A stretch of DNA of 64,000 bases, taken from NCBI RefSeq assembly GCF_003574295.1, contig NZ_BHGK01000001.1, positions 930,001 through 994,000 of the forward strand, given 5' to 3'. Position numbers and translations under genes: made by a program. The DNA comes from Mediterraneibacter butyricigenes (GTDB taxonomy: Bacteria; Bacillota; Clostridia; Lachnospirales; Lachnospiraceae). Positions 1 through 64,000 of this stretch are shown in pieces. The stretch's first letter is position 1; every line of letters begins with the position of its first letter. The notes under the pieces are model-generated. The model made no database searches. It was not told where the DNA came from and worked only from the letters and a program-made list of their open reading frames with translations.

Positions 1-359
1 TGGTTCCTTCCGCAAAGATCGGACACATCGGTCTTTACCGTGACCACGTGACCCACGAGCCGCACGAATATTACTGCAAACTTCCGGATCCCATTGATCA
101 GCGTTTGATCGTAGCTCTTGATCCGATGCTTGCAACCGGTGGGTCTGCCATCGCAGCTGTAGATTTCATCAAGCAGCACGGTGGAAAACAGATCAAATTC
201 ATGTGCATCATCGCGGCTCCAGAAGGACTCAAACGCCTTCAGGAAGCACACCCGGATATCCAGATCTATGTCGGCCATCTGGATCGTCAGTTAAATGAGG
301 ACGCTTATATCTGTCCGGGACTGGGAGACGCAGGCGATCGTATTTTCGGTACTCTTTAG
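1..359 (+). CDS. upp: uracil phosphoribosyltransferase, 3' part
   Basis: This is the C-terminal ~118 residues of uracil phosphoribosyltransferase, which makes UMP from uracil and PRPP in pyrimidine salvage. The gene runs off the left edge and reads in frame from base 3. Visible family features are the acidic PRPP-binding loop ([12 protein letters not shown]) and the uracil-binding C-terminus ([15 protein letters not shown]), which ends where the family normally ends. No obvious intrinsic terminator follows before the promoter at 443. The identification is firm; only the start is missing. Confidence 0.96.
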
Positions 360-442
360 GTTCTGTACCTTCTTTCATAAATACACGGTTGCATTTGCAT
401 AACTTTTTCAGTCCAGATCTTTGTACTTTTTCAGATACACGC

Positions 443-470
443 TTGACATTCGACAAAACAGGACTATAAT
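443..470 (+). promoter_or_regulatory. promoter of the T-box/cstA unit
   Basis: TTGACA (443-448) and TATAAT (465-470) are both exact consensus hexamers with a 16-bp spacer. They sit just upstream of the T-box leader, so transcription should start near 477. This is a sigma-A type promoter, judged from sequence alone. Confidence 0.85.
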
Positions 471-477
471 AGCTTTT

Positions 478-791
478 ATCAACAGACAAATGCGATGAAC
501 AGGACACGACTTCCTATTCTGTAAGTGTTTTCAGAGAGTCTTCGGTTGGTGCGAGAAGACAGCATGAGAAAGTGAAGCCATCCCCTGCAAGCAGCTTGGG
601 CCAACACATTTTTACCAAGATTTGAAACGCCAGTAGTCCAAGCCGGGTATCTACCGTTAAAAGGATGCTCATTCACAGGATGAGACTAGAGCGGCCATAT
701 TGTTATAGGGCAAAAGAAGTGGTATCGCGGAGATTAGATTTTTAACCTTCGTCTTCTCATGGAGTAATCCAGGAGAAGACGGAGGTTTTTT
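478..791 (+). promoter_or_regulatory. T-box leader with terminator, probably tRNA-Ala responsive
   Basis: The leader carries the T-box hallmarks: a Stem I part with AGAGAG and GGTTGGTGCGAG at 531-555, the antiterminator T-box sequence GTGGTATCGCGG at 719-730, and a strong terminator hairpin (746-758 with 773-785) followed by six Ts. In the specifier-loop position GAA-NNN-A the triplet is GCC (577-579), an alanine codon. The UGGU of the T-box would pair with an A73-CCA end, as in tRNA-Ala. By family knowledge, uncharged tRNA would favour readthrough into the transporter gene. The specifier call comes from a by-eye alignment. Confidence 0.85.
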
Positions 792-891
792 CGTTTCACC
801 GGAAACAGGTTCTTTTTTAATTTCCAGAATCGGATTTGTTGTTGATCGTATCTATTATCTAAACGTTGTTCTAATAAAGGAGTGTATGAGT

Positions 892-2577
892 ATGAACACA
901 TTAGTTATCATCTTAATCGCAGCCGTATTCCTCCTTGGAGGGTATATGCTGTACGGTCGTTGGCTTGCCAAGAAATGGGGCATCGATCCTCAGGCAAAAA
1001 CACCTGCTGTTGTACATAACGACGGAGAAGATTACGTTCCCACCAATGGATGGACCGTATTCGCCCATCAGTTTTCCTCTATCGCCGGAGCCGGCCCTGT
1101 TACCGGTGCGATCCAGGCTGCTGCTTTCGGATGGGTTCCGGTTCTTCTGTGGATCCTTTTAGGCGGAGTCTTCTTCGGAGCCGTAACCGATTTCGGAGCG
1201 CTCTATGCCAGTGTGAAAAATGACGGAAAATCCATGGGACTTCTGATTGAACAGTATATCGGAAAAACCGGTCGTCGTCTGTTCCTTGGATTCTGCTGGC
1301 TGTTTACATTGATCGTTATCGCAGCTTTCGCAGATATGGTTGCCGGAACCTTCAACGCATACGTGGTAACAGACGGAGTTCAGGCTCTTGCCGACGGTGC
1401 AAAGACCAACGGTGCAGCCGGAACGATTTCCCTTCTGTTCATCGCATTTGCCATTGTATTCGGACTGATCCAGAAGAAATTCAATTTCAAAGGATGGAAA
1501 CAGGTTGTATTAGGACTGGTTTTCACAGCCGCAGCTCTTCTGATCGGAATGAATCTGCCGCTGATCGCAACCAAAGATACCTGGTCTTATCTGACCTTCG
1601 CTTACATTTTCCTGGCTGCTGTTCTTCCGATGTGGCTCTTGATGCAACCTCGTGATTACATGACAACCTTTATGTTCGCCGGAATGATCATCGGTGCCGT
1701 TCTTGGTCTGGTAGTCGCTCATCCGTCTATGAACCTGCCGGCTTACACCGGATTTACCAATGACGCTCTTGGAAATCTGTTCCCGATCCTGTTTGTTACC
1801 GTTGCCTGCGGAGCCGTATCCGGATTCCACAGTCTGGTATCTTCCGGTACATCTTCTAAGACTGTAGCAAACGAAAAAGATATGTTGAAAGTCGGTTACG
1901 GAGCCATGGTTCTGGAAAGTCTTCTGGCTGTCATCGCTCTTTGTGTAGCCGGTGCCGCTGCTTCTGCAGATGGTACAGCCGCTGTGGGAACTCCGTTCCA
2001 GATCTTCTCTGCCGGAGTCGCAGGATTCCTGGAAATGTTCGGTATTTCCACCCACGCAGCACAGTGCTTCATGACCATGTGTGTCTCTGCTCTGGCTCTG
2101 ACCAGTCTGGATTCCGTAGCCCGTATCGGACGTATGTCCTTCCAGGAACTGTTCAGTGTGGATGATATGGAACATGCAGAAGGATGGAGAAAACTTTTGT
2201 GCAACAAATATTTCTCCACCGTTGTTACCCTGCTTTGCGGATTTATCCTTACCAAAGTCGGATATGCCAACATCTGGCCACTGTTCGGAAGCGCCAACCA
2301 ATTGTTAAGCGCTCTGGTTCTGATCACACTTTGTGTCTTCCTGAAAGTTACCAAACGTGAGAACCGTACTCTGTTCCCGCCACTGATCATCATGCTGTGT
2401 GTTACCTTTACCGCACTGGTTCAGCGTTCCATCGCACTGGTCAAGGCATTCAGTGCAGGAACCGCAGTCTTCATGGTAGAAGGACTTCAGCTGATCCTGG
2501 CACTCCTGCTGATCGTTCTGGGTGTAACCATCGTGCTTCACTCCGGAAAGAGACTGTTCAAGAAAGAACATGCATAA
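892..2577 (+). CDS. cstA: CstA-family carbon starvation transporter
   Basis: This is a polytopic inner-membrane protein of 561 residues with many hydrophobic helices. It has the conserved CstA stretch around residues 80-115 (GWVPVLLWILLGG, FGAVTDFGALYAS). Family members take up peptides or pyruvate. An ATG at 886 would lie only 3 nt from the AAAGGAG site (876-882). The ATG at 892 has a 9-nt spacing, so that start is preferred. The protein is shorter than the enterobacterial CstA but similar to other clostridial forms. The upstream T-box suggests expression rises when an amino acid, likely alanine, is short. A terminator follows directly. The substrate is not readable from the sequence. Confidence 0.92.
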   Translation: MNTLVIILIAAVFLLGGYMLYGRWLAKKWGIDPQAKTPAVVHNDGEDYVPTNGWTVFAHQFSSIAGAGPVTGAIQAAAFGWVPVLLWILLGGVFFGAVTDFGALYASVKNDGKSMGLLIEQYIGKTGRRLFLGFCWLFTLIVIAAFADMVAGTFNAYVVTDGVQALADGAKTNGAAGTISLLFIAFAIVFGLIQKKFNFKGWKQVVLGLVFTAAALLIGMNLPLIATKDTWSYLTFAYIFLAAVLPMWLLMQPRDYMTTFMFAGMIIGAVLGLVVAHPSMNLPAYTGFTNDALGNLFPILFVTVACGAVSGFHSLVSSGTSSKTVANEKDMLKVGYGAMVLESLLAVIALCVAGAAASADGTAAVGTPFQIFSAGVAGFLEMFGISTHAAQCFMTMCVSALALTSLDSVARIGRMSFQELFSVDDMEHAEGWRKLLCNKYFSTVVTLLCGFILTKVGYANIWPLFGSANQLLSALVLITLCVFLKVTKRENRTLFPPLIIMLCVTFTALVQRSIALVKAFSAGTAVFMVEGLQLILALLLIVLGVTIVLHSGKRLFKKEHA

Positions 2578-2578
2578 A

Positions 2579-2624
2579 AAATACACGTTCCGGTTTGTTC
2601 CACTGCCGGGACGTGTATTTTTTT
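2579..2624 (+). terminator. terminator after cstA
   Basis: An inverted repeat (AAATACACGTCCCGG type, arms about 2579-2593 and 2607-2618) is followed by a run of seven Ts. It begins one base after the cstA stop codon. Confidence 0.85.
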
Positions 2625-2635
2625 ACTCTGACTGT

Positions 2636-2965
2636 TTATTCTTTCATTCTTATCACAACATTTCCCACATGTTCCACAGCGCCGGCTGTACGTATCGCCT
2701 GTTCCAGATCATCCAGTGAAAATTCCTGTGTAATGATATGTTCCAGATTCCACTTTCCACAGGCCATGATCTTTTTCATTCCAAAATACTGAAATAATAC
2801 AGTGAATGCTCTCTCTTTGCATTTGGAATCAGAATATACTCCGAAAAGCCGCCAATAGTTCCTGCACGCTTCGTGTCGTCTTTTGCATAACGTGGATAAG
2901 GATAAACCCTTTCTCCAACTTTAAAATCTGTAACATTCTTCCCTGTCTTCACCACACGTGATGGC
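2636..2965 (-). pseudogene. remnant of a zinc-type alcohol dehydrogenase
   Basis: Read on the minus strand, two pieces of one medium-chain dehydrogenase remain. The N-terminal GroES-like piece includes VVKTGKNVTDFKVGERV and GGFSEYILIPNAK (about 2965-2790). A C-terminal piece in another frame includes KKIMACGKWNLEHIITQEF and ends at a TAA at 2636-2638. The Rossmann-fold middle is missing and both the start and the frame are lost. The remnant joins the truncated membrane gene at ~2966, so a deletion fused two genes. It cannot make a working enzyme. Confidence 0.75.
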
Positions 2966-3169
2966 CGTTGTACCGCTTCCGATCACATTCATAGAAAGGC
3001 ACATCCCTACCCCTGCGATCAATGCAGTGATAATCCCAAATGTGTAAACAAACACCGTAGCCGGAAGTTTAGCCTTTGCATCCAATTTGCGAAGGGCGAC
3101 CACCTTCGATGTATCCTTTGGTGCATATTCATTTACAAGTTGCTCTGCATAAAGTTTATCCGTGTTCAT
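2921..3169 (-). pseudogene. truncated small membrane protein gene
   Basis: An ATG at 3169 follows an AAAGGAGG site at 9-nt spacing. The first ~68 residues look like a small membrane protein seen widely in Firmicutes: a soluble N-terminus with NEYAPKDTSKV, then one helix around TFGIITALIAGVGMCLSM. After the glycine/serine at about residue 68 the sequence runs out of frame into the alcohol dehydrogenase remnant and stops, giving 82 residues. The expected second helix is absent. I take it as a deletion product. Its function is unknown. Confidence 0.6.
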
Positions 3170-3275
3170 AGCTCATTGCCTCCTTTGTTTGATACTCTTA
3201 TCTTACCAGCAACAAAGGACGGACAGAACAACACACACAGTGCTTTGTGTCGATTTCAGGTAAAAACTGCTTTTC

Positions 3276-4622
3276 TCACGCTTTTATATCTCTGTGGCTT
3301 TTTACATTTTTCCGATAAACCACCAGCGCGATCACTGCAGTCAGTGTTTCTGCGATCCAGAACGCATGCCAGACTCCCTTCGCCCCCATAATGCGACTCA
3401 ACAGATATGCCGCCGGAATAATGATCAAAATGTAACGGCACAAAGAGATCACCAGTGAAGGAGTTCCTTTGCCCAGCCCTTCCAGTGCTCCGGATGCTGT
3501 TACCGATACAGAAGAGATCAAAAATCCAATACTGATGATCCGAAGTGCCTGCGCTCCTGCTTCCACTGTCTCCGGACTGCTGGTAAACATTCCCATCATA
3601 GTTCCCGGTATCGCATGACAGATCAGCGTTCCGGCTGCCATAATTCCTCCACATAATCCCAGAACAATCCAAAACAGCCTGTCCACACGTTTGTACTCTT
3701 TTGCCCCATAATTATATCCTACCAGCGGGCGCATTCCCTGGATGATTCCATTTGCAGGAAGATACAGGAAAGTCTGAAGCTTATAATAAATTCCAAGCAC
3801 CAGAATATACACTTCTGAATAGGCTGCCAGAATCGCATTTAAGACTGAGATCAGAATCGATGGTAACGCCAGATTCAAACTTGCCGGGATTCCTACCGAA
3901 TAAAGCCTTTTTATCATCCATCCGTCCGGTCTCCAATCTTCTCTTACCAAATGGATCGACATTGGATTTCTCTTCTGAAGCAACAAGTAGATTGCCAGTG
4001 TCACTACCTGCCCCAGTCCGGTTGCAAGCGCGGCTCCTCTTATTTCCATCCTCGGGAAAGGCCCTGTTCCAAAGATCAGAACCGGGTCCATTACAATATT
4101 GAAAATACATCCACACAACATACTGATCATAGACGCGTTCATTCTTCCGACTGCCTGAAACGCCTTTTCATAGACCAGTCCGATCTGTATGATGATCGTA
4201 AAAGAAAACGCGATCACAGAATATTGCCATCCCAATTGAATCACATGTTCTGACGATGTAAACATTTTCAGAAACGGGCGCATCACCAGAAGGCCTCCCG
4301 CCGTCATCAGGATTCCATGGATGATTGCCAGTGTCATTCCCTGCGTCAGTGCCTTGTCCGCTTTCTTCCTGTCTCCAGCCCCCAGATAAAACGCGACCAC
4401 TGCATTCAGTCCGATTCCGAAGCCGATTCCCACCGCGTTGATCAGATTCTGTATAGGATACACCAAAGAAAGTGCTGTCATCGCGTCTTCACTGATCTTT
4501 GCTACGAAAAAACTGTCTACTATATTATAAAGTGAATTCACCAGCATTGACAGCACCATAGGCAGTGCCATTGACATTAACAACGGAAATACCGGTTTCT
4601 CTTTCATAAAGGTTTCATTCAT
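3276..4622 (-). CDS. MATE family efflux transporter
   Basis: This is a 448-residue integral membrane protein with about twelve hydrophobic helices and internal two-fold similarity, the normal length for a MATE exporter. Typical segments include PLLMSMALPMVLSMLVNSLY near the N-terminus and a GAGDRKKADKALTQG loop after helix 3. It probably expels cationic toxic compounds using a Na+ or H+ gradient. It is transcribed leftward, with an intrinsic terminator 110 bp upstream that closes the preceding operon, so it has its own promoter. The substrate is not predictable. Confidence 0.9.
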   Translation of the reverse strand: MNETFMKEKPVFPLLMSMALPMVLSMLVNSLYNIVDSFFVAKISEDAMTALSLVYPIQNLINAVGIGFGIGLNAVVAFYLGAGDRKKADKALTQGMTLAIIHGILMTAGGLLVMRPFLKMFTSSEHVIQLGWQYSVIAFSFTIIIQIGLVYEKAFQAVGRMNASMISMLCGCIFNIVMDPVLIFGTGPFPRMEIRGAALATGLGQVVTLAIYLLLQKRNPMSIHLVREDWRPDGWMIKRLYSVGIPASLNLALPSILISVLNAILAAYSEVYILVLGIYYKLQTFLYLPANGIIQGMRPLVGYNYGAKEYKRVDRLFWIVLGLCGGIMAAGTLICHAIPGTMMGMFTSSPETVEAGAQALRIISIGFLISSVSVTASGALEGLGKGTPSLVISLCRYILIIIPAAYLLSRIMGAKGVWHAFWIAETLTAVIALVVYRKNVKSHRDIKA

Positions 4623-4734
4623 ATATATTTATTTCCTCCCATCTGTAACCTTTTGTTATCCCGTATGTGGACAAAGCAGTCAGGAAATATCTCGGACACG
4701 TTTCTGACTTGCGCACGATCGTCAGGCAAAAAAA

Positions 4735-4763
4735 TAGCCGCACAGCCTTCAGACTGCGCGGCG
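4735..4763 (-). terminator. terminator of the amine-oxidation operon
   Basis: On the minus strand GCCGCGCAG (4762-4754) pairs with CTGTGCGGC (4745-4737), followed by TATTTTTTT. It lies ~100 bp after the stop of the APC permease gene and would end that leftward operon. Confidence 0.8.
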
Positions 4764-4868
4764 AAAAGATGACGAATCCGGAAAAGTCCACACATATTTT
4801 TCAATGTGTATTTTAGCGGGGGAACACCCGGCTGTCAAGAAAATTTTTTACGTATGTCTCCACGATTT

Positions 4869-6278
4869 CTATCTCCACAATCCTCTCCGTTTGCGGATCG
4901 TGTAATACATACTGTTCTCCATTGCCATGACTTTCTCGATTGGAACACTTTTAAATACCGGCATCTTCATTTTATATCGAATCCAGAAGAAGGAATAAAT
5001 TCCAAGCACCAGGAACGTAATTCCCGTCACCAGCCAGATCATATTGCGCTCCACCGGATCCGTAGAGATATTCCGAATCATATATACGGTTCCTGCAATT
5101 CCGATCAGCGGAAACAACGGTCCGCACGGAACCTTGAAGGATCTCGGTGCCTTCGGCAGCCTGTGCCGTAAAATCAGCACATCCATGTGTGCCAGAATAT
5201 AAGAGATCATCCAGAACACAGATCCCACCAGAATCAGGAATGAAATGGCATCCGAGGAGCCGTCACTCAGTGCGGCAAACACAAAGATGAACACACTGAC
5301 AAAGATCACCCCAAACCACGGCACTCCATGTTTATTAGTCTTTGCAAAAATCCGCGGCATCATGTTCATTTTGGCCATTCCCTGACAGATTCCGGACAGT
5401 CCGTTGACTGTTGAATTCTGGGTACTGACTACCGCCAACGCTGAAACGAAGGTCATCCAGATCTTTCCTGCATTTCCCAGAAGATTTCCTCCATAAAGCA
5501 GATGAGGTGCTGCCGAATTGGCCAGTTCACCCCATGGGGTGTAATTATGAAATCCAAGAACCATCACCGACTGCACCATACAGATCAAAGCCAATCCGAT
5601 CATCATACCAAGCGGAACATTTCTTCTGGCATTCTTTACATTTTTAGAAACCGGGATGACATATTCTGCTCCGATGAACAGCCAGAAAGCGACCGCTACC
5701 ATGGAAATCATGCTTTTAAAATTCACTGCCATGCTAAACGGCTGCTCTACCATCTTACCGGTTCCCATCCCTAACATTCCGATGATTCCCAGGATCAACA
5801 TGGAACCAACTAATAAAAATGCAACCAGATCCTGAATTTTTGCAAACATATCAACGCCATAAAGATTGGCAATCATCACAACCACCGTCATGATCAGGGT
5901 ATACATCAGGCTTGGGATCGGCAAATGGATTGTGGTCGCCATTGCATAGGCAAAGATCGAGGCTTCCACCCCGGAAGACATAATGTTACAGATCAGATAA
6001 CCTCCCACCATAGAGATCAGAGTCGGAAACGGTCCCATACATGCCAGTGTATACTGCGCCAGTCCGCCCGTCGTATTGGGCATCAATGCATTTAATTCCG
6101 ACAGAGATGCCACGGTCGTCATATTTAACAGACATGCGATCACCATTGCCCCGATAAAGACAACGCCAATGCTTCCGGCTCCCTGTCCCAGTGATACAAG
6201 ACAGCTTGTGGCAATAACCAGTCCTACCGAGATGGATACCACACTGCGAAGTCCCAGAGTTCTGTCTTTTTCTTCCAT
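4869..6278 (-). CDS. APC family amino acid/amine permease
   Basis: This is a 469-residue membrane protein with about twelve helices. It has the APC N-terminal substrate-binding helix (SVGLVIATSCLVSLGQGAG) and the consensus loop after helix 2 (LSELNALMPNTTGGLAQY). It probably imports the substrate of the neighbouring dehydrogenase, most likely an amino acid or amine. It is the last gene of the leftward operon, 20 bp after the PII gene, which suggests PII may gate the permease as GlnK gates AmtB. The substrate is an inference from context only. Confidence 0.88.
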   Translation of the reverse strand: MEEKDRTLGLRSVVSISVGLVIATSCLVSLGQGAGSIGVVFIGAMVIACLLNMTTVASLSELNALMPNTTGGLAQYTLACMGPFPTLISMVGGYLICNIMSSGVEASIFAYAMATTIHLPIPSLMYTLIMTVVVMIANLYGVDMFAKIQDLVAFLLVGSMLILGIIGMLGMGTGKMVEQPFSMAVNFKSMISMVAVAFWLFIGAEYVIPVSKNVKNARRNVPLGMMIGLALICMVQSVMVLGFHNYTPWGELANSAAPHLLYGGNLLGNAGKIWMTFVSALAVVSTQNSTVNGLSGICQGMAKMNMMPRIFAKTNKHGVPWFGVIFVSVFIFVFAALSDGSSDAISFLILVGSVFWMISYILAHMDVLILRHRLPKAPRSFKVPCGPLFPLIGIAGTVYMIRNISTDPVERNMIWLVTGITFLVLGIYSFFWIRYKMKMPVFKSVPIEKVMAMENSMYYTIRKRRGLWR

Positions 6279-6298
6279 ACTAATTCACTCCCGTCTGC

Positions 6299-6655
6299 TT
6301 ACAGTGCATCCACACCTTCATCTCCCGTGCGGACACGGATCACATTGGTAATATCATAGACAAAAATTTTACCGTCTCCGATATGTCCGGTGTACAGTTC
6401 CTGTTTGATCAGTTCTACAATCTCAGGAACCTTTGCTTTTTCTACCACAAGTGCGATCTGTTGTTTCGGGAGAAGTTCCATCTCATAATTTTCATCCACT
6501 TCATATTCCTTGGTTCCCTTTTCGATTCCGCATCCAAGTACCTGTGTCACCGTCATTCCGCGAACACCGGCCTTACTCAGCGCTGACTTTAATCCGTTAA
6601 ATTTTGACATTCCAGTAATAATTTCAATCCTTGATAATTCCATGTTCTTCACCAT
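6299..6655 (-). CDS. PII family nitrogen regulatory protein
   Basis: This is a 118-residue trimeric signalling protein of the GlnB/GlnK family. The typical C-terminal motif (TGHIGDGKIFVYDI, then VIRVRTGDEG) is present. The T-loop tyrosine before LLPK (NYEMELLPK) aligns with Tyr51 of enterobacterial PII. The N-terminus is unusual: MVKNMELSRIEIITGMSKFNGL lacks the common IxxP start. The start at 6655 has a GAGGG site and overlaps the AraC gene by 32 nt. A second ATG lies at 6643. It is not next to an ammonium transporter but to an APC permease, so its target may be that permease. Confidence 0.92.
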   Translation of the reverse strand: MVKNMELSRIEIITGMSKFNGLKSALSKAGVRGMTVTQVLGCGIEKGTKEYEVDENYEMELLPKQQIALVVEKAKVPEIVELIKQELYTGHIGDGKIFVYDITNVIRVRTGDEGVDAL

Positions 6656-7511
6656 TTCTGCCCTCGTTCCTTCCGGTGGATCTCTTTGTTTCCAGCTTTT
6701 CTTTTACCAGCTTTTTGTATTGTTCCAGCGTGGTCCCTGCAAACGCCCTGAAATCTTTCAGCATATGAGACTGATCATAATATCCGCAGTTCAGAGCGAT
6801 TTCTTCGCTGCCTTTTGCTTCCGGCGTCCCGGAAATTTCCGGTGTCCGGGAGATTTCCTGCAAAAACGCCTGAAATCGTACAAACCGTTCAAACTCCTTC
6901 GGCGAAATTCCATGGATCTGTTTAAAGATCCGCCGGATATACGCTTCGGAATATCCCGTCTCCCTGCTTAACATCTGAATGGAAATATTTCCATTGGTTG
7001 CGTAAATTCTCTGCCGCATATATTGCTCCAGTGTATGCGCACTGTCTCTTTGATTCTCTCGCTGATTCTCCGACAAATATCTCATCAAGATCTGAGAACG
7101 TTTTTCCACATCCTGAGCCGCTGCCAAAGACTCTGTCAGACCACTTCCGTAATCATTTTTATCAAGTTCCAGATCTGTGTTCACGATTTCCTGCATGGAA
7201 AGCATTTTGGGAAGAATGGATCTTCCCGGCAGGAATCTGGCTCCAAAATAATATCTGCCATCCTCAAATTCCCAGTCCTTTGCTTTCAGAACCGTTCCAC
7301 CGATCATTACTTTTACATCTTTTTCTCCGATTCCAAAGACAAGATCTGTACTCCCATCCGGTACTGCTTTAAAATTCTCTTCCTTTCCATCCTCTACCCA
7401 AAATTCATAGAAACTGGAAATTCCCATTCGCTGAATCATTCTTTCCTGATAATCTTCAGCCTCCATCTTCAGATATGGCTGTACCGGTGTAATCATTTTC
7501 TTGTCTTCCAT
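6624..7511 (-). CDS. AraC family transcriptional regulator
   Basis: This 295-residue protein has a C-terminal double helix-turn-helix (about residues 165-275). The conserved parts are SIQMLSRETGYSEAYIRRIFKQ and, after a proline-rich insertion (RTPEISGTPEAKG), the second helix pair EEIALNCGYYDQSHMLKDF. The N-terminal ~110 residues form a ligand-sensing part with VPDGSTDLVFGIG, as in regulators with a DUF6597-like domain. It lies within the amine-oxidation operon and is its probable regulator, perhaps sensing the substrate. The inserted segment between the two HTH units is not usual. Confidence 0.9.
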   Translation of the reverse strand: MEDKKMITPVQPYLKMEAEDYQERMIQRMGISSFYEFWVEDGKEENFKAVPDGSTDLVFGIGEKDVKVMIGGTVLKAKDWEFEDGRYYFGARFLPGRSILPKMLSMQEIVNTDLELDKNDYGSGLTESLAAAQDVEKRSQILMRYLSENQRENQRDSAHTLEQYMRQRIYATNGNISIQMLSRETGYSEAYIRRIFKQIHGISPKEFERFVRFQAFLQEISRTPEISGTPEAKGSEEIALNCGYYDQSHMLKDFRAFAGTTLEQYKKLVKEKLETKRSTGRNEGRNGEEHGIIKD

Positions 7512-7527
7512 TCTTTTTACTCCTGAA

Positions 7528-8655
7528 TCAGGCCATCTCCGGGCTGTCCCACAGTGGCAGTTTTATTCCGATTCCAAGCTTTTTCGCATTTCGATATACG
7601 GTGCCTCCCCAGGCGATATCCTCAACCGGCATTCCTCCGACGGAATAAACGATGACTTCCTCGTCATTCTCCCGTCCCGGATGTCTGTTCTCAATGATAT
7701 CTGCCAAGTCAATGATATCTTCTTCCTTGATTTTTCCTTCGTGTTTCAGATCTGTAAATTTGGTTCCGATGATCTGCATCTGCGGATAAGTCGGATAGGG
7801 ATATTCTTCCTCCCAGGCCTCATAGAGTTTGGAATTATCTACCACCAGCTTGCAGCTTGTCAGGAACTCATCGTCAAATCTGGCTGCCGACGGCATACTG
7901 ATCAATGCACCCTTCTTCACCCAGTCCCCATTGATATAGGGGAAAGAAGATACATCATCCTTTACCGTCGTTGTAAAACTGACGATATCACTGTCTCGGA
8001 CTGCCTCTTCCACCGAATCACAAATCTCAATGTGTTTGATCTGTGGCAGTTCTTCCCGGATAAAACCGGTAAATGCATCCAAAGATCTCTGGCTTCTTCC
8101 TTTGATCTTCACCGTATCCAGATTCGGGCACACACTGACGAACGCTGCCAGTGATGTTTTTCCCATCACACCAGGACCAATGATCGAAACCACCTCAGAA
8201 TCCTTCTTTGCCAGATATTTTGCACCTACTCCCGGGATTCCACCAGTTCGGTAAGCACTGACCAAATTGGCTGACATCAACGCCAGCGGAGCTCCGGTAT
8301 CTTTGTCATTGAGCATCATCATCAGAATGGAACGGGGCAGTCCTTTCTGTTTGTTCTCTACATTGGAACCATACCACTTCATTCCTGCCATCTGATAATT
8401 GCCACCCAGATATGCCGGCATTGCCATAAATCTTCGGTCATCTGCATTTTTCGGCATTCCATCAAACTGGGGTTCATCCGGAAATGTGATCATACAGCCG
8501 TGGGAATTATGATTTGCGCCACCCATAACATAGTCACCTTTGTATAAAGTCACCAACATATCTTCCATCACTTCCACACAGGAAGCCATATCCTTCACAC
8601 CGGCTTTGATCATATCCGGTTCACTTAAGTATAAAAAATCAATCTTTGCACTCAT
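7528..8655 (-). CDS. ornithine cyclodeaminase / mu-crystallin family protein
   Basis: The product is 375 residues from the ATG at 8655, which has an AAAGGAG site 8 nt away. A GTG at 8664 overlaps that site and is less likely. The family fold is visible: N-terminal substrate part with MPAYLGG and GMKWYGSN, the basic residue segment SAYRTGGIPGVGAKYLA, and the dinucleotide motif GPGVMGKT at about residues 160-167. Relatives deaminate ornithine or reduce imino acids such as 1-pyrroline-2-carboxylate. In this operon it may process the imine or keto product of the dehydrogenase. The exact reaction is unknown. Confidence 0.85.
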   Translation of the reverse strand: MSAKIDFLYLSEPDMIKAGVKDMASCVEVMEDMLVTLYKGDYVMGGANHNSHGCMITFPDEPQFDGMPKNADDRRFMAMPAYLGGNYQMAGMKWYGSNVENKQKGLPRSILMMMLNDKDTGAPLALMSANLVSAYRTGGIPGVGAKYLAKKDSEVVSIIGPGVMGKTSLAAFVSVCPNLDTVKIKGRSQRSLDAFTGFIREELPQIKHIEICDSVEEAVRDSDIVSFTTTVKDDVSSFPYINGDWVKKGALISMPSAARFDDEFLTSCKLVVDNSKLYEAWEEEYPYPTYPQMQIIGTKFTDLKHEGKIKEEDIIDLADIIENRHPGRENDEEVIVYSVGGMPVEDIAWGGTVYRNAKKLGIGIKLPLWDSPEMA

Positions 8656-8792
8656 ATCTGTCACTCCTTTATGAATTTCCTGATCGGATACTCACTCCAG
8701 AGCCAGCGTAAGCCTGCAATCCCGGAATGTGCCTTTTTGCACTTCCAATGATCGGAAATGAGTATACCATAGATCATCACTTTTGTACACTA

Positions 8793-9941
8793 TCATATCA
8801 CAGCATGAAATCTGTCATATCTGAATTCTGAAAGATCCAGTGTCGTTTTTTCTTCCCGTGCCAGCTCACTGAGCAGTGTTCCTACGATTGGTGAAATTCC
8901 GAATCCGTGTCCTGTAAATGCACAGGCCGCGATCAGCCCCGGAACTTCTTCAATTTCTCCGATCACCGGAATTCCATCAATACACACATCTTCGTAGCCT
9001 GCCCAGGTTCTGACGATCTTCGCATCTGCAAGTTTCGGAATATATTTCATGATTCCACGACAGATACATGGAGCCGTCATTCCCGATGTCATGTTATGTC
9101 CGTTATCCTTATTGACTGTTTCCAGTCCGGAAGCTCCTCCAAATACAAAAGAACCGTGATCGGTCTGGTGTCCGTAAAAATCAGCATCTGCTGTTCCCAG
9201 CATCTGCGCAAACATCTTTGGCTCAGCCTCTGTTACCAGTGCTTCGATCAGATCATTGGACATCGGTATATCTATCCCTACTGTTCCCAGAATCTTTCGG
9301 CTGGCATATCCGGCTGCCACAATCACCTTTTCTCCTTCGTACACATTCTTTCTTGTCACAACCTGACGGATCTTTCCTCTGATTTTCCTTAATTCTACGA
9401 CCTCTTCTCCTGTATAAAATGCCACCCCAAGTCTTCTGGCTTCTCTGTAATATCCCAGAGTTGTCAGTAACGGGTTCGCATGACCATCTGTCGGACACCA
9501 GCTTGCGCCCGTTACTTCTTCGCTCAGGTATGGATTGATCGAACGCACTTCTTTTCCGTCAATCATTCTCACATCCAGACCACAGGCCACTGCCTTATCC
9601 GTCAATCCCTGGAGAATCTCCATATGATGTTTGGTCTTTCCAAGCCTTAAGTTCCCTTCTTTATGATATTCTACATTGATTCCGAGTTCCTCGGACAGGT
9701 TGGGCCATAAACGTTCCACTGCATACATGGCAAGCGGCAGTTCTCTCGGATCTCTTCCTGACTGTCTGACTCCCCCTCCATTTCGTGCGGAACCTCCGTT
9801 TCCGATGCTTTCATCTTTGTCAAGGACAATGACAGAAGTTCCTTTTTTTGCCAGATAATAGGCCGCCGCACATCCGATCACACCACTGCCTACGATAATG
9901 ACCTCTGCATTCTTACTCATTGTCCTCACCTTCTTTCGCAT
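8793..9941 (-). CDS. FAD-dependent amino acid/amine oxidoreductase, HcnC-like
   Basis: This 382-residue DAO-family flavoprotein has a dinucleotide-binding motif near the N-terminus (IIVGSGVIGCAAAYYLA), the SARNGGGVRQSGRD segment near residue 52, and a C-terminal FAD signature (VCIDGIPVIGEI, TGHGFGISPIVG). It resembles the small flavin subunit of HcnABC-type, octopine and D-hydroxyproline dehydrogenases. A start at the second ATG (MSKNAEV) is also possible. It overlaps the BFD gene by 29 nt, which supports a complex of the four neighbouring products. The substrate is likely a D- or secondary amino acid or amine. Electrons pass to the partner Fe-S subunits. Confidence 0.88.
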   Translation of the reverse strand: MRKKVRTMSKNAEVIIVGSGVIGCAAAYYLAKKGTSVIVLDKDESIGNGGSARNGGGVRQSGRDPRELPLAMYAVERLWPNLSEELGINVEYHKEGNLRLGKTKHHMEILQGLTDKAVACGLDVRMIDGKEVRSINPYLSEEVTGASWCPTDGHANPLLTTLGYYREARRLGVAFYTGEEVVELRKIRGKIRQVVTRKNVYEGEKVIVAAGYASRKILGTVGIDIPMSNDLIEALVTEAEPKMFAQMLGTADADFYGHQTDHGSFVFGGASGLETVNKDNGHNMTSGMTAPCICRGIMKYIPKLADAKIVRTWAGYEDVCIDGIPVIGEIEEVPGLIAACAFTGHGFGISPIVGTLLSELAREEKTTLDLSEFRYDRFHAVI

Positions 9942-10242
9942 AAATTTTCATTTCCAAAGGTCTCATCGGTGCTCTGGATGTAGCCGGTTCCAACAACGCC
10001 GGTGAAATTTTTAATTCCCTTGCAACGATTCCTTTTACCAGTTTCGCACAAGTCTGTCCCTGACACAGACCCATTCCGCAACGGAGGTATCTTCGGATCT
10101 CGGTAATGGTGAACATTCCGTCATAAACCGCTCTTCTGATCTCTCCTTTTGTCACCTCTTCACATCTGCATATAATTCTGTCGTCATCCGGTTCCGGAAT
10201 GTACTCCCCCAGATCTTCCGTTCTGTCATATATAGTTTCCAT
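9913..10242 (-). CDS. BFD-like [2Fe-2S] protein subunit
   Basis: This is a 109-residue soluble protein with the bacterioferritin-associated-ferredoxin-like [2Fe-2S] pattern: CRC at about residue 25 and CGMGLCQGQTC at 54-64. In HcnB-type proteins this module is often fused to the large flavin subunit; here it is a separate gene. It sits between the two flavoprotein genes, overlapping one by 29 nt and lying 15 bp from the other. It should relay electrons between FAD centres. Confidence 0.87.
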   Translation of the reverse strand: METIYDRTEDLGEYIPEPDDDRIICRCEEVTKGEIRRAVYDGMFTITEIRRYLRCGMGLCQGQTCAKLVKGIVARELKISPALLEPATSRAPMRPLEMKIYAKEGEDNE

Positions 10243-10257
10243 GTTATCCCCTCCGTC

Positions 10258-11844
10258 CTATTTTGCCTTATAAAATCTTGCTTTCATCGCCATGTCTGCC
10301 GGTACTTTGATAGTCAGCAGATTGGTATGGTCAAAGGCTTTCGCACTTTTCACCGAAACTACTTCTGCCTCACAGACTTTCTGTCCATCTCTTCCAAGAC
10401 CATATCCTTTTTCTCCCACTTCCGGAAGTGGAAGAAATTCATAAGGAATCGTTACCGTCGCATATCCTGGTTCATAAGTCTCGTCTACCAGGAAAATAGC
10501 CTGTCCGGAGCAGGATGCCACGCACATTCCACATCCTACGCAAACTGCCTGATCATCCACTGCCGGAAGAGATGTAATATGTTCTCCGATCTTAATGCAA
10601 TGCTTCGGACATGCATCCTGACAGGGGTTACAGGGAATATTCTGGGTACATTCCATCACCGGATGGATTCCGACTTTGTGAGTCACGCCCGGAAACCGTT
10701 CGATCTCTTCATCGGTTACAAATCCTTTTTTCAAAAGATTCATGGATACATCGATTCCCTCTTCCGTCTTTTCGATCAGTTTGCCCCGGTTCTTCGGTGC
10801 AAACATTCCCTGTCTCAACCCTTCCAACGCTGCTTCATTTTTTCTGGCTCCTTCTTCCAATTCTGCATCTTCAATGTAACCCAGATAGTTTGCTGCAGCG
10901 ATTCCGGCAATTCTTCCTTCGATCATAGCGGAACTTGCTTCCTCGATTCCGGATACATCACCCGCTACAAAGATTCCTTTGATCGATGTCTCTCCGTATT
11001 CATCCACGATCGGAACCTGGCCGCCCCGTTTCGGATTATCTTCCATCTCACATCCTGCCATCTTCAGTAGCTGAGACATTGGAGAAAGTCCCACTGCCAG
11101 ACAAATGGTATCCACATCAAAATGTTTCTCTGTTCCCGGAATGAACTGAAAATGATTGTCCACTTCCGCAATCGTCACACCAGTTACATGGTCGCTTCCT
11201 TCTGCTTTAACGATCGTATGGGACAGATAGAACGGAACGCCTGTCCGTGCCACCTTTGCCGCATGAACACCATATCCGCCGATTCTCGGTGCTGCATCTA
11301 CCAGTGCAACCACATCGCATCCACACTGCTTTAGCTGAAAACTGACTACCAGTCCTACATTTCCGCTTCCCAGCATCAGAATTTTGTTGCCCGGTTTCAC
11401 TCCGTGAAGATTCATCATGGTCTGAGCTGCTCCCGCTCCGATGACACCCGGAAGTGTCCATCCTTCAAATGTCACCATATTTTCAGCAGCTCCTGTTGCA
11501 ATCACAATCACATCGCCTTTATAATGAAAGATTTCTTCTCCTCGTTTTACCGTGATTTCTTTTTCCTGATACATTCCGATCACAGTCGCATTCAATTCCA
11601 CCTCTACGCCCGCATCGTCTGCTTCTTTCAGTAACTCTTCTCCGATTACAAATCCACGGATCTTTGCTTTGTGTTCTTTGGATCCGAAAAATTTATGAAT
11701 CTGCTTGAACAACTGGCCGCCCGGCTTTTCATTTTCATCAAATACAACGACCTTCAATCCTCTTTTCGCTGCCTCAATGGCTGCGGACAATCCGGACGGT
11801 CCTGCCCCCACAACGATCAAATCATATCTTTTCATTTTTCTCAT
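10258..11844 (-). CDS. NAD/FAD oxidoreductase with ferredoxin domain, HcnB-like
   Basis: This 528-residue protein has an N-terminal FAD motif (VVGAGPSGLSAAIEAAKRG), a second Rossmann motif near residue 155 (ILMLGSGNVGL), and an FVAGDVSG segment near 295. A C-terminal two-cluster ferredoxin-like region follows (CNPCQDACPKHC at about 400-412 and CVGCGMCVASC at about 433-443). It matches the large subunit of HcnABC/octopine-type dehydrogenases, with the BFD module replaced by this 4Fe-4S part. It lies 3 bp after the [2Fe-2S] subunit gene. It probably accepts electrons from the small flavin subunit and passes them to NAD, ferredoxin or a quinone. Confidence 0.88.
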   Translation of the reverse strand: MRKMKRYDLIVVGAGPSGLSAAIEAAKRGLKVVVFDENEKPGGQLFKQIHKFFGSKEHKAKIRGFVIGEELLKEADDAGVEVELNATVIGMYQEKEITVKRGEEIFHYKGDVIVIATGAAENMVTFEGWTLPGVIGAGAAQTMMNLHGVKPGNKILMLGSGNVGLVVSFQLKQCGCDVVALVDAAPRIGGYGVHAAKVARTGVPFYLSHTIVKAEGSDHVTGVTIAEVDNHFQFIPGTEKHFDVDTICLAVGLSPMSQLLKMAGCEMEDNPKRGGQVPIVDEYGETSIKGIFVAGDVSGIEEASSAMIEGRIAGIAAANYLGYIEDAELEEGARKNEAALEGLRQGMFAPKNRGKLIEKTEEGIDVSMNLLKKGFVTDEEIERFPGVTHKVGIHPVMECTQNIPCNPCQDACPKHCIKIGEHITSLPAVDDQAVCVGCGMCVASCSGQAIFLVDETYEPGYATVTIPYEFLPLPEVGEKGYGLGRDGQKVCEAEVVSVKSAKAFDHTNLLTIKVPADMAMKARFYKAK

Positions 11845-11847
11845 CTC

Positions 11848-12180
11848 CTACTTCTGATTTTCAAATGGTTCTGCCGATACTCCATACTGTGTCTGAATCT
11901 TCATTCCCTCTTTTAAAGGAGTCACACAGGTTCTCACATTCGGAACTCCATCCACCACCATGACACAATCTGTACATCTTCCGATGGCACAAAAGATTCC
12001 TCTTGGTGTGTGCTCCTTCTTGGTGTATCTGTGGATCATGATTCCCGCTGCTTTCAGTGCCACTGCGATCGGTTCTCCCTCATATCCCTGGAGCTTCTGA
12101 CCGTCATATGTAAAATGAACTAATTTTCCCTTTTTAGGTTCTCCCAAAATCGGATGTTCCGTAATTCGTGTTCCCATCAT
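11848..12180 (-). CDS. [2Fe-2S] ferredoxin-like subunit, HcnA-like
   Basis: The product is 110 residues from the ATG at 12180 (or 12177), with a GAGGG site 5-8 nt upstream. The open frame continues to 12306 but that part has no ribosome site. A plant-type [2Fe-2S] pattern is visible (FCAIGRCTDC, later CVTPL). The sequence resembles the small HcnA/SoxA-like subunit. It is the first gene of the leftward operon, and the product likely forms the electron-transfer arm of the dehydrogenase. Confidence 0.87.
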   Translation of the reverse strand: MMGTRITEHPILGEPKKGKLVHFTYDGQKLQGYEGEPIAVALKAAGIMIHRYTKKEHTPRGIFCAIGRCTDCVMVVDGVPNVRTCVTPLKEGMKIQTQYGVSAEPFENQK

Positions 12181-12302
12181 CCATGCCCTCTTTCTTTTTC
12201 TTATTACCAGATAATAATCGCCGGAAGAACTCTCATTCACATTCCGGGATCGTATGCAATTACCAAAGACTTCTGCAAACTCATCCTCCGGTTCCTCATC
12301 TG

Positions 12303-12342
12303 ACAAGAAAAGGGTGCCTGCATACCATCTGCAGACGCCCTT
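12303..12342 (-). terminator. terminator after the DMT exporter gene
   Basis: On the minus strand AAGGGCGTCTGC (12342-12331) pairs with GCAGGCACCCTT (12320-12309), followed by TTTTCTTGT. It separates the EamA gene from the amine-oxidation operon downstream. Confidence 0.75.
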
Positions 12343-12433
12343 GACTGACTATAAAGATTTCTTTTTTGAAGTTATTTGCATGATACTCCACTTTGCGAAA
12401 AATGTATTGTAAAAAACGATACTACTTTATTCT

Positions 12434-13315
12434 CTACTTTTTCTGGGAAAGAATCAGCCCCACAAAGATCAGTCCTGATCCAAGAAGGGACACCACGGTC
12501 ATCTTCTCATGAAGCACCAGAACCGACAATACCACCGTCACCACCGGCGATACATAAATATAGACACTGGTTTTGATGGCTCCGATCCATTTGGTTGACA
12601 GATTCCAGAGCAGGAATCCCAGTGCGCTGGCACAGATCCCGAGAAACAGGAAATTCAGAAAAATCTTCGGTTCTCTCATCACCTGCAAAGCCCAGGATGC
12701 ATGCTGTGCGATCAGAACCGGAATCAGGAAAATTATTCCATAAAAATAGACTCTCCTGGTCGTTGCAATGATCGGGTAATCCCACTCTCCGATCTTTTTA
12801 ATCAATGCAGAATAGGCACCCCAGGAAATCATCGCCAGAAAAGCCAGTCCATCTCCCAACGGGTTTAAGTTCAGACTCTTCTGTCCGTTTAAACTGATCA
12901 GGATCACTCCCGCGATTGCGATCACAAACCCCAGATAGAATGTAAGACCTGTTTTTTCACTTTTAAAGAAGATGCTCACCATAACTGCCACGAAAAACGG
13001 CGCACAGGCTACGATAATCCCGACATTTGAGGCATACGTAATGGAAAGTGCCGTATTTTCCAGCATAAAATACAAGACAATTCCAAACAGTCCTGCGCCC
13101 ATAAATGCTACTTCCTGCTTTGGATTCTTTAGTTTTAACGGATGCGGCGAAACAAGGAACAGCATCAGAAAAGCCAGCACCGCCCGGGTAAACAACACTT
13201 CCGAAGGCATAAACTGCTCCAACAATACCTTCGTTGACACAAAAGTTGCACCCCACATGATCTGTGTTCCGCATGCCATCACATGCCCTAAAATCCTTTG
13301 TTTCTCCCTTGTCAT
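12434..13315 (-). CDS. DMT superfamily (EamA) transporter
   Basis: The product is 293 residues with ten hydrophobic helices arranged as two EamA repeats. The first begins near ACGTQIMWGATFVSTK and the second near LAFLAMISWGAYSALIKK. It is probably an exporter of a metabolite or amino acid. The ATG at 13315 has an AGGAG site at 9 nt; the ATG at 13321 is only 3 nt from it. It lies 30 bp after the MYG1-family gene and may be co-transcribed. The substrate is unknown. Confidence 0.88.
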   Translation of the reverse strand: MTREKQRILGHVMACGTQIMWGATFVSTKVLLEQFMPSEVLFTRAVLAFLMLFLVSPHPLKLKNPKQEVAFMGAGLFGIVLYFMLENTALSITYASNVGIIVACAPFFVAVMVSIFFKSEKTGLTFYLGFVIAIAGVILISLNGQKSLNLNPLGDGLAFLAMISWGAYSALIKKIGEWDYPIIATTRRVYFYGIIFLIPVLIAQHASWALQVMREPKIFLNFLFLGICASALGFLLWNLSTKWIGAIKTSVYIYVSPVVTVVLSVLVLHEKMTVVSLLGSGLIFVGLILSQKK

Positions 13316-13344
13316 TCCCATTTTCTCCTACTGTTCAGCTTTGT

Positions 13345-14610
13345 TTACGATCCGGATGGAATCCGAACCAGTCGTTTCTCCCCATTTGTTTCCACCAGCG
13401 TAAGCACCGGAACATGTTTTTTCCGCAGGCTGTGTACAATCGGATATGCAAAAAACAGGCAATCTGCCACGTAAACCGCTTCCGGCTTGTATTTCAGAAT
13501 CCGTTTCACTTCCTGTTTAATTCTTGCTTTCCACTCCGGTTTTTCCATGGCAACTTCTCCGTAAATCCCCCGTACTTCCAGTTCCGGCAACTCCGGGAAG
13601 TCCAGAAAGACAATCTTCGCTGCCTGAAGTTTCGGAAGCTGATGCAGCAATTGTTCAATCTCGCTGTCTTTCCGGTTCACATACACACCATTTTCCTCCG
13701 ACTTCCTGCTTTCCGCCTCGTCCTCACGCGTCGCTCCATAACAGACGATCACCGGTGTTTCCTGAAATTCTGCCAGACTGATCTCACAGGCTTTTACCGC
13801 ATCCTCCAGTGTATCCGTTGTCATCAGGAATCCGCCTTTATGGCAGAACCCGGCTCTTTGAAGTCCGGTTGCTTTTACCAGTTCTTCTCCTTCCAGTCCC
13901 AGCCATTCCACCGGAAAGCTGCATTTATAATTCAAAGAATACTCTTTTTTCTGAGGCTGAATACAGTAGCCTCCGCGATTGGACGGAAAGATCACAAATG
14001 CAATCTCCGTCTCCGACAGGCGTTTCTGACAGGGAACAAATTCCGGAAGTACCAGGATTTTTGTTCCTTCCTTGCAATCCGCCAACAGTTCTTCCACTCT
14101 CTGATCTGCGCGTTCATTTCCCTGAAACCGTTCAAATTTATGTTCCAGAATCATTCCCGCCACACTGACCGCCTGGAAAAAAGCTTCATCACTGCCGCCT
14201 TTCGCATCCCACGTCGGATTAAAGTTTCCGATCAGAGTGGCCAGTTCATTCTTTTCTCCCGTATTGTCATTCAGATCCAGCGGCTGCACAAAAGACTCAT
14301 CAAATTTCTCCGCCAGCTCTTTCCCCAGGATTTCTTCTCCCAGTTCTTCCCAGAGCAGACCAAAGGCCGCATAGGGAGTTCCGTTTTTCCTTACACGGCT
14401 GTCCTTCTGATGATGATCGTACTCTCCTCTTCCGATATCAAATACGATTCCATCATAATCCTCCGGCACCTTCGTTCCTCTGATAATTTGAATCTCCGGA
14501 TTCAGATATAATAGCAATGCAGCCGAAAACACATCGTCTGCATGGAATTTCCCACTGTGCGTAAAAGCAGAAGCCCCCTGTTTTCTGATTCTTTCTATTA
14601 ATTTACTCAT
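13345..14610 (-). CDS. MYG1 family (UPF0160) putative metal-dependent hydrolase with extra C-terminal domain
   Basis: The product is 421 residues from the ATG at 14610, which has a GGAGG site 6 nt upstream. The first ~290 residues are a MYG1-type domain with likely metal ligands in THSGKFHADDVFSA and DIGRGEYDHHQ, and a conserved end (GFCHKGGFLMTT). Relatives are exonuclease-like proteins of the DHH fold. The last ~125 residues (from about PVIVCYGAT to the end) form a separate alpha/beta part that I do not recognise. Its stretch LDFPELPELEVRGIYGE may bind a ligand. The role is unknown. Confidence 0.82.
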   Translation of the reverse strand: MSKLIERIRKQGASAFTHSGKFHADDVFSAALLLYLNPEIQIIRGTKVPEDYDGIVFDIGRGEYDHHQKDSRVRKNGTPYAAFGLLWEELGEEILGKELAEKFDESFVQPLDLNDNTGEKNELATLIGNFNPTWDAKGGSDEAFFQAVSVAGMILEHKFERFQGNERADQRVEELLADCKEGTKILVLPEFVPCQKRLSETEIAFVIFPSNRGGYCIQPQKKEYSLNYKCSFPVEWLGLEGEELVKATGLQRAGFCHKGGFLMTTDTLEDAVKACEISLAEFQETPVIVCYGATREDEAESRKSEENGVYVNRKDSEIEQLLHQLPKLQAAKIVFLDFPELPELEVRGIYGEVAMEKPEWKARIKQEVKRILKYKPEAVYVADCLFFAYPIVHSLRKKHVPVLTLVETNGEKRLVRIPSGS

Positions 14611-14790
14611 TGATTCCTCCATTCTCCCATCCAGCCAATCACTTTTCCCATCGTAAATGCATATGGTACACTGGAAATCGCTGAGATTCCGGAACCGGAA
14701 TGTAGCATCAGTACTACACCCAGGCTGTTGATCAAAATCACCACCAATAATGCCAGTTCTCCACGGATAACCGAAAGGCTCTCTGCTGTT
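14607..14790 (-). pseudogene. fragment of a multi-pass membrane protein (YczE/YitT-like)
   Basis: On the minus strand an open stretch of about 60 codons reads LALLVVILINSLGVVLMLHSG and then SGISAISSVPYAFTMGKV. This is the N-terminal region of YczE/DUF6198-like membrane proteins, normally ~200 residues. No start codon with a ribosome site was found, and a TAG lies in frame upstream. It stops early at a TGA that overlaps the ATG of the MYG1-family gene. The next ~215 bases up to the transposase gene are pyrimidine-rich on the plus strand and hold no gene I can support. It is a broken leftover beside an insertion sequence. Confidence 0.6.
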
Positions 14791-15009
14791 TTCTTTTTTG
14801 TTGTTTCAATTGTCTCATGTCTTCTCTCATCTGTTTTTTCTGTATTCCTTTCTTGTTTCTCTTTCTACTTCCATATTTCTTCTATTTTTCTCTATTTTTC
14901 TTTTTATTTCGTTCATGTCAGCTCTTTTTGTTTCGGCTCATTTCTTTTTCACAACTTCTTTCACCGGTTTCCTCACTCAACCCAGTTCCGCTCAGTCTAG
15001 TTTCTAAGT

Positions 15010-16476
15010 TTATCCCTCTCGTCCAAAATTTGCAAGAAAAAAAGGTCTTTTCAGACCTTTCAGACTGTAGACAAAACACTTTTGGGCTCCCCTTTTTCCC
15101 TTCCTGGCTATCATCTTTGCCAGTTTTTTCAGATTCATGCAGGCAAACGTAAGCCCGACTTTCATTTCCATCCGGGCTTTTCCTATCATCTGTGTATAGC
15201 GGAATCCGTGGTTTTCTTTTGCTGTTCCGAAGAGGCGCTCTACGGTCTCTTTCCGTTGCGCATACACTTCCTTCATCCCAATCGTATGCCGGATATCCTC
15301 ACACTTTTCCATGTACGGCTCCCAGATATGCCGGGTCACTACCTTCACATGATCCCTGCTTTCTGTGCACTGCTTCAGGTATTGACATCCTTCACAGACG
15401 ATTCCGCAGCTCTTGTATTCCCGGTATCCGGAACGGTTCGTCGTATGATAAGCCAGCACCTGATCATTCGGGCATACATAGCAGTCAAAATATTCATCAT
15501 ACACATACTCGGCTTTTTTGAAAAAACCATCTTTGGTCATGGGGCGTTTATACGGTAGAAGCGGTATGATACCATCATCCAGAAGTAACTTTGCTATCGC
15601 TGGTGTTTTGTATCCTGCATCAGCTACCAGTGTCTGAATGCCAATGTCTTTTATCTTATCATACAGGGATTTAAATGTCCGGCTGTCATGCTGATTGCCG
15701 GGATTTACACTATAACCCAGAATCCATCCGTTTTTGTCACAGGCTGTCTGCACGAAATACGCAAAAACATTTTTATGCTCACCCTTTCGGAACCATCCGC
15801 TTTCCGGATCCGTTGTACTTTCCTTGACCGTTTTTTCTTCTTTTCCATCAGAGCTGCCACCACAGGAGGGGGGATCTTTGGGATCTTCCTTCTTTTCTTT
15901 CAGAGGCTTTTTCCCATGCGCTTCCCGGTCTTCGTTGATTTCCTTCTTTAACTGCTCTTCGAAGAACAGTGCTTCCTCATCTGCAATCCGTTTCCGCATC
16001 TTTTTGCTGTTTGCCCGTGCTTTTACATGGGTGGCATCCACGAAGACCTCGGAAGGATCGATCAGTCTGTATTTATAGCATTCCTGCAGGATACGGGAAA
16101 AGATCTGTTCAAAAAGATCAGTATCCTTAAAGCGTCTGGTATAATTCTTTCCAAACGTAGAGAAATGGGGAACCTTGTCCATCATTTCCAGACCGAGGAA
16201 CCATCGGTATGCGACATTGACTTCGATTTCTTTTACTGTCTTGCGCATGCTTCGGATGCCGTACAGATACTGGATGAATGGAATTTTAATGAGCATGACC
16301 GGATCCATACTGGGGCAACCATTGTCTGCACTGTATTTATCGATCACAAGTTCATAGATAAAACTCCAGTCGATTGCCTGGTCAATCAGGCGCAGCAGAT
16401 GATCCTGCGGAACAAGGTCATCCATGCAGAACATCTGAATCTGTTCTCTTTTCTTATCTGCATTCTGTGTCATCAT
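15010..16476 (-). CDS. IS1182 family transposase
   Basis: The product is 488 residues from the ATG at 16476, with a GGCGG-type site 8 nt away. It is a DDE transposase: D in VFVDATHVKARANSKK (about residue 150), D in LVADAGYKTPAIA (about 285), and E in ETVERLFGTAKENHG (near 430). The N-terminal IS1182 domain (DDLVPQDHLLRLID) and the C-terminal DDE_Tnp_1_6-like region (CNPND-type cysteines, MEMKVGLTFACMNLKKL) are full length, so the gene looks intact. I could not find matching terminal inverted repeats or a target duplication by eye, so the ends of the IS are undefined. Confidence 0.92.
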   Translation of the reverse strand: MMTQNADKKREQIQMFCMDDLVPQDHLLRLIDQAIDWSFIYELVIDKYSADNGCPSMDPVMLIKIPFIQYLYGIRSMRKTVKEIEVNVAYRWFLGLEMMDKVPHFSTFGKNYTRRFKDTDLFEQIFSRILQECYKYRLIDPSEVFVDATHVKARANSKKMRKRIADEEALFFEEQLKKEINEDREAHGKKPLKEKKEDPKDPPSCGGSSDGKEEKTVKESTTDPESGWFRKGEHKNVFAYFVQTACDKNGWILGYSVNPGNQHDSRTFKSLYDKIKDIGIQTLVADAGYKTPAIAKLLLDDGIIPLLPYKRPMTKDGFFKKAEYVYDEYFDCYVCPNDQVLAYHTTNRSGYREYKSCGIVCEGCQYLKQCTESRDHVKVVTRHIWEPYMEKCEDIRHTIGMKEVYAQRKETVERLFGTAKENHGFRYTQMIGKARMEMKVGLTFACMNLKKLAKMIARKGKRGAQKCFVYSLKGLKRPFFLANFGREG

Positions 16477-16626
16477 AGGAAACACCGCCTTTATTTTGAT
16501 ACTTTCATTTTGTGAGATTTATCGCAGTTCAAAACACCGTCGTAGCGCAATTCCTCACAAATTGACGTGAAAAATCCGAGGTAATGTGACAGGTTATAGA
16601 TTCTCGTCGATTTTGTGAAATAGCTG

Positions 16627-16655
16627 TTGCAAGCGGTATACTGCAATGTTATAAT
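16627..16655 (+). promoter_or_regulatory. promoter of the surface protein gene
   Basis: TTGCAA (16627-16632) and TATAAT (16650-16655) are spaced by 17 bp. They lie in the 330-base gap between the transposase gene and the surface protein gene, which has an AGGAGG site just before the ATG at 16817. The rest of the gap shows nothing else I can support. Confidence 0.6.
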
Positions 16656-16816
16656 TTCAACGTAAAAATAGTGGATATTCAGACGTTATGCAATAAAGTA
16701 CCACAGAACGCAAATTATGAGGTGTTCTCTGCATTTTACGTCTTGTTTTTTGTTAATATGCGCTGTTCATCAGTGCTTTGACTGGTTGATATCGTTAAAT
16801 AGGAGGAAAAATCAAT

Positions 16817-19800
16817 ATGAAAAAACGAATCCTATCAGGGTTGTTAGTAGCGGCAATGCTACTCGCATCATTGCCAACAGCCGCATTTGCGGCGGATGAT
16901 ACGAATGCTGAAGCACTTGACACCGGTGAAACCCAAACGATCCTACCTCAATCAGAGGAGGATGCGGAGCAGTCGACTGTCACCGCACCAAGCTATGAAG
17001 TATCTACTACAGCTGAACTCAGCAACGCGCTGACGCAGATTGCGACAAGAGCCGAGGATGAAGCGACCATTGTACTGAAGGCGGATGTAACGCTTCCCAA
17101 CGACGCTACAAGCGGATATATTTCATTTTTTGGTGCGAATGGCAAGCATATTACTGTGAAAAGCGACGAGGGAGAAATGAAGAAGCTCTCCTTTCCTTCT
17201 TATGGTGTTCTGACCGGTGACTGCACCTTTGATAATGTCAATGTGACCGGCAGCAGACTGTTCTGCAATGGCTATCATACAATTTTTACGGAAAACAGTC
17301 AGATCCATTTAAGCGAAACACTCTACGGCGGCGGCTACAAAACAACAGTAGACAGCACCTATGTGGTGATTGCCGCCAGCGGCTCTATCAACCCGTCCTC
17401 TTCTAGTGGTCTGCACGATGTGATCGGCGGCTCCTATCAAGGCTCCGTTGAGGGTGACACCTATTTGGAAATCACGGGCGATATTCAAATGCAGAGCGGC
17501 AACCATCTGAACCCCGGCTGCATGACGGGCGACGGCAGCAGCGGCGATGGCAGGGATGTGCCCGATGTCTATGTTGGCGGCAATGCTACGCTGATTTATG
17601 ACAACAAAAGTAGTACCGCGTCTCCTGCAATTGAAGGCACATACGGCTGCGAAATGAAGGGGGATGTTACTCTGGATGTTCGTGCAGGCTGTGTGGCGGG
17701 CATTGTCGGTACGGAGGAGCCGGTCGATAAATCCATCATTCGTGGTAATTTGCATATCATTGCAGGTAATCCTGCTTATGAGAATACCGATCGGATTCTT
17801 CGGTTAGGTAGCAACTGGCCGATTGTCGGCGCAGGTCATCTTTTTGCAGCCATGCCCGGTGCTGTGGGCAATTATGCCATCAATGGCAATATTGTAATCG
17901 ACACCTATGAAAATGTATGGGCATGGGACAAAGGAACTGAGCCCGACTCGTATGATCTGCCAAACATTTACGGAGCCCTGCGCGGTAACGTAGGCGGCAG
18001 CATTACGATTAACGTGCACGGCTCCCATGTGGAAGATATAACCGGGGCGGATCGCTCTAATGTTACTGGTAATGTAACGATCAATGCAGTGAATGCGGAG
18101 CTGAAAAATTCGTACTATGAAGATGAAGATTACGATGAAGGCGATATTTATGCAAATTACAGCAGTATAATCAATGGTAAATGCTCCATCAATGTGGATG
18201 GCGGCGATGTAAATATCATCCAACTGACAAACTTTGAGCAAATCAATGAAGGCTCTCAGATTACAATTACAGGCAGTCCGAAAATCCGCACTGGTGTGGT
18301 TTCTACTTCTAATTATGACACAACCCCGGAGAATGTAGCTGTTACGCTGACCGACTGTACTGCAACAATTCCGTTTATTCAATCATCCACGCATACCCAT
18401 GTGACCAACAATTCTGATGTGAAATTAAACGGCTTATGGCTCACAGGCAGTTTGACAGTTGACGAAGGCAGTATTCTCAAAACCGATGATTTAGACGATA
18501 TGGAACTGTCTGGCAATGTGGTCGTAAACGGTACATGGGAACAGCTTTTTACCAACAGCTCGAGAGCAGCGGCCTATGATGTCACGATTGAAGGGACGAT
18601 GACAGTTGGGACAGGCGGTAAATATATTGGTCACGGTTCAACTCATGTTGCTGGTGATGTAAGTTCCTGTGGCATGATGGCGTTGATGAAGCCGTCTGAG
18701 TTTGGCGGGAACTATGCAGGCACAAACGCAGAGCTGCGCTTACCGGCAGTCGTGACGAATTACACAGCTGCTGATATCCCGTTGAAAATCGGCGGCCTTT
18801 CCACCGGCACCACCACGGTCAACACGGTGGACCCCACCAACTGGCAGACTCTGAAAAAGCCTGCACTTGGTGACAACTATATCCTCTCAAAGAAAAACAC
18901 AGACGCCCCCGCGCAGGATGTGTTTGTACTGGGCAATGCCGATGCCGTGGGAGACGGCTGGTTCCTCAAGCGCATGTCCGATGCCAATGGCTCGAACGAT
19001 TACTATATGTGGCAGGTGGCAAACGGTGTCCGCGTCATCTTCGACAAGAACGGCGGCGATACCGAAGCCTCTCCGCGTATTATGTCGCAGGAGAAGGTTG
19101 CAGGCAGTGCAAACCATTTTGACCTGCCGACGACCAATCCGACCCGTACCGGCTACCTGTTCAATGGCTGGAATACCAAGGCGGACGGTACAGGCGATGC
19201 CTTTACCGCTACGACCGATGTCAAAAATAATATGACTGTCTACGCGCAGTGGAAGCCGGATGAAGCGTATGCCGTTAAAATCGCACCGATGAACCTGACG
19301 GTTTATGTCGGCGGTGACGGCTATCACGGCGTGATCGGTGAAGATGGCAAGTTTGCTGCGAATGATCTGCCGGATATCGGTTTCTATATCACTCTGCCGG
19401 ACGATATTAACACAATGCTCGGCGGTACAGATGAAAACCCGGTTGATTTGAGCGACAAACTACGACTGACCTCTGACGACGACAACGGTACAATGCGCAG
19501 CTGGAGTCTGGAGCTGTACAGCGATGAAAGCAAGAGCCATGTTATGGAGAACGGACGTCGGGTCTATATCTACAAGCTCCGCCAGATCGACGACGGCGAG
19601 GAGACCGTCCCCCGCGTACAGTTCACCGGTGCGGACGGCTCGGTCATGACTGAATCGAAGTTTCAGGCGCTGCTCACCGACCAGTTCCGCAACTACAAGA
19701 TCAGCGTGTATCAGGGTCTGCTGGATGAACAGATATACAAGGCGACTTTAACCGCGGATGGCCAGACCTTCACCCGTCCAATCAAGCTGGGCACTGGCAC

Positions 19801-20605
19801 GCTGAAGGTCCGCGGCAACAATGATACGACTTATCGTGCTATCGAGAACAACACGATTCCGAGCGTTAATCCGCAGGAAAAGGATATCATGCTTGTCAGC
19901 ACTGCACAGACAGACACGCAGTATTATATCAATAACAGCGGTATCAGCGCATCCTCTGACGGTGTAAAACTGATGGTCGATCACAGTCTGGATGATGCAC
20001 TTTTAAGTGCGTACATCAATCGAACCTCCAACACCGAAGGCAAGTATTCATATCAGTTCCGTTATCTCGATCTGGTTGATACCTCAAACGGCAATACCTA
20101 CGTTACCATGGGTGCTGGTCAGAAAATGAACCTGTACTGGCCGGTCCCCAGCGATGCAAAGTCAAACTCTGAGTTCCGTATCATCCACTTTAAGGGCATC
20201 GACCGCGACAGTGACGCTGATGTGAATGAACTTTTGACCACTCGTATTCCGGAGGAACTGACATGTGAAACGGTTACAATCGGCGGACAGAAATTCGTTA
20301 AGTTCGCAGTTGACTCCTTCTCTCCGTTCGCACTGCTATATGAAAAGGATACGTCTACGCCAACTCAACCATCCGGCGGCGAAGCTCCGAACCAGCCGGG
20401 CACCCCGGATACCCCCGTCACACCGAATCAGCCGAACACCCCGGACGTGCCGAGTAACCCCGGTACGCCGGATCGTACCCCCAAGACAGGTGATACGATG
20501 AATCTGGCGCTGTGGCTTTCCCTGATGGGACTGTCTTTGGCTGGATTGTTTGGTTCACTGATCGTTGTGAAAAAGAACAGCTATCGTGGCAAACGGATGA
20601 AATAA
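16817..20605 (+). CDS. large sortase-anchored surface protein
   Basis: This is a 1262-residue secreted protein. It has a signal peptide (KKRILSGLLVAAMLLAS, cleavage near AFA-ADD). A long region of about 650 residues is rich in beta-strand turns and Gly/Asn, suggesting a beta-helix adhesin. An InlB-type Listeria-Bacteroides repeat follows at about 745-815 (FDKNGGDTEASP, TGYLFNGWNTKADGTG, TVYAQW). Then come two further domains and a Pro/Thr-rich wall-spanning stretch. The C-terminus has a PKTGD sortase signal, a hydrophobic helix and a basic tail. Codon use favours GGC and CCG more than the flanking genes, which suggests transfer. The ligand is unknown. Confidence 0.88.
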   Translation: MKKRILSGLLVAAMLLASLPTAAFAADDTNAEALDTGETQTILPQSEEDAEQSTVTAPSYEVSTTAELSNALTQIATRAEDEATIVLKADVTLPNDATSGYISFFGANGKHITVKSDEGEMKKLSFPSYGVLTGDCTFDNVNVTGSRLFCNGYHTIFTENSQIHLSETLYGGGYKTTVDSTYVVIAASGSINPSSSSGLHDVIGGSYQGSVEGDTYLEITGDIQMQSGNHLNPGCMTGDGSSGDGRDVPDVYVGGNATLIYDNKSSTASPAIEGTYGCEMKGDVTLDVRAGCVAGIVGTEEPVDKSIIRGNLHIIAGNPAYENTDRILRLGSNWPIVGAGHLFAAMPGAVGNYAINGNIVIDTYENVWAWDKGTEPDSYDLPNIYGALRGNVGGSITINVHGSHVEDITGADRSNVTGNVTINAVNAELKNSYYEDEDYDEGDIYANYSSIINGKCSINVDGGDVNIIQLTNFEQINEGSQITITGSPKIRTGVVSTSNYDTTPENVAVTLTDCTATIPFIQSSTHTHVTNNSDVKLNGLWLTGSLTVDEGSILKTDDLDDMELSGNVVVNGTWEQLFTNSSRAAAYDVTIEGTMTVGTGGKYIGHGSTHVAGDVSSCGMMALMKPSEFGGNYAGTNAELRLPAVVTNYTAADIPLKIGGLSTGTTTVNTVDPTNWQTLKKPALGDNYILSKKNTDAPAQDVFVLGNADAVGDGWFLKRMSDANGSNDYYMWQVANGVRVIFDKNGGDTEASPRIMSQEKVAGSANHFDLPTTNPTRTGYLFNGWNTKADGTGDAFTATTDVKNNMTVYAQWKPDEAYAVKIAPMNLTVYVGGDGYHGVIGEDGKFAANDLPDIGFYITLPDDINTMLGGTDENPVDLSDKLRLTSDDDNGTMRSWSLELYSDESKSHVMENGRRVYIYKLRQIDDGEETVPRVQFTGADGSVMTESKFQALLTDQFRNYKISVYQGLLDEQIYKATLTADGQTFTRPIKLGTGTLKVRGNNDTTYRAIENNTIPSVNPQEKDIMLVSTAQTDTQYYINNSGISASSDGVKLMVDHSLDDALLSAYINRTSNTEGKYSYQFRYLDLVDTSNGNTYVTMGAGQKMNLYWPVPSDAKSNSEFRIIHFKGIDRDSDADVNELLTTRIPEELTCETVTIGGQKFVKFAVDSFSPFALLYEKDTSTPTQPSGGEAPNQPGTPDTPVTPNQPNTPDVPSNPGTPDRTPKTGDTMNLALWLSLMGLSLAGLFGSLIVVKKNSYRGKRMK

Positions 20606-20612
20606 GCCATCA

Positions 20613-20645
20613 GGAGGCTGGGAGATTCCCAGCCTCCTTCAGACC
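20613..20645 (+). terminator. terminator after the surface protein gene
   Basis: The perfect 11-bp arms GGAGGCTGGGA (20613-20623) and TCCCAGCCTCC (20627-20637) form a hairpin seven bases after the stop, followed by a T-rich stretch. Confidence 0.8.
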
Positions 20646-20706
20646 TTTTTCCCTTTTCTTTCTCTCCATACTTCTTTCTACTTCCAACTTTTTCTTTTCT
20701 GACCGC

Positions 20707-22101
20707 TCATTTTTTCCCTCGGATTTCTGGTTGGAACGCCTTAATATCTTTTGCAATCTCCCCACTCAGCAACAGCATACAGATCAGGTTCGGGATTGCC
20801 ATCAATGCATTTGCAATATCCGAGAAATTCCAGACCAGACTCAGAGTCTGTGTACATCCCACATATACGACCATCGAAAATACCACACGATAGATCATGT
20901 TATATCTGTGAGTTCCCAGCAAATATTCAAACGCTTTTTCTCCGTGATACTCCCATCCTAAAATCGTGGAAAATGCAAACAGCGTGATTCCAATCGTCAC
21001 AAGCCATCCGCCTGCCGAGCCCAGAATCGTCTCAAATGCGGCGATCGTCACATCGGAACCTGTCAGCAGTTCTCCCGCCGCATCGGTCATTCCAAGTACA
21101 CCGGACGATGCAATCGCCAGTCCGGTAATCGTGCAGACAACGATCGTATCCCAGAAGGTTCCGGTCATGTTGATATAGCCCTGCCGCACCGGATTATCGG
21201 TCGTTGCCGCTGCTGCCGTGATCGCTGCCGAGCCCATTCCTGCTTCATTGGAGAATACACCTCGTGCCACACCGAATCTCATCGCGCTCATCATAGATGC
21301 TACGATAGAACCACACATTCCGCCGCCGACTGCCTTGACAGAAAATGCCATTTTAAAGATCATAGCCAAACCTGTCGGAAGATTGGACAGATTTCCGAGA
21401 ATCACGATTACTCCGCAGATCACATAAAAAATCGCCATCACCGGTACGACAACCGATGATACTTTTGAAATGGATTTGATACCGCCCACAATGATCAGCA
21501 AAGATAAAATCGTAATGATAATTCCAGTCATCCAGGTTGGAACGGCAAAGGTCGCATGTAAGGCACTGGCAATGGAATTTCCCTGCGTCATGTTTCCGAT
21601 ACCAAAGGATGCAATCACTGCAAACAACGCGAACAGCCACGCCAATGTTGCTCCGAATGTTTTATTTTTCAGCCCCTTTTTCATGGTATACATCGGGCCT
21701 CCACTCATCTCACCTTTAGCGTTGACCTCGCGATACTTAATTGCCAACATACATTCACTGAATTTTGAAGTCAGGCCGAAAGCTGCCGAAATCCACATCC
21801 AGACCAGTGCCCCAGGGCCACCGGAGACCATGGCTGTTGCCACTCCTACAATGTTACCGGTACCAATGGTTGCCGCAAGAGCCGTCGTCAGTGCCGAGAA
21901 TGGGGACACATCGCCCTCGCCTCTGCTCTTTGTCCTGGCTTCTTTGCTCAGCGTGTTTTTCAACGCATAACCCAGATTTCTCCAGGTCAGAAATCCGGTC
22001 CGAATCGTCAGGAACACTCCGGTTCCTACCAATAGAAGCAGCATCACCGGTCCCCAGACGAAATCATCCACTGCCGTTACGATTGCATTTAAATTTTCCA
22101 T
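20707..22101 (-). CDS. alanine/glycine:cation symporter, AgcS family
   Basis: The product is 464 residues from the ATG at 22101 (MENLNAIV), with an AAGGTGAGGG site upstream. The frame stays open to 22140 but without a better start. The family signature is present (ALAATIGTGNIVGVATA, GGPGALVWMWISAAFG, and later RGVFSNEAGMGSAAI). It is a Na+-coupled importer of alanine or glycine with about ten helices. It is transcribed leftward from a consensus promoter at 22320-22349, with a ~210-nt leader holding an early terminator hairpin, so it is probably attenuated. Confidence 0.93.
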   Translation of the reverse strand: MENLNAIVTAVDDFVWGPVMLLLLVGTGVFLTIRTGFLTWRNLGYALKNTLSKEARTKSRGEGDVSPFSALTTALAATIGTGNIVGVATAMVSGGPGALVWMWISAAFGLTSKFSECMLAIKYREVNAKGEMSGGPMYTMKKGLKNKTFGATLAWLFALFAVIASFGIGNMTQGNSIASALHATFAVPTWMTGIIITILSLLIIVGGIKSISKVSSVVVPVMAIFYVICGVIVILGNLSNLPTGLAMIFKMAFSVKAVGGGMCGSIVASMMSAMRFGVARGVFSNEAGMGSAAITAAAATTDNPVRQGYINMTGTFWDTIVVCTITGLAIASSGVLGMTDAAGELLTGSDVTIAAFETILGSAGGWLVTIGITLFAFSTILGWEYHGEKAFEYLLGTHRYNMIYRVVFSMVVYVGCTQTLSLVWNFSDIANALMAIPNLICMLLLSGEIAKDIKAFQPEIRGKK

Positions 22102-22258
22102 ACCCTCACCTTTCTTCCTTCTGCTTTCTCCATCTTTCACTACATGTTCCGGGATTGTATGCGGTCGTCAAGGGCTTAAGCAAACTTAGACTTTGGCTCG
22201 TCGCTTCGCGTAAAAAGACTGTGTCCTGACACATTCCGTCGCCTGTGGCGGTCACACG

Positions 22259-22294
22259 ACAAAAAAGAGCCATGTTTTGAACAACATCGCTCTT
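22259..22294 (-). terminator. early terminator/attenuator in the agcS leader
   Basis: On the minus strand AAGAGCGATGTT (22294-22283) pairs with AACATGGCTCTT (22276-22265), followed by TTTTTTG. It lies only ~20 nt after the predicted start of the promoter at 22320-22349, and the symporter gene starts ~160 nt further on. Several more short hairpins (for example TGTGTCAGGACACA) follow in the leader. It could instead be the end of an upstream transcript. Confidence 0.6.
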
Positions 22295-22319
22295 CTTCTC
22301 CATGTATTGATTTTTCTGT

Positions 22320-22349
22320 ATTATACGTTCAAATCGGCCTTCTTGTCAA
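22320..22349 (-). promoter_or_regulatory. promoter of the agcS gene
   Basis: On the minus strand TTGACA (22349-22344) and TATAAT (22325-22320) are exact consensus hexamers with an 18-bp spacer. It points toward the AgcS symporter gene. Confidence 0.75.
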
Positions 22350-22440
22350 GCCTGAATCTCTATTTCTATTCCCAGAATTTTCCCGGCAGTTGCCGGATCG
22401 TTACCGTTCAAACCACGGCTGATCGCTACGCTGATCAGTC
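22346..22440 (-). pseudogene. unidentified 3' gene fragment
   Basis: On the minus strand a reading frame of ~31 codons with coding-like composition (LISVAISRGLNGNDPATAG, then KILGIEIEIQA and a TGA at 22346) follows directly on the dehydratase remnant. It has no start and is preceded by an in-frame stop. It looks like the C-terminal end of a deleted gene whose family I cannot name. The agcS promoter -35 box overlaps its end. Confidence 0.3.
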
Positions 22441-22797
22441 ATGAGGATGCGAGTTTTGGCTTGAATGCGTTGCGTCTTTCTGGTTCATAATCAGCATCTG
22501 CAGACGATTCTCCACATTTGCAAAACTTACATCCGGATCGTAATCCAATGGCAGGATCTGCGCGTCCAGGTAAAGTTCTTTTAATCTTTTTGAGATACCT
22601 CTGCCCACCACATGATTCGGCAAACAACCAAACGGCTGTAAGATCACGAAGGTCCGGCAGCCTTCCTCTGCATGGTGTAAAATCTCTGCCGGAATCAGCA
22701 CGCCCTCTCCCGCATCAAAGGCAGCTATCTTTGTGGTGGTAGACCCCACATCTACACCGACAAGAACTGCCTCCTGCTTTTCCTGCTTTTCAACCAT
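22435..22797 (-). pseudogene. collapsed 2-hydroxyacyl-CoA dehydratase (activator N-end joined to C-end)
   Basis: The 120-residue open frame joins two far-apart parts of a very large protein (normally well over 1,000 residues). Residues ~1-42 hold the BadF/BcrAD/HgdC-type ATPase start, with the phosphate loop VGVDVGSTTTKIAAFD. Residues ~44-105 are the typical C-terminal end of the fused dehydratase (FVILQPFGCLPNHVVGRG, ILPLDYDPDVSFANVENRL). Everything between is missing, apparently by an in-frame internal deletion, and the last ~15 residues are foreign. It cannot be a working activator or dehydratase. Confidence 0.8.
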
Positions 22798-22950
22798 GTT
22801 TTATCTGTTTCCTAGTAATTCTCTTCATAATATAATGGAATTCCTCTCCATTTTCCATTCCATTATATTATCCCTCTGAATTCCGAAATTCAACATTTTT
22901 TTGAAAAGTGTTCAGATTCGGACATTTTAAAACAGTCTGCAAATTCATTA

Positions 22951-24759
22951 TCATCCTGGCAAACTTCCCTCCAAACACAACCGCCCAAACCCCTCCCGGT
23001 TATCCGGCACCCGCTCCATCTCCGGCAGCGCCTTCGCCCCTCTTCTTAAATAAGCTTTCACCTTTTCCCCATATAAAAAAGGATCATTTCCGCGCACAAT
23101 CCCCCATTCCATCAAAAGAGCTGCACTGCCCGTTACAAAAGGTGTCGCGAAGGAGGTCCCGCTGAATTCCCGATAAATCCCGGCGGATGCCAGAGTTACG
23201 ACTCCCACTCCCGGCGCACACAGATCGGGCTTCCATCCTCCGATCGCTGTTGTTTCTTCCGCACGCACGAGCTGACTGACACTTCCTCTTCCCGAGAAAT
23301 CTGCATAAGACAGTGTCCGGGCATCGTAAGCGCCCACCGTGATCACCCTCTGCGCTGTGGACGGGATGGTCAAAGTTGTATTCTGCCGTGGAAATAAAAA
23401 GGCAGTTTCCCGATTCAACACCGCCTGTGACGGCAGCCAGAATGCCACCGTTCCCAGCACAAGCTTTCGCGGAATCAGATAAATTTTCCAGATTCCATCC
23501 GCTACGTATGCATTTGCCGACAGAAAATCCAGATAAATCTCCTGGTTGGTACTGTACGGACTGGGTTTCCCGTAGTACAGCAGGATTTCTGTGCCATCCA
23601 GCGTCAGCCGCTGCGTTCCGAGTCTTTCCTGAATCGGCCCTGCTCTTTGACCGGACGGACTCTCCAGTACAATCTCGATCTCATCTGTATAATTTTTCCA
23701 GATCTGCACATTCAACACCGGTTCTCCTGCCGATACCGCAAACTGTACCTCCTGCGAGCGGCCCGTTTCCAGTTGAACAGCCGTATGTCCTGCAGAATTC
23801 CCCTCATTTCCGCTGCCCACACAGATCACAGATTTCCAATAATTTGATAAATCATCTATAAAACGCTCCAGTAAACTATTTCCATCATGTGCTCCATAAG
23901 TATTTCCGAAACTTAAATTCACTGCCACCGGACGCCTGTACTCCAGAGCCTTTTCTACTACATAATTTAATCCCATCATCAGTTCGGTGGTTCTGGGAAA
24001 CCCTTCCTGTCTTGCATTTCCAAGCTTCACCACCAGCAGATCCGATTCCGGTGCGACTCCTGCATAAGCAGTTCCACGCCCTCCCCCATTTCCGGCTGCG
24101 ATCGCTGCAACCGGAGTCCCGTGTCCCGAAAAATCCGAACTTGGAATCCTCTGCCTTCGTTCTTCCGGATTCTGCAACCGAAGCGCCTCGTCAATCTGCA
24201 CCTTTGTGTATTCCGTTCCCCTCCCGTAACCTTTCGGCGGATTTCCCGGTATCGTCTGATCCCATAAATTTAAAATCCGGGTACTCCCGTCTTCATGACG
24301 AAAGTCCCGGCTTTCATACGCAATTCCGCTGTCTAATACAGCCACCAATACGCCCCGTCCTTTTAAATTGCTCCTTCCTGTTCCCTCGCGATCGTTGCCT
24401 CTGTCTTCTGTGCTTTCCGACTGCAACGGAAAGATACAGGAGGCTGCACGTCCTGCTGCCACCTGAAAAAACAATCGTTTTGGTTTTTCAATATATTCAA
24501 TTTCCGGAATCTCAGACAAACGGTCGATCTGAGATTCTTCGATCAGAATCACTGCATATTCATTGAGAAGTTCTGTTACGGATGCTCCAAGGGCTCGAAC
24601 TGCTTCAAGGCTTCCCGAATATTTTACGATCAGTTCCCATGTTCGCTCCGCCGGTTCATAGCCCACATCCAGTTCCAAAGAACGTTCTCGTTCCTCCGCC
24701 GTCGCATCCAGCGCAAGATTTAACAGATTTTCTATCTTCTGATCCTGCAAATGCTTCAC
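22951..24759 (-). CDS. S8 family serine peptidase, Csp-like
   Basis: This 602-residue subtilisin-fold protease has a complete catalytic triad: Asp in VAVLDSGIAY (about residue 143), His in FSGHGTPVAAIA (about 213), and Ser in FSGTSFATPFVTG (about 545). An N-terminal prodomain-like part of ~110 residues and a ~200-residue insertion between His and Ser are present, as in clostridial CspBAC germination proteases. No signal peptide is seen, so it may act inside the cell or spore. No germination genes flank it, so a germination role is only possible. It is transcribed leftward alone. Confidence 0.88.
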   Translation of the reverse strand: MKHLQDQKIENLLNLALDATAEERERSLELDVGYEPAERTWELIVKYSGSLEAVRALGASVTELLNEYAVILIEESQIDRLSEIPEIEYIEKPKRLFFQVAAGRAASCIFPLQSESTEDRGNDREGTGRSNLKGRGVLVAVLDSGIAYESRDFRHEDGSTRILNLWDQTIPGNPPKGYGRGTEYTKVQIDEALRLQNPEERRQRIPSSDFSGHGTPVAAIAAGNGGGRGTAYAGVAPESDLLVVKLGNARQEGFPRTTELMMGLNYVVEKALEYRRPVAVNLSFGNTYGAHDGNSLLERFIDDLSNYWKSVICVGSGNEGNSAGHTAVQLETGRSQEVQFAVSAGEPVLNVQIWKNYTDEIEIVLESPSGQRAGPIQERLGTQRLTLDGTEILLYYGKPSPYSTNQEIYLDFLSANAYVADGIWKIYLIPRKLVLGTVAFWLPSQAVLNRETAFLFPRQNTTLTIPSTAQRVITVGAYDARTLSYADFSGRGSVSQLVRAEETTAIGGWKPDLCAPGVGVVTLASAGIYREFSGTSFATPFVTGSAALLMEWGIVRGNDPFLYGEKVKAYLRRGAKALPEMERVPDNREGFGRLCLEGSLPG

Positions 24760-24894
24760 CTGCTTTACACAGCTCTTCCTTCATCCTATGCTGATTGCAG
24801 GTCTTTCGTGCGTTCTGATTTCACAGATTCAGCTCACTGTAGTTTCACATTGCATTGCCCGGTTCATCCCTGTTTCCCGATTTTGATCATTTCC

Positions 24895-25911
24895 TTAATT
24901 AAATCCGATCAGTCTTCTCGCCACAGAATATGCCATCGAAGAAATCTTTCTTCCCGGACGTCCCGGAATATTCATGGTCTGACCAAGGATTCCGTACCGG
25001 ATCCTTAAGAACGTCTTTCCGTCTCTGTCCTTCAGATACTGCCACAGTTCTCTCTTCTTTCTCAGGTTCTCCGGATTCTTAGAACGAATACAGAGAATCG
25101 AGGAAACCGTCATCATGATTGCCAGATAATTCAACATATATTTCCGCAGTTTCTTGCTCTTGATCTTCTTTAACTGGTACATATCGATCATGGATCTGGT
25201 CACAAACAACTGCTGGTCGATCCGGCTGATCATAACCTTTTCATTGACAGACTGGTCTTCTCTTCCGATATAATATCTGTAAAAATCCACATCAATATAA
25301 TATAACGTCCGCACATGTGGCAACGGATAATATACATAAATATTGTCCACATAGAATGTATGTTTCGGCAAACGCAACTGGCAAAGTTTCAACAATTCTG
25401 TCCGATATAAAACAGAATGCATCAGAATGTACTGATCCAGATGGAATCTTCCGATATCATCCCATCGGAAAATCTCATTCTGCGGAAGCACATTTCGATA
25501 ATGGATCACCTTTTTATGCTCCATTCCAACCTTTTCATAGACATAGTTGGAAATCACCATGTCCACTTCCTTCTTTTGCTCCACAAATGATTTCACCACA
25601 TCCAGAATCTTGAACAGGGCTTCTTCGTCTACCCAGTCATCACTGTCCACTACTTTATAATACAGACCAGTAGCATGATCCAGTCCTACATTGACTGCAT
25701 CTCCATGTCCGCCATTTTCCTTATTGACTGCCTTTACAATCGTCGGATATTCCTTCTCATAGCGTGCGGCAATCTCCGCAGTCTCATCCTTCGATCCGTC
25801 ATTTACCACAATAATCTCTACGTCTTCTCCTGCCGGTAAAATAGACTGAATCGCATGTTCCATATATTCAGCGGAATTATAGCAGGGGATTGCAAATGAT
25901 ATATACTTCAT
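24895..25911 (-). CDS. glycosyltransferase family 2
   Basis: This 338-residue protein has an N-terminal GT-A domain (SFAIPCYNSAEYMEHAI, IIVVNDGSKDETAEIA) and the metal-binding DSDD near residue 93 (KVVDSDDWVDEEAL). The C-terminal ~130 residues are basic and helical, without clear membrane spans. It transfers a sugar from a nucleotide donor, probably for teichoic acid or surface polysaccharide. It lies alone between the protease gene and the small-RNA candidate. Acceptor and donor are unknown. Confidence 0.88.
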   Translation of the reverse strand: MKYISFAIPCYNSAEYMEHAIQSILPAGEDVEIIVVNDGSKDETAEIAARYEKEYPTIVKAVNKENGGHGDAVNVGLDHATGLYYKVVDSDDWVDEEALFKILDVVKSFVEQKKEVDMVISNYVYEKVGMEHKKVIHYRNVLPQNEIFRWDDIGRFHLDQYILMHSVLYRTELLKLCQLRLPKHTFYVDNIYVYYPLPHVRTLYYIDVDFYRYYIGREDQSVNEKVMISRIDQQLFVTRSMIDMYQLKKIKSKKLRKYMLNYLAIMMTVSSILCIRSKNPENLRKKRELWQYLKDRDGKTFLRIRYGILGQTMNIPGRPGRKISSMAYSVARRLIGFN

Positions 25912-26084
25912 TTTCTTTTCCTCTCAATGTCTTCATTTTCTCTTATCCATAGTCTCTCTGTCATTATACTTTACTCCCCCTGATTTTCCAACCCTCTTTT
26001 CGTTCACAATTTGTTCATTTGTCATTCAAAAAACTTTCATCTATTCCTCACGATTTCTTCATTTCTCTTCGATATACTAACATC

Positions 26085-26220
26085 ATCAAATAAAGAAAGA
26101 CCACTGACTAGTAAGCCTGCCAAGGCAATACTATTTTGAATAAACTTTTTCATAATACATGCCGGGAATCGCGAAAGCGGTTACCCGGCATCCTCCCTTT
26201 TCAGGGGAGTTTTTCTTTTT
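26085..26220 (+). ncRNA. candidate structured small RNA
   Basis: The 320-base gap 25912-26232 holds three hairpins in a row on the plus strand. The first is TAGTA/TACTA with an inner GCCT/AGGC (26109-26133). The second is ATGCCGGG/CCCGGCAT (26159-26191) with an inner CGC-GAAA-GCG, a GNRA tetraloop. The third is a terminator, CTCCC/GGGAG (26193-26209), followed by TTTTTCTTTTTT. A possible -10 box TATACT lies at 26073-26078, but the -35 is poor. No open frame explains it. The end is well defined; the start is a guess. Confidence 0.6.
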
Positions 26221-26232
26221 TATCCCTTTTTC

Positions 26233-26538
26233 TCAGACATAATCAAAAATACCCTGAATTGCATCTGTAATCTCAATGATCTCCCTCATTTTAATACAGG
26301 CAATCATAGAAAATCCTCTTTGCCGCATATCCAGCAGTGCCAGCTTTTCACACTGCACATATCCTTCCACCTCTTTTGTTTGTACTCGAATATGTAACGG
26401 ACTCTGTGTTCCCGCTCTAAATATCGGACAACCTATGATTTCTCCGGTCTCATTAAAAAAATTCTTACTGACTACCAAAACCGGATGCCTTATCTTTTCA
26501 ATCTTTATAATTTCGCCCTGATGTAACGCTTCTGTCAT
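26233..26538 (-). CDS. MazF/PemK-like toxin
   Basis: This 101-residue protein of the PemK/MazF fold has a GEIIKI start, VLVVSKNFFNETGEIIGCPI, then LHIRV, GYVQCEKLALLD and RQRGF. Relatives are ribosome-independent endoribonucleases that cut mRNA at short sequence motifs. Its ATG at 26538 overlaps the stop of the antitoxin gene by one base (TAATG), so translation is coupled. It is intact and of normal length. The cleavage sequence cannot be predicted. Confidence 0.88.
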   Translation of the reverse strand: MTEALHQGEIIKIEKIRHPVLVVSKNFFNETGEIIGCPIFRAGTQSPLHIRVQTKEVEGYVQCEKLALLDMRQRGFSMIACIKMREIIEITDAIQGIFDYV

Positions 26539-26780
26539 TACCAAACCTCTCTTCCGACCGGTTCGCCCCAGTCATATTCTCCGTCCAGGTTCAGTTCACC
26601 GCCAAACACCTCTGCACGTTCTTCCAGCGTCTTATGACGAAATGTTTTTTGCAAAATGATCTTTCCTTCTTTCACTTCAATATCAATCACTTCATCTACC
26701 TCCATATTTGCCGCTTCCAGTATTTGTTTTGGCAGGCGAACCCCCTGACTGTTTCCCCAATTTTTTATTTGTGTTTGCAT
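26538..26780 (-). CDS. MazE/AbrB-like antitoxin
   Basis: The product is 80 residues from the ATG at 26780, with an AAAGGAG site 8 nt upstream. The frame is open further but inside another gene. The N-terminal swapped-hairpin AbrB domain is clear (QIKNWGNSQGVRLPKQIL, EVDEVIDIEVKEGKIIL). The acidic C-terminus (GELNLDGEYDWGEP) would bind and block the toxin. It likely represses its own promoter through the palindrome at 26795-26819. Confidence 0.9.
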   Translation of the reverse strand: MQTQIKNWGNSQGVRLPKQILEAANMEVDEVIDIEVKEGKIILQKTFRHKTLEERAEVFGGELNLDGEYDWGEPVGREVW

Positions 26781-26794
26781 AAAATCAACTCCTT

Positions 26795-26819
26795 TTGGTA
26801 TATACATAGTATATACCAA
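26795..26819 (-). promoter_or_regulatory. palindromic operator/promoter of the toxin-antitoxin pair
   Basis: TTGGTATATAC (26795-26805) and GTATATACCAA (26809-26819) are a perfect 11-bp inverted repeat around a 3-bp centre. On the minus strand it contains a -10-like TATACT, with TTGCAG 17 bp upstream as -35. It lies 14 bp before the antitoxin start. A repressor dimer here would block RNA polymerase, the usual MazE-type autoregulation. Confidence 0.75.
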
Positions 26820-26868
26820 TCTCGCTGTTTCTGCAACCTTTGGCTGCACACACTTCTTCACTCGCTGA

Positions 26869-28050
26869 TCAGACTCCTGATATTTCTTCACTTTTCTCAT
26901 TCTTCTGCGCTTCTTCCCCTTTAAACCGCTCCTCATACTGCTTTAATATTTCAGACTCCGGAAACGCTTTCTTGCCTTCTTCAAATGTCGCCTTCGCCTG
27001 TTCCTTTTTATCCAATTCCAGTTCCAGCCGAATTTTCTGCGAATAAACTTCTTCTTTCAACGTTTCCGTGCACTCTGACTTTACCAGCGTTTCATACAAG
27101 GAAAGGGCTTCCTCTTTTCGTCCCTCTTCTTCATACGCCTTTGCCAGATCATAGGTTGTCTTCTGATACTCCTGATAAATCTGTTCCACGCCTGCCGGCT
27201 CCTTGGCTTTCTCCGCAAAGACCGCTTTCAGTTTCTCCTTCTGTAAATCGCCTTGCTCCGCTAAGATTACTGTCCCTGTCTTTTTGCTTTCCCCGATTCC
27301 TTGTATACTTCTTTCTGACGCTCCATGTTCTCCCGTCACTATCGATTCCTTTCTCAAAAATATCCCGACCAGGATGACTGCCGCAATTCCCGCAACTGCG
27401 AATCTACGTTTTTTCCTTCTGCTTTCAGCTTCCATATATCGCCCTCCTGATCGGTCTGATCGCCCAAAGCGTCTGTGTCTCTTTTCCTTTGGCAGATCTT
27501 TCAGCGCTTCTTTCAGGTTTCCATAGCGTTTCTTCTCTTCTGTCTGGAGACATTTCTGAATAAACCGGGTCAGTTGATACTCTTCCCAGAACCGAAATCC
27601 CGGCAGACTCTCTGTACAGGCAAGAAGGAACTGCACGGTTTTCCCCAGACCATACAGATCCACCGCTATTTTAGAATTTTCTCCGAAAGTCTGAACCGCA
27701 CGCACAAAATGATGCCGCATGGAACGCTTCTGCATATTCTTCATCACGAACTCATTTTGCGGATCTTCCAGATTCAGAAGCATCACCTGATCCTCCCCCG
27801 TAATCAGTACGCTGTACGGATTCAGATACCGATAACACCGGATTTGCTCCGGATTTTCCCCGCTTCTCTGGTACAGGTCCAACTGCGTCACCAACTGACG
27901 AATCCATTTTATGACCCGTTCCTTTTCCATGCATTTTTCCTCCTGAATCCGATAGATCAGAAGAGTCCCCTCCACCTCGTCCACTGAGAGATGACCTACT
28001 CCGTCATGTTCCACTAATTTCCATACACCATAACTGCGCATACTCTGCAT
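26869..28050 (-). CDS. pseudokinase-like membrane protein with TPR-like C-terminus
   Basis: The product is 393 residues from the ATG at 28050, with AAGGAGG at 7 nt. Residues ~60-200 resemble the C-lobe of a Ser/Thr kinase but lack catalysis: YLNPYSVLI stands for HRDLKPxN, LLNLED for DFG, and DLYGLGKTV and FIQKCLQTEEKKRYGN match later subdomains. A glycine loop is not visible. One helix near 218-235 (VAGIAAVILVGIFL) crosses the membrane. The outer part (about 280-380) reads as helical TPR-like repeats (LAKAYEEEGRKEEALSLYE). It resembles EssB-like scaffolds in layout. The partner is unknown. Confidence 0.6.
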   Translation of the reverse strand: MQSMRSYGVWKLVEHDGVGHLSVDEVEGTLLIYRIQEEKCMEKERVIKWIRQLVTQLDLYQRSGENPEQIRCYRYLNPYSVLITGEDQVMLLNLEDPQNEFVMKNMQKRSMRHHFVRAVQTFGENSKIAVDLYGLGKTVQFLLACTESLPGFRFWEEYQLTRFIQKCLQTEEKKRYGNLKEALKDLPKEKRHRRFGRSDRSGGRYMEAESRRKKRRFAVAGIAAVILVGIFLRKESIVTGEHGASERSIQGIGESKKTGTVILAEQGDLQKEKLKAVFAEKAKEPAGVEQIYQEYQKTTYDLAKAYEEEGRKEEALSLYETLVKSECTETLKEEVYSQKIRLELELDKKEQAKATFEEGKKAFPESEILKQYEERFKGEEAQKNEKSEEISGV

Positions 28051-28248
28051 GCACATTCCTCCTTCCTGTTTGCACGCCCGAGAAATATTTTTAAAAGCGT
28101 GCTACACTACATTTTTCTTTGTTCTCGTTACTAAAAAATGGATTTCATGTGCGAGTCGCACAAGATGACGTAAGACCCTACGCCGTTTGAAATAAAACGA
28201 TAAGAATGTTACTCTTGCGAGTACTATGATCATACGCGATTCCATAAA

Positions 28249-28277
28249 AAAATGCAAGCCTTTTCAGCCTGCATTTT
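28249..28277 (-). terminator. terminator of the leftward polysaccharide operon
   Basis: On the minus strand AATGCAGGC and GCTTGCATT arms (28275 to 28249) form an imperfect hairpin, followed by TTTTTTATGG. It lies just after the GtrA gene, the last of the leftward run. The 170 bases between it and the pseudokinase gene show nothing else supported. Confidence 0.7.
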
Positions 28278-28289
28278 CCCTTTTTCCCT

Positions 28290-28688
28290 TTATTTTCCGT
28301 TTTCCAGAAAAATCTTTCTCGTAATGAAATTATAAACCATCACGATCGCCGTTGCCCCGATCTTAGAGATCATATAGAAAATATGAAACTTGTCCACTGC
28401 AATCCACATGATCAGAGAATTAATCCCCAGCCCGATCACACTGAGTACGATAAAGACCGCAAAATCCTGTGTCTGGCTGCGTTCCCCGGATACGTTGAAG
28501 ACCCATTTCACACTCATGATGTAATTAAAGATAACCGAAACCGTAAATGAAATGGCACTGGAGATCAGATAATTCAGTCCGCCTACTTCCGTCAGGAAGA
28601 TCATGACGCCATAATCGATTACGAATGCACCACCTCCCACAAAGGCAAAGCGGATGATCTGTTGCATTAATGTTGTTTTGTTGTCCAA
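28290..28688 (-). CDS. GtrA family membrane protein
   Basis: This is a 132-residue protein with four hydrophobic helices and the GtrA signature (IRFAFVGGGAFVIDYGVMIFL, SAISFTVSVIFNYIMSVKWVF). Relatives move lipid-linked sugars across the membrane or help GT2 enzymes such as GtrB. It is the last gene of the leftward operon, 23 bp after glf. It probably works with the neighbouring membrane-bound GT2. Confidence 0.9.
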   Translation of the reverse strand: MDNKTTLMQQIIRFAFVGGGAFVIDYGVMIFLTEVGGLNYLISSAISFTVSVIFNYIMSVKWVFNVSGERSQTQDFAVFIVLSVIGLGINSLIMWIAVDKFHIFYMISKIGATAIVMVYNFITRKIFLENGK

Positions 28689-28711
28689 AGTCTTTCCCCT
28701 TACTCCGTTCT

Positions 28712-29809
28712 TTACAGCTCAGCCACTGCCTGAAGTGCAGCCTCGATTACTTTATCCATATCATAGTATTTATAGTTACCAAGTCTTCCACCGAAATGTA
28801 TATTCTTTTCCTCTGCTGCCAGTTTCTGATATTCTGCAAATAATGCATCATTCTTTTCATTGTTGACCGGATAATATGGCTCTTTTCCTACGGTCCACTC
28901 GGAAGAATACTCTCTGGAGATCACAGTTTTCGGCTGGGTTCCGAATTCAAAATGCTTGTGTTCAATGATTCGTGTGTACGGAACTTCTCTTGCTGTATAA
29001 TTGACAACCGCATTTCCCTGATAATTCTCGCAGTCCAGCACTTCTGTTTCAAACCGAACCATACGGTACTCCAGCGCTCCCAGCTTATACTGGAAATATT
29101 CATCGATCATTCCGGTAAAGATGATCTGATCTGCAATATCCGGATTTTCTTTTCTGAACTCGAAGAAATCCACACCGGTACGAACTTCACAGCCTTCCAG
29201 CATCTTTTCTACGATGGCAGTGTATCCTCCGATCGGAATTCCCTGATACCGGTCATTAAAATAGTTGTTGTTGTACGTAAAACGGAAAGGAAGACGCTTG
29301 ATGATAAACGCCGGAAGATCCTTGCAGTCTCTTCCCCACTGCTTCTCCGTATATCCCTTGATCAGCTTTTCATAGACATCTTTTCCACCCAGAGACAATG
29401 CCTGTTCCTCTAAGTTTTTCGGCTCCGTAATGCCTGTCTCTGCCACCTGTTTTGCGATCATATCCTTGGCTTCCTGCGGAGTTTTGATATTCCACATTTT
29501 ACTGAATGTGTTCATGTTAAATGGAAGATTGTACAGTTCATCTTTATAGATTGCAACCGGTGAGTTGATGTAGTTGTTAAATTCTGCGAACTGATTGATG
29601 TAATCCCAGATTTCTTTATTGGAGGTGTGGAAAATGTGTGCGCCATATTTGTGCACATTGATTCCCTCGATTTCCTCCGTATATACATTTCCTGCAATGT
29701 GATCTCTTCTGTCGATCACCAGACAGGATTTTCCTTTCTTGGTCAGTTCATGAGCCGCAACTGCCCCATACAGTCCTGCCCCAACGATCAGATAATCATA
29801 CTGTTTCAT
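28712..29809 (-). CDS. glf: UDP-galactopyranose mutase
   Basis: The product is 365 residues from the ATG at 29809, with an AAGGAG site 8 nt upstream. The flavin-binding start is clear (YDYLIVGAGLYGAVAAHEL), followed by the Glf regions HKYGAHIFHTSNKEIWDYI, TEKQWGRDCKDLPAFI and the C-terminal FGGRLGNYKYYDMD. The enzyme interconverts UDP-galactopyranose and UDP-galactofuranose. The surface polymer of this strain should therefore contain galactofuranose. It overlaps the upstream GT2 gene by 14 nt, so the two are translated together. Confidence 0.97.
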   Translation of the reverse strand: MKQYDYLIVGAGLYGAVAAHELTKKGKSCLVIDRRDHIAGNVYTEEIEGINVHKYGAHIFHTSNKEIWDYINQFAEFNNYINSPVAIYKDELYNLPFNMNTFSKMWNIKTPQEAKDMIAKQVAETGITEPKNLEEQALSLGGKDVYEKLIKGYTEKQWGRDCKDLPAFIIKRLPFRFTYNNNYFNDRYQGIPIGGYTAIVEKMLEGCEVRTGVDFFEFRKENPDIADQIIFTGMIDEYFQYKLGALEYRMVRFETEVLDCENYQGNAVVNYTAREVPYTRIIEHKHFEFGTQPKTVISREYSSEWTVGKEPYYPVNNEKNDALFAEYQKLAAEEKNIHFGGRLGNYKYYDMDKVIEAALQAVAEL

Positions 29810-30773
29810 GTTCTTTCTCCTTCTCTTTTTCACTCTCGTGTCTCTTTCCGACTCCCGCCTGACGCAACTGATTCAGTTCCAGTTCATACAACTGCCTGTG
29901 TTTCTTCACGATCACATCCAGGATCACCCCACAGATCCACATCAGTGATCCGATGGTTGCTGTCACTCCGCATACGATCACGGTCGGGAACTTCCTGACC
30001 AGCCCGGTCTTAAAATACTCCAACAGAACCGGTACAAAAAATACCAATGCAATGATCCACAAAATTCCTGAGATCCAGGAAAAGAAGTGGAACGGTTTGT
30101 ACTCCTTAAACAGAGAAGCAATGGTTTTCAGCACCTTAAATCCATCAGAAAATGTATTCAGCTTCGATTCACTTCCCGCCGGTCTGTCGCGGTAAGTCAC
30201 CGGGATCTCTTCGATCAGAAAGTTCTTATCTACTGCATGGATCGTCATCTCTGTCTCGATCTCAAACCCTTTGGATAATACCGGGAAAGATTTGACGAAC
30301 AGCGGGCTGAATGCACGATAGCCCGTCATAATGTCCCGGATATCATTATGGAATAATTTATTGATCAGATCTCTTACAATCCGATTTCCGAAATTGTGGA
30401 ACGGACGCTTATTTTCCGTAAAATAAGTAGAAGACAGTCTGTCTCCAACCACCATATCCACGCCCTTTTCCAATACAAGATTTACCATTTCCCTTGCATT
30501 TTCCGCCGGATAGGTATCATCTCCGTCGATCATCAGATAGCAGTCCGCATCAATATCACGGAACATGCTCCGAATCACATTTCCTTTTCCCTGTCGATAC
30601 TCATATCGCACAATCGCACCCGCTTCCCGGGCAATCTCATCGGTATGATCCGTGGAATTGTTATCATACACGTAGATATCTGCCTCCGGAAGTGCTGTCT
30701 TGTAGTCCTCCACGACCTTTCGGATCGTCAGACTCTCATTATAGCAGGGAATCAGCACTGCAATTTTATTCAT
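29796..30773 (-). CDS. membrane-bound GT2 glycosyltransferase
   Basis: This 325-residue protein has a GT-A domain with AVLIPCYNESLTIRKVV and the metal site DGDDTYPAEN near residue 84, followed by two C-terminal membrane helices (about 230-255 and 265-290). The layout matches GtrB/DPM-like enzymes that charge a polyprenyl phosphate with a sugar. A long Glu/Lys/His-rich tail ends the protein. It lies between glf and the DUF3048 gene in the leftward operon. Confidence 0.9.
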   Translation of the reverse strand: MNKIAVLIPCYNESLTIRKVVEDYKTALPEADIYVYDNNSTDHTDEIAREAGAIVRYEYRQGKGNVIRSMFRDIDADCYLMIDGDDTYPAENAREMVNLVLEKGVDMVVGDRLSSTYFTENKRPFHNFGNRIVRDLINKLFHNDIRDIMTGYRAFSPLFVKSFPVLSKGFEIETEMTIHAVDKNFLIEEIPVTYRDRPAGSESKLNTFSDGFKVLKTIASLFKEYKPFHFFSWISGILWIIALVFFVPVLLEYFKTGLVRKFPTVIVCGVTATIGSLMWICGVILDVIVKKHRQLYELELNQLRQAGVGKRHESEKEKEKEHETV

Positions 30774-30815
30774 TTTGTTTCTCCTGTGTCTTTCTAAACC
30801 TTTCAGCTTTTCGTT

Positions 30816-31897
30816 TTATTGGAACGTTGCCTGATTTGCATAATTTACTGCAATATAAGTCTTTCCTCTGTTGATCGAGATTTCCTGACCGTTTTCATCA
30901 TAGAATCTCAGTCTGGACCACTCATTATTGGCCTCTTTTGCCCAGTGAATCTTCTGGATTCCGCCATTGGAAATATAATATCCTGTGGAATCCATACCTC
31001 CCTGCCAGTCTAACTCTTTATGTCCCACATCATCCCGGACAGAGATTGAAGTTTCCAACACGAACACATTGGTAAATGCCAGTTGATTTCCTGTCTTTCC
31101 GTCGATCTGCGGTTCTCCGGAATTATCCTTTTTATAGGTCTTGCTCGCTTCATCATAAGTCAGTGTCGCGGACTGTGCCCCGAAATTGATGTCCACTTTC
31201 GTACAATCTCCACCGGCTGGTTTCAACTGTTCACTCATTCCGTTAAACCGGAATGCAGTATCCTTCTTATCATCCGCCAGATCCGTACGCTTTCCTTCCG
31301 CCTGTACCACAGAAGCAAATCTGGTTCCGTCAAAATATCCGGTGTGTTCCAGAGGATATCCTGCTTTCTGCCGTTCCTCATCTCTTCCAAACAATCCCCC
31401 GGATTATTCATTCCATCGTACTGATCCAATCCCAGAGACTGTAAATAGTCTGCAATACTGTCATCGATTCCCCAGTTTACATAAAAGGCATCAAATCCCT
31501 GTGAAAATGCCGGGAAATAATAACGGCAGCTACGAATCGCGCAGATCTTAGGCAGCTTCGTATAGTCTGCATACAGTGCCATAAACCGAGTCTGATCTCC
31601 CTCCACCGGGATTTCAAAGATCACATCTGCCTGTTCCACACCGTACTGCGGCATTGCCGCCGGAATATTATTGACCATCACTGCCACCGGACGTTTTCCA
31701 ATGGCTTCTTCGCTCAAGTCTCCCAGACCTGTCAGCAGATTCTGATTGGCCGGGATCTCTTCTTCCGGTTCTTCCTCTACCTTCGGTTCCTCTTTTTCCA
31801 CTTTCGTTTCTTTCTTCGGTTCCTCTTTTTTCGAGCAAGCCGGAAGCAGCGTCGCTGCCATCAGTACCGCTAACAAGATACATACTTTTCTTTTCAT
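30816..31897 (-). pseudogene. DUF3048 lipoprotein gene with one-base frameshift
   Basis: The gene starts at 31897 (MKRKVCILLAVLMAAT) with a lipobox ending LLPAC, then an acidic/lysine linker. The DUF3048 N-domain follows (RPVAVMVNNIPAAMPQYGV, AIRSCRYYFPAFSQGFDA, YDGMNNPG). The reading frame breaks at a run of five Gs (minus strand; plus 31396-31400). One more G would restore NPGGLFGRDEERQKAG and continue through the C-domain (GGDCTKVDINFG, LDWQGGMDSTGYYISNG) to 30816. Both halves are otherwise well preserved. It is either a recent mutation, phase variation at the homopolymer, or a sequencing error. Related lipoproteins (YerB-like) have no firm function. Confidence 0.85.
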
Positions 31898-31925
31898 AGA
31901 TTTCGTCCTCCCATACTGTCCTTTA

Positions 31926-33323
31926 TTATAACTTCCCATCCGTTTTATTGCAACACATAGCCCAGACAACAGGCAGACAGATCAACAGCGGATACCCGTA
32001 TCGGAAGACCACCACCGGAGACAACATCAACGTTCCCCACAGTCCGATCAACAAAAAAAACGGCACCGCCATCTCATAACGCTTCTTCCGGATACAGACG
32101 ATGATCCCGACCACAATCAGCCAAAACGCAGTGGCCGCGCTGTAAAGCAGGGAAAGCAGCGGAATTCGGTTATAGCTTCCCGCTTCCGTCATTTTCTCAT
32201 AGAACCAGTCCAGCCCTTTTCCCACCGGAGTCTGCCGGATAAAGATCTGATGTTCCCAGGAGATCCCCACCTGATCCAGGTCTGCTCCGTGATACGGGAT
32301 ATACGGTAGATAGGTGTCCGGATTGGGATAATACGCAAACGGATTCCAGAACCCTTCATTGGTTGCCAGGAACGCCTCCACATAAACCACCGGGCACTTT
32401 AATCCCACCTGAATCCACAACTTTACAAACCGCCCCGGATCCATTTCAAACAATTGAACATTGAATGTATCTTTTGCCGGATCTGCCACCGCCGAAATGT
32501 ATTTAGAATAATCCGGAATATAAGCCTCCACCTGTGCCTGCTGTTTCTCCGTCAGTTCTTCCGGCGCATCCACCATCACACGGGACAACTGCTGGATCGG
32601 CACACACAGCATTTCCGCACTGCTTCCCTTTGTGATGCCCAGACGCTCGTAAACCGGTCCGGTAAAGATTCCCCAGAGCACCACCACCGACAATCCAAGT
32701 GCCAGTACACGTTTCCAGTATTTCCGACAGACAATCAGCATAGACGGCAGTGTAAACAGGAAAATGTAGATTCCCGTATTTCGAAATCCGCACATCAGAA
32801 ATGTCAATATCACATACTCCACCGCCTGTTTCCAGGATGCAAAAAATGATTTCTGATCTTTGACCATCTCGTAGGTTTTCCACACTACCAACAGGAAAAA
32901 TCCCGCAAAAATCGTATCTTTTGTCGTCGTTACGGCAGAAATGCTGTGGTACGGCATCAAGGCAAAATATGCCAGTACCATCCACCACACGATTTTTCCG
33001 GATCCGCCCTTTCCAAACCTGTCTTTCAGTCGATACAGCACATATGCATATACGAAAGAAAGGAACAGCATCTGCAAAACGGCGAGAAGCGCAACGCCCG
33101 CCTCATAAGATCCCAGTATCTGTTTTCCAAGTTTCAGGCATCCGCCCAGTAAATAGGTATGAAGGATCGGATGATGGGCACTGATCGTTCCTTCCAGATA
33201 CCACTTCATCTGAAACACATTGTCCACCACAAAAACCCCCGGCCACGCAGCCAGAAGTCCCGGTATCCACGCCAGAAACATCAAGCCCCATATCCAAATC
33301 CACGATTTCTTTTTGTTTTTCAT
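31926..33323 (-). CDS. DUF6020-like polytopic membrane protein
   Basis: This 465-residue protein has about ten membrane helices. The N-terminus carries IPGLLAAWPGVFVVDNVFQ followed by HHPILHTYLL in the first outer loop, as in large GT-C-like proteins of Firmicute polysaccharide loci (DUF6020). A long outer loop (about 250-340) holds TNEGFWNPFAYYPNPDTYL. It probably transfers or handles a lipid-linked sugar at the outer face of the membrane, but the reaction is not established. It lies in the leftward operon. Confidence 0.75.
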   Translation of the reverse strand: MKNKKKSWIWIWGLMFLAWIPGLLAAWPGVFVVDNVFQMKWYLEGTISAHHPILHTYLLGGCLKLGKQILGSYEAGVALLAVLQMLFLSFVYAYVLYRLKDRFGKGGSGKIVWWMVLAYFALMPYHSISAVTTTKDTIFAGFFLLVVWKTYEMVKDQKSFFASWKQAVEYVILTFLMCGFRNTGIYIFLFTLPSMLIVCRKYWKRVLALGLSVVVLWGIFTGPVYERLGITKGSSAEMLCVPIQQLSRVMVDAPEELTEKQQAQVEAYIPDYSKYISAVADPAKDTFNVQLFEMDPGRFVKLWIQVGLKCPVVYVEAFLATNEGFWNPFAYYPNPDTYLPYIPYHGADLDQVGISWEHQIFIRQTPVGKGLDWFYEKMTEAGSYNRIPLLSLLYSAATAFWLIVVGIIVCIRKKRYEMAVPFFLLIGLWGTLMLSPVVVFRYGYPLLICLPVVWAMCCNKTDGKL

Positions 33324-33405
33324 CCCGCCTCTTCCATTCTGATTCTACCTGTCTCTCATAACTGTGTCTTTCTATATTAGGTGATTCCTACTTTTTGCTG
33401 CCTGC

Positions 33406-35991
33406 TTACTCCTTACATTTTCTTTGTTTCCCATGTTTTTCCAATGTAAGCCACACTCCAAATACGAATACAGCTCCAAGTGACAACACCCGTCCGGTCC
33501 GAACACCCGGTACCTCGTAGACCAGTTTTACTTCATTTTCTCCCTGTGTCACCGGAATCACGCTCAGCGCATTGGCTCCTTCTCTGATCCGGACCGACTC
33601 TCCGTTGACCCAGGCTTTCCATCCCTCATCGTAAGGAATGGTAAGCAACAGATTTCCTTCCGGCTCCTTACATTCATAAGTTCCTTCTACCCGTCCGTCT
33701 TTAAACACCTCCGGTTCGAATCCATTTTTTTTCAGACGATCCGTCACCTGCTCCAGCGTTTTCAAATCCAATTGATAGAAGGATCCGTCCACATCCTCTG
33801 CCGTTCCCGCGTAATCCGTAAAGGAAACCGTATGCGGCTGTTCCGATTCTCCCACTGCAAACACCAGATAACTAAGCCAACAGGAATACTTACAACGATA
33901 CGTTCCATCCACATAAAGTGTGGTGTTCAGCTCCCCGATCTTCGACTCTACATCTCCGTAGAGTAAGCTGCCCTCGCCCAATGCCGGGAACTGATAAGAT
34001 AAGACTCCGTCCTGTACCACCGGTTCTGCCTCAATTTTTTGGAACAACTCCACGTTTTCTCCCAACAACTTCGAATACAACTGATTCTGAAATTCGAAAG
34101 GATTGCCCGGCTCCGTCCAGTCAAAGACCTGATCCGAAACGCCCATGCCAATTCCCAGTGCGTAAGGATTCTCATAGACCTGTTTCTCATTGACCGTTCC
34201 GAGACGCTCCACCTTCTGAAGTCCCAAAAGATCCTGTCTGGACAATACATAACGGATTCCAAACAGAGCATCCGCCGGCAGAATCGGCTCCGTGTAAATG
34301 CTCAGATCATAAGTCGAAGAATATCCCAGATCATGAATCATATCGCTGATGTTGGTATCATAGGTTGAAGAATAATGGGAAATCCCGTGATAACCATATG
34401 CCATGGAATCATTCAGATACGCAGAACAATGGCTCTCCTCATTGTACCGCTTGGACACCGTTTCCATCCTGTAAAATGTCGAAGGTTTCGCAGATTCCTT
34501 TACCAGATCCGCCTGAACCTTTGCTTCCTTCGCATAAGTCTGATACGCTTCCACCGATGGATTCCAGCCATAATTAAATGCAAAAGTAATCACACCGTTT
34601 GCCACCAATTCTGCTCCCAGCAGAATACTCAAAGCACACCATCTCGCCCGATCCTGCTTCAGAATCAAATAAATCAGTACATAAAGGATCAAGCTGATCA
34701 TCGTCGCATAAAACGTCTTAACCTCATAACCTTTCCACAGGTGTGAGGCAAGAAAAGCGATCAAAATTCCGCCGAAAATTGCCGCCATCTTCCGGTTTTT
34801 CTTCCAGATTCCACCGTGTTTCTTTTCTTTTTGCTCTCCAATCGCTTCTTCTGATTTTTCCCACACAAGGATTCCCCTGGCCGCCAGATAAAGCACCAGA
34901 AAGATCACCACAAAACTATAACGGAACCGGAAGCTTGCCACATGGCGCACCCCGCTCCAAATGCAGTCCAGCGGCACAAACCAACAGCTTGCAAACATGA
35001 ACAATACCGCGACTGCCGATAAGATCTTTTTCTTTTTCTCCACGCTCTTTGCCAGAAAATAGTACACGAAAAAGCCGAAAAACAAAAGCCCGCAATATAA
35101 AGACACCGTTCCGGCAATGGTTCCCACGCCGAATCCCCGGAAAATGTCAAAAAAGGAATCATAAAATTCCGGTGCAAAAATCGTAGGATCCCAGACAGAT
35201 TTTCCTTTCTGCAATCCCTTGAAAACCGGATAGAACACCACCATACTTCCAAACAGCCCCAACAGCATGACACCGGCGCACTGGAAACTGTCCAAAAAGA
35301 AGCGTTTCCATTTTCCGGATGCAGATTCTTTAAATAACATCAGAATCCGCTCGTACAGATAATAGCAGACACCGAACAGACAGATCATATATCCGGTATA
35401 CCAGTTAATCATAATGGAAAACGCCACGCACAAGAACAACGGCACTTTCCGTTTTTCCGTTACAAACCGGTAAATCGAAAGCAACAGAAGGGGCAAAAAG
35501 ATCACGCCGTCCAACCACATAATATTGGAACACTGAAGCATGGTATACTGCATCAGACCATATCCAACAGACAGACCTGCGGATGCGAAAAGAGAGAGCT
35601 TTTCAAATCTCCCTCTCATAAATGCAAATGACGTCACTCCGGCAGTTCCCATTTTTAACATGGTGATCAGGAAGACAAACAGCGGTAAATGTTCTGTATC
35701 AAAGAATACCACCAGAAGGTTAAACGGACTTGCCAGATAATATCCGAACAATGCCACCAACGAACCTCCCAGTGATTTGGAGAAAGAATACCCAATCTGT
35801 GCCTTTCCCAGCAGCACATCCCGGTAAAACGCAAAATAATCCACATACTGGATGTCCTCATCCCAGAGCAGATTTAATTTGTCCCCAAATGGATAAAGCC
35901 CACTCAGTGTCTGAATCACCATATATAAAATTGCGATTGCGGCAAACACAAGGATTGCCGCAAAAAGAGTCCTTCTTTTCTTTTTATTCAT
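33406..35991 (-). CDS. YfhO family membrane protein
   Basis: The product is 861 residues from the ATG at 35991, which overlaps the upstream GT2 stop by 8 nt. The YfhO pattern is clear: helix 1, then an outer loop with LLWDEDIQYVDYFAFYRDVL and SFSKSLGGSLVALFGYYLAS, about twelve helices, then a large C-terminal outer beta-rich domain (about 560-840) and a last helix. Family members decorate lipoteichoic acid or polysaccharide with sugars taken from lipid carriers. The neighbouring GT2 may supply the lipid-linked donor. The sugar is unknown. Confidence 0.88.
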   Translation of the reverse strand: MNKKKRRTLFAAILVFAAIAILYMVIQTLSGLYPFGDKLNLLWDEDIQYVDYFAFYRDVLLGKAQIGYSFSKSLGGSLVALFGYYLASPFNLLVVFFDTEHLPLFVFLITMLKMGTAGVTSFAFMRGRFEKLSLFASAGLSVGYGLMQYTMLQCSNIMWLDGVIFLPLLLLSIYRFVTEKRKVPLFLCVAFSIMINWYTGYMICLFGVCYYLYERILMLFKESASGKWKRFFLDSFQCAGVMLLGLFGSMVVFYPVFKGLQKGKSVWDPTIFAPEFYDSFFDIFRGFGVGTIAGTVSLYCGLLFFGFFVYYFLAKSVEKKKKILSAVAVLFMFASCWFVPLDCIWSGVRHVASFRFRYSFVVIFLVLYLAARGILVWEKSEEAIGEQKEKKHGGIWKKNRKMAAIFGGILIAFLASHLWKGYEVKTFYATMISLILYVLIYLILKQDRARWCALSILLGAELVANGVITFAFNYGWNPSVEAYQTYAKEAKVQADLVKESAKPSTFYRMETVSKRYNEESHCSAYLNDSMAYGYHGISHYSSTYDTNISDMIHDLGYSSTYDLSIYTEPILPADALFGIRYVLSRQDLLGLQKVERLGTVNEKQVYENPYALGIGMGVSDQVFDWTEPGNPFEFQNQLYSKLLGENVELFQKIEAEPVVQDGVLSYQFPALGEGSLLYGDVESKIGELNTTLYVDGTYRCKYSCWLSYLVFAVGESEQPHTVSFTDYAGTAEDVDGSFYQLDLKTLEQVTDRLKKNGFEPEVFKDGRVEGTYECKEPEGNLLLTIPYDEGWKAWVNGESVRIREGANALSVIPVTQGENEVKLVYEVPGVRTGRVLSLGAVFVFGVWLTLEKHGKQRKCKE

Positions 35992-36946
35992 TTGTCTGGT
36001 TTCCTTTTGCATCCACATTTGTCTCTTTACAGATATAGATCGGGCGCTTCTTCGTTTCCAGATAGGTCTTGGACAGATACATGCCCAGAATTCCCATGCA
36101 GAACAACTGAATTCCACCCAGCATCAGTATAATACAGGTCATAGACGGCCATCCTGCCACCGGATCCCCGAAACATAAGGTTTTTACCAGAATCACAACC
36201 AGGAAAATAAATGCCACACAGCAGAAAAAGATTCCCAGTACTGATGCCAGTGCCAGCGGCGCCGTAGAAAATCCGATAATCCCTTCAATACTGTAAAGCA
36301 ACAGCTTCCAGAACGACCACTTTGTTTCCCCCGCACGTCGTTCCACATTTTCAAATTCGATCCATTTTGTCTGAAATCCGACCCAGCCGAAAATGCCTTT
36401 GGAAAACCGGTTGTACTCTTTCATATCCAGAATTGCTTCCATAAACTGTCTGGTCATCAGACGGTAATCTCTGGCACCATCCATGATCTCTGTGGTAGAA
36501 ATCCTGTTCATCAGCCCATAAAAGCGACGGGCGAAGAACGATCGTACCGGTGGTTCTCCCTTTCTGGTCACACGACGGGTAGCCGCAGAATCGTAGCCCT
36601 CTTCCTTAATGGCATGAATCATTTCCGGCAACAGCTCCGGCGGATCCTGAAGATCTGCATCCAACATAGCGATATAATCACCGGAAGCATGTTCAAATCC
36701 GGCATAAATCGCTGCTTCCTTTCCAAAATTTCTGGAAAACGAAATATATTTCACTCTGGAATCTTCGGTCGCAAATCCCTTTACGATCTCAAGTGTCCGA
36801 TCTTTGGAACCGTCATTGACGAAGATGACTTCCAGAGCATACTCCTTTAATTTCTCCGCTATCTCGCAAAACGCCTGATAAAAATAAGGTAAAACTTCTT
36901 CCTCATTATAACAAGGTACGATCAACGAAATCTGTTCTTTTACCAT
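35984..36946 (-). CDS. GT2 glycosyltransferase, GtrB/DPM-like
   Basis: The product is 320 residues from the ATG at 36946, which overlaps the upstream stop by 7 nt. The GT-A domain has SLIVPCYNEEEVLPYFYQA and the signature DADLQDPPELLPEM. Two membrane helices lie at about 225-260 and 265-300. Such enzymes attach a sugar to undecaprenyl phosphate on the inner face. The overlap with the YfhO gene (8 nt) suggests the two act in sequence: lipid-linked donor, then outer-face transfer. Confidence 0.92.
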   Translation of the reverse strand: MVKEQISLIVPCYNEEEVLPYFYQAFCEIAEKLKEYALEVIFVNDGSKDRTLEIVKGFATEDSRVKYISFSRNFGKEAAIYAGFEHASGDYIAMLDADLQDPPELLPEMIHAIKEEGYDSAATRRVTRKGEPPVRSFFARRFYGLMNRISTTEIMDGARDYRLMTRQFMEAILDMKEYNRFSKGIFGWVGFQTKWIEFENVERRAGETKWSFWKLLLYSIEGIIGFSTAPLALASVLGIFFCCVAFIFLVVILVKTLCFGDPVAGWPSMTCIILMLGGIQLFCMGILGMYLSKTYLETKKRPIYICKETNVDAKGNQTNE

Positions 36947-39150
36947 TCCTGTCTTCCTTTCCGTTTCCAGAGCAGATATCCGATCCATCCCAGGATCGTC
37001 AGCAGACTCACCACTTCTCCCACTCTGTATATCTTTCTTCCTTCAAACCGGACTTCCAGGTGTCCGGCTGTTTTTCCTTTCGGAAGCTGTACCTGCACCT
37101 GATGGCTGGCACTTTCTGTCGTTTTCAGTGCTTCTCCATCTAAATATACTCCATGGAGCTCATAGTTGTAAATTGGAAGTTGTAAAACAGTGCCCTCTTT
37201 CGCTTCTTTCAGATCCAGAGAGAACTCCACGCCCTTCCGTTCATAATGTTCTATCGTAAGCGGCTGATCCGATTTCACTGTATCCCCCTGCGCCCACAGT
37301 TCATCCAACGGCGTGTCTTCCTGATAATAGTCCAAGACATCCGTATCAAAACTGGTCAGATTCCCTTTTCTCTGCAACAACACTTTCCCGTCCAGATATT
37401 CATCCACACAGTGCACCGACATAACGAAGGTCAATACCACCAGCACTCCCGCTATCATCTGGCGTCTGTCCTTCAAAAGTTCTATCACGGCGATCGCTGT
37501 TACCACCGATAAAAACAGAGACGCATATGCCAGAAATCTCCACGGGAACTGAATCAGTCCCAGAATGCTGTACAGCCAATCCGTATCCTTCACCACGTTC
37601 CACGGAAAGGCACTGGAACACAGATAACAACTGACGATTCCAAATCCCAGACAAACATTACCGATTCTCTTTACCCAGCTGTCTAAAGACTTCCGATAAA
37701 ATGCATAGTAACTGTACACAAAGATTCCCAGCAACAAGACTGGTCCGATGGAAATAAACAACTGCCGGTTCACCACCTCTGTTGTGGAAGATCCTTCATA
37801 TTCCACGAACAATCGGAAAATATCTCCGATTTCCAGTGCACTGTTCTGCATATCCGTCCCCTGGCCTTTGATATAATAATCATCTCCCACATGGCTCAGG
37901 AACGGAATGAGAAACCAGAGATTCAACAGGATTGTCATGCCCGCCGCTTTTCCCATGGCAAGCATTCGCCGGCCCAGATTTTTCGGTGTTTCTGTTTTTC
38001 TGTACAGCCGGTACGGAATGAAAATCAGAACACCGGCTGCCACAAACAGCACACTGATCTCCACGCTGATAATATGGCTCTGGATAATCCCCGTTGCTGC
38101 CAGAACTGTGATCCACCATTTTTTCTGGTCACCGCAGATCAGTTCATACACGCCCCAAAGCAATAAAGGCAGGAAAATCTGCGCCAACATTTCTCCCACA
38201 GCCGCTCTGCAATACATATTAACCAGCCGATACGGATTCAACAGATATAACAGCATACAGCACAGTCCCATCCGGTCCGATCTCAGCAAATTCCGGAAAC
38301 TGACATACCCCACACATGCCACTGCCAGATTGATCAGAATCATCAGAAATTTATAACTGGTCATCAAGGAAACGCCCAACATACAGAGGATTGCCGGAAT
38401 ATATAAGAATAATTCCGGATACAGCATGTCCACTGAAAATCCATACCCCGGCATAAAAGCCGTACTCAGCCGCACCGGGAACTGACCGCTCTCCATCGCT
38501 CCGGTCATTCCGATGATCCGCTCCAGGTGGAACCCAATATCATGTCCCGTATTCAGAAATCCGCAGAAATACGGCATCGACGTCAGCAGACCACTGAGCA
38601 GCACCACCGCCCAGGATCTCCAGTCCTTCCAGTCCGGCATCAAAATGCAACTAACAAATGCCAATACCATCATACTGATCCAGATCAACAGATAATCCGG
38701 TCTGTGATTGTTCTGGAGTTTCATGATCCAGTATCCCATCTGGACATTCGGATCTTTGGTCGTAACAGAAAGGGTCAGCTTTCTGCTGGCCTTTGACAAC
38801 GTAAAGAACTCCGTCGGACCGCTTTCTCCATCACGTAATGTTCCCGAAGCGACCACCTTCCCGATCTGGTTCTTCCCATTATCCTGTTCCAGATCCAACA
38901 ATTCATATTCCAGATCTGCCTCTGAATGATAGACCACTTCCAGAGAATATTCTCCTTTACTGACCTTCTCCGTAAAACATTCCATCCGCCAGGTACCATT
39001 CCCCTGATCCTGCCAGGCAAAGGTTGCCGGATCATCCAGCATCCCTTCCCAGTGTTCCCGGTTGTTTTTATACATTCCAAACACCAACACCGTAAGAATC
39101 ACCGACAGAATCAAAAACGGCTTCCATCTTTTCCGTAATTTCAATCTCAT
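36940..39150 (-). CDS. large GT-C-like membrane protein
   Basis: This 736-residue protein has an N-terminal helix, then a ~110-residue outer beta-rich domain, then about twelve helices. The loop after helix 2 reads GHDIGFHLERIIGMTGAME and SGQFPVRLS, a pattern of GT-C-fold and YfhO-like proteins. Another outer loop carries NPYRLVNMYCRAAVGEM. A C-terminal outer domain and a last helix with a basic tail follow. It is probably an outer-face sugar transferase or polymer-modifying protein. The activity is not proven for this family. Confidence 0.7.
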   Translation of the reverse strand: MRLKLRKRWKPFLILSVILTVLVFGMYKNNREHWEGMLDDPATFAWQDQGNGTWRMECFTEKVSKGEYSLEVVYHSEADLEYELLDLEQDNGKNQIGKVVASGTLRDGESGPTEFFTLSKASRKLTLSVTTKDPNVQMGYWIMKLQNNHRPDYLLIWISMMVLAFVSCILMPDWKDWRSWAVVLLSGLLTSMPYFCGFLNTGHDIGFHLERIIGMTGAMESGQFPVRLSTAFMPGYGFSVDMLYPELFLYIPAILCMLGVSLMTSYKFLMILINLAVACVGYVSFRNLLRSDRMGLCCMLLYLLNPYRLVNMYCRAAVGEMLAQIFLPLLLWGVYELICGDQKKWWITVLAATGIIQSHIISVEISVLFVAAGVLIFIPYRLYRKTETPKNLGRRMLAMGKAAGMTILLNLWFLIPFLSHVGDDYYIKGQGTDMQNSALEIGDIFRLFVEYEGSSTTEVVNRQLFISIGPVLLLGIFVYSYYAFYRKSLDSWVKRIGNVCLGFGIVSCYLCSSAFPWNVVKDTDWLYSILGLIQFPWRFLAYASLFLSVVTAIAVIELLKDRRQMIAGVLVVLTFVMSVHCVDEYLDGKVLLQRKGNLTSFDTDVLDYYQEDTPLDELWAQGDTVKSDQPLTIEHYERKGVEFSLDLKEAKEGTVLQLPIYNYELHGVYLDGEALKTTESASHQVQVQLPKGKTAGHLEVRFEGRKIYRVGEVVSLLTILGWIGYLLWKRKGRQEW

Positions 39151-39165
39151 TTTACAGTCCCATCC

Positions 39166-40836
39166 TCATTGTCTTCTGTAACTCTCTTTGTTTTCGTTTC
39201 TTCGTTCATACTCTGCATTTCCTTTTTCAAGAAAAATCCGATCGTCCAGTCTCCTTGCCAGATCAGATAATCCCGCTGCCGCGTAAGGAATCAGAAGCAA
39301 CAGATACGGAAAGACATATCGGCTCTTTGCTTCCCACAACATGGTAAACAAAATCCCTCCGAAAATTCCGATCAGTAGACTGTAACCATCTAACGATTTC
39401 CTTTTTCTCCTGTCCCCTTTTGGACATGCACTAAGAAGCAGAGCCAGAACTCCACCATAAAGTGCCAGCTGATACCAGTTCATCCACCGGTCGATCACTG
39501 TCCGCAGCCAACCGAAATATACACTCTCCGCAAGTCTCGGCTGTTCCGCCTCCAGACAGTTATTCATAGAAAGCCCCTGATACATAGGGGTGCTCCACTG
39601 CGTCACAAATTTTCGAAAATAAAAATCCACGCCATAAGACGGTTCGGTCTTGATCTTATAGGCAAACTCGCGCAGATCCGCCTTTGCCACCGCTTCTGCC
39701 TTTTCCCGGTCACAGCCCTGGCCTTCAAACGTCAGGAAATTATAACCGTCAAACCATCCGGCTCCCAGATCCGTCTCATGGGTTCCCATTGCCACATAGA
39801 GAATTGCCGGAATCGCCTGCGCATCCTCCGGACGGTGTTTCTGATAGAATCCCTTTAACATTCCCTGAAACAGAAGTAGGCCGGCCAATACACAGCATCC
39901 CACCAACAGCATCTGCTTCTTTCTGGTACTGATCCATTTGATCACAGCCACCAGCAGATATCCGATCAACAGAATCACCGTATTTTGCCGAAGCATCACC
40001 GCCGCTCCCGCTGACAACGCCAGACCGATTCCATTGCCGATTGTCAGATGATCCTGACATTCCAGAAACATCCATGCCGATAACATGGCAAACGCCGTAG
40101 ACGAAATCTCCCCATACACAAAGGGCACGTACAGGTAAAGCGGCACACAGCTCACGATCAGGAGCAAGTAGAAAATTTCCTCTGTCACAAATCTTGTCGG
40201 AGACATTTTGCTTCTTTTTGGCAGTTTCAGCTCCGCAAGTTTTCGCACAAACCGATCTCCCGAATAGACCAGCACCGGAACCAGACAGGCCGAAACATAC
40301 TGAAACGCATGATAATTATTTTCTCCAAACAGCTTGAAAATCACCCGAATCCAGGTAATCAGGCCTAGCTGGTGAGGACATTTTGCCACATAACCGCCCC
40401 ACGCCAGACCACTGTAATCCCCCTGATTAAACGCATGCGCGAACTCACAGACCACCTTCTGATCCGCCTGCGGCATAGTCTTACTCATCCACACCCATAA
40501 TATAGAAGCAACCGTCATTCCTGCCAGAATCACCGACAGAATATATCTTCGATTCCAACTCTTTCCATATCGCTGAAAACACCGGATGATTCCCACGTCC
40601 AGTGCCAAAAAGATTCCGATTCCCAGCAGATTTCCCCAAATGGAATCCCTCACAATATAGACCGTCTCTTCCATAATGTCCAGACTGTTTTCCCCGGACA
40701 ACACAAAACTAAGTCCAAACAGCACCGCAAATGTCAGAATACTCAGTACCAGAAAAACACTGGCAGAAAATTCCTCCAGTTTTTCCAGCTTCTTCCACCA
40801 ATACCGCCGCGGTTCCTCTTTCCTTTGTTCCATCAC
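39166..40836 (-). CDS. GT39-like membrane glycosyltransferase
   Basis: This 556-residue protein has about twelve helices. The first large outer loop contains AFNQGDYSGLAWGGYVAKCPHQ, which resembles mannosyltransferase-type GT-C loops. An outer loop after the middle helices carries YQGLSMNNCLEAEQPRL. Its short charged tail ends the protein. It lies between the flippase and the 736-residue membrane protein, 15 bp from each, in one operon. It likely uses a lipid-linked sugar. Acceptor unknown. Confidence 0.75.
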   Translation of the reverse strand: MMEQRKEEPRRYWWKKLEKLEEFSASVFLVLSILTFAVLFGLSFVLSGENSLDIMEETVYIVRDSIWGNLLGIGIFLALDVGIIRCFQRYGKSWNRRYILSVILAGMTVASILWVWMSKTMPQADQKVVCEFAHAFNQGDYSGLAWGGYVAKCPHQLGLITWIRVIFKLFGENNYHAFQYVSACLVPVLVYSGDRFVRKLAELKLPKRSKMSPTRFVTEEIFYLLLIVSCVPLYLYVPFVYGEISSTAFAMLSAWMFLECQDHLTIGNGIGLALSAGAAVMLRQNTVILLIGYLLVAVIKWISTRKKQMLLVGCCVLAGLLLFQGMLKGFYQKHRPEDAQAIPAILYVAMGTHETDLGAGWFDGYNFLTFEGQGCDREKAEAVAKADLREFAYKIKTEPSYGVDFYFRKFVTQWSTPMYQGLSMNNCLEAEQPRLAESVYFGWLRTVIDRWMNWYQLALYGGVLALLLSACPKGDRRKRKSLDGYSLLIGIFGGILFTMLWEAKSRYVFPYLLLLIPYAAAGLSDLARRLDDRIFLEKGNAEYERRNENKESYRRQ

Positions 40837-40851
40837 TTTCCCTCATCCATA

Positions 40852-42120
40852 TTATAACGTCTTCTTCTGCTTCATCACACCATAAGCAAACAGTCCCACA
40901 AAAATGACACAGAGAATTGCCATCAAAAGTGTATACAGAACTGCCGCTCCCATCATTCCGTACATTCCTACGATCCGGTTGGAGCACACCAATGCCAATA
41001 ACGCCACTACCGCATATCCCCACATCAGGCTCTTCTGGTAACGAATAATCGTGATCACCGCATTTAACAGACCGGACAGTCCCAGAAAACCGCCGCCCAG
41101 AAGCAGCAACAACAATTCCGCCTTATACGGTGCCAGATCCGTATTGTAAAGCCAGGACAACACCGGAACTCCCAGCAAAAACGCTCCAATGATACATACC
41201 AGCGTAATTCCAGCCACGATTAGGGACTGAAGCAGGATTTTTCTGACAAACTGCCCTACTCTCCCATCATTCCACATCATCGAAAGCTTATATAACATCG
41301 GATTGAAAATAAAATTGTTCAACAGACCAATCACAAACACCGGCATCGCGATAAAACCGTAGCACGCCTGCAATTCATCGGTCAGCATGGCATCGATCGC
41401 ATATTTCGGTGCATTTCCTATATAAAAAGAAAGAAACGCTCCGGCAAATAACGGGAAGCACACTTTCAAAAGCGCAAAAACCTGCTTCCAGTCCACCTTT
41501 TCCTTCACCACATCGAATGCTCCAATGGTCCATTTTGTAAACAACACAAATAAGCCCGTCGTCAGAACCGTTGCAATCATCAGCGAAACCAGTTGATTTC
41601 TGAAAACAATCAGCCCCATTCCATAAACCACGATCGTAATTCCGATCCGAAGCGTCATGCATTTGGAGCCCACATCCAGACGATTCTGGTTCTGATAAAA
41701 TCCATGATACACATCTTCCACCGCATCCACGACTTTAAACAGGCACATCCAAACGATCACCTGCGTCTTTTCCGCAGAATATCCGTTACTCATTGCTGCA
41801 TAAGCCGTATACAATACCGCCGTCACCATCATCGCCAGAGATGACACCACACGGGACATCCGATAGTTCACAAAAGAAAACTGTCCCTTCATATCCGAAA
41901 TCTGAAAGTAGCGCATCCCGTACTTTCCAACCGTCAGGAACAGGTTGGCATTTGCATAAGCAATCGTAAAAATCCCCGCATCTTTCAGGCCCAAGGTGCG
42001 GGTTAAAATCATCAGCATGATGACCGACTGAAACGCCATCAACATACTGCCTGCCATATTCCAGATAAAACTGTCTCTCTCGATCTTCTGATCCTTCAAT
42101 AAAAATGCTTTTATCTTCAA
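40852..42120 (-). CDS. polysaccharide flippase, Wzx-like (MOP superfamily)
   Basis: This 422-residue protein has about twelve helices and the start typical of Wzx/RfbX-type proteins (SFIWNMAGSMLMAFQSVIML). Charged residues sit in membrane segments as expected for oligosaccharide flippases. It moves undecaprenyl-linked repeat units to the outer face. It is the first gene of the leftward operon, with ~150 bp to the integrase gene, so the operon promoter should lie in 42121-42267. Confidence 0.87.
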   Translation of the reverse strand: MKIKAFLLKDQKIERDSFIWNMAGSMLMAFQSVIMLMILTRTLGLKDAGIFTIAYANANLFLTVGKYGMRYFQISDMKGQFSFVNYRMSRVVSSLAMMVTAVLYTAYAAMSNGYSAEKTQVIVWMCLFKVVDAVEDVYHGFYQNQNRLDVGSKCMTLRIGITIVVYGMGLIVFRNQLVSLMIATVLTTGLFVLFTKWTIGAFDVVKEKVDWKQVFALLKVCFPLFAGAFLSFYIGNAPKYAIDAMLTDELQACYGFIAMPVFVIGLLNNFIFNPMLYKLSMMWNDGRVGQFVRKILLQSLIVAGITLVCIIGAFLLGVPVLSWLYNTDLAPYKAELLLLLLGGGFLGLSGLLNAVITIIRYQKSLMWGYAVVALLALVCSNRIVGMYGMMGAAVLYTLLMAILCVIFVGLFAYGVMKQKKTL

Positions 42121-42267
42121 TCGTACATCCTCGTTTTCTAAATTTCCGCATACTCCAATTAATCATATCACTGTTATAGCTAAAACTCAACAGACCAGAG
42201 CACTTTTCGACAACGCCTCCCTCTTTTTTCTCTACTTTCACTATAAGAGTTAACCTTATTCCTTTTT

Positions 42268-43311
42268 TTATATCAACTCCACACACCGCTTCTTATCCTC
42301 CCACTGCGGATGCACATACAAATTCAACGTCAGATTCACCGACGCATGCCCCAGCAACTCACTGACCACCTTATAATCCGCTCCCTCTTCTACACAGCGT
42401 GTTGCAAACGTATGCCGCAGCCCGTGAAAATGAATATGTTCCGCTTCCTTCTTCTCCAGGAATCTGGCATAATGCTTTCGATACAGCCGCGGTTCCATAT
42501 ACCGCCTGCTGCCCGTCACCAGAAAATGTTCCGGTGCTTCCCCGCAAAACGGCTGCATCAGATCATACAATGCATCCGCAATCGGAATCTCCCGAATGGA
42601 TTTTCTGGATTTTGGCGTTGTCAGCAAAATCTTCGTTCTCCCCTTTTCCCTGCTCCTCTTCCTGCTTCCCTGTTTATTCTTCCTTTCATTGCCTTCAGAC
42701 TCTGTGCGTTTATCTCTATCCTCTCCATCCTTGATATTCCCCCGGTTCTCCGGATTCTTCAGATAAATTCTCTGGATGGTCTTTGAAATGCAGATAGATC
42801 GTTGCTCAAAATCCACATCTCCCCATTTCAACGCACACAACTCCCCGATCCGAATTCCTGTATAGAGCGTTACCGCATAGCCCAACGTCTCATAGTTCAA
42901 TTCCTGCCGGATCCATTCCAGCAGCTTCTGTTGCTGTCCCTTTGATAAAACCGCCCGCTTCTGTCTGTTTTCCTCCAACTGTCTGACCGGTAATTCCACC
43001 TGCCATTCCGGCATCGTCCGGCCATATTTTCTTCCATAATCCCTCAGACACATTTTCAGGATCATCAGAATGTCCCGCACCGTCTTTTGTGAAAGCCCAC
43101 CCGCTCCATTGATCCGTCCCCATTTCAGCCAATGCATGACCGTATGTTGCAATATCACCGAGTCCAACGCTTCCACTTCTATCATTCCCAAATTTGGAAA
43201 GACCTGCCGCTCCATCAAAAACAGATAATTGGCGTAGGTCGATTCTTTCACATAATCTCTCTTGTATTTCAGCCATTCCCTTCCCCACTGCTCCAATGTC
43301 ATTTTCTTCAT
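42268..43311 (-). CDS. tyrosine recombinase/integrase inside the polysaccharide locus
   Basis: The product is 347 residues from the ATG at 43311, with an AAAGGAG site 9 nt upstream. The catalytic residues are present: Arg in TGIRIGELCALKWGD, HxLR in FHGLRHTFATRC, His in LLGHASVNLT and Tyr in NLYVHPQ. A highly charged, low-complexity insert of about 45 residues (KDGEDRDKRTESEGN and on) interrupts the catalytic domain between the Arg motif and TTPKSRKSIREIP, which is odd. It is divergent from rfbF. It may invert or excise DNA in the locus rather than serve a phage. Confidence 0.88.
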   Translation of the reverse strand: MKKMTLEQWGREWLKYKRDYVKESTYANYLFLMERQVFPNLGMIEVEALDSVILQHTVMHWLKWGRINGAGGLSQKTVRDILMILKMCLRDYGRKYGRTMPEWQVELPVRQLEENRQKRAVLSKGQQQKLLEWIRQELNYETLGYAVTLYTGIRIGELCALKWGDVDFEQRSICISKTIQRIYLKNPENRGNIKDGEDRDKRTESEGNERKNKQGSRKRSREKGRTKILLTTPKSRKSIREIPIADALYDLMQPFCGEAPEHFLVTGSRRYMEPRLYRKHYARFLEKKEAEHIHFHGLRHTFATRCVEEGADYKVVSELLGHASVNLTLNLYVHPQWEDKKRCVELI

Positions 43312-43444
43312 AGTTTTTTGCTCCTTTGTCGAATTTTGTTGATAAATGAATTTTAGCACGACCCTTTAGTTGTCCACTTGAGGAACGGATTCCTTTTTTA
43401 GATTTAATCGAGGGGATCAGGGAGATTGAGAAAGGAAAACTGAC

Positions 43445-44224
43445 ATGAAAGTTGTAATTCTGGCGGGCGGTTTTGGAACACGTATCAGTGAAGAAAGCCA
43501 TTTACGCCCAAAGCCGATGATCGAGATTGGGGAAAAGCCGATTCTCTGGCACATTATGAAACAGTACAGTGCTTACGGGCACCATGAGTTTATTATCTGC
43601 TGCGGTTATAAGCAGCACATGATCAAAGAATATTTTGCAGATTACTATCTCTACAACGGAGATGTAACCTTTGATTTCGGTCATGAAAATAAAATGATCG
43701 TACATAACAATGTATCAGAGCCATGGAAAGTAACTCTGGTAGATACCGGCTTAAACACCATGACCGGTGGACGAATCAAACGGATTCAGAAATATGTGGG
43801 AAATGAACCGTTTCTGATGACTTATGGAGATGGAGTTTCAGACATTGATATCAATGAACTGATTCATTTCCACGAATCTAAAAATCAGTATGCGACCCTG
43901 ACAGCCGTTCATGTGGGACAGCGTTTCGGTGTACTGGATATTGACAGAGACAGCCGGGATATTAAAGGATTCCGGGAGAAATCTTCTGCAGACGGAAGCC
44001 GGATCAACGCAGGATTTATGGTACTGGAGCCGGAAGTCTTCGACTATATCGAGGGCGACAGCACCGTCTTCGAGAAAGATCCATTAGAGCATCTGGTTGC
44101 CGACGGACAGTTAAACGCCTATAAACACAACGGATTCTGGCAGTGTATGGACACCCAGCGTGAAAAAGAACAGTTAGAAAAAATGTGGGCATCCGGCAAT
44201 GCACCGTGGAAGGTATGGGAGTAG
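43445..44224 (+). CDS. rfbF: glucose-1-phosphate cytidylyltransferase
   Basis: This 259-residue enzyme makes CDP-glucose from CTP and glucose-1-phosphate. The nucleotidyl-binding start is complete (VVILAGGFGTRISEESHLRP, KPMIEIGEKPILWHIM). Also present are YGDGVSDIDINELI and GFWQCMDTQREKEQLE near the end. The length is normal. It is the first gene of the rightward operon, followed after 6 bp by the dehydratase gene. It commits this locus to a CDP-deoxysugar. Confidence 0.97.
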   Translation: MKVVILAGGFGTRISEESHLRPKPMIEIGEKPILWHIMKQYSAYGHHEFIICCGYKQHMIKEYFADYYLYNGDVTFDFGHENKMIVHNNVSEPWKVTLVDTGLNTMTGGRIKRIQKYVGNEPFLMTYGDGVSDIDINELIHFHESKNQYATLTAVHVGQRFGVLDIDRDSRDIKGFREKSSADGSRINAGFMVLEPEVFDYIEGDSTVFEKDPLEHLVADGQLNAYKHNGFWQCMDTQREKEQLEKMWASGNAPWKVWE

Positions 44225-44230
44225 AGGAAC

Positions 44231-45304
44231 ATGACAGATCTGAAGTTTTTCCAGAATAAAAACGTATTGATTACAGGGCATACCGGGTTCAAGGGAACCT
44301 GGCTTGCTCGGATTTTATTAAATGCAGGGGCAAATGTGACTGGATATGCGTTAGAACCGCCAACATCCCCAAGTCTGTTTGGACTGATGCATCTGGATCA
44401 GGAAATGCATTCTGTGATTGGGGATATCCGTGACCTGAGTCATCTGAAGCAGGTGTTTGAGGAAGTTCAGCCGGAAATCGTCCTCCATCTGGCCGCGCAG
44501 CCGATCGTTCGGGATTCCTATAAAGATCCCGTCTACACCTATGAGACAAATGTAATGGGAACGGTCAACATCTGTGAATGTGTCCGATTAAATCCCTGCG
44601 TCAAATCCTTTTTAAATGTGACAACGGATAAAGTCTACCATAACCGGGAATGGGAATGGGGCTATCGTGAGACGGATCCGCTGGATGGATACGATCCGTA
44701 TTCCAACAGTAAATCCTGTTCCGAACTGGTAACCCACAGTTATATCCATTCCTTTTTTGATGAAATGGAAGTAGCGGTATCTACGGCAAGAGCCGGTAAT
44801 GTCATTGGTGGCGGCGACTTTGCCAATGACCGGATCGTGCCGGACTGCATTCGTGCAGCGGCGAAAAAAGAGCCGATCATCGTAAGGAATCCGCATTCGA
44901 CCAGACCTTATCAGCATGTTCTGGAACCACTGGCAGCTTACCTGATGATTGCACAGAAACAATATGAAGATCCAAAGTATGCCGGATTCTACAATGTGGG
45001 ACCGGATGACTGTGACTGCGTAACTACCGGAGAACTGGTAGATTTGTTCTGTAATGCCTGGGGGGAAGGGCAGACCTGGGAAAATAAATTTGTAGGCGGC
45101 CCCCATGAAGCCAACTTCCTGAAATTGGATTGTTCCAAGTTAAAGACTGTCTTTGGCTGGAGTCCGGTATGGCATGTGGACACGGCGATCGAGAAGACGG
45201 TGGAATGGGCAAAAGTATTTGTGAACGAGGGAAATGTAACCGAATGTGTGGATCGACAGATTCGGGAATTTTTCGGAGGTGCATATGCAGACAGCAACAA
45301 GTGA
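44231..45304 (+). CDS. rfbG: CDP-glucose 4,6-dehydratase
   Basis: This is a 357-residue SDR enzyme with the NAD motif ITGHTGFKGTWLARIL, the TTDKVYHNREW segment and the catalytic YDPYSNSK (Tyr-x3-Lys). It makes CDP-4-keto-6-deoxyglucose, the shared precursor of CDP-3,6-dideoxyhexoses and of yersiniose-type branched sugars. No DdhC-type PLP dehydrase for the C3 step is seen in the window. It overlaps the aldolase gene by 20 nt. Confidence 0.96.
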   Translation: MTDLKFFQNKNVLITGHTGFKGTWLARILLNAGANVTGYALEPPTSPSLFGLMHLDQEMHSVIGDIRDLSHLKQVFEEVQPEIVLHLAAQPIVRDSYKDPVYTYETNVMGTVNICECVRLNPCVKSFLNVTTDKVYHNREWEWGYRETDPLDGYDPYSNSKSCSELVTHSYIHSFFDEMEVAVSTARAGNVIGGGDFANDRIVPDCIRAAAKKEPIIVRNPHSTRPYQHVLEPLAAYLMIAQKQYEDPKYAGFYNVGPDDCDCVTTGELVDLFCNAWGEGQTWENKFVGGPHEANFLKLDCSKLKTVFGWSPVWHVDTAIEKTVEWAKVFVNEGNVTECVDRQIREFFGGAYADSNK

Positions 45305-46907
45305 ATCTCATATTAAACTATTAGACTGCACATTACGGGATGGCGGCTATGTCAATGACTGGAAATTCGGACATAACAATGCCATCAGTATGTTGGAACG
45401 TCTGGTCAGTGCCAATATCGATATCATTGAAATCGGCTTTCTGGATCAAAGGCGTCCATATGATATCGAACGCAGCATTATGCCATCTACAGATTGTGTA
45501 GAAAAAATCTATGGAAACGTAGATAAAAGAAATGCCATGATCGTCGGAATGATCGATTATGGTACTTGTGGAATCGAAAATTTACAGCCTTGTAAAGACA
45601 GCTATTTGGACGGAATTCGCGTGATTTTCAAAAAGCATATCATGCATGAAGCAATTGCATTTTGTAAGCAGGTAAAAGATCTGGGATATAAAGTTTTTAC
45701 ACAGGCAGTTTCGATTACCAGTTATTCCGATGAAGAATTGTTAGAGTTGATGAGTCTTGTCAATGAACTGGAACCTTATGCTGTATCCATGGTGGATACC
45801 TATGGATTACTTCATAAAGGGAATCTGATGCATTATTTCTCTTTGATGGATCAACACCTGAAACCGGAAATCGGCCTGGGATATCATTCCCACAACAATT
45901 TCCAACTGGCCTACGCCAATTGCATCGAAGTATTAAAATACAAGACCGATCGAACCATTGTAGTCGATGGAACTCTTTACGGAATGGGAAAAAGTGCCGG
46001 AAATGCTCCGATCGAACTTTTGGGAATGCATTTAAACGAAGAATACGGAAAAGAATATGATGTCAATCAAATGCTGGAGGCGATTGATGGAAATATCATG
46101 AAAATCTATAAAGAAACTCCATGGGGTTATAACATGTTTTTCTATGTGGCTGCCTCCAATCACTGTCATCCAAACTATGTAAAGTTTTTGATGGATAAAC
46201 ATACCCTTTCGATTAAATCCGTGAATGAAATTCTGGAATGGATCGAGCCTGAGAAAAAGCTTCTTTATGATCAATCACATATCGAAGAACTTTATCTGAA
46301 ATATCAGGCAAAGGAATGTGATGATACACTCGACCGGGCAGCGCTGAAAACAGTAATTGCCGGGAAAAAGGTTCTGCTTCTCGGACCTGGAACCACGATG
46401 AAATCACATGCAAAAGAAATTCAGGATTACTATCAAAAGCAACAGCCGGTCGTGATTGCAATTAATCATCTTCCTGAAGTTTGTCCGGTTGATTATGTGT
46501 TCTTGAGTAATCCAAGAAGATATATTCGTCTGATTAATGCATTGAAGTCTCAGAACCATCATGGGGTAAAAGTGATTGCGACTTCCAATGTCACAAACGC
46601 CGAAGATGCATTTGATTATACGGTAAATAATGAAAAACTTCTGGACAAAGACGCCGTTGTGATTGATTACTCCTTTGTGATGCTGTTGCGTTTATTAAAA
46701 GATCTGGAACCGGAACAGGTCGTCTGTGCCGGAGCAGACGGCTATGCAACTACCGGAGCAAATTACGCGGATGAAGAAATGGAATACTGGTTCACCAGCA
46801 GAAAAGCGGATGTTTTGAATCAGTATGTACGGGATGCATTGCAACAGATGGCGTCAGAACTGGATGTTTCATTCCTGACCCCGTCTTACTACGTAGAAAA
46901 AAATTAA
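45285..46907 (+). CDS. DRE-TIM aldolase with unusual C-terminal domain
   Basis: The product is 540 residues from the ATG at 45285, with a GGAGG site upstream inside rfbG. The first ~300 residues are an HMGL-like TIM barrel: LLDCTLRDGGYVNDW (DRDG-type metal and base motif), EIGFLDQRR, and GYHSHNNFQLAYANCI (HxH metal ligands). This matches 4-hydroxy-2-oxovalerate aldolase relatives that cleave or form bonds to pyruvate. The last ~220 residues (from LLGPGTTMKSHAKEI) are a separate Rossmann-like part not found in standard aldolases. It probably feeds or uses a two- or three-carbon unit for the sugar. The exact reaction is unknown. Confidence 0.85.
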   Translation: MQTATSESHIKLLDCTLRDGGYVNDWKFGHNNAISMLERLVSANIDIIEIGFLDQRRPYDIERSIMPSTDCVEKIYGNVDKRNAMIVGMIDYGTCGIENLQPCKDSYLDGIRVIFKKHIMHEAIAFCKQVKDLGYKVFTQAVSITSYSDEELLELMSLVNELEPYAVSMVDTYGLLHKGNLMHYFSLMDQHLKPEIGLGYHSHNNFQLAYANCIEVLKYKTDRTIVVDGTLYGMGKSAGNAPIELLGMHLNEEYGKEYDVNQMLEAIDGNIMKIYKETPWGYNMFFYVAASNHCHPNYVKFLMDKHTLSIKSVNEILEWIEPEKKLLYDQSHIEELYLKYQAKECDDTLDRAALKTVIAGKKVLLLGPGTTMKSHAKEIQDYYQKQQPVVIAINHLPEVCPVDYVFLSNPRRYIRLINALKSQNHHGVKVIATSNVTNAEDAFDYTVNNEKLLDKDAVVIDYSFVMLLRLLKDLEPEQVVCAGADGYATTGANYADEEMEYWFTSRKADVLNQYVRDALQQMASELDVSFLTPSYYVEKN

Positions 46908-46928
46908 GAAGAAGGATAAATCGGAATA

Positions 46929-47851
46929 ATGAAACATGTAATTATTACCGGTGCCACCGGGATGGTTGGCGCCACGATGATCGAACAGATGCTTGCAGAT
47001 GGAATCAGAGTTACAGGAATTGTAAGACCTGCTTCCGCAAAAATGAAGAATCTGACTTCACATCAGAATCTGGAAATCATAGAATGTGATATTGATAATC
47101 TGTTGAGCCTGAAAGAAATATTGTCTCATGATTATGATACCTTTTTCCATTTTGCATGGAACGGAACTTATGGGGCAAGCCGTGAGGACATACGGCTTCA
47201 GACACAAAATGTCATAGATACACTGGATGCGATTGAACTGGCACATGCAATCGGATGTAAAGCGTTTGTTGGTGCCGGCTCCCAGGCAGAGTTCGGACCG
47301 GTAGAAGGGACCATATCTGATGCTGTTCCTAAGAATCCGGTACCGGCTATGGCATTGCAAAACTGGATGCCTGTCGCATGGGAAAAATCCTGTGTGAACA
47401 GTACGGTATTCGCCATAGTTGGGGAAGAATCGTAAGTACCTACGGTCCACGCGATAACTCTTACACGATGGTGATGTCCAGTATTATTAATATGCTGGAT
47501 GGAAAACGGATGCAGTTTACAAAAGGGGAACAGACCTGGGACTATTTATATGGCGGAGACTGTTCCAGAGCCTTTTATCTGATTGGAAAATACGGAAAAC
47601 ATGGTAAAGCTTATACCATCGGTTCCGGACAAACCCGACAGTTGAAAGACTATATTACCACGATTCGGGATACCGTAGCGCCCTCTCTGGAAATCGGACT
47701 GGGTGAACGGGAATATTATCCGAATCAGGTCATGCATTTATGTGCAGATATTACAGAACTAAAGGAAGATACCGGATTTGAACCGGAAGTTTCTTTTGAA
47801 GAAGGAATCCGGCGGACGGTACAATGGTATCAAGGACAAAACAATGGATAA
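46929..47851 (+). pseudogene. NAD-dependent sugar epimerase/reductase with one-base frameshift
   Basis: The SDR start is complete (VIITGATGMVGATMIEQML), followed by FFHFAWNGTYGASRED and GSQAEFGP. The frame breaks near 47343, in AATCCGGTACCGGCTATGG. One extra base would restore KNPVTGYGIAKLDACRMG with the catalytic YxxxK, and then continue to 47851 (STYGPRDNSYTMVMSSI, DYLYGGDCSRAF). As written the product stops at 47435 without its second half. It may be recent inactivation or a sequencing error. In the pathway it would reduce or epimerize the CDP-keto-sugar. Confidence 0.87.
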
Positions 47852-48779
47852 AAAACTAATTTCAGTCATGACTCCCTGTTATAACGAGGAAGCCAATATT
47901 ATGAATCTTTATCATGCGGTAAAAGCTCAGTTTGAAGCTATGCCGCAGTATCAATATGAACATATTTTTATCGACAACTATTCCAGTGACAATTCCCGGA
48001 ATATTTTGCGGGAACTGGCAAAAGAAGATAAAAATATAAAAGTTATTTTAAATGCACGAAATTTCGGACCAAATCGTTCCGGAAGCTATGGGATGCTTCA
48101 GGCGAAAGGGGATGCATTGATCTGTATCGTGTGCGATCTTCAGGATCCACCGGAAATGATTCCGAAATTCTTAGCAAAATGGGAAGAAGGCTATAAAGTT
48201 GTTCTTGGACAAAAGCTAAAGAGTAAAGAAAATTTCCTGATGTTTCAGGTACGAAAGCTTTATTACACGCTGATTAACTGGCTTTCTGAAACGCCACAAT
48301 ATGAAGGAGTCACCGGTTATGGATTGTTTGATAAAGAATTTTTAGATACCATGCGCTGGATGGATGACCCGGATCCATATGTGCGTGGCTTAGTACCCGA
48401 TTTGGGGTATAAAACCTATCTGATGGAATACACCCAGAACAAACGGGAATTCGGAAAATCCAGCTATAACTTTAACCGGTATTTCGATTTTGCAATTACG
48501 GGTGTGACTCACGTATCTAAAAAACCACTTCGTATCGCAACCATGGCGGGGATGATGATGTCCGGGATCAGTTTTCTGCTTGCTATTATTTATTTAGTTT
48601 TAAAACTGATCTATTGGGATTCTTTCGCAATGGGAACTGCCCCGATTCTGATCGGAGTCTTTCTGCTTTCATCGGTGCAATTGGCATTTATCGGCGTAAT
48701 TGGCGAATATATCGGAGCAATTCTTACACGGGTAACAAAACGCCCCATGGTGGTGGAAGAAGAACGTATTAATTTTTAA
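47844..48779 (+). CDS. GT2 glycosyltransferase, GtrB-like
   Basis: The product is 311 residues from the ATG at 47844, overlapping the epimerase stop by 8 nt. It has SVMTPCYNEEANIMNLYHAV, the signature VCDLQDPPEMIPKF and two C-terminal helices (about 230-255 and 265-290). It should load a sugar, possibly the deoxysugar made by this operon, onto a polyprenyl phosphate. The overlap with the epimerase gene points to translational coupling. Confidence 0.9.
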   Translation: MDKKLISVMTPCYNEEANIMNLYHAVKAQFEAMPQYQYEHIFIDNYSSDNSRNILRELAKEDKNIKVILNARNFGPNRSGSYGMLQAKGDALICIVCDLQDPPEMIPKFLAKWEEGYKVVLGQKLKSKENFLMFQVRKLYYTLINWLSETPQYEGVTGYGLFDKEFLDTMRWMDDPDPYVRGLVPDLGYKTYLMEYTQNKREFGKSSYNFNRYFDFAITGVTHVSKKPLRIATMAGMMMSGISFLLAIIYLVLKLIYWDSFAMGTAPILIGVFLLSSVQLAFIGVIGEYIGAILTRVTKRPMVVEEERINF

Positions 48780-48805
48780 AAGAAAGAGCTTATCTGGAGG
48801 AAAAA

Positions 48806-50617
48806 ATGAAAGTAAAAATCTCAGACTGGATTGCACAATTTTTAGTAGAACAGGGAATTCGATACAACTTTACCGTCCCTGGCGGTGGAGCGATGCATCT
48901 GAATGTTTCCTTTGGTCATCAGGAAGGACTGACCAATATTTTCGTACAACACGAACAGAGCGCTGCAATTGCAGCGGAAGGATATTTTCGTGCCAACAAT
49001 GAATTGCCTATGGTATGTTGTACAACCGGACCGGGCGGAACCAATACATTAACCGGTGTACTGGGCGCCTGGCTTGACAGTATTCCGATGTTGGTGATCA
49101 GCGGACAGGTTCGCTATGCAACAACTGCACGAGCCGCAGGAATTCCGGTTCGTGCTATGGGAGATCAGGAATATGATATCACGCCTATGGTTGCACATAT
49201 GACAAAGTATGCTGAGATGATCATTGATCCGAAAACTGTGAAATATCATCTCCAGAAAGCATTATACCTTGCAACCCATGGTCGTCCGGGTCCGGTATGG
49301 CTAGACGTTCCGTTGGATGTACAAGGTGGATATATTGATACCGATGAATTTATAGAATTTGATCCATGCAAACTGAAAGAGGTAGATCCACCTGTTACAA
49401 CAGAGGAACAAATCGCAATCGTTCTTCAGAAAATTAAAGATGCAAAACGCCCTGTCCTGAATGTAGGAAATGGGATTCACATTGCGAATTGTGTAGATCT
49501 AATGCGTAAAGTTGCTGAAAAGTTAAACATTCCGGTAGCTGTTGCATATGATTCCACAGACCTTATGCCAACGGAACATCCGCTTTATGTTGGACAACCC
49601 GGTTTAATCGGGGATCGTGCCGGAAACTGGGCAGTTCAAAATGCTGATCTGGTACTCTCTGTCGGATGTCGTTTGAGTTGCCGTCAGGTAGGATACAATG
49701 TTCACAGTTGGGCAAGAGAAGCTTTTGTGATCATGGTAGACATTGATAAATATGAACTTCAAAAACCAAGCATTCATGTAGAACTGCCCATTCAGGCGGA
49801 TGCAAAAGATTTTCTTGAAAAATTAGATGCTGCATTGCCTCAAGCATTGTCTCCACATGAAGAGTGGCTCAATATCTGCCGGGAATGGAAGAAAAATTAT
49901 CCGGTTGTGACGAAAAAACAACATGAAGCTGAGGGATTGGCAAATGCATACTGTTTCTTGGATACAATCAGCCGTCTTGCACCAGAAGATCAGACGATTG
50001 TGCTTGGAAATGGTACTGTAGAGGCATGTCTTCATGCAATCTATATCAAAGAAGCAACTCGCCTGATCTGTAACAGCGGTGCAGCAAGTATGGGCTATGA
50101 CCTTCCGGCAGCAATTGGTGCCTGTTTTGCTCTTGGAAAGAAACAAGTTCTGTGTCTGTCAGGCGACGGAAGTATTCAGATGAATCTTCAGGAATTACAA
50201 ACCATTGTATTCCATAAATTACCGATTAAGATTTTTGTCGTCAATAATCAGGGATACCATTCCATGCGTCAGACCGAAGGGAATTTATTCCCGGAATATA
50301 CCAAAGTCGGAGTTGGGCCTGAAAGTGGAGATTTAAGTTTCCCGGAAATGAAAAAAATCGCAGGCGCTTATGGAATCCCATACTTTACCGCAAGCAGCAA
50401 CCAGGAACTTCCAGCCGCAATTGAAGCAACACTTGCTACCGAAGGCTATGCGATGTGTGAAATTTATGTAGATATTAATCAGAAATTTGAGCCGAAAAGT
50501 GCAACAAAACGTCTTCCGGATGGAACTTTGGTAAGTCCACCGTTGGAAGATCTGGCGCCATTCCTTCCAAGAGAAGAACTGGAAAAAATTATGATTATTC
50601 CAATGTGGGAGCAATAA
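48806..50617 (+). CDS. thiamine diphosphate enzyme, acetolactate synthase-like
   Basis: This 603-residue three-domain ThDP enzyme has the catalytic Glu in FVQHEQSAAIAAEGYFRAN, the TGPGGTNTLTG segment, and the metal-binding LCLSGDGSIQMNLQELQT...NNQGYHSMR motif near 445-480. It resembles the acetolactate synthase large subunit, but lies in a polysaccharide operon and lacks the regulatory small subunit. YerE of Yersinia, a homologue, transfers an acetyl group from pyruvate to a CDP-4-keto-deoxysugar to make yersiniose. A similar branching role here is likely by context. An AGGAGG site precedes the start. Confidence 0.88.
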   Translation: MKVKISDWIAQFLVEQGIRYNFTVPGGGAMHLNVSFGHQEGLTNIFVQHEQSAAIAAEGYFRANNELPMVCCTTGPGGTNTLTGVLGAWLDSIPMLVISGQVRYATTARAAGIPVRAMGDQEYDITPMVAHMTKYAEMIIDPKTVKYHLQKALYLATHGRPGPVWLDVPLDVQGGYIDTDEFIEFDPCKLKEVDPPVTTEEQIAIVLQKIKDAKRPVLNVGNGIHIANCVDLMRKVAEKLNIPVAVAYDSTDLMPTEHPLYVGQPGLIGDRAGNWAVQNADLVLSVGCRLSCRQVGYNVHSWAREAFVIMVDIDKYELQKPSIHVELPIQADAKDFLEKLDAALPQALSPHEEWLNICREWKKNYPVVTKKQHEAEGLANAYCFLDTISRLAPEDQTIVLGNGTVEACLHAIYIKEATRLICNSGAASMGYDLPAAIGACFALGKKQVLCLSGDGSIQMNLQELQTIVFHKLPIKIFVVNNQGYHSMRQTEGNLFPEYTKVGVGPESGDLSFPEMKKIAGAYGIPYFTASSNQELPAAIEATLATEGYAMCEIYVDINQKFEPKSATKRLPDGTLVSPPLEDLAPFLPREELEKIMIIPMWEQ

Positions 50618-50619
50618 AT

Positions 50620-51288
50620 ATGACTTATGATGCGGTTATTTTTGATGTTGATGGTACGTTGTTAGATACGTCAGAAGGTTTAATCTCTGCCGTAAACTAT
50701 ACAATTGATGTATGTGGGTTAACGCCTTTAACAGAATCACAACTTCGTACTTTTATCGGACCTCCGATTCAAAATTCTCTGGCAAAATATTATGATTTGA
50801 GTCCAGAGAAAATACAGGAAATTGCGGAAATTTTTCGTGACGCTTATAAAGAAAAATTTTTATTACAAGCAGTTCCCTACGAGGGAATTTATACGGTTCT
50901 GGACAAGCTAGTCCAGAACCATATTAAGGTTGGAATTGCGACATATAAACGAGAAGATTATGCCTTACAGATATTAGAACATTTTCATTTTGACAAGTAT
51001 GCAACCGTTATGCATGGTGCTGATAATTTTAATCAGATGAAAAAGAAAGACATTATCCAATTGTGTGTAAAAGAAATTGGACTAACAGATCCATCTCGGA
51101 TCATCATGGTTGGAGACAGTGACAATGATGCAATTGGTGCGGCTGATGCCGGCATGAAATTTATAGGAGTAACCTATGGATTTGGATTTGCTTCGAAAGA
51201 AGATGTCATGCAATTTGAGAATGTAGGGATAAGTAAGAATACAAAAGATTTTTTTAATATTTTGCGACAGTTAGATATAATTTTTTAG
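50620..51288 (+). CDS. HAD family phosphatase
   Basis: The product is 222 residues from the ATG at 50620, 2 bp after the ThDP gene stop. HAD motif I (VIFDVDGTLLDTSEG), a helical cap, and the later motif IV (MVGDSDNDAIGAADAG) are intact. It resembles phosphoglycolate phosphatase-type enzymes. In this operon it may remove phosphate from a sugar or pathway intermediate. The substrate is unknown. The gene is more AT-rich than those before it and marks the start of a composition shift. Confidence 0.85.
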   Translation: MTYDAVIFDVDGTLLDTSEGLISAVNYTIDVCGLTPLTESQLRTFIGPPIQNSLAKYYDLSPEKIQEIAEIFRDAYKEKFLLQAVPYEGIYTVLDKLVQNHIKVGIATYKREDYALQILEHFHFDKYATVMHGADNFNQMKKKDIIQLCVKEIGLTDPSRIIMVGDSDNDAIGAADAGMKFIGVTYGFGFASKEDVMQFENVGISKNTKDFFNILRQLDIIF

Positions 51289-51297
51289 GTGGAATTC

Positions 51298-52938
51298 ATG
51301 AAAAAAAGTAGATATAATTTGCACAAAATTTTAATAACCATGATACTCATTTATCTTGGTTTTCTATTTATTGGAAAAAATACTTTTCTTTACAAGTATG
51401 AAGAAACACAAAGCTTTAATAAAATCGATATTAAGGCTACTAATATATATTCCGAAAATTTTAATGATCAACATCTTTTAAAAATAAACACTGACAAAAT
51501 AGAGATTAATGCTATACGAATTGGCTTTTCTAACAGGACCACCCAAAATTCCACAATTTCTATTTATTATAAAGATGTAGATGATAATCTTATTGCAATA
51601 ACATCTAGGCCTTATTGTTTTTTACAGAAAGAAATAGTTATTCCCATTCAATATAATAAATACTCTAATTTATATATTGATATTCCCAATACCACCAAGA
51701 TTAATGAAGTAGGGATTGGATTAAAATATTTTTCACCTGTTCAAAAAAGTATTTCGTGGATACTAGAACAGTTTGCGTTGCTTATCCTTTCAGCGATTTT
51801 ATCATTTCTTTTAACTCGTAGTATAAATAGTAACATTAACTCCAAAACAATAACCCATAAAGAGGAACGTAATAGCAATATTGAACTATTACGTATTATT
51901 TGTATGCTTTTATTAGTTGCACATCATTGTGTCGTTCATGGCGGTGCACTTAATATGGCTGAAGGGCGAAATCTACTATTCTCCTATTTATTTTTACCAG
52001 TAGGAAAAATATGTTTTATTATCTACATTGCTATATCAATGTGGTTTTTTGTTGATCAGCAATTTAGTGCCGTACGTTTTATAAAAGTTTGGTTTGAAGT
52101 ATTTTTTTATTCCTTCTTCTTTACAATAATCGCATTTATGTTAGGCGCGAATATTTCTATTCTGGATATTTTTAGTAGCTTACTTCCAATTATAGGTAAT
52201 TCACATGGATTTGCTTCAAGTTATCTGTTATTTTATCTGCTGTTGCCCTTTATTAAAAAAGGAACAGACCATTTAACCAAAAACCAAAGCAGATATTTAT
52301 TATTTCTTATTTTTGTTGCTCAAATTTTATCTCAAATAATGGGACAAATAACTAACTATTATCAATATGTTTTCAGCGAACTTACTCTGTTTATTTTCTG
52401 TTACGTTTTAATGTTAAATTTAAAAAAATGGCCGCTTGCATTTTTAAAAGACAAACGTATTACTTCAGGAACAGCTTTTATAATTTGGTTAATTCTTCTT
52501 CAGGCAAACTATAGTGTTTTATGGGGAAGAAATAACAAAATTATTGACTTTTTGTTAGGAAATAGTGGAACCGAATCATCACTGTTAATGATTATTGCTG
52601 GATTTTCTGTTTTCTTTTTTGTTAAGGAACTTCCTAAATATGTAAATCCCAAAATCAATAAATTAGCTACCTATTCATTTGCAGTATTATTAATTCATGA
52701 TCATAATTTCCTTAGAAATATTGTATGGAGTTATTTTGTTGAAACAGATACATGGTATTATAGTTCATATTTTATTTTAATCTTAACAGGTATTGTATTC
52801 ATTATATATTTTGTATGCTCCATTATTGAATTATTAAGAAAAAATATATTAGAAGTATATATATTGAAACAAAAACCAGTTTTGAAATTTGTAAAAATAA
52901 TAGATAATTATTTAATATTTGAGGAGCACAAAAAATGA
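51298..52938 (+). CDS. membrane acyltransferase (AT3 type) with outer N-terminal domain
   Basis: The product is 546 residues from the ATG at 51298, with an AGGTGG site 5 nt upstream. A first helix (residues ~8-25) is followed by an outer domain of about 130 residues with beta-rich composition. Then come a second helix and an acyltransferase-3 region from about 190 on, with the start motif SNIELLRIICMLLLVAHHCV (the RxxH-like His pair). It has about ten more helices. It probably acetylates a surface sugar. The gene is strongly AT-rich, unlike the genes at 43445-50617, suggesting separate origin. Confidence 0.82.
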   Translation: MKKSRYNLHKILITMILIYLGFLFIGKNTFLYKYEETQSFNKIDIKATNIYSENFNDQHLLKINTDKIEINAIRIGFSNRTTQNSTISIYYKDVDDNLIAITSRPYCFLQKEIVIPIQYNKYSNLYIDIPNTTKINEVGIGLKYFSPVQKSISWILEQFALLILSAILSFLLTRSINSNINSKTITHKEERNSNIELLRIICMLLLVAHHCVVHGGALNMAEGRNLLFSYLFLPVGKICFIIYIAISMWFFVDQQFSAVRFIKVWFEVFFYSFFFTIIAFMLGANISILDIFSSLLPIIGNSHGFASSYLLFYLLLPFIKKGTDHLTKNQSRYLLFLIFVAQILSQIMGQITNYYQYVFSELTLFIFCYVLMLNLKKWPLAFLKDKRITSGTAFIIWLILLQANYSVLWGRNNKIIDFLLGNSGTESSLLMIIAGFSVFFFVKELPKYVNPKINKLATYSFAVLLIHDHNFLRNIVWSYFVETDTWYYSSYFILILTGIVFIIYFVCSIIELLRKNILEVYILKQKPVLKFVKIIDNYLIFEEHKK

Positions 52939-55073
52939 GTTTTAGTCATTTAAAAAATTTAAAACAAAATCAAAAATTTATATTAGGATTAATACTTGTA
53001 TTCAGTTTTAGTTTTATATATGCTGCTTTTTTATCTAATAAGACTTTTTCCACAGCAGAGGGCTGGTATAGTTATTATGCAAAAGAAATTTTGGATGGAA
53101 AAGCAGTATATTCTGATTTTGAATATTTATTTACGCCGGCATATATGTATCTAATAGCTGGTATTATAAAATTATTTGGATACAAACTTATAGTCCTTCG
53201 CATTTTAGGTATTTTTATTTATGCTGGATTAGCAAGCCTTATTTATATCATATTGAGTAGGATTTTTTCATATACAGCAGCTACAATATCTGCGATTACA
53301 GGAATTTTTTACTTACAATCTGAAGTATATAGTGTATTTTACGATTATGTGCGAGTGATGGATATATTTTCTCATTTAGCGATTCTTTTTATGGTAATAG
53401 CAATTCAAAAAATATACCATGGAAAAGGAAAAAATATTGCATTGTATTTATGGGGAATTTTTTCATCATTATTCTTCCTCGTAAAGCAGAATATGGGAGG
53501 GCTTTTCTTAGTCTTTTCTATGATGATGCTAGTGTTTACTTGTTTATACTTGGAAAAGTCTCTTAAACAAAGTATCTTTTTGATTTCTAAATATATTTGT
53601 GCAATTGCTGTTCCAATTCTTTTATTCATAGTCATATGTTCAGCAACAGGGATTTTGAAAAATATGATTCAGTCAGTTCTTTTTGGTGCAGTAGAAGCAA
53701 AAGGTGGGCTTATAGCGATTTTATTTCAATGGATATGTAATGGCTACATTTCGTTTATACAAGTGTTATTATGGGGAATTGTATTTACTTTTTTTGTATA
53801 TCTTATGAAAAGAGTGTCTATGAAATATCTTCAAGCTTCTAAAGCCAACAAATATGTATTGGCAAGTTTTTCATTAATTCTTTTTGTAGGTTTATTGTTC
53901 ACATTACAGTCTGAATCTTTAGGAATATATTATGCAAATCAGCGCCGTCTGGACGTAACACTCCCTTTCATCATAACAGTATGTATGATGATATATTTAG
54001 GTATTAACTGCATCTGGTGTATTATTAAACATCAAAACAAAAATATACAAAAACTAAAGATACTTTCATTATTAGGAGCTTGCTTTTCATTTAGTTATGG
54101 TGCTGGAATGTCTGGTGGTTTGTCTATTGGTGAGTCGGGGTTATGCGTTGCACTGGTAATTGCTATTTTGTTTGATTGTATGAATTTTAGTGGGGACTTT
54201 ATACCAAAGTTTGCAATATCGTGTTATTGTATTTTTTTAAGTATTAGTTGCATAAGTTATAAACTGGTTGTCCCTTGCCAATGGTGGGGGATAAATGAAT
54301 CAAGTGTATATGAATCAACATCTACTACTTCTATTCCATTGTTAGAAGGAATAAAACTTTCGAAAAACACAAAAAAAATGTATGAAGACATTGTTAAAGT
54401 CGTTCAAAAGAACACTGAACAAGATGATGTTATATACAGTTTCCCACAAATGCCCATATTTTATCTTCTTTGCGATAGAAATGACCCGGGAGTATTCTCT
54501 AAAGTAGAATGGTTTGATGTTTCTACAAATGAAAGTTTAGAAAAGGATATTAATATATTAAAAGAGACAAAACCATCTGCAATTATTATTTATAATTTAT
54601 ATGATGATACTTACAAAGGACATGAAAAGTCGTTTAATTCAAATAAAAAATCTGGAACACGTGAAATCAGAGATTCTTTATATGAGTTAGTAAATACTGA
54701 AAATTATAAATATGCCGGAACGTATATTTCCGAAGATAATAACATTTCGGTTTACATATTAGATAAGGATGCAGCCAGCGAAGATGGTTTATTTGAGAAG
54801 GGATCGGGAACAAAAGAGTCTCCATACCTTATAAGTTCTGAAGATGAACTGGTAAATTTGGCAATGAAAGTAAATCAAGGATATTCTTTTGAAGGCGTTT
54901 ATTTTAAGCAAACAACATCTTTAGATTTATCTGATATAATTTGGGTTCCTGCTGGTTATAACGAAAATACAACTTTCATGGGAAACTATAATAAAAATGG
55001 ATATTTCATTAAAAATGTAAATTCAGGACCTAAAAATTCAAATGTACCTTTTGGCAAGAAAATATTTAAATAA
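52935..55073 (+). CDS. GT-C-like membrane glycosyltransferase with beta-helix-like tail
   Basis: This 712-residue protein begins in the stop of the acyltransferase gene (ATGA). The first outer loop has EGWYSYYAKEILDGKAVYSDF, a GT39/GT-C pattern with an acidic residue. About eleven helices follow. The C-terminal ~80 residues read GSGTKESPYLISSEDELVNLA, DLSDIIWVPAGY and NKNGYFIKNV, which resembles the first rung of GLUG/beta-helix repeats of surface adhesins. Such a tail on a glycosyltransferase is unusual. The gene is AT-rich. The sugar is unknown. Confidence 0.75.
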   Translation: MSFSHLKNLKQNQKFILGLILVFSFSFIYAAFLSNKTFSTAEGWYSYYAKEILDGKAVYSDFEYLFTPAYMYLIAGIIKLFGYKLIVLRILGIFIYAGLASLIYIILSRIFSYTAATISAITGIFYLQSEVYSVFYDYVRVMDIFSHLAILFMVIAIQKIYHGKGKNIALYLWGIFSSLFFLVKQNMGGLFLVFSMMMLVFTCLYLEKSLKQSIFLISKYICAIAVPILLFIVICSATGILKNMIQSVLFGAVEAKGGLIAILFQWICNGYISFIQVLLWGIVFTFFVYLMKRVSMKYLQASKANKYVLASFSLILFVGLLFTLQSESLGIYYANQRRLDVTLPFIITVCMMIYLGINCIWCIIKHQNKNIQKLKILSLLGACFSFSYGAGMSGGLSIGESGLCVALVIAILFDCMNFSGDFIPKFAISCYCIFLSISCISYKLVVPCQWWGINESSVYESTSTTSIPLLEGIKLSKNTKKMYEDIVKVVQKNTEQDDVIYSFPQMPIFYLLCDRNDPGVFSKVEWFDVSTNESLEKDINILKETKPSAIIIYNLYDDTYKGHEKSFNSNKKSGTREIRDSLYELVNTENYKYAGTYISEDNNISVYILDKDAASEDGLFEKGSGTKESPYLISSEDELVNLAMKVNQGYSFEGVYFKQTTSLDLSDIIWVPAGYNENTTFMGNYNKNGYFIKNVNSGPKNSNVPFGKKIFK

Positions 55074-55087
55074 AGGATATAAATGCT

Positions 55088-56572
55088 ATGAATAAATCGA
55101 AGCTATTGTATCACCTTGCAATCCTTTACCTCGTCCTCCCTTTCCTGATCTTTATCGGAGGATGGACAAAACCTTATATTGCGATTCCGGTAATTCTTCT
55201 GGTTCTTTTCTGCACATGGAAAGCCTGTAAAGAAAGTCCGGAAATGTGGTCGCCGGAATGGAATCGGGATAATATCGTGAAAGCTCTTTTTGTTATTGGG
55301 GTTCTTGCTGTTTGGGTCTATTATTCCGGAATCGGAAAATTTGTATTTCAGAATATGGATCATACCGCACGAAACAGCATTTTCAATATTCTTGTGGAAT
55401 ATGATTGGCCGGTAAGAAATCATAAAATTCTTTCCATTTTTGAGGGAACTTCTGGGGAAACGGGATTGATCTATTACATTGGATTCTGGCTGCCATCTGC
55501 TGTGATTGGGAAAATATTCGGACTTCGCATTGGATATTATATGCAGGCTGTCTGGGCATTACTAGGTTTGGTTCTGATCTATTACCTGATTTGTTGCCGA
55601 TATAAACAGATTAAGATCTGGCCTGTTTTTATTCTGATCTTCTTTAGTGGATTGGATATCGTCGGTGCCTATCTGATCAATATGGATTATGTAAATGCTG
55701 TAAATCCATGGCATTTGGAATGGTGGGGAAATCCTTATCAATTTTCCAGCATGACAACACAGTTATTCTGGGTATTTAATCAGGCACTTCCGGTATGGTT
55801 GGCAACAATGATGATTTATATGCAGAAAAATAATCGAAATCGGATATTTCTTCTGGCATGCAGTATGTTGACAAGCACGTTACCCTTTATTGGTTTGTTG
55901 CCTATCACCGTATTTTTGTGTTTATTATGTAAGGAAAATTCACTGGGAAATGCTGTACGAACCAGAGGGCAGTATTTTAAGGAACTCATGAAAGAAACAT
56001 GCACCATTCAAAATGTTCTTGGAGGCGGTCTGATCGGGATATTATCTTTCTGCTATTTAAGCGGAAATCTTTCCGGAGCACACGTGATGGAAGCGAATAC
56101 ATTAGGACCAGATTTTGACAACAGCATTGCAAAATATGTTCTTTTCATCATTTTAGATTTGGGGATTTATGTTATTCTTTTATATAATTATCAAATGGAT
56201 AATCTATTCTATTATCTGGTAGTTGGCTGTTTGTTGATCATTCCTTGGATCAAAGTAGGATACTCCGGGGATTTTTGCATGAGAGCATCGATTCCGGGAT
56301 TATTTCTGATTATGATCTGGGTTATGGATGCTGTGCAAAAAGCGTGGAAAGAAAAATCGTATATTCTGTTTCTGGCGCTTATTCTCACATTAGGTATCGG
56401 AAGCATTACACCGATTTTTGAAATGAGACGAACATTCACAGAAACATTTCAGAGAATTAATGCCGGCGAAATTGTTTATGCAGATGATGACGATGAAACC
56501 GTCTTGTTGAACAGCCCTAATTTTTCCGGGGATGTAGGGCAGAGTTTCTTTTATAAATACCTGGCGAAATAA
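55088..56572 (+). CDS. unrecognised polytopic membrane protein of the polysaccharide locus
   Basis: This 494-residue protein has about twelve helices and no motif I can name firmly. The first outer loop reads YSGIGKFVFQNMDHTARNSIF and YDWPVRN, and a later loop has NAVNPWHLEWWGNPYQFSS. These loops resemble those of polymerases or GT-C enzymes in other surface loci. A repeat-unit polymerase (Wzy) role is possible, since none other is clear. Its base composition is back to the level of the early rfb genes. It is the last gene of the operon, followed by a terminator. Confidence 0.7.
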   Translation: MNKSKLLYHLAILYLVLPFLIFIGGWTKPYIAIPVILLVLFCTWKACKESPEMWSPEWNRDNIVKALFVIGVLAVWVYYSGIGKFVFQNMDHTARNSIFNILVEYDWPVRNHKILSIFEGTSGETGLIYYIGFWLPSAVIGKIFGLRIGYYMQAVWALLGLVLIYYLICCRYKQIKIWPVFILIFFSGLDIVGAYLINMDYVNAVNPWHLEWWGNPYQFSSMTTQLFWVFNQALPVWLATMMIYMQKNNRNRIFLLACSMLTSTLPFIGLLPITVFLCLLCKENSLGNAVRTRGQYFKELMKETCTIQNVLGGGLIGILSFCYLSGNLSGAHVMEANTLGPDFDNSIAKYVLFIILDLGIYVILLYNYQMDNLFYYLVVGCLLIIPWIKVGYSGDFCMRASIPGLFLIMIWVMDAVQKAWKEKSYILFLALILTLGIGSITPIFEMRRTFTETFQRINAGEIVYADDDDETVLLNSPNFSGDVGQSFFYKYLAK

Positions 56573-56617
56573 TTCGACACCATAAAATAAGCCATCTGTC
56601 TATAATCAAATAATCTC

Positions 56618-56670
56618 AAAAACCGCGTGTCGGAAAGCTAATACCGAAGCTCCCAGGGCATGCGGTTTTT
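56618..56670. terminator. bidirectional terminator between the rfb operon and the Rpn gene
   Basis: AAAAACCGCGTG (56618-56629) and CATGCGGTTTTT (56659-56670) pair on either strand with A/T runs outside. It serves the rightward polysaccharide operon and the leftward Rpn gene, whose stop is at 56679. Confidence 0.8.
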
Positions 56671-56678
56671 GCAAGTTG

Positions 56679-57650
56679 TCAATCATTCAATTGTTTCAGC
56701 AAATTTTCCCGTTCCTCGGCAGGGATGTTTAATGCATCCATTGCCTGAATCGGAGTCATGTTCAAATTTTTCATAATGGCTTGAACAGAAGAAAGATAAC
56801 CTTCTATTTGGCCTTCTGCTCGTCCTATAGCTAATCCTTCCGCACGTCCAGTAGCTAACCCTTCTGCGTGTCCATCTTCTTTTGCTTCTTTTTTCAGATA
56901 GTCCATGACTTTATCTACATCACATTCTAATATACTCACACGTATAGCCTCCCTTCGATTCTTACTTAAAAATTCTGCCAGAACTCCATCCTTAATACAA
57001 TCATCTACTGCCTGGGTTACAGCTTCTTCTAGCGGAAGTTCTCTCTGATATGACCGAATACGCGATACCAGTTCTGTATAATCTCGAAGTGTCTGACAGG
57101 TTTTCATTAGTTGTTCATTATATCCTTTGTTGATATTCAGGACAATGGTTCGCAACTCCAGCCATGGTTCAATTCCTGAGTTGGTATTACTTTTTTCAAA
57201 CAAATCGGAAAGTCGCAATTCTGATCGATCCGGAAGATCTTTGTCGGTTCCATTGTAAAAGACAATAAAGCTTGGAGACGGAAGGCTCAGAGGATGGGAT
57301 CCGAATACCCTGTCCTGTGATATCATTCCGGCATAAATGGAAGTTACATATTGAAGATTCCGGTAAGGAAGGTTTGGACTGTATGTCGATTGATGTTCAT
57401 ATAGCGATAATGTAGTATCAAGAATCATAGAGACATCATTTCTTACAGAAAGAAACATTGCATTCTCTAATGTATTGATTTCCAAAACTTCCGGATCTTC
57501 ATAATGAGTTCCATTGATTGCATTATACAATTCCAGCAAATGTTCTGGTGTATTGAACAAAATGCGGAACAAACTGTCTTTGTAAGTTCTCTTAATGATT
57601 TGCTTGGTTTTACGTTTACTTGTTCTTTTGTTTTTCCTTGCCATAGGCAT
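56679..57650 (-). CDS. Rpn family recombination-promoting nuclease
   Basis: This 323-residue protein has the Rpn/PD-(D/E)XK-like N-terminal domain: KDSLFRILFNTPEHLLELYN, LDTTLSLYEHQSTYSPNLPYR (catalytic Asp...E-x-Q) and a long helical middle. A glycine-rich repeat follows near residues 262-287 (GHAEGLATGRAEGLAIGRAEG), typical of the family. Relatives are DNA endonucleases linked to RecA-independent recombination or defence, often in several copies per genome. Its upstream sequence contains one copy of the inverted repeat at 57749-57840. Confidence 0.87.
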   Translation of the reverse strand: MPMARKNKRTSKRKTKQIIKRTYKDSLFRILFNTPEHLLELYNAINGTHYEDPEVLEINTLENAMFLSVRNDVSMILDTTLSLYEHQSTYSPNLPYRNLQYVTSIYAGMISQDRVFGSHPLSLPSPSFIVFYNGTDKDLPDRSELRLSDLFEKSNTNSGIEPWLELRTIVLNINKGYNEQLMKTCQTLRDYTELVSRIRSYQRELPLEEAVTQAVDDCIKDGVLAEFLSKNRREAIRVSILECDVDKVMDYLKKEAKEDGHAEGLATGRAEGLAIGRAEGQIEGYLSSVQAIMKNLNMTPIQAMDALNIPAEERENLLKQLND

Positions 57651-57748
57651 ATTCTCCTTTCGAGGTGCAGGAGTGAAATGCCGACTGGCTTTTTCGAAAT
57701 CTCCTGCTGAATGGAATTGGTTTCAAGCATTGAGATTTCTTTTTCCGA

Positions 57749-57840
57749 AGAATTTCGGTAGAAAATATACAGATGCAGATATTTCTGCAAAGAAAAGTAA
57801 GAAAAATAAATGCTTTTGATATATAACTTTTATAACAGGA
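57749..57840 (+). repeat. left copy of a ~92-bp inverted repeat
   Basis: This segment matches the reverse complement of 63811-63901 at nearly every base, with one small indel and about two mismatches near the distal end. The core AATTTCGGTAGAAAATATAC and the ATAAATGCTTTTGATATATAA part are identical. It lies in the 5' region of the Rpn gene. The rest of the 334-base gap 57651-57984 shows only a terminator. Confidence 0.9.
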
Positions 57841-57946
57841 AAGTGGCGATCTGTCAATTATATTTCATACAAGTTATTTTATATTTCAAATATCAGGAAT
57901 TCGTGCTAATGTTTAGGTAAGTTATTTCATATGATGAATGTAAAAA

Positions 57947-57977
57947 AAACAGCACTACCGGATTCCCGATAGTGCTG
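57947..57977 (-). terminator. terminator after the Spo0A-domain gene
   Basis: On the minus strand CAGCACTATCGGG pairs with CCGGTAGTGCTG (57977-57950), followed by TTTTTTTT. It directly follows the stop at 57985. Confidence 0.85.
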
Positions 57978-57984
57978 AGTCCTC

Positions 57985-58464
57985 TTAAAACTTTAAATCT
58001 GGATTAGCATGAGTTCTCGTATATTCGAACCAGGCTCTTTTTGCATTTATTACCATTTCTCTGAAATCTGCTTCTTCATCAATCTCGTCTTCCGGTCTTT
58101 GCATTGGGACAACCGTAATATTCCCGTCTTCTATCCAACTGCAAATATATCCGATAAACTGACTGATACAGGGACGGTTACGAATCCCATTCCCGATAAT
58201 TTTCTTGAGCATGGGAGTCTGCTCCCGCCAGATGATTTCCAGAACGGTTCGAATATTCCGCTCTACTGCAGATCCGGTGGTCTGATAAGTTGTTGCTACC
58301 TCAAGATAGATTTTTTTGGTGATCAGCTCCAGATTTTGCGGGTCAACAAGTGAGAGACAGATTGCTTCAACAAGATAACGGTATCCTATGTAATTTGGTG
58401 TTGCTCCAAGTTGGATCAACAACCGTCGGATTCGTCCCGCCATCGGCGTCTGATACAAGATCAT
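57985..58464 (-). CDS. stand-alone Spo0A C-terminal-domain protein
   Basis: The product is 159 residues from the ATG at 58464, with GGAGG 10 nt upstream. Residues ~10-85 match the Spo0A effector domain: IRRLLIQLGATPNYIGYRYL, EAICLSL, then TKKIYLEVATTYQTTGSAVERN and IRTVLEIIWRE. No receiver domain is present. The ~75-residue C-terminal part (LKKIIGNGIRNRPCISQFI, ICSWIEDG) is not familiar. It likely binds 0A-box-like DNA without phosphorylation control. It lies 5 bp after the small gene that the mobile element has split, so its transcription may now be altered. Confidence 0.85.
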   Translation of the reverse strand: MILYQTPMAGRIRRLLIQLGATPNYIGYRYLVEAICLSLVDPQNLELITKKIYLEVATTYQTTGSAVERNIRTVLEIIWREQTPMLKKIIGNGIRNRPCISQFIGYICSWIEDGNITVVPMQRPEDEIDEEADFREMVINAKRAWFEYTRTHANPDLKF

Positions 58465-58469
58465 AGACC

Positions 58470-58664
58470 CTATTCCTCCCACACATTCTCTTTTTTCATA
58501 CCGTGTACGAGTTCCAGAACTTCTTTATCGGACAGTGTTAAAAGAAAACGACAAAATGTTTGCAGACTGTATCCGCTGCGACCCATTTCCTGTTCGATAT
58601 AGCAACGCGGTGTTTCATCCAACACCTCTGCCATAAGTTCCTGTGATAGTTCATTATCATGACG
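58470..58664 (-). pseudogene. 3' part of a small gene split by the mobile element
   Basis: Read on the minus strand from 58664 this gives RHDNELSQELMAEVLDE, ending KKENVWEE and TAG at 58470-58472 (64 residues). Its 5' part is at 63577-63624 beyond the element. Joined at the direct repeat ATAATT the two give one uninterrupted 80-codon protein. As it stands, translation could restart at the ATG at 58634. The family is not recognised; the middle (SGYSLQTFCRFLLTLSDKE) is helical. Confidence 0.75.
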
Positions 58665-58762
58665 ATAATTGTAGATGATTATTTAAAATTTTATATCTAA
58701 TTTTCGATTATCCGCATAAACACTATACTTTCAAGTATTTTGAAGTATAGAAAAAACTCATT

Positions 58763-58784
58763 TTACCACGAATTTACCACGATT
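58763..58784 (+). repeat. left TTTACCACG arm repeats of the element
   Basis: Two TTTACCACG copies lie side by side here. Similar copies occur near the other end (63421-63445 and one more near 63487-63493). The 13-bp ATTTACCACGATT is shared exactly by 58772-58784 and 63421-63433. Their placement ~100-150 bp inside both ends fits arm-type binding sites for the N-terminal domain of the integrase. The following gap to 58921 also has a hairpin (58820-58852) that can act as a terminator for the alkyltransferase-like gene. Confidence 0.6.
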
Positions 58785-58921
58785 GAATGAGCCTTGATAT
58801 GACCTATAAAATAACACCCAAAAGACATCATTACACCTAAATGGTGTCTTTTTAAAAAGCAGTCAATCCTAAGACTAACTGCTTTGTGTATAGAGATATG
58901 AAATTGTGAAATAGAATTTGC

Positions 58922-59410
58922 CTATTTCAAATCAAAAAGAGAATTTTCATAGTCCTTTACATAGTATCGTATATTTTTACGCCCCTTTTGAATAATGGTA
59001 TGTCCCTCTGCTTCTAATTTTTCTTTCTGTGCTTCAATACCATTTGGATATTTAGCATTTAATTCTCCGTTTGCTTTTAATGTTCTCCAATAGGGTGTTT
59101 CATCTTCGGAACGCTGATAACTCGCCCACGCTACAATAGAAACAAATATACCCGCTGTAATCGGCTCTGTAAAATCTGCACCACTCAATTTTGCAAAGTG
59201 TTCTCGTATTTTTCCAACCGTAATCACTTTACCATACGGAACTTTTTTCATTACTTTGTCATAGTCAATCGGGGGAGCAAAATACATTTTGTTTCCACCA
59301 TATTTCTCAATACTTTTCTGGTCTATGATAATTTGAAATTTTGGCATATCCTTACTATCATGCAACATAGCATTAAAATCTTTTTTATCTTCATTTGCCA
59401 TTTGTGCCAC
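58922..59410 (-). CDS. alkyltransferase-like (ATL/MGMT family) DNA-binding protein
   Basis: This 162-residue protein has a C-terminal O6-alkylguanine transferase-type helix-turn-helix region (VPYGKVITVGKIREHFAK). The active-site PCHR is replaced by PYWR (DETPYWRTLKANGEL), so no methyl acceptor cysteine remains. By family knowledge ATL proteins bind O6-alkylguanine and hand it to nucleotide excision repair. The gene is cargo of the element, read leftward after the XRE gene. Confidence 0.78.
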   Translation of the reverse strand: MAQMANEDKKDFNAMLHDSKDMPKFQIIIDQKSIEKYGGNKMYFAPPIDYDKVMKKVPYGKVITVGKIREHFAKLSGADFTEPITAGIFVSIVAWASYQRSEDETPYWRTLKANGELNAKYPNGIEAQKEKLEAEGHTIIQKGRKNIRYYVKDYENSLFDLK

Positions 59411-59619
59411 CTCCTACTTTAAGGATAGTCTGTTTCTTATTTCCATGCAATGAGGCTGTTTGAAAATTATTAACACTTTCAAATTTGTCGCTTTCTTCAT
59501 ATCCATATTATAACAGTTCCATATATCCGCCACAATAAAAATCAGCATACCCTTAGCATTTATGGAACAAAAATGCACACTTTTTCTTTCTTCCTCTTGA
59601 TTACCCCACAACAGAAAAG

Positions 59620-59682
59620 AAAAAGCCCTGTCAAGAGCCTTGCCACCATTGGTGGTGCTTTGCACTCTTTACTGGGCTTTTT
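59620..59682 (-). terminator. terminator after the XRE regulator gene
   Basis: AAAAAGCCC (59620-59628) and GGGCTTTTT (59674-59682) enclose a second hairpin (GCCACCATTGGTGGT). It can work on either strand; the leftward XRE gene ends at 59712. The 300-base gap 59411-59711 has no other feature I can support. Confidence 0.7.
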
Positions 59683-59711
59683 GTTTGCTGTATCTTCCAT
59701 GCAAGAGGAAA

Positions 59712-60383
59712 TTAAAGACCTCTGTTCCATTTCGCCTTTAGATAATCTTCATAGTCTGCTTCATTGAAGTCTACTTGTGGAGAAGTGTCGGGAATGTTGT
59801 TTCTGTTGTCTATATCCGCAAGCTGACGAAATATCCAATCATCATAAGGGTCATGGTATTTATACTCTTTGGGCTGTTCTCTGTATCGGTCTAACCCTCG
59901 CATTTCCTTATGTACTTTTATCATGCGTTCCAGTTTTTGACGCTGTATCAACTGCTTGATTTCCATAAGTTCTTCCAACTCCGTAACCTCATTGGTAATG
60001 TAGTTATGGATATACTGTATGAGTTTATATGCCTTGTAAAATGTGCATTCTTTTTCATCATCGAAAAATTCATTTTCAGACAGGTAATCTAAGGAAACAT
60101 TGAAGTCTTGTTCCCGTTTGATAATATCCATGATATAGGGCTCGGTGTGGTCAATATACTTCCATTCTCCCGACAATAATTCATTGGGTGTTACTCCCAG
60201 CACGTCCATTATCTTTTCCAGCGTATCAAAGGTAGGATAATTCACGCCACGTTCAATCTTGGAAAGGCTCTGCATATTGATACCGATTTTGTCCGCAAGT
60301 TCCTGTTGTTTCATTCCTCTATGCTTTCTTATGGTCTGTATGTTCTCTCCTAAGAAACTGATTTTCTTTTCGTAATGCTCCAT
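59712..60383 (-). CDS. XRE family transcriptional regulator of the element
   Basis: This 223-residue protein has an N-terminal HTH domain (LGENIQTIRKHRGMKQQEL, then KIGINMQSLSKIERGVNYP). A long helical C-terminal part with KAYKLIQYIHNYITNEVTEL follows. Similar regulators lie beside relaxase genes of small Tn916-like elements and control excision or transfer. It is divergent from the relaxase gene, and the promoters lie in 60384-60842. Confidence 0.85.
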   Translation of the reverse strand: MEHYEKKISFLGENIQTIRKHRGMKQQELADKIGINMQSLSKIERGVNYPTFDTLEKIMDVLGVTPNELLSGEWKYIDHTEPYIMDIIKREQDFNVSLDYLSENEFFDDEKECTFYKAYKLIQYIHNYITNEVTELEELMEIKQLIQRQKLERMIKVHKEMRGLDRYREQPKEYKYHDPYDDWIFRQLADIDNRNNIPDTSPQVDFNEADYEDYLKAKWNRGL

Positions 60384-60472
60384 GACTTAGTATAAACACT
60401 CCTTTCATTGCTTTTCTTGGTATTTATAAGCATATCATACTTAATATATATCTAAAAGTCAACAAAAACTTC

Positions 60473-60501
60473 TTGACAAGTAATTCTAATGGCGTTATTA
60501 T
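60473..60501 (+). promoter_or_regulatory. promoter toward the relaxase gene
   Basis: TTGACA (60473-60478) and TATTAT (60496-60501) have a 17-bp spacer and point to the relaxase-xis-int genes. They lie in the divergent region next to the XRE gene, where its product would be expected to bind. Confidence 0.7.
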
Positions 60502-60842
60502 CGTATCAGATAGAGTGATTAAGCACGCTAGGGTCAATCACACGCTTGAGTAAGCATAGAAAAGATGTATTTTCATTTTGATAGCATGAATAAGCATAGA
60601 CTATCAGACCGAAAATAAGGTTTCTGACTGGGGCTGTTCCGTTTAGCCACGAGCCTTACAAGGCTCGTGAGCGTTAAGAACGGATCAGACACAGGAAGAA
60701 AGGGAACGCCTTTAGGCGTTCATAAAGGGCGTATATGTAACACCGCCCTGCGCATACATGTCATAGTACCTAGAAACTGTGATAAATAAAGGAAAAAACA
60801 CGATTTTTACCCCGCAAAAAAACGGGAAGTACGAAAGGAGTA
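60502..60842 (+). other. structured leader with candidate oriT
   Basis: This ~340-base non-coding stretch has a perfect hairpin CACGAGCCTT/AAGGCTCGTG (60648-60669), another GAACGCC-TTTA-GGCGTTC (60704-60721), repeats of TAAGCATAGA near 60550 and 60590, and a small inverted repeat TACCCCG-CAAAAAAA-CGGGAAGTA (60808-60831) just upstream of the relaxase start. By comparison with MobT/Tn916 elements, the origin of transfer normally lies next to the relaxase gene, so this last repeat is a candidate. The nick site is not identified. Confidence 0.5.
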
Positions 60843-61941
60843 ATGCACTATAACTACACACAAAAATTTATCCGTTAAGATTGATTACATCAGCATTGTA
60901 TTTGATACTACAACCGCAGAAGATATCATCATGCACATTTTAGGTTTACCGACTGACATTTTCAATGTTTATCCAGCAACGATAAAATTCAAGACTTATC
61001 AAGCACGCTGGCAGATTGGAGATATTTATGTATCGGGGGACGCAAGAAAGACAGAGGACAACCCACAGGGGCTAGGCTGTTATCTTGTTATGACTGGCAG
61101 AGGTTGTGATGATATTTTCCGTATTCTCGACAGTAGGAATTATACCTTTGGGGATATGTTCCGACGTTGCGAGCGAAGATACGGACTGGATAATTTCCAT
61201 TTCACAAGACTTGATATTGCCATTGACGATAAGAACGAAAAGCCATTCTTTACCATTGAGCAGATAAAGAAGAAATGCGAAAAAGAGGAATTTATCTCAA
61301 ACAGTGAGGGCTACCACTTTGATGAAAGCAAGTTTGACGATTTCGACACCGCAAAGACTGTTTATATCGGTGCTGGAAAATCTGGATTATCCTACCGCTT
61401 TTATGATAAGGATAAAGAAGTCTGTTCAAAACATAATAAGACGCTTGAGGAAGTCGGCAGTTGGAAACGGACAGAAATGCAACTGCGTGATGATAAGGCT
61501 CATGCTTTTGCCATGACATTCAAGGACAGACCGCTGGAACTTGGGGAACTGGCTTTCGGGCTACTGGCAAACAACCTACGCTTTGTCGTGCCAAACAGAA
61601 ACGAAAGTAATAAAAGCAGGTGGAAAACGTGTCGATTTTGGGAACGCTTTTTAGGGGCTGTGGAAGTCTTGAAACTGCAAGTACCAAAACAGCAAAATTC
61701 CCTTGAGGAAACACAGCAATGGCTCACAGAGGGTGGCGTGATTTCCGCTGTCAAAAGTTTTTACTTCTTGGAAGAACATGACGCATTAGGTGGACTGGAA
61801 AAAGTGGGAACTATGCTTGATAAGGCAAGATACAGCAATTCCCTTTCCAGTAAATTAACCGCCCATTTACAGAGGATAAACCGCACCGACCTTATCCCCT
61901 ATATCCAGTATGACACGAAACATGGGAAAGGGGGTATCTGA
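60843..61941 (+). pseudogene. MobT-type relaxase/replication initiator with 5' frameshift
   Basis: The frame open from 60931 gives 336 residues of a Rep_trans/Orf20-like protein (RYGLDNFHFTRLDIAIDDKNE, VGSWKRTEMQLRDDKAHA, RFWERFLGAVEVLKL). The true N-terminus lies upstream: in-frame codons read NLSVKIDYISIVFDTTTAEDI but have no start. An ATG at 60843 with an AAAGGAG site gives MHYNYTQ in another frame. Removing one A from the run of five at 60862-60866 joins them. The active-site residues in the later part look intact. It would nick oriT and may start rolling-circle replication. Confidence 0.82.
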
Positions 61942-62144
61942 TGAATAACAACGATATTCCCGTATGGGAAAAATACACCCTTACCATTGAAGAAGCGTCA
62001 AAGTATTTCCGTATCGGAGAAAACAAGTTAAGACGATTGGCAGAGGAAAACAAGGACGCTGGCTGGCTCATTATGAATGGCAACCGCATACAGATTAAAC
62101 GCCGACAGTTTGAACAGGTTATTGATAAATTGGACGCAATCTAA
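61941..62144 (+). CDS. xis: excisionase, Tn916 Xis family
   Basis: This is a 67-residue winged-helix protein with the Tn916 Xis pattern: [10 protein letters not shown]-like [26 protein letters not shown] and [14 protein letters not shown]. It bends the element ends and favours excision by the integrase. Its ATG overlaps the relaxase stop by one base. The integrase gene follows after 78 bp. Confidence 0.92.
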
Positions 62145-62222
62145 TGCAAATGAGCCTTGTATGTGTTATGATGAACACAAGTCATATCAAGGTTCTTTCC
62201 AACAAGGAAAGGAGCAGACACC

Positions 62223-63416
62223 ATGAAAGAAAAAAGACGGGATAACAAAGGACGTATCCTGCATACTGGAGAGAGCCAACGAACAGACGGAAAATACTTA
62301 TATAAATATGTGGACGCATTTGGAAACACAAAATATGTGTATGCTTGGAGATTGACACCCACAGACCCGACACCAAAGGGAAAACGGGAAAAACTCTCAC
62401 TTCGTGAACTGGAACAGCAGATAAGACGGGATATTGAGGACGGTATCGACAGCACAGGCAAGAAAATGACACTTTGTCAACTCTATGCCAAACAGAACGC
62501 ACAAAGGGCAAATGTGAAGAAAAGCACAATGAAACAACGGGAACAACTCATGCGGTTATTGAAAGAGGATAAGTTAGGTGCTAGGAGCATTGATACGATA
62601 AAACCCTCTGACGCTAAGGAATGGGCGTTACGCATGAAAGACAAAGGCTTTTCCTATAACACCATTAACAACCATAAACGCTCGTTAAAAGCGTCATTCT
62701 ATATCGCCATACAAGACGATTGTGTAAGGAAAAACCCTTTTGATTTCAAGTTAAGTGAAGTCCTAGAAAATGATACCAAAGAGAAAGTCGCATTGACAGA
62801 GGAACAGGAACAAGCCTTACTCTCATTCATCAAGACGGACAATGTGTATCACAAGTATTATGATGATGTGCTGATACTGTTAAAGACAGGACTTCGTATC
62901 TCGGAACTGTGCGGACTGACAGTAGCCGATATTGATTTTAAGAATGAAGTTGTGATTATCGACCACCAGTTACTAAAGAGCAAGGAACAGGGCTATTATA
63001 TTGAAACGCCTAAAACAAAGAGCGGAATAAGGCAAGTGCCATTAAGCAGAGAAACAATACAGGCATTTCAACGGGTTATGAAGAAACACCCAAAGGCAGA
63101 ACCATTTGTGATAGACGGACGGAGCAATTTCCTATTTGTCAATCATAAAGGCAAGCCCAAAGTTGCGATTGATTACAACGCCTTATTTGTCCGTATGATA
63201 AAGAAATACAACAAGCACCACAAGGACAATCCCTTGCCACATATCACACCGCATACGCTACGCCATACATTCTGCACAAGGCTGGCAAGCAAGAACATGA
63301 ACCCAAAAGATTTACAGTATATCATGGGGCATTCAAACATCAGTATCACAATGAACTGGTATGCTCATGCGTCCATAGATACCGCAAAATCAGAGGTTCA
63401 GCGTCTAATCGCATAA
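62223..63416 (+). CDS. int: Tn916-type tyrosine integrase
   Basis: This is a 397-residue integrase with the same architecture as Tn916 Int. It has an N-terminal arm-binding domain (EKRRDNKGRILHTGESQR), a core-binding domain with the shared stretch KKMTLCQLYAKQNAQR and IKPSDAKEWALRM, and a catalytic domain. Catalytic residues are Arg in TGLRISELCGL, HxxR in PHTLRHTFCT, His in MGHSNISIT and Tyr in NWYAHAS. The AAGGAAAGGAG site lies just upstream. It is intact, so the element may still move if the relaxase is not needed for excision. Confidence 0.95.
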   Translation: MKEKRRDNKGRILHTGESQRTDGKYLYKYVDAFGNTKYVYAWRLTPTDPTPKGKREKLSLRELEQQIRRDIEDGIDSTGKKMTLCQLYAKQNAQRANVKKSTMKQREQLMRLLKEDKLGARSIDTIKPSDAKEWALRMKDKGFSYNTINNHKRSLKASFYIAIQDDCVRKNPFDFKLSEVLENDTKEKVALTEEQEQALLSFIKTDNVYHKYYDDVLILLKTGLRISELCGLTVADIDFKNEVVIIDHQLLKSKEQGYYIETPKTKSGIRQVPLSRETIQAFQRVMKKHPKAEPFVIDGRSNFLFVNHKGKPKVAIDYNALFVRMIKKYNKHHKDNPLPHITPHTLRHTFCTRLASKNMNPKDLQYIMGHSNISITMNWYAHASIDTAKSEVQRLIA

Positions 63417-63420
63417 AAGT

Positions 63421-63543
63421 ATTTACCACGATTTTAACCACGTTTGATAGAGAAAATATAGGAAGATAGACCTAGATATGTGAGGTTTACCACAAAAGCA
63501 AAATGCCCGTAGAGCCGATAAAATAAGGCTTTGCGGACATTTA
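63421..63543. repeat. right arm repeats and hairpin of the element
   Basis: TTTACCACGATTTTAACCACG at 63422 onward and TTTACCAC at 63487 repeat the left-arm motif. A hairpin AAATGCCCG...CGGACATTT (63501-63543) follows. These fill the ~160 bases between the integrase stop and the right end at 63582. Confidence 0.6.
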
Positions 63544-63576
63544 AGAAGATATAAAAAGATAGTCAAAAAGACATAT

Positions 63577-63624
63577 ATAATTTACTCTTAAATACTGATT
63601 GAGACGTTTATTGGATTTTTTCAC
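63577..63624 (-). pseudogene. 5' part of the small gene split by the mobile element
   Basis: A GTG at 63624 has an AGGAGG site 6 nt upstream and opens VKKSNKRLNQYLRVNY. The reading then enters the element. Joined to 58664-58470 it gives an 80-residue protein directly upstream of the Spo0A-domain gene. Upstream to 63810 there is AT-rich sequence that should hold the promoter; I cannot fix one. Confidence 0.7.
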
Positions 63625-63810
63625 GAATTTCCTCCTTTTTCCACTTGAATCTATGTTTTTCGACATTTTTCTAATACTAAAAATTTTACAGTTGCGCATC
63701 GACACGCGCCATGACATATATATCAGTATTATCATATTTTTTCCAAAAACATAGTGTTTTTTTGCGTGGGAGAAAAGTTCTTAAGGGAAAATATTGACAG
63801 CAGAAATAAA

Positions 63811-63901
63811 TCCTGCTATAAGATTATATATCAAAAGCATTTATTTTTCTTACTTTTCTTTGCAGAAATATCTGCATCTGTATATTTTCTACCGAAATTC
63901 T
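63811..63901 (-). repeat. right copy of the ~92-bp inverted repeat
   Basis: This is the inverted partner of 57749-57840. It is not followed by an Rpn gene here, only by a hairpin at 63939-63969. It could be the leftover 5' region of a lost Rpn copy. Confidence 0.9.
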
Positions 63902-63938
63902 ATAAACGATAGAACAATTGAATGGTTAAGAAATAGTA

Positions 63939-63974
63939 ACGCGTGTATCAGTAAATTTGATACACGCGTGTTTT
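63939..63974 (+). terminator. hairpin terminator near the right edge
   Basis: ACGCGTGTATCA (63939-63950) and TGATACACGCGT (63958-63969) are perfect 12-bp arms, followed by GTTTT. No gene is seen between it and the window end. Confidence 0.75.
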
Positions 63975-64000
63975 ATCTTTGAATCATTTCATTTTCATCT

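Follow-up and report, generated by a model that had tools for sequence, protein, structure and literature searches.

In the 64,000-nucleotide stretch of the Mediterraneibacter butyricigenes genome analyzed here (the window), a PII gene sits directly before an APC-superfamily permease gene in an operon for a flavin/Fe-S oxidizing complex. PII is a sensor of nitrogen and energy status, and it seems to have coevolved with the permease. This suggests that it opens or shuts amine uptake, much in the way that the related GlnK closes the ammonium channel. As an overall explanation, we moderately favor an operon for anaerobic amine breakdown in which a dedicated PII switches the uptake step.

Gene content of the operon

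The initial annotation described consecutive genes with overlaps, and this description holds. Eight genes are encoded in a row from 12180 to 4869 of the window, all on the minus strand, as are the other features given below. The first is a gamma-like, Fer2-type [2Fe-2S] subunit (11848..12180; PF13510, 107 bits), with an ATG at 12180 in an ORF that is open as far as 12306; in most related loci this gene is beside that of the FAD oxidoreductase. The second is an alpha-like FAD/NAD oxidoreductase (10258..11844; PF07992, 136 bits) with a C-terminal 4Fe-4S domain (PF12838, 27.4 bits, cut-off 27), whose nearest solved relatives are sarcosine oxidase alpha chains. A BFD-like [2Fe-2S] subunit (9913..10242; PF04324, 45 bits; PF17806, 39 bits) is followed by a beta-like, DAO-family FAD subunit that is catalytic by family (8793..9941; PF01266, 228 bits) and has Pyrococcus 1y56_B as its nearest solved chain. 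The remaining genes encode a PF02423 ornithine-cyclodeaminase/mu-crystallin protein (“OCD-like”; 7528..8664, probable start ATG at 8655), an AraC-family regulator (6624..7511; PF12833, 47 bits; PF00165, 39 bits), the PII protein (6299..6655, probable start ATG at 6643) and the permease (4869..6278).

The BFD and DAO genes overlap, as do those for AraC and PII, and the other neighbors are 3–20 bp apart except for DAO and OCD. The 128 bp gap between these two contains a promoter-like site (8761..8789) with 9 of 12 matches and a TG before the second hexamer. It was called by consensus only, and the scanned region contains 17 sites of this kind, near the mean of 14.6 in shuffled sequences. A strong terminator-like hairpin of 11 pairs, eight of them G-C, precedes a T run downstream of the permease (4737..4762). 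The gene arrangement is not a product of chance, as it recurs in dozens of loci; Butyribacter intestini TF01-11 (L087) and Anaerostipes sp. 992a (L077) are two relatives that have this operon.

Enzymes and probable substrate

The OCD-like protein matches the NCBIfam model “tyramine oxidase subunit B” (PRK06199) at 592 bits (cut-off 362), although this name is a curated label and the function is putative; we found no literature on “tyramine oxidase subunit B” among open-access papers. It is not a true ornithine cyclodeaminase (NF005762, 64 bits versus 350). The AlphaFold model is nearest to SbnB, with Z 38.3 and rmsd 2.3 over 326 aligned residues at 29% identity. This best fold match is the likeness to SbnB and other PF02423 imine reductases, whereas the score is below the curated SbnB cut-off (177 versus 327 bits).

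The label “HcnABC-like” in the initial annotation was appropriate for the domains and not for their layout. HCN synthase is encoded by three genes, in the order HcnA, HcnB (FAD plus BFD) and HcnC. The window has four, with BFD as a separate protein and a 4Fe-4S extension on alpha, and we rejected HCN synthase as its identity. The subunit set matches the group of flavin opine, proline and hydroxyproline dehydrogenases, with a DAO beta subunit, a Pyr_redox_2 alpha subunit, a [2Fe-2S] gamma subunit and a second, BFD-type [2Fe-2S] site. According to the sections of PMC4575208 that we consulted, OdhABC and the D-hydroxyproline and archaeal L-proline dehydrogenases share the DAO beta, FAD alpha and [2Fe-2S] gamma subunits; the window complex differs from OdhABC-type enzymes in the same separate BFD protein and alpha extension, and its activity is putative.

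Judged by sequence, the PF02423 dehydrogenase and the flavin/Fe-S complex look like an opine-type route. We tentatively suggest that the PF02423 protein, as an imine reductase of the opine synthase type, could join an imported primary amine to a 2-oxo acid, and that the four-subunit complex could oxidize the resulting N-alkyl amino acid to an aldehyde and an amino acid. The amine nitrogen would end in an amino acid with no need for oxygen or PLP, and AraC would probably answer to the substrate. In the N-methylglutamate pathway of methylamine oxidation, the amine is joined to an amino-acid skeleton and a sarcosine-oxidase-like complex then oxidizes the product. This pathway is resembled by GS-like, GATase and glutamate-synthase-domain genes (none passing its curated NCBIfam cut-off) that occupy the place of OCD in one related locus, L199; if our reading is right, the window uses the PF02423 enzyme for the first step.

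As for the substrate, sister clusters that combine OCD with PotABCD also hold AguA (agmatine deiminase) and AguB (N-carbamoylputrescine amidase) and point to polyamines. The polyamine evidence comes from this PotABCD architecture, whose PotD-like protein is under its cut-off (240 versus 582 bits). A query with AguA, run with no positive control, had no match in the genome of the window. At another locus (L109) ethanolamine ammonia-lyase genes are in place, and substrates may differ between loci. Among substrate classes, polyamines and other short amines are the best candidates for the window copy. In three of four aerobic loci, OCD is beside a DAO gene that is accompanied by RidA or encodes an N-methyl-Trp-oxidase-like enzyme; the aerobic locus L132 has no DAO neighbor.

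Alternatively, the operon could import and degrade a ready-made opine or other secondary amine. PII would still be in control of uptake, and oxidation would be the working direction of the NAD-linked PF02423 enzyme as well as of the flavin complex. The consulted part of PMC4575208 describes occ operons of Ti plasmids in which OoxA/B and ocd occur together with an opine permease, and OdhABC as a flavin opine dehydrogenase complex; SbnB, which among solved relatives is closest to the PF02423 protein, also fits. However, the PotABCD, AguA and AguB genes of the sister architecture would be expected to provide putrescine and not an opine, and an aerobic OCD copy (L127) is beside a copper amine oxidase. 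We regard the import of a ready-made opine as rather unlikely.

Association of PII with the permease and its tail

We compared 80 loci found by their OCD-like enzyme, among them three repeats of contigs from another genome set (L096, L102 and L119) that were excluded from trees and tail counts. PII is directly upstream of an APC permease in 39 of the 80 and directly upstream of a PotA-type ABC ATPase in 13. For the 37 loci with an OCD closest to that of the window, PII directly precedes the APC gene in 30, is linked but not adjacent in two (the L073 contig ends after PII and L105 has one gene between), is cut off by a contig end in four and is truly absent in one (L076). Gene order around the pair is shuffled across loci, yet PII stays directly before the transporter; this variation in the rest of the operon supports the view that PII goes with the permease and not with the oxidase. 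In G192 the pair is found inside a urea-carboxylase/allophanate-hydrolase cluster without the oxidase, and thus the PII-APC unit survives oxidase loss.

The initial annotation had made its proposal depend on PII staying linked in related genomes. Within 145 genomes (its own included), all five other PIIs with at least 60% identity adjoin an APC permease. Six of 31 PII loci (L002 to L032) have a separate APC gene (the window and five relatives), 24 have Amt and L018 yielded neither; no PII-APC gene fusion occurs among them. A second sample covered 391 class genomes; there, PII lies upstream of 6 of the 10 permease homologs (window included). A wider search of 398 phylum genomes, with a profile that includes the PII of the window, scored this PII at 192 bits and the next match at 142. 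The 29 other loci fetched contain Amt matches in 22 cases and no APC match, and all 26 with the T-loop shown have YRG. Separately, the permease of L063 is without the tail motif described below, and a different PII lies at a distance of 6 kb.

The permease belongs to the APC superfamily by profile (AA_permease_2, PF13520, 102 bits, cut-off 27) and by its AlphaFold model (pLDDT 86.5), which has the APC/LAT fold and is closest to BasC, a bacterial CAT homolog and AdiC (Z 34–40). VMAMEN near the C-terminus (residues 450–455; 4914..4931), which is conserved in relatives, is a candidate PII docking peptide; it overlaps a short helix predicted at 447–452. The motif V-M/L-A/M-M-E/D, an expression widened after the data were seen, is found in all 48 PII-linked permeases with uncut tails (cut tails in L058 and L093 excluded, L105 entered as linked despite the intervening gene). 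It is missing in 12 of 14 permeases without linked PII; L076 and L066 keep it. In the second sample, five of six PII-linked permeases have the exact motif and the sixth VMMMES, whereas all four without PII lack it. Only six of 461 six-residue permease blocks, the motif among them, are equally conserved. On the permease tree the motif is explained by one change and one origin is allowed, and motif and PII are inseparable as independent events; a test of independent co-gain has three pairs only.

A PII subfamily with a putative gating role

The window protein is a PII family member (PF00543, 84.8 bits, cut-off 25) that keeps T29, G37, G87-K90, R101 and R103. The 51 APC-linked PIIs form a separate clade with 100/100 support, in a tree of only 115 columns with many open forks, and the nucleotide-site residues are kept in all of them, except that one misses R101. 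Arg47 of the GlnK T-loop blocks the AmtB channel. This residue occurs in none of the 51 but in all 27 Amt-fused or Amt-adjacent PIIs, where L018 and L079 count as fused on an unverified Amt part. The T-loop region of the window (6464..6535) has, by alignment and in E. coli numbering, V47 and E39. One published passage prints the channel-blocking residue as Arg41; position 41 is Gly in the aligned E. coli sequence. Completion of the Mg-ATP-2-oxoglutarate site depends on Q39; the window PII and 33 relatives have E at this position, and because of this 2-oxoglutarate sensing by the window PII is in doubt. The other PII of the host genome is fused to Amt, and GlnD was not found in this genome. We rejected a canonical GlnK role given the missing amt neighbor, the absence of Arg47 and the separate Amt-fused PII.

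As in GlnK-AmtB and Amt-PII fusions, the PII gene is joined directly to a transporter gene and the nucleotide-binding residues are kept. Unlike in those systems, where PII is joined or fused to amt, the gene adjoins an APC permease gene, the T-loop is without Arg47, position 39 is E in the subclade of the window and GlnD is missing from the genes found. A parallel exists in the PII-PotA module, in which the ATPase has its own C-terminal tail and is encoded next to genes for a putrescine aminotransferase and an aldehyde dehydrogenase. Of 21 PotA-like ATPases that are more distant (43–48% identical, a count that leaves PII linkage aside), 16 have 1–13 residues after the TOBE column and five have other long extensions of 51–166; a tail alone is thus no mark of PII. 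Cyanobacterial PII, which governs NrtABCD and UrtABCDE via their ABC ATPases, resembles this module in the portion of the literature consulted (PMC6603209). There, one PII has many targets, whereas here clade-specific PIIs are encoded beside each transporter and the APC permeases have no ATPase.

The upstream position, tail motif, T-loop change and parallel PII-PotABCD pairing strengthen the proposal of the initial annotation that PII gates the permease, on comparative sequence grounds. We infer that the PII trimer senses ATP/ADP, and perhaps 2-oxoglutarate, and probably binds the permease, with contact made by its altered acidic T-loop on one side and by the VMAMEN tail on the other. Binding would probably shut uptake when nitrogen is ample or energy charge is low, in the manner of GlnK-AmtB but on an unrelated transporter. 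PII could also act on the enzymes or AraC, so that catalysis or transcription is adjusted to nitrogen status, its place before the permease being mere operon order. The AraC/PII overlap agrees with this, and PII GlnZ of A. brasilense binds the putrescine-catabolic enzyme PuuA, as reported in the consulted part of PMC7646526. However, PII keeps its place before the transporter when the surroundings are shuffled, the PII-APC loci L055 to L058 have no AraC match (L058 being a short contig), and one PII-APC pair is flanked neither by the enzymes nor by an AraC match. The changes in the permease tail and in the T-loop also suit a partner in the membrane; an enzyme or AraC target is unlikely. PII proteins are widespread and their genes often lie among nitrogen genes, but the fully supported separate clade, the absence of Arg47 with nucleotide residues kept, and the Amt-fused PII available for the standard task make a leftover or general nitrogen sensor with no special partner very improbable.

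Open-access papers on PII and either APC permeases, polyamine transport or related topics yielded no report of such a pair, and we found no open-access mention of a PII-like “PotN.” In the parts of the literature consulted, published PII control of uptake concerns ammonium channels and nitrate and urea ABC transporters. A broader and more doubtful possibility is that this PII subfamily is a dedicated gate of APC amine permeases, its Arg-less acidic T-loop docking on VMAMEN and the Q39-to-E change leaving a readout of ATP/ADP alone or an altered response to 2-oxoglutarate, while a second subfamily gates PotABCD polyamine importers via the short tail added to the ATPase. PII control would then have been enlisted on at least two occasions to close off the uptake of organic amines, in anaerobic gut bacteria whose amine deamination runs through an opine-type shuttle. 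If gating of the permease by PII is true, it would add a transporter superfamily to the targets of PII, along with a peptide that may serve for docking and a T-loop that is diagnostic, and would offer a clean test of how one sensor core adapts to membrane partners that are unrelated. The operon also suggests an oxygen-free route of amine deamination, and the PII gate would tie nitrogen and energy status to the uptake of amines, probably polyamines, in gut Lachnospiraceae.

The operon and the linkage of its PII gene

The eight consecutive minus-strand genes at window positions 12180 to 4869 are present in the 3.03 Mb genome, as the initial annotation described. Their products match the profiles Fer2_4, Pyr_redox_2 (this protein also has a weak 4Fe-4S match), BFD, DAO, OCD_Mu_crystall, AraC, P-II and AA_permease_2, and a strong terminator-like hairpin lies 3′ of the permease gene. 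In the NCBIfam scan, PRK06199 “tyramine oxidase subunit B” was the sole model whose cut-off the OCD-like protein passed (592 vs 362 bits), and the permease passed no model's cut-off. Elsewhere in the window, a T-box leader (486-759, plus strand; RF00230, 95.6 bits against a gathering score of 93) just precedes a transporter ORF (886-2577) that presumably resembles CstA. Near the operon is an apparently transposase-like ORF of 491 aa (15010-16485, minus strand), and positions 16817-20605 (plus strand) encode a predicted secreted protein of 1262 aa with a sortase-type C-terminus (PKTGD plus a membrane segment).

According to the initial annotation, a PII gene lying apart from this operon in related genomes would speak against its reading. 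Among 145 genomes, the window's own included, five others encode a PII at least 60% identical, and all five have it next to an APC permease. We then took the best 80 of 572 matches from an OCD alignment search as named comparison loci (L numbers). Among these best 80 of 572, PII is directly upstream of an APC permease in 39 and of a PotA-like ATPase in 13, lies elsewhere in three (before a contig end in L073, one gene away in L105, fused to Amt in L111), and was undetected in 25, of which several are truncated at a contig end. Of the 37 with OCD identity of at least 68%, 30 have PII directly upstream, two have it linked and five are without it; four of the five stop at a contig end, and L076 represents a true absence. 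The surrounding gene order varies (OCD-AraC-PII-APC, DAO-PII-APC-OCD, OCD-PII-APC-Fer2), and the PII-APC order itself is almost never altered. The Amt-PII fusion gene of L111 (6196-7902) sits within a peptide-type ABC transporter/OCD cluster.

In an evenly drawn class sample of 391 genomes, eight, the window's included, encode permease homologues at E values up to 1e-60, 10 in all. A PII gene lies immediately upstream of six of these (those of the window, G468, G488, G403 and G192, and one of the two in G326) but not of the other four. In G192 the pair is clustered with genes for urea carboxylase (1702 vs 1304 bits), allophanate hydrolase and the two urea-amidolyase-associated proteins, and the 18 kb covered there gave neither an OCD nor a DAO match.

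The permease tail and the PII T-loop

In all 48 PII-linked permeases whose C-terminus is complete, the cytosolic tail contains the motif V-[ML]-[AM]-M-[ED], an expression broadened from a stricter form that missed three of them. Among 14 permeases without linked PII, the motif is absent in 12 and present in two (L066, L076). A DNA pattern for the motif, composed before the class-sample permeases were seen, matched in 52 of the 391 genomes, for the most part at sites other than permease genes. Of the 10 homologues, five of the six PII-linked ones and none of the other four contained it. The linked exception, in G192, has VMMMES, and one unlinked permease, in G326, has VIAMD at the site. Across 16 permeases less than 70% identical, K443, V450, M453 and E454 do not vary. 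VMAMEN (residues 450-455) is one of just 6 six-residue blocks, out of 461, that are this conserved, and many of the residues flanking it are among the permease's most variable. The AlphaFold model (pLDDT 86.5) ends its last long helix at residue 437 and places a short helix, which the motif overlaps, at 447-452 in a tail of lower confidence. In a tree of 62 permeases, all 12 motif-less ones lie to the same side of a branch with 100/99 support; thus the motif may have a single origin, and its co-occurrence with PII does not count as several independent events.

The 51 APC-linked PIIs group together as a single clade (support 100/100, from 115 columns only), distinct from both the PotABCD-linked clade and the Amt-fused PIIs. 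At residue 47 (E. coli numbering), which we take to be the arginine entering AmtB, R occurs in 23/23 Amt-fused PIIs (Amt part verified in 21), 4/4 Amt-adjacent PIIs and 0/51 APC-linked PIIs (V 36, I 6, A 4, L 2, M 1, S 1, P 1). Glu-Tyr immediately precedes it in all 51, and K58 and the nucleotide residues are retained, with K for R101 in one as the sole exception. Q39 is replaced by E in 34 of the 51, the window's included, versus 1 of 23 Amt-fused PIIs. Passages on Methanococcales GlnK number the arginine Arg41 and describe 2-oxoglutarate binding by Lys58; in Mg-ATP-2-oxoglutarate, the magnesium site is completed by the side chain of Gln39 (PMC8395244). The highest-scoring PIIs of a phylum-wide sample, apart from the window's own, retain YRG and mostly adjoin Amt. 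One further PII is encoded in the genome, fused as a domain to the C-terminus of Amt. A search for GlnD, which gave a hit in 3 of 14 control genomes, found none in this genome, making uridylylation of the window's PII improbable.

Enzymes and candidate substrates

Among the matches listed, agmatine deiminase and N-carbamoylputrescine amidase genes occur in or beside five PotABCD-OCD-type clusters: between the two OCD genes in each of L125 and L133 (both over cut-offs in L133), after DAO in L126, and at the far end on the opposite strand in L062 and L119, which are one contig. Fe-alcohol-dehydrogenase (at least 17 loci) and RidA-like families (at least 11; the L151 protein is below its cut-off) recur. 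In aerobes, DAO adjoins OCD in three of four loci among the matches listed: in Ruegeria with a PF01042 gene between them, in Azospirillum, and in Gordonia rhizosphera with an N-methyltryptophan-oxidase-like enzyme that scored above its cut-off, a copper amine oxidase and APC. No DAO lies beside OCD in Gordonia jinhuaensis L132. The best match of the OCD AlphaFold model is SbnB (Z 38.3). Passages of one source place sponge-type opine dehydrogenases in PF02423 and give flavin opine dehydrogenases DAO/FAD/[2Fe-2S] subunits (PMC4575208). Because of this neighbor pattern, the SbnB-like model and both opine dehydrogenase types, we favor opine-type two-step amine deamination, a reasoned guess at the chemistry whose direction and substrate we infer.

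In L109, EutA and EutB genes (12105-14912) lie between AraC and Fer2-FADox-BFD-DAO of an OCD cluster, so substrates may differ among loci. L199 (8225-17440) combines an APC permease and Fer2-FADox-BFD-DAO with GS-like, GATase and glutamate-synthase-domain genes, which take OCD's usual place (OCD is absent); from its gene content, this cluster looks like an N-alkylglutamate route.

A parallel PII-PotA pairing

The second PII clade directly precedes PotA of PotABCD-type importers within OCD clusters, and such pairs also occur away from them (two in G018; G027, G055, G014). In L061 the PotA-like ATPase is over the polyamine subfamily cut-off (376 vs 356) and the PotD-like protein under its own. 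PII-paired ATPases carry 15-24 extra residues at the C-terminus, in which a hydrophobic pattern is approximately shared; in the two nearest ATPases without adjacent PII (L237 and L238, 62-63% identical) this stretch measures 6 and 2 residues. L065 has a divergent PII and a different ATPase tail, and long extensions of unrelated sequence occur in 5 of 21 distant ATPases. Neighbors include a putrescine aminotransferase in L233 and L234 (over the NF008570 and under the TIGR03372 cut-off) and, in L232, a betaine/aminobutyraldehyde-type aldehyde dehydrogenase below cut-offs. In L233 (6136-13922), PII is flanked by two PotA-like ATPase genes, followed by putrescine aminotransferase, GABA-transaminase-like, Fe-ADH-like and AguA-like genes. 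A passage on Synechocystis reports that PII binds ABC ATPases (PMC6603209), a parallel to the PII-PotA gene pairing.

Searches of the open-access literature yielded no description of a PII-APC permease pair. The putative functional pairing of PII with the permease is well supported by comparison.
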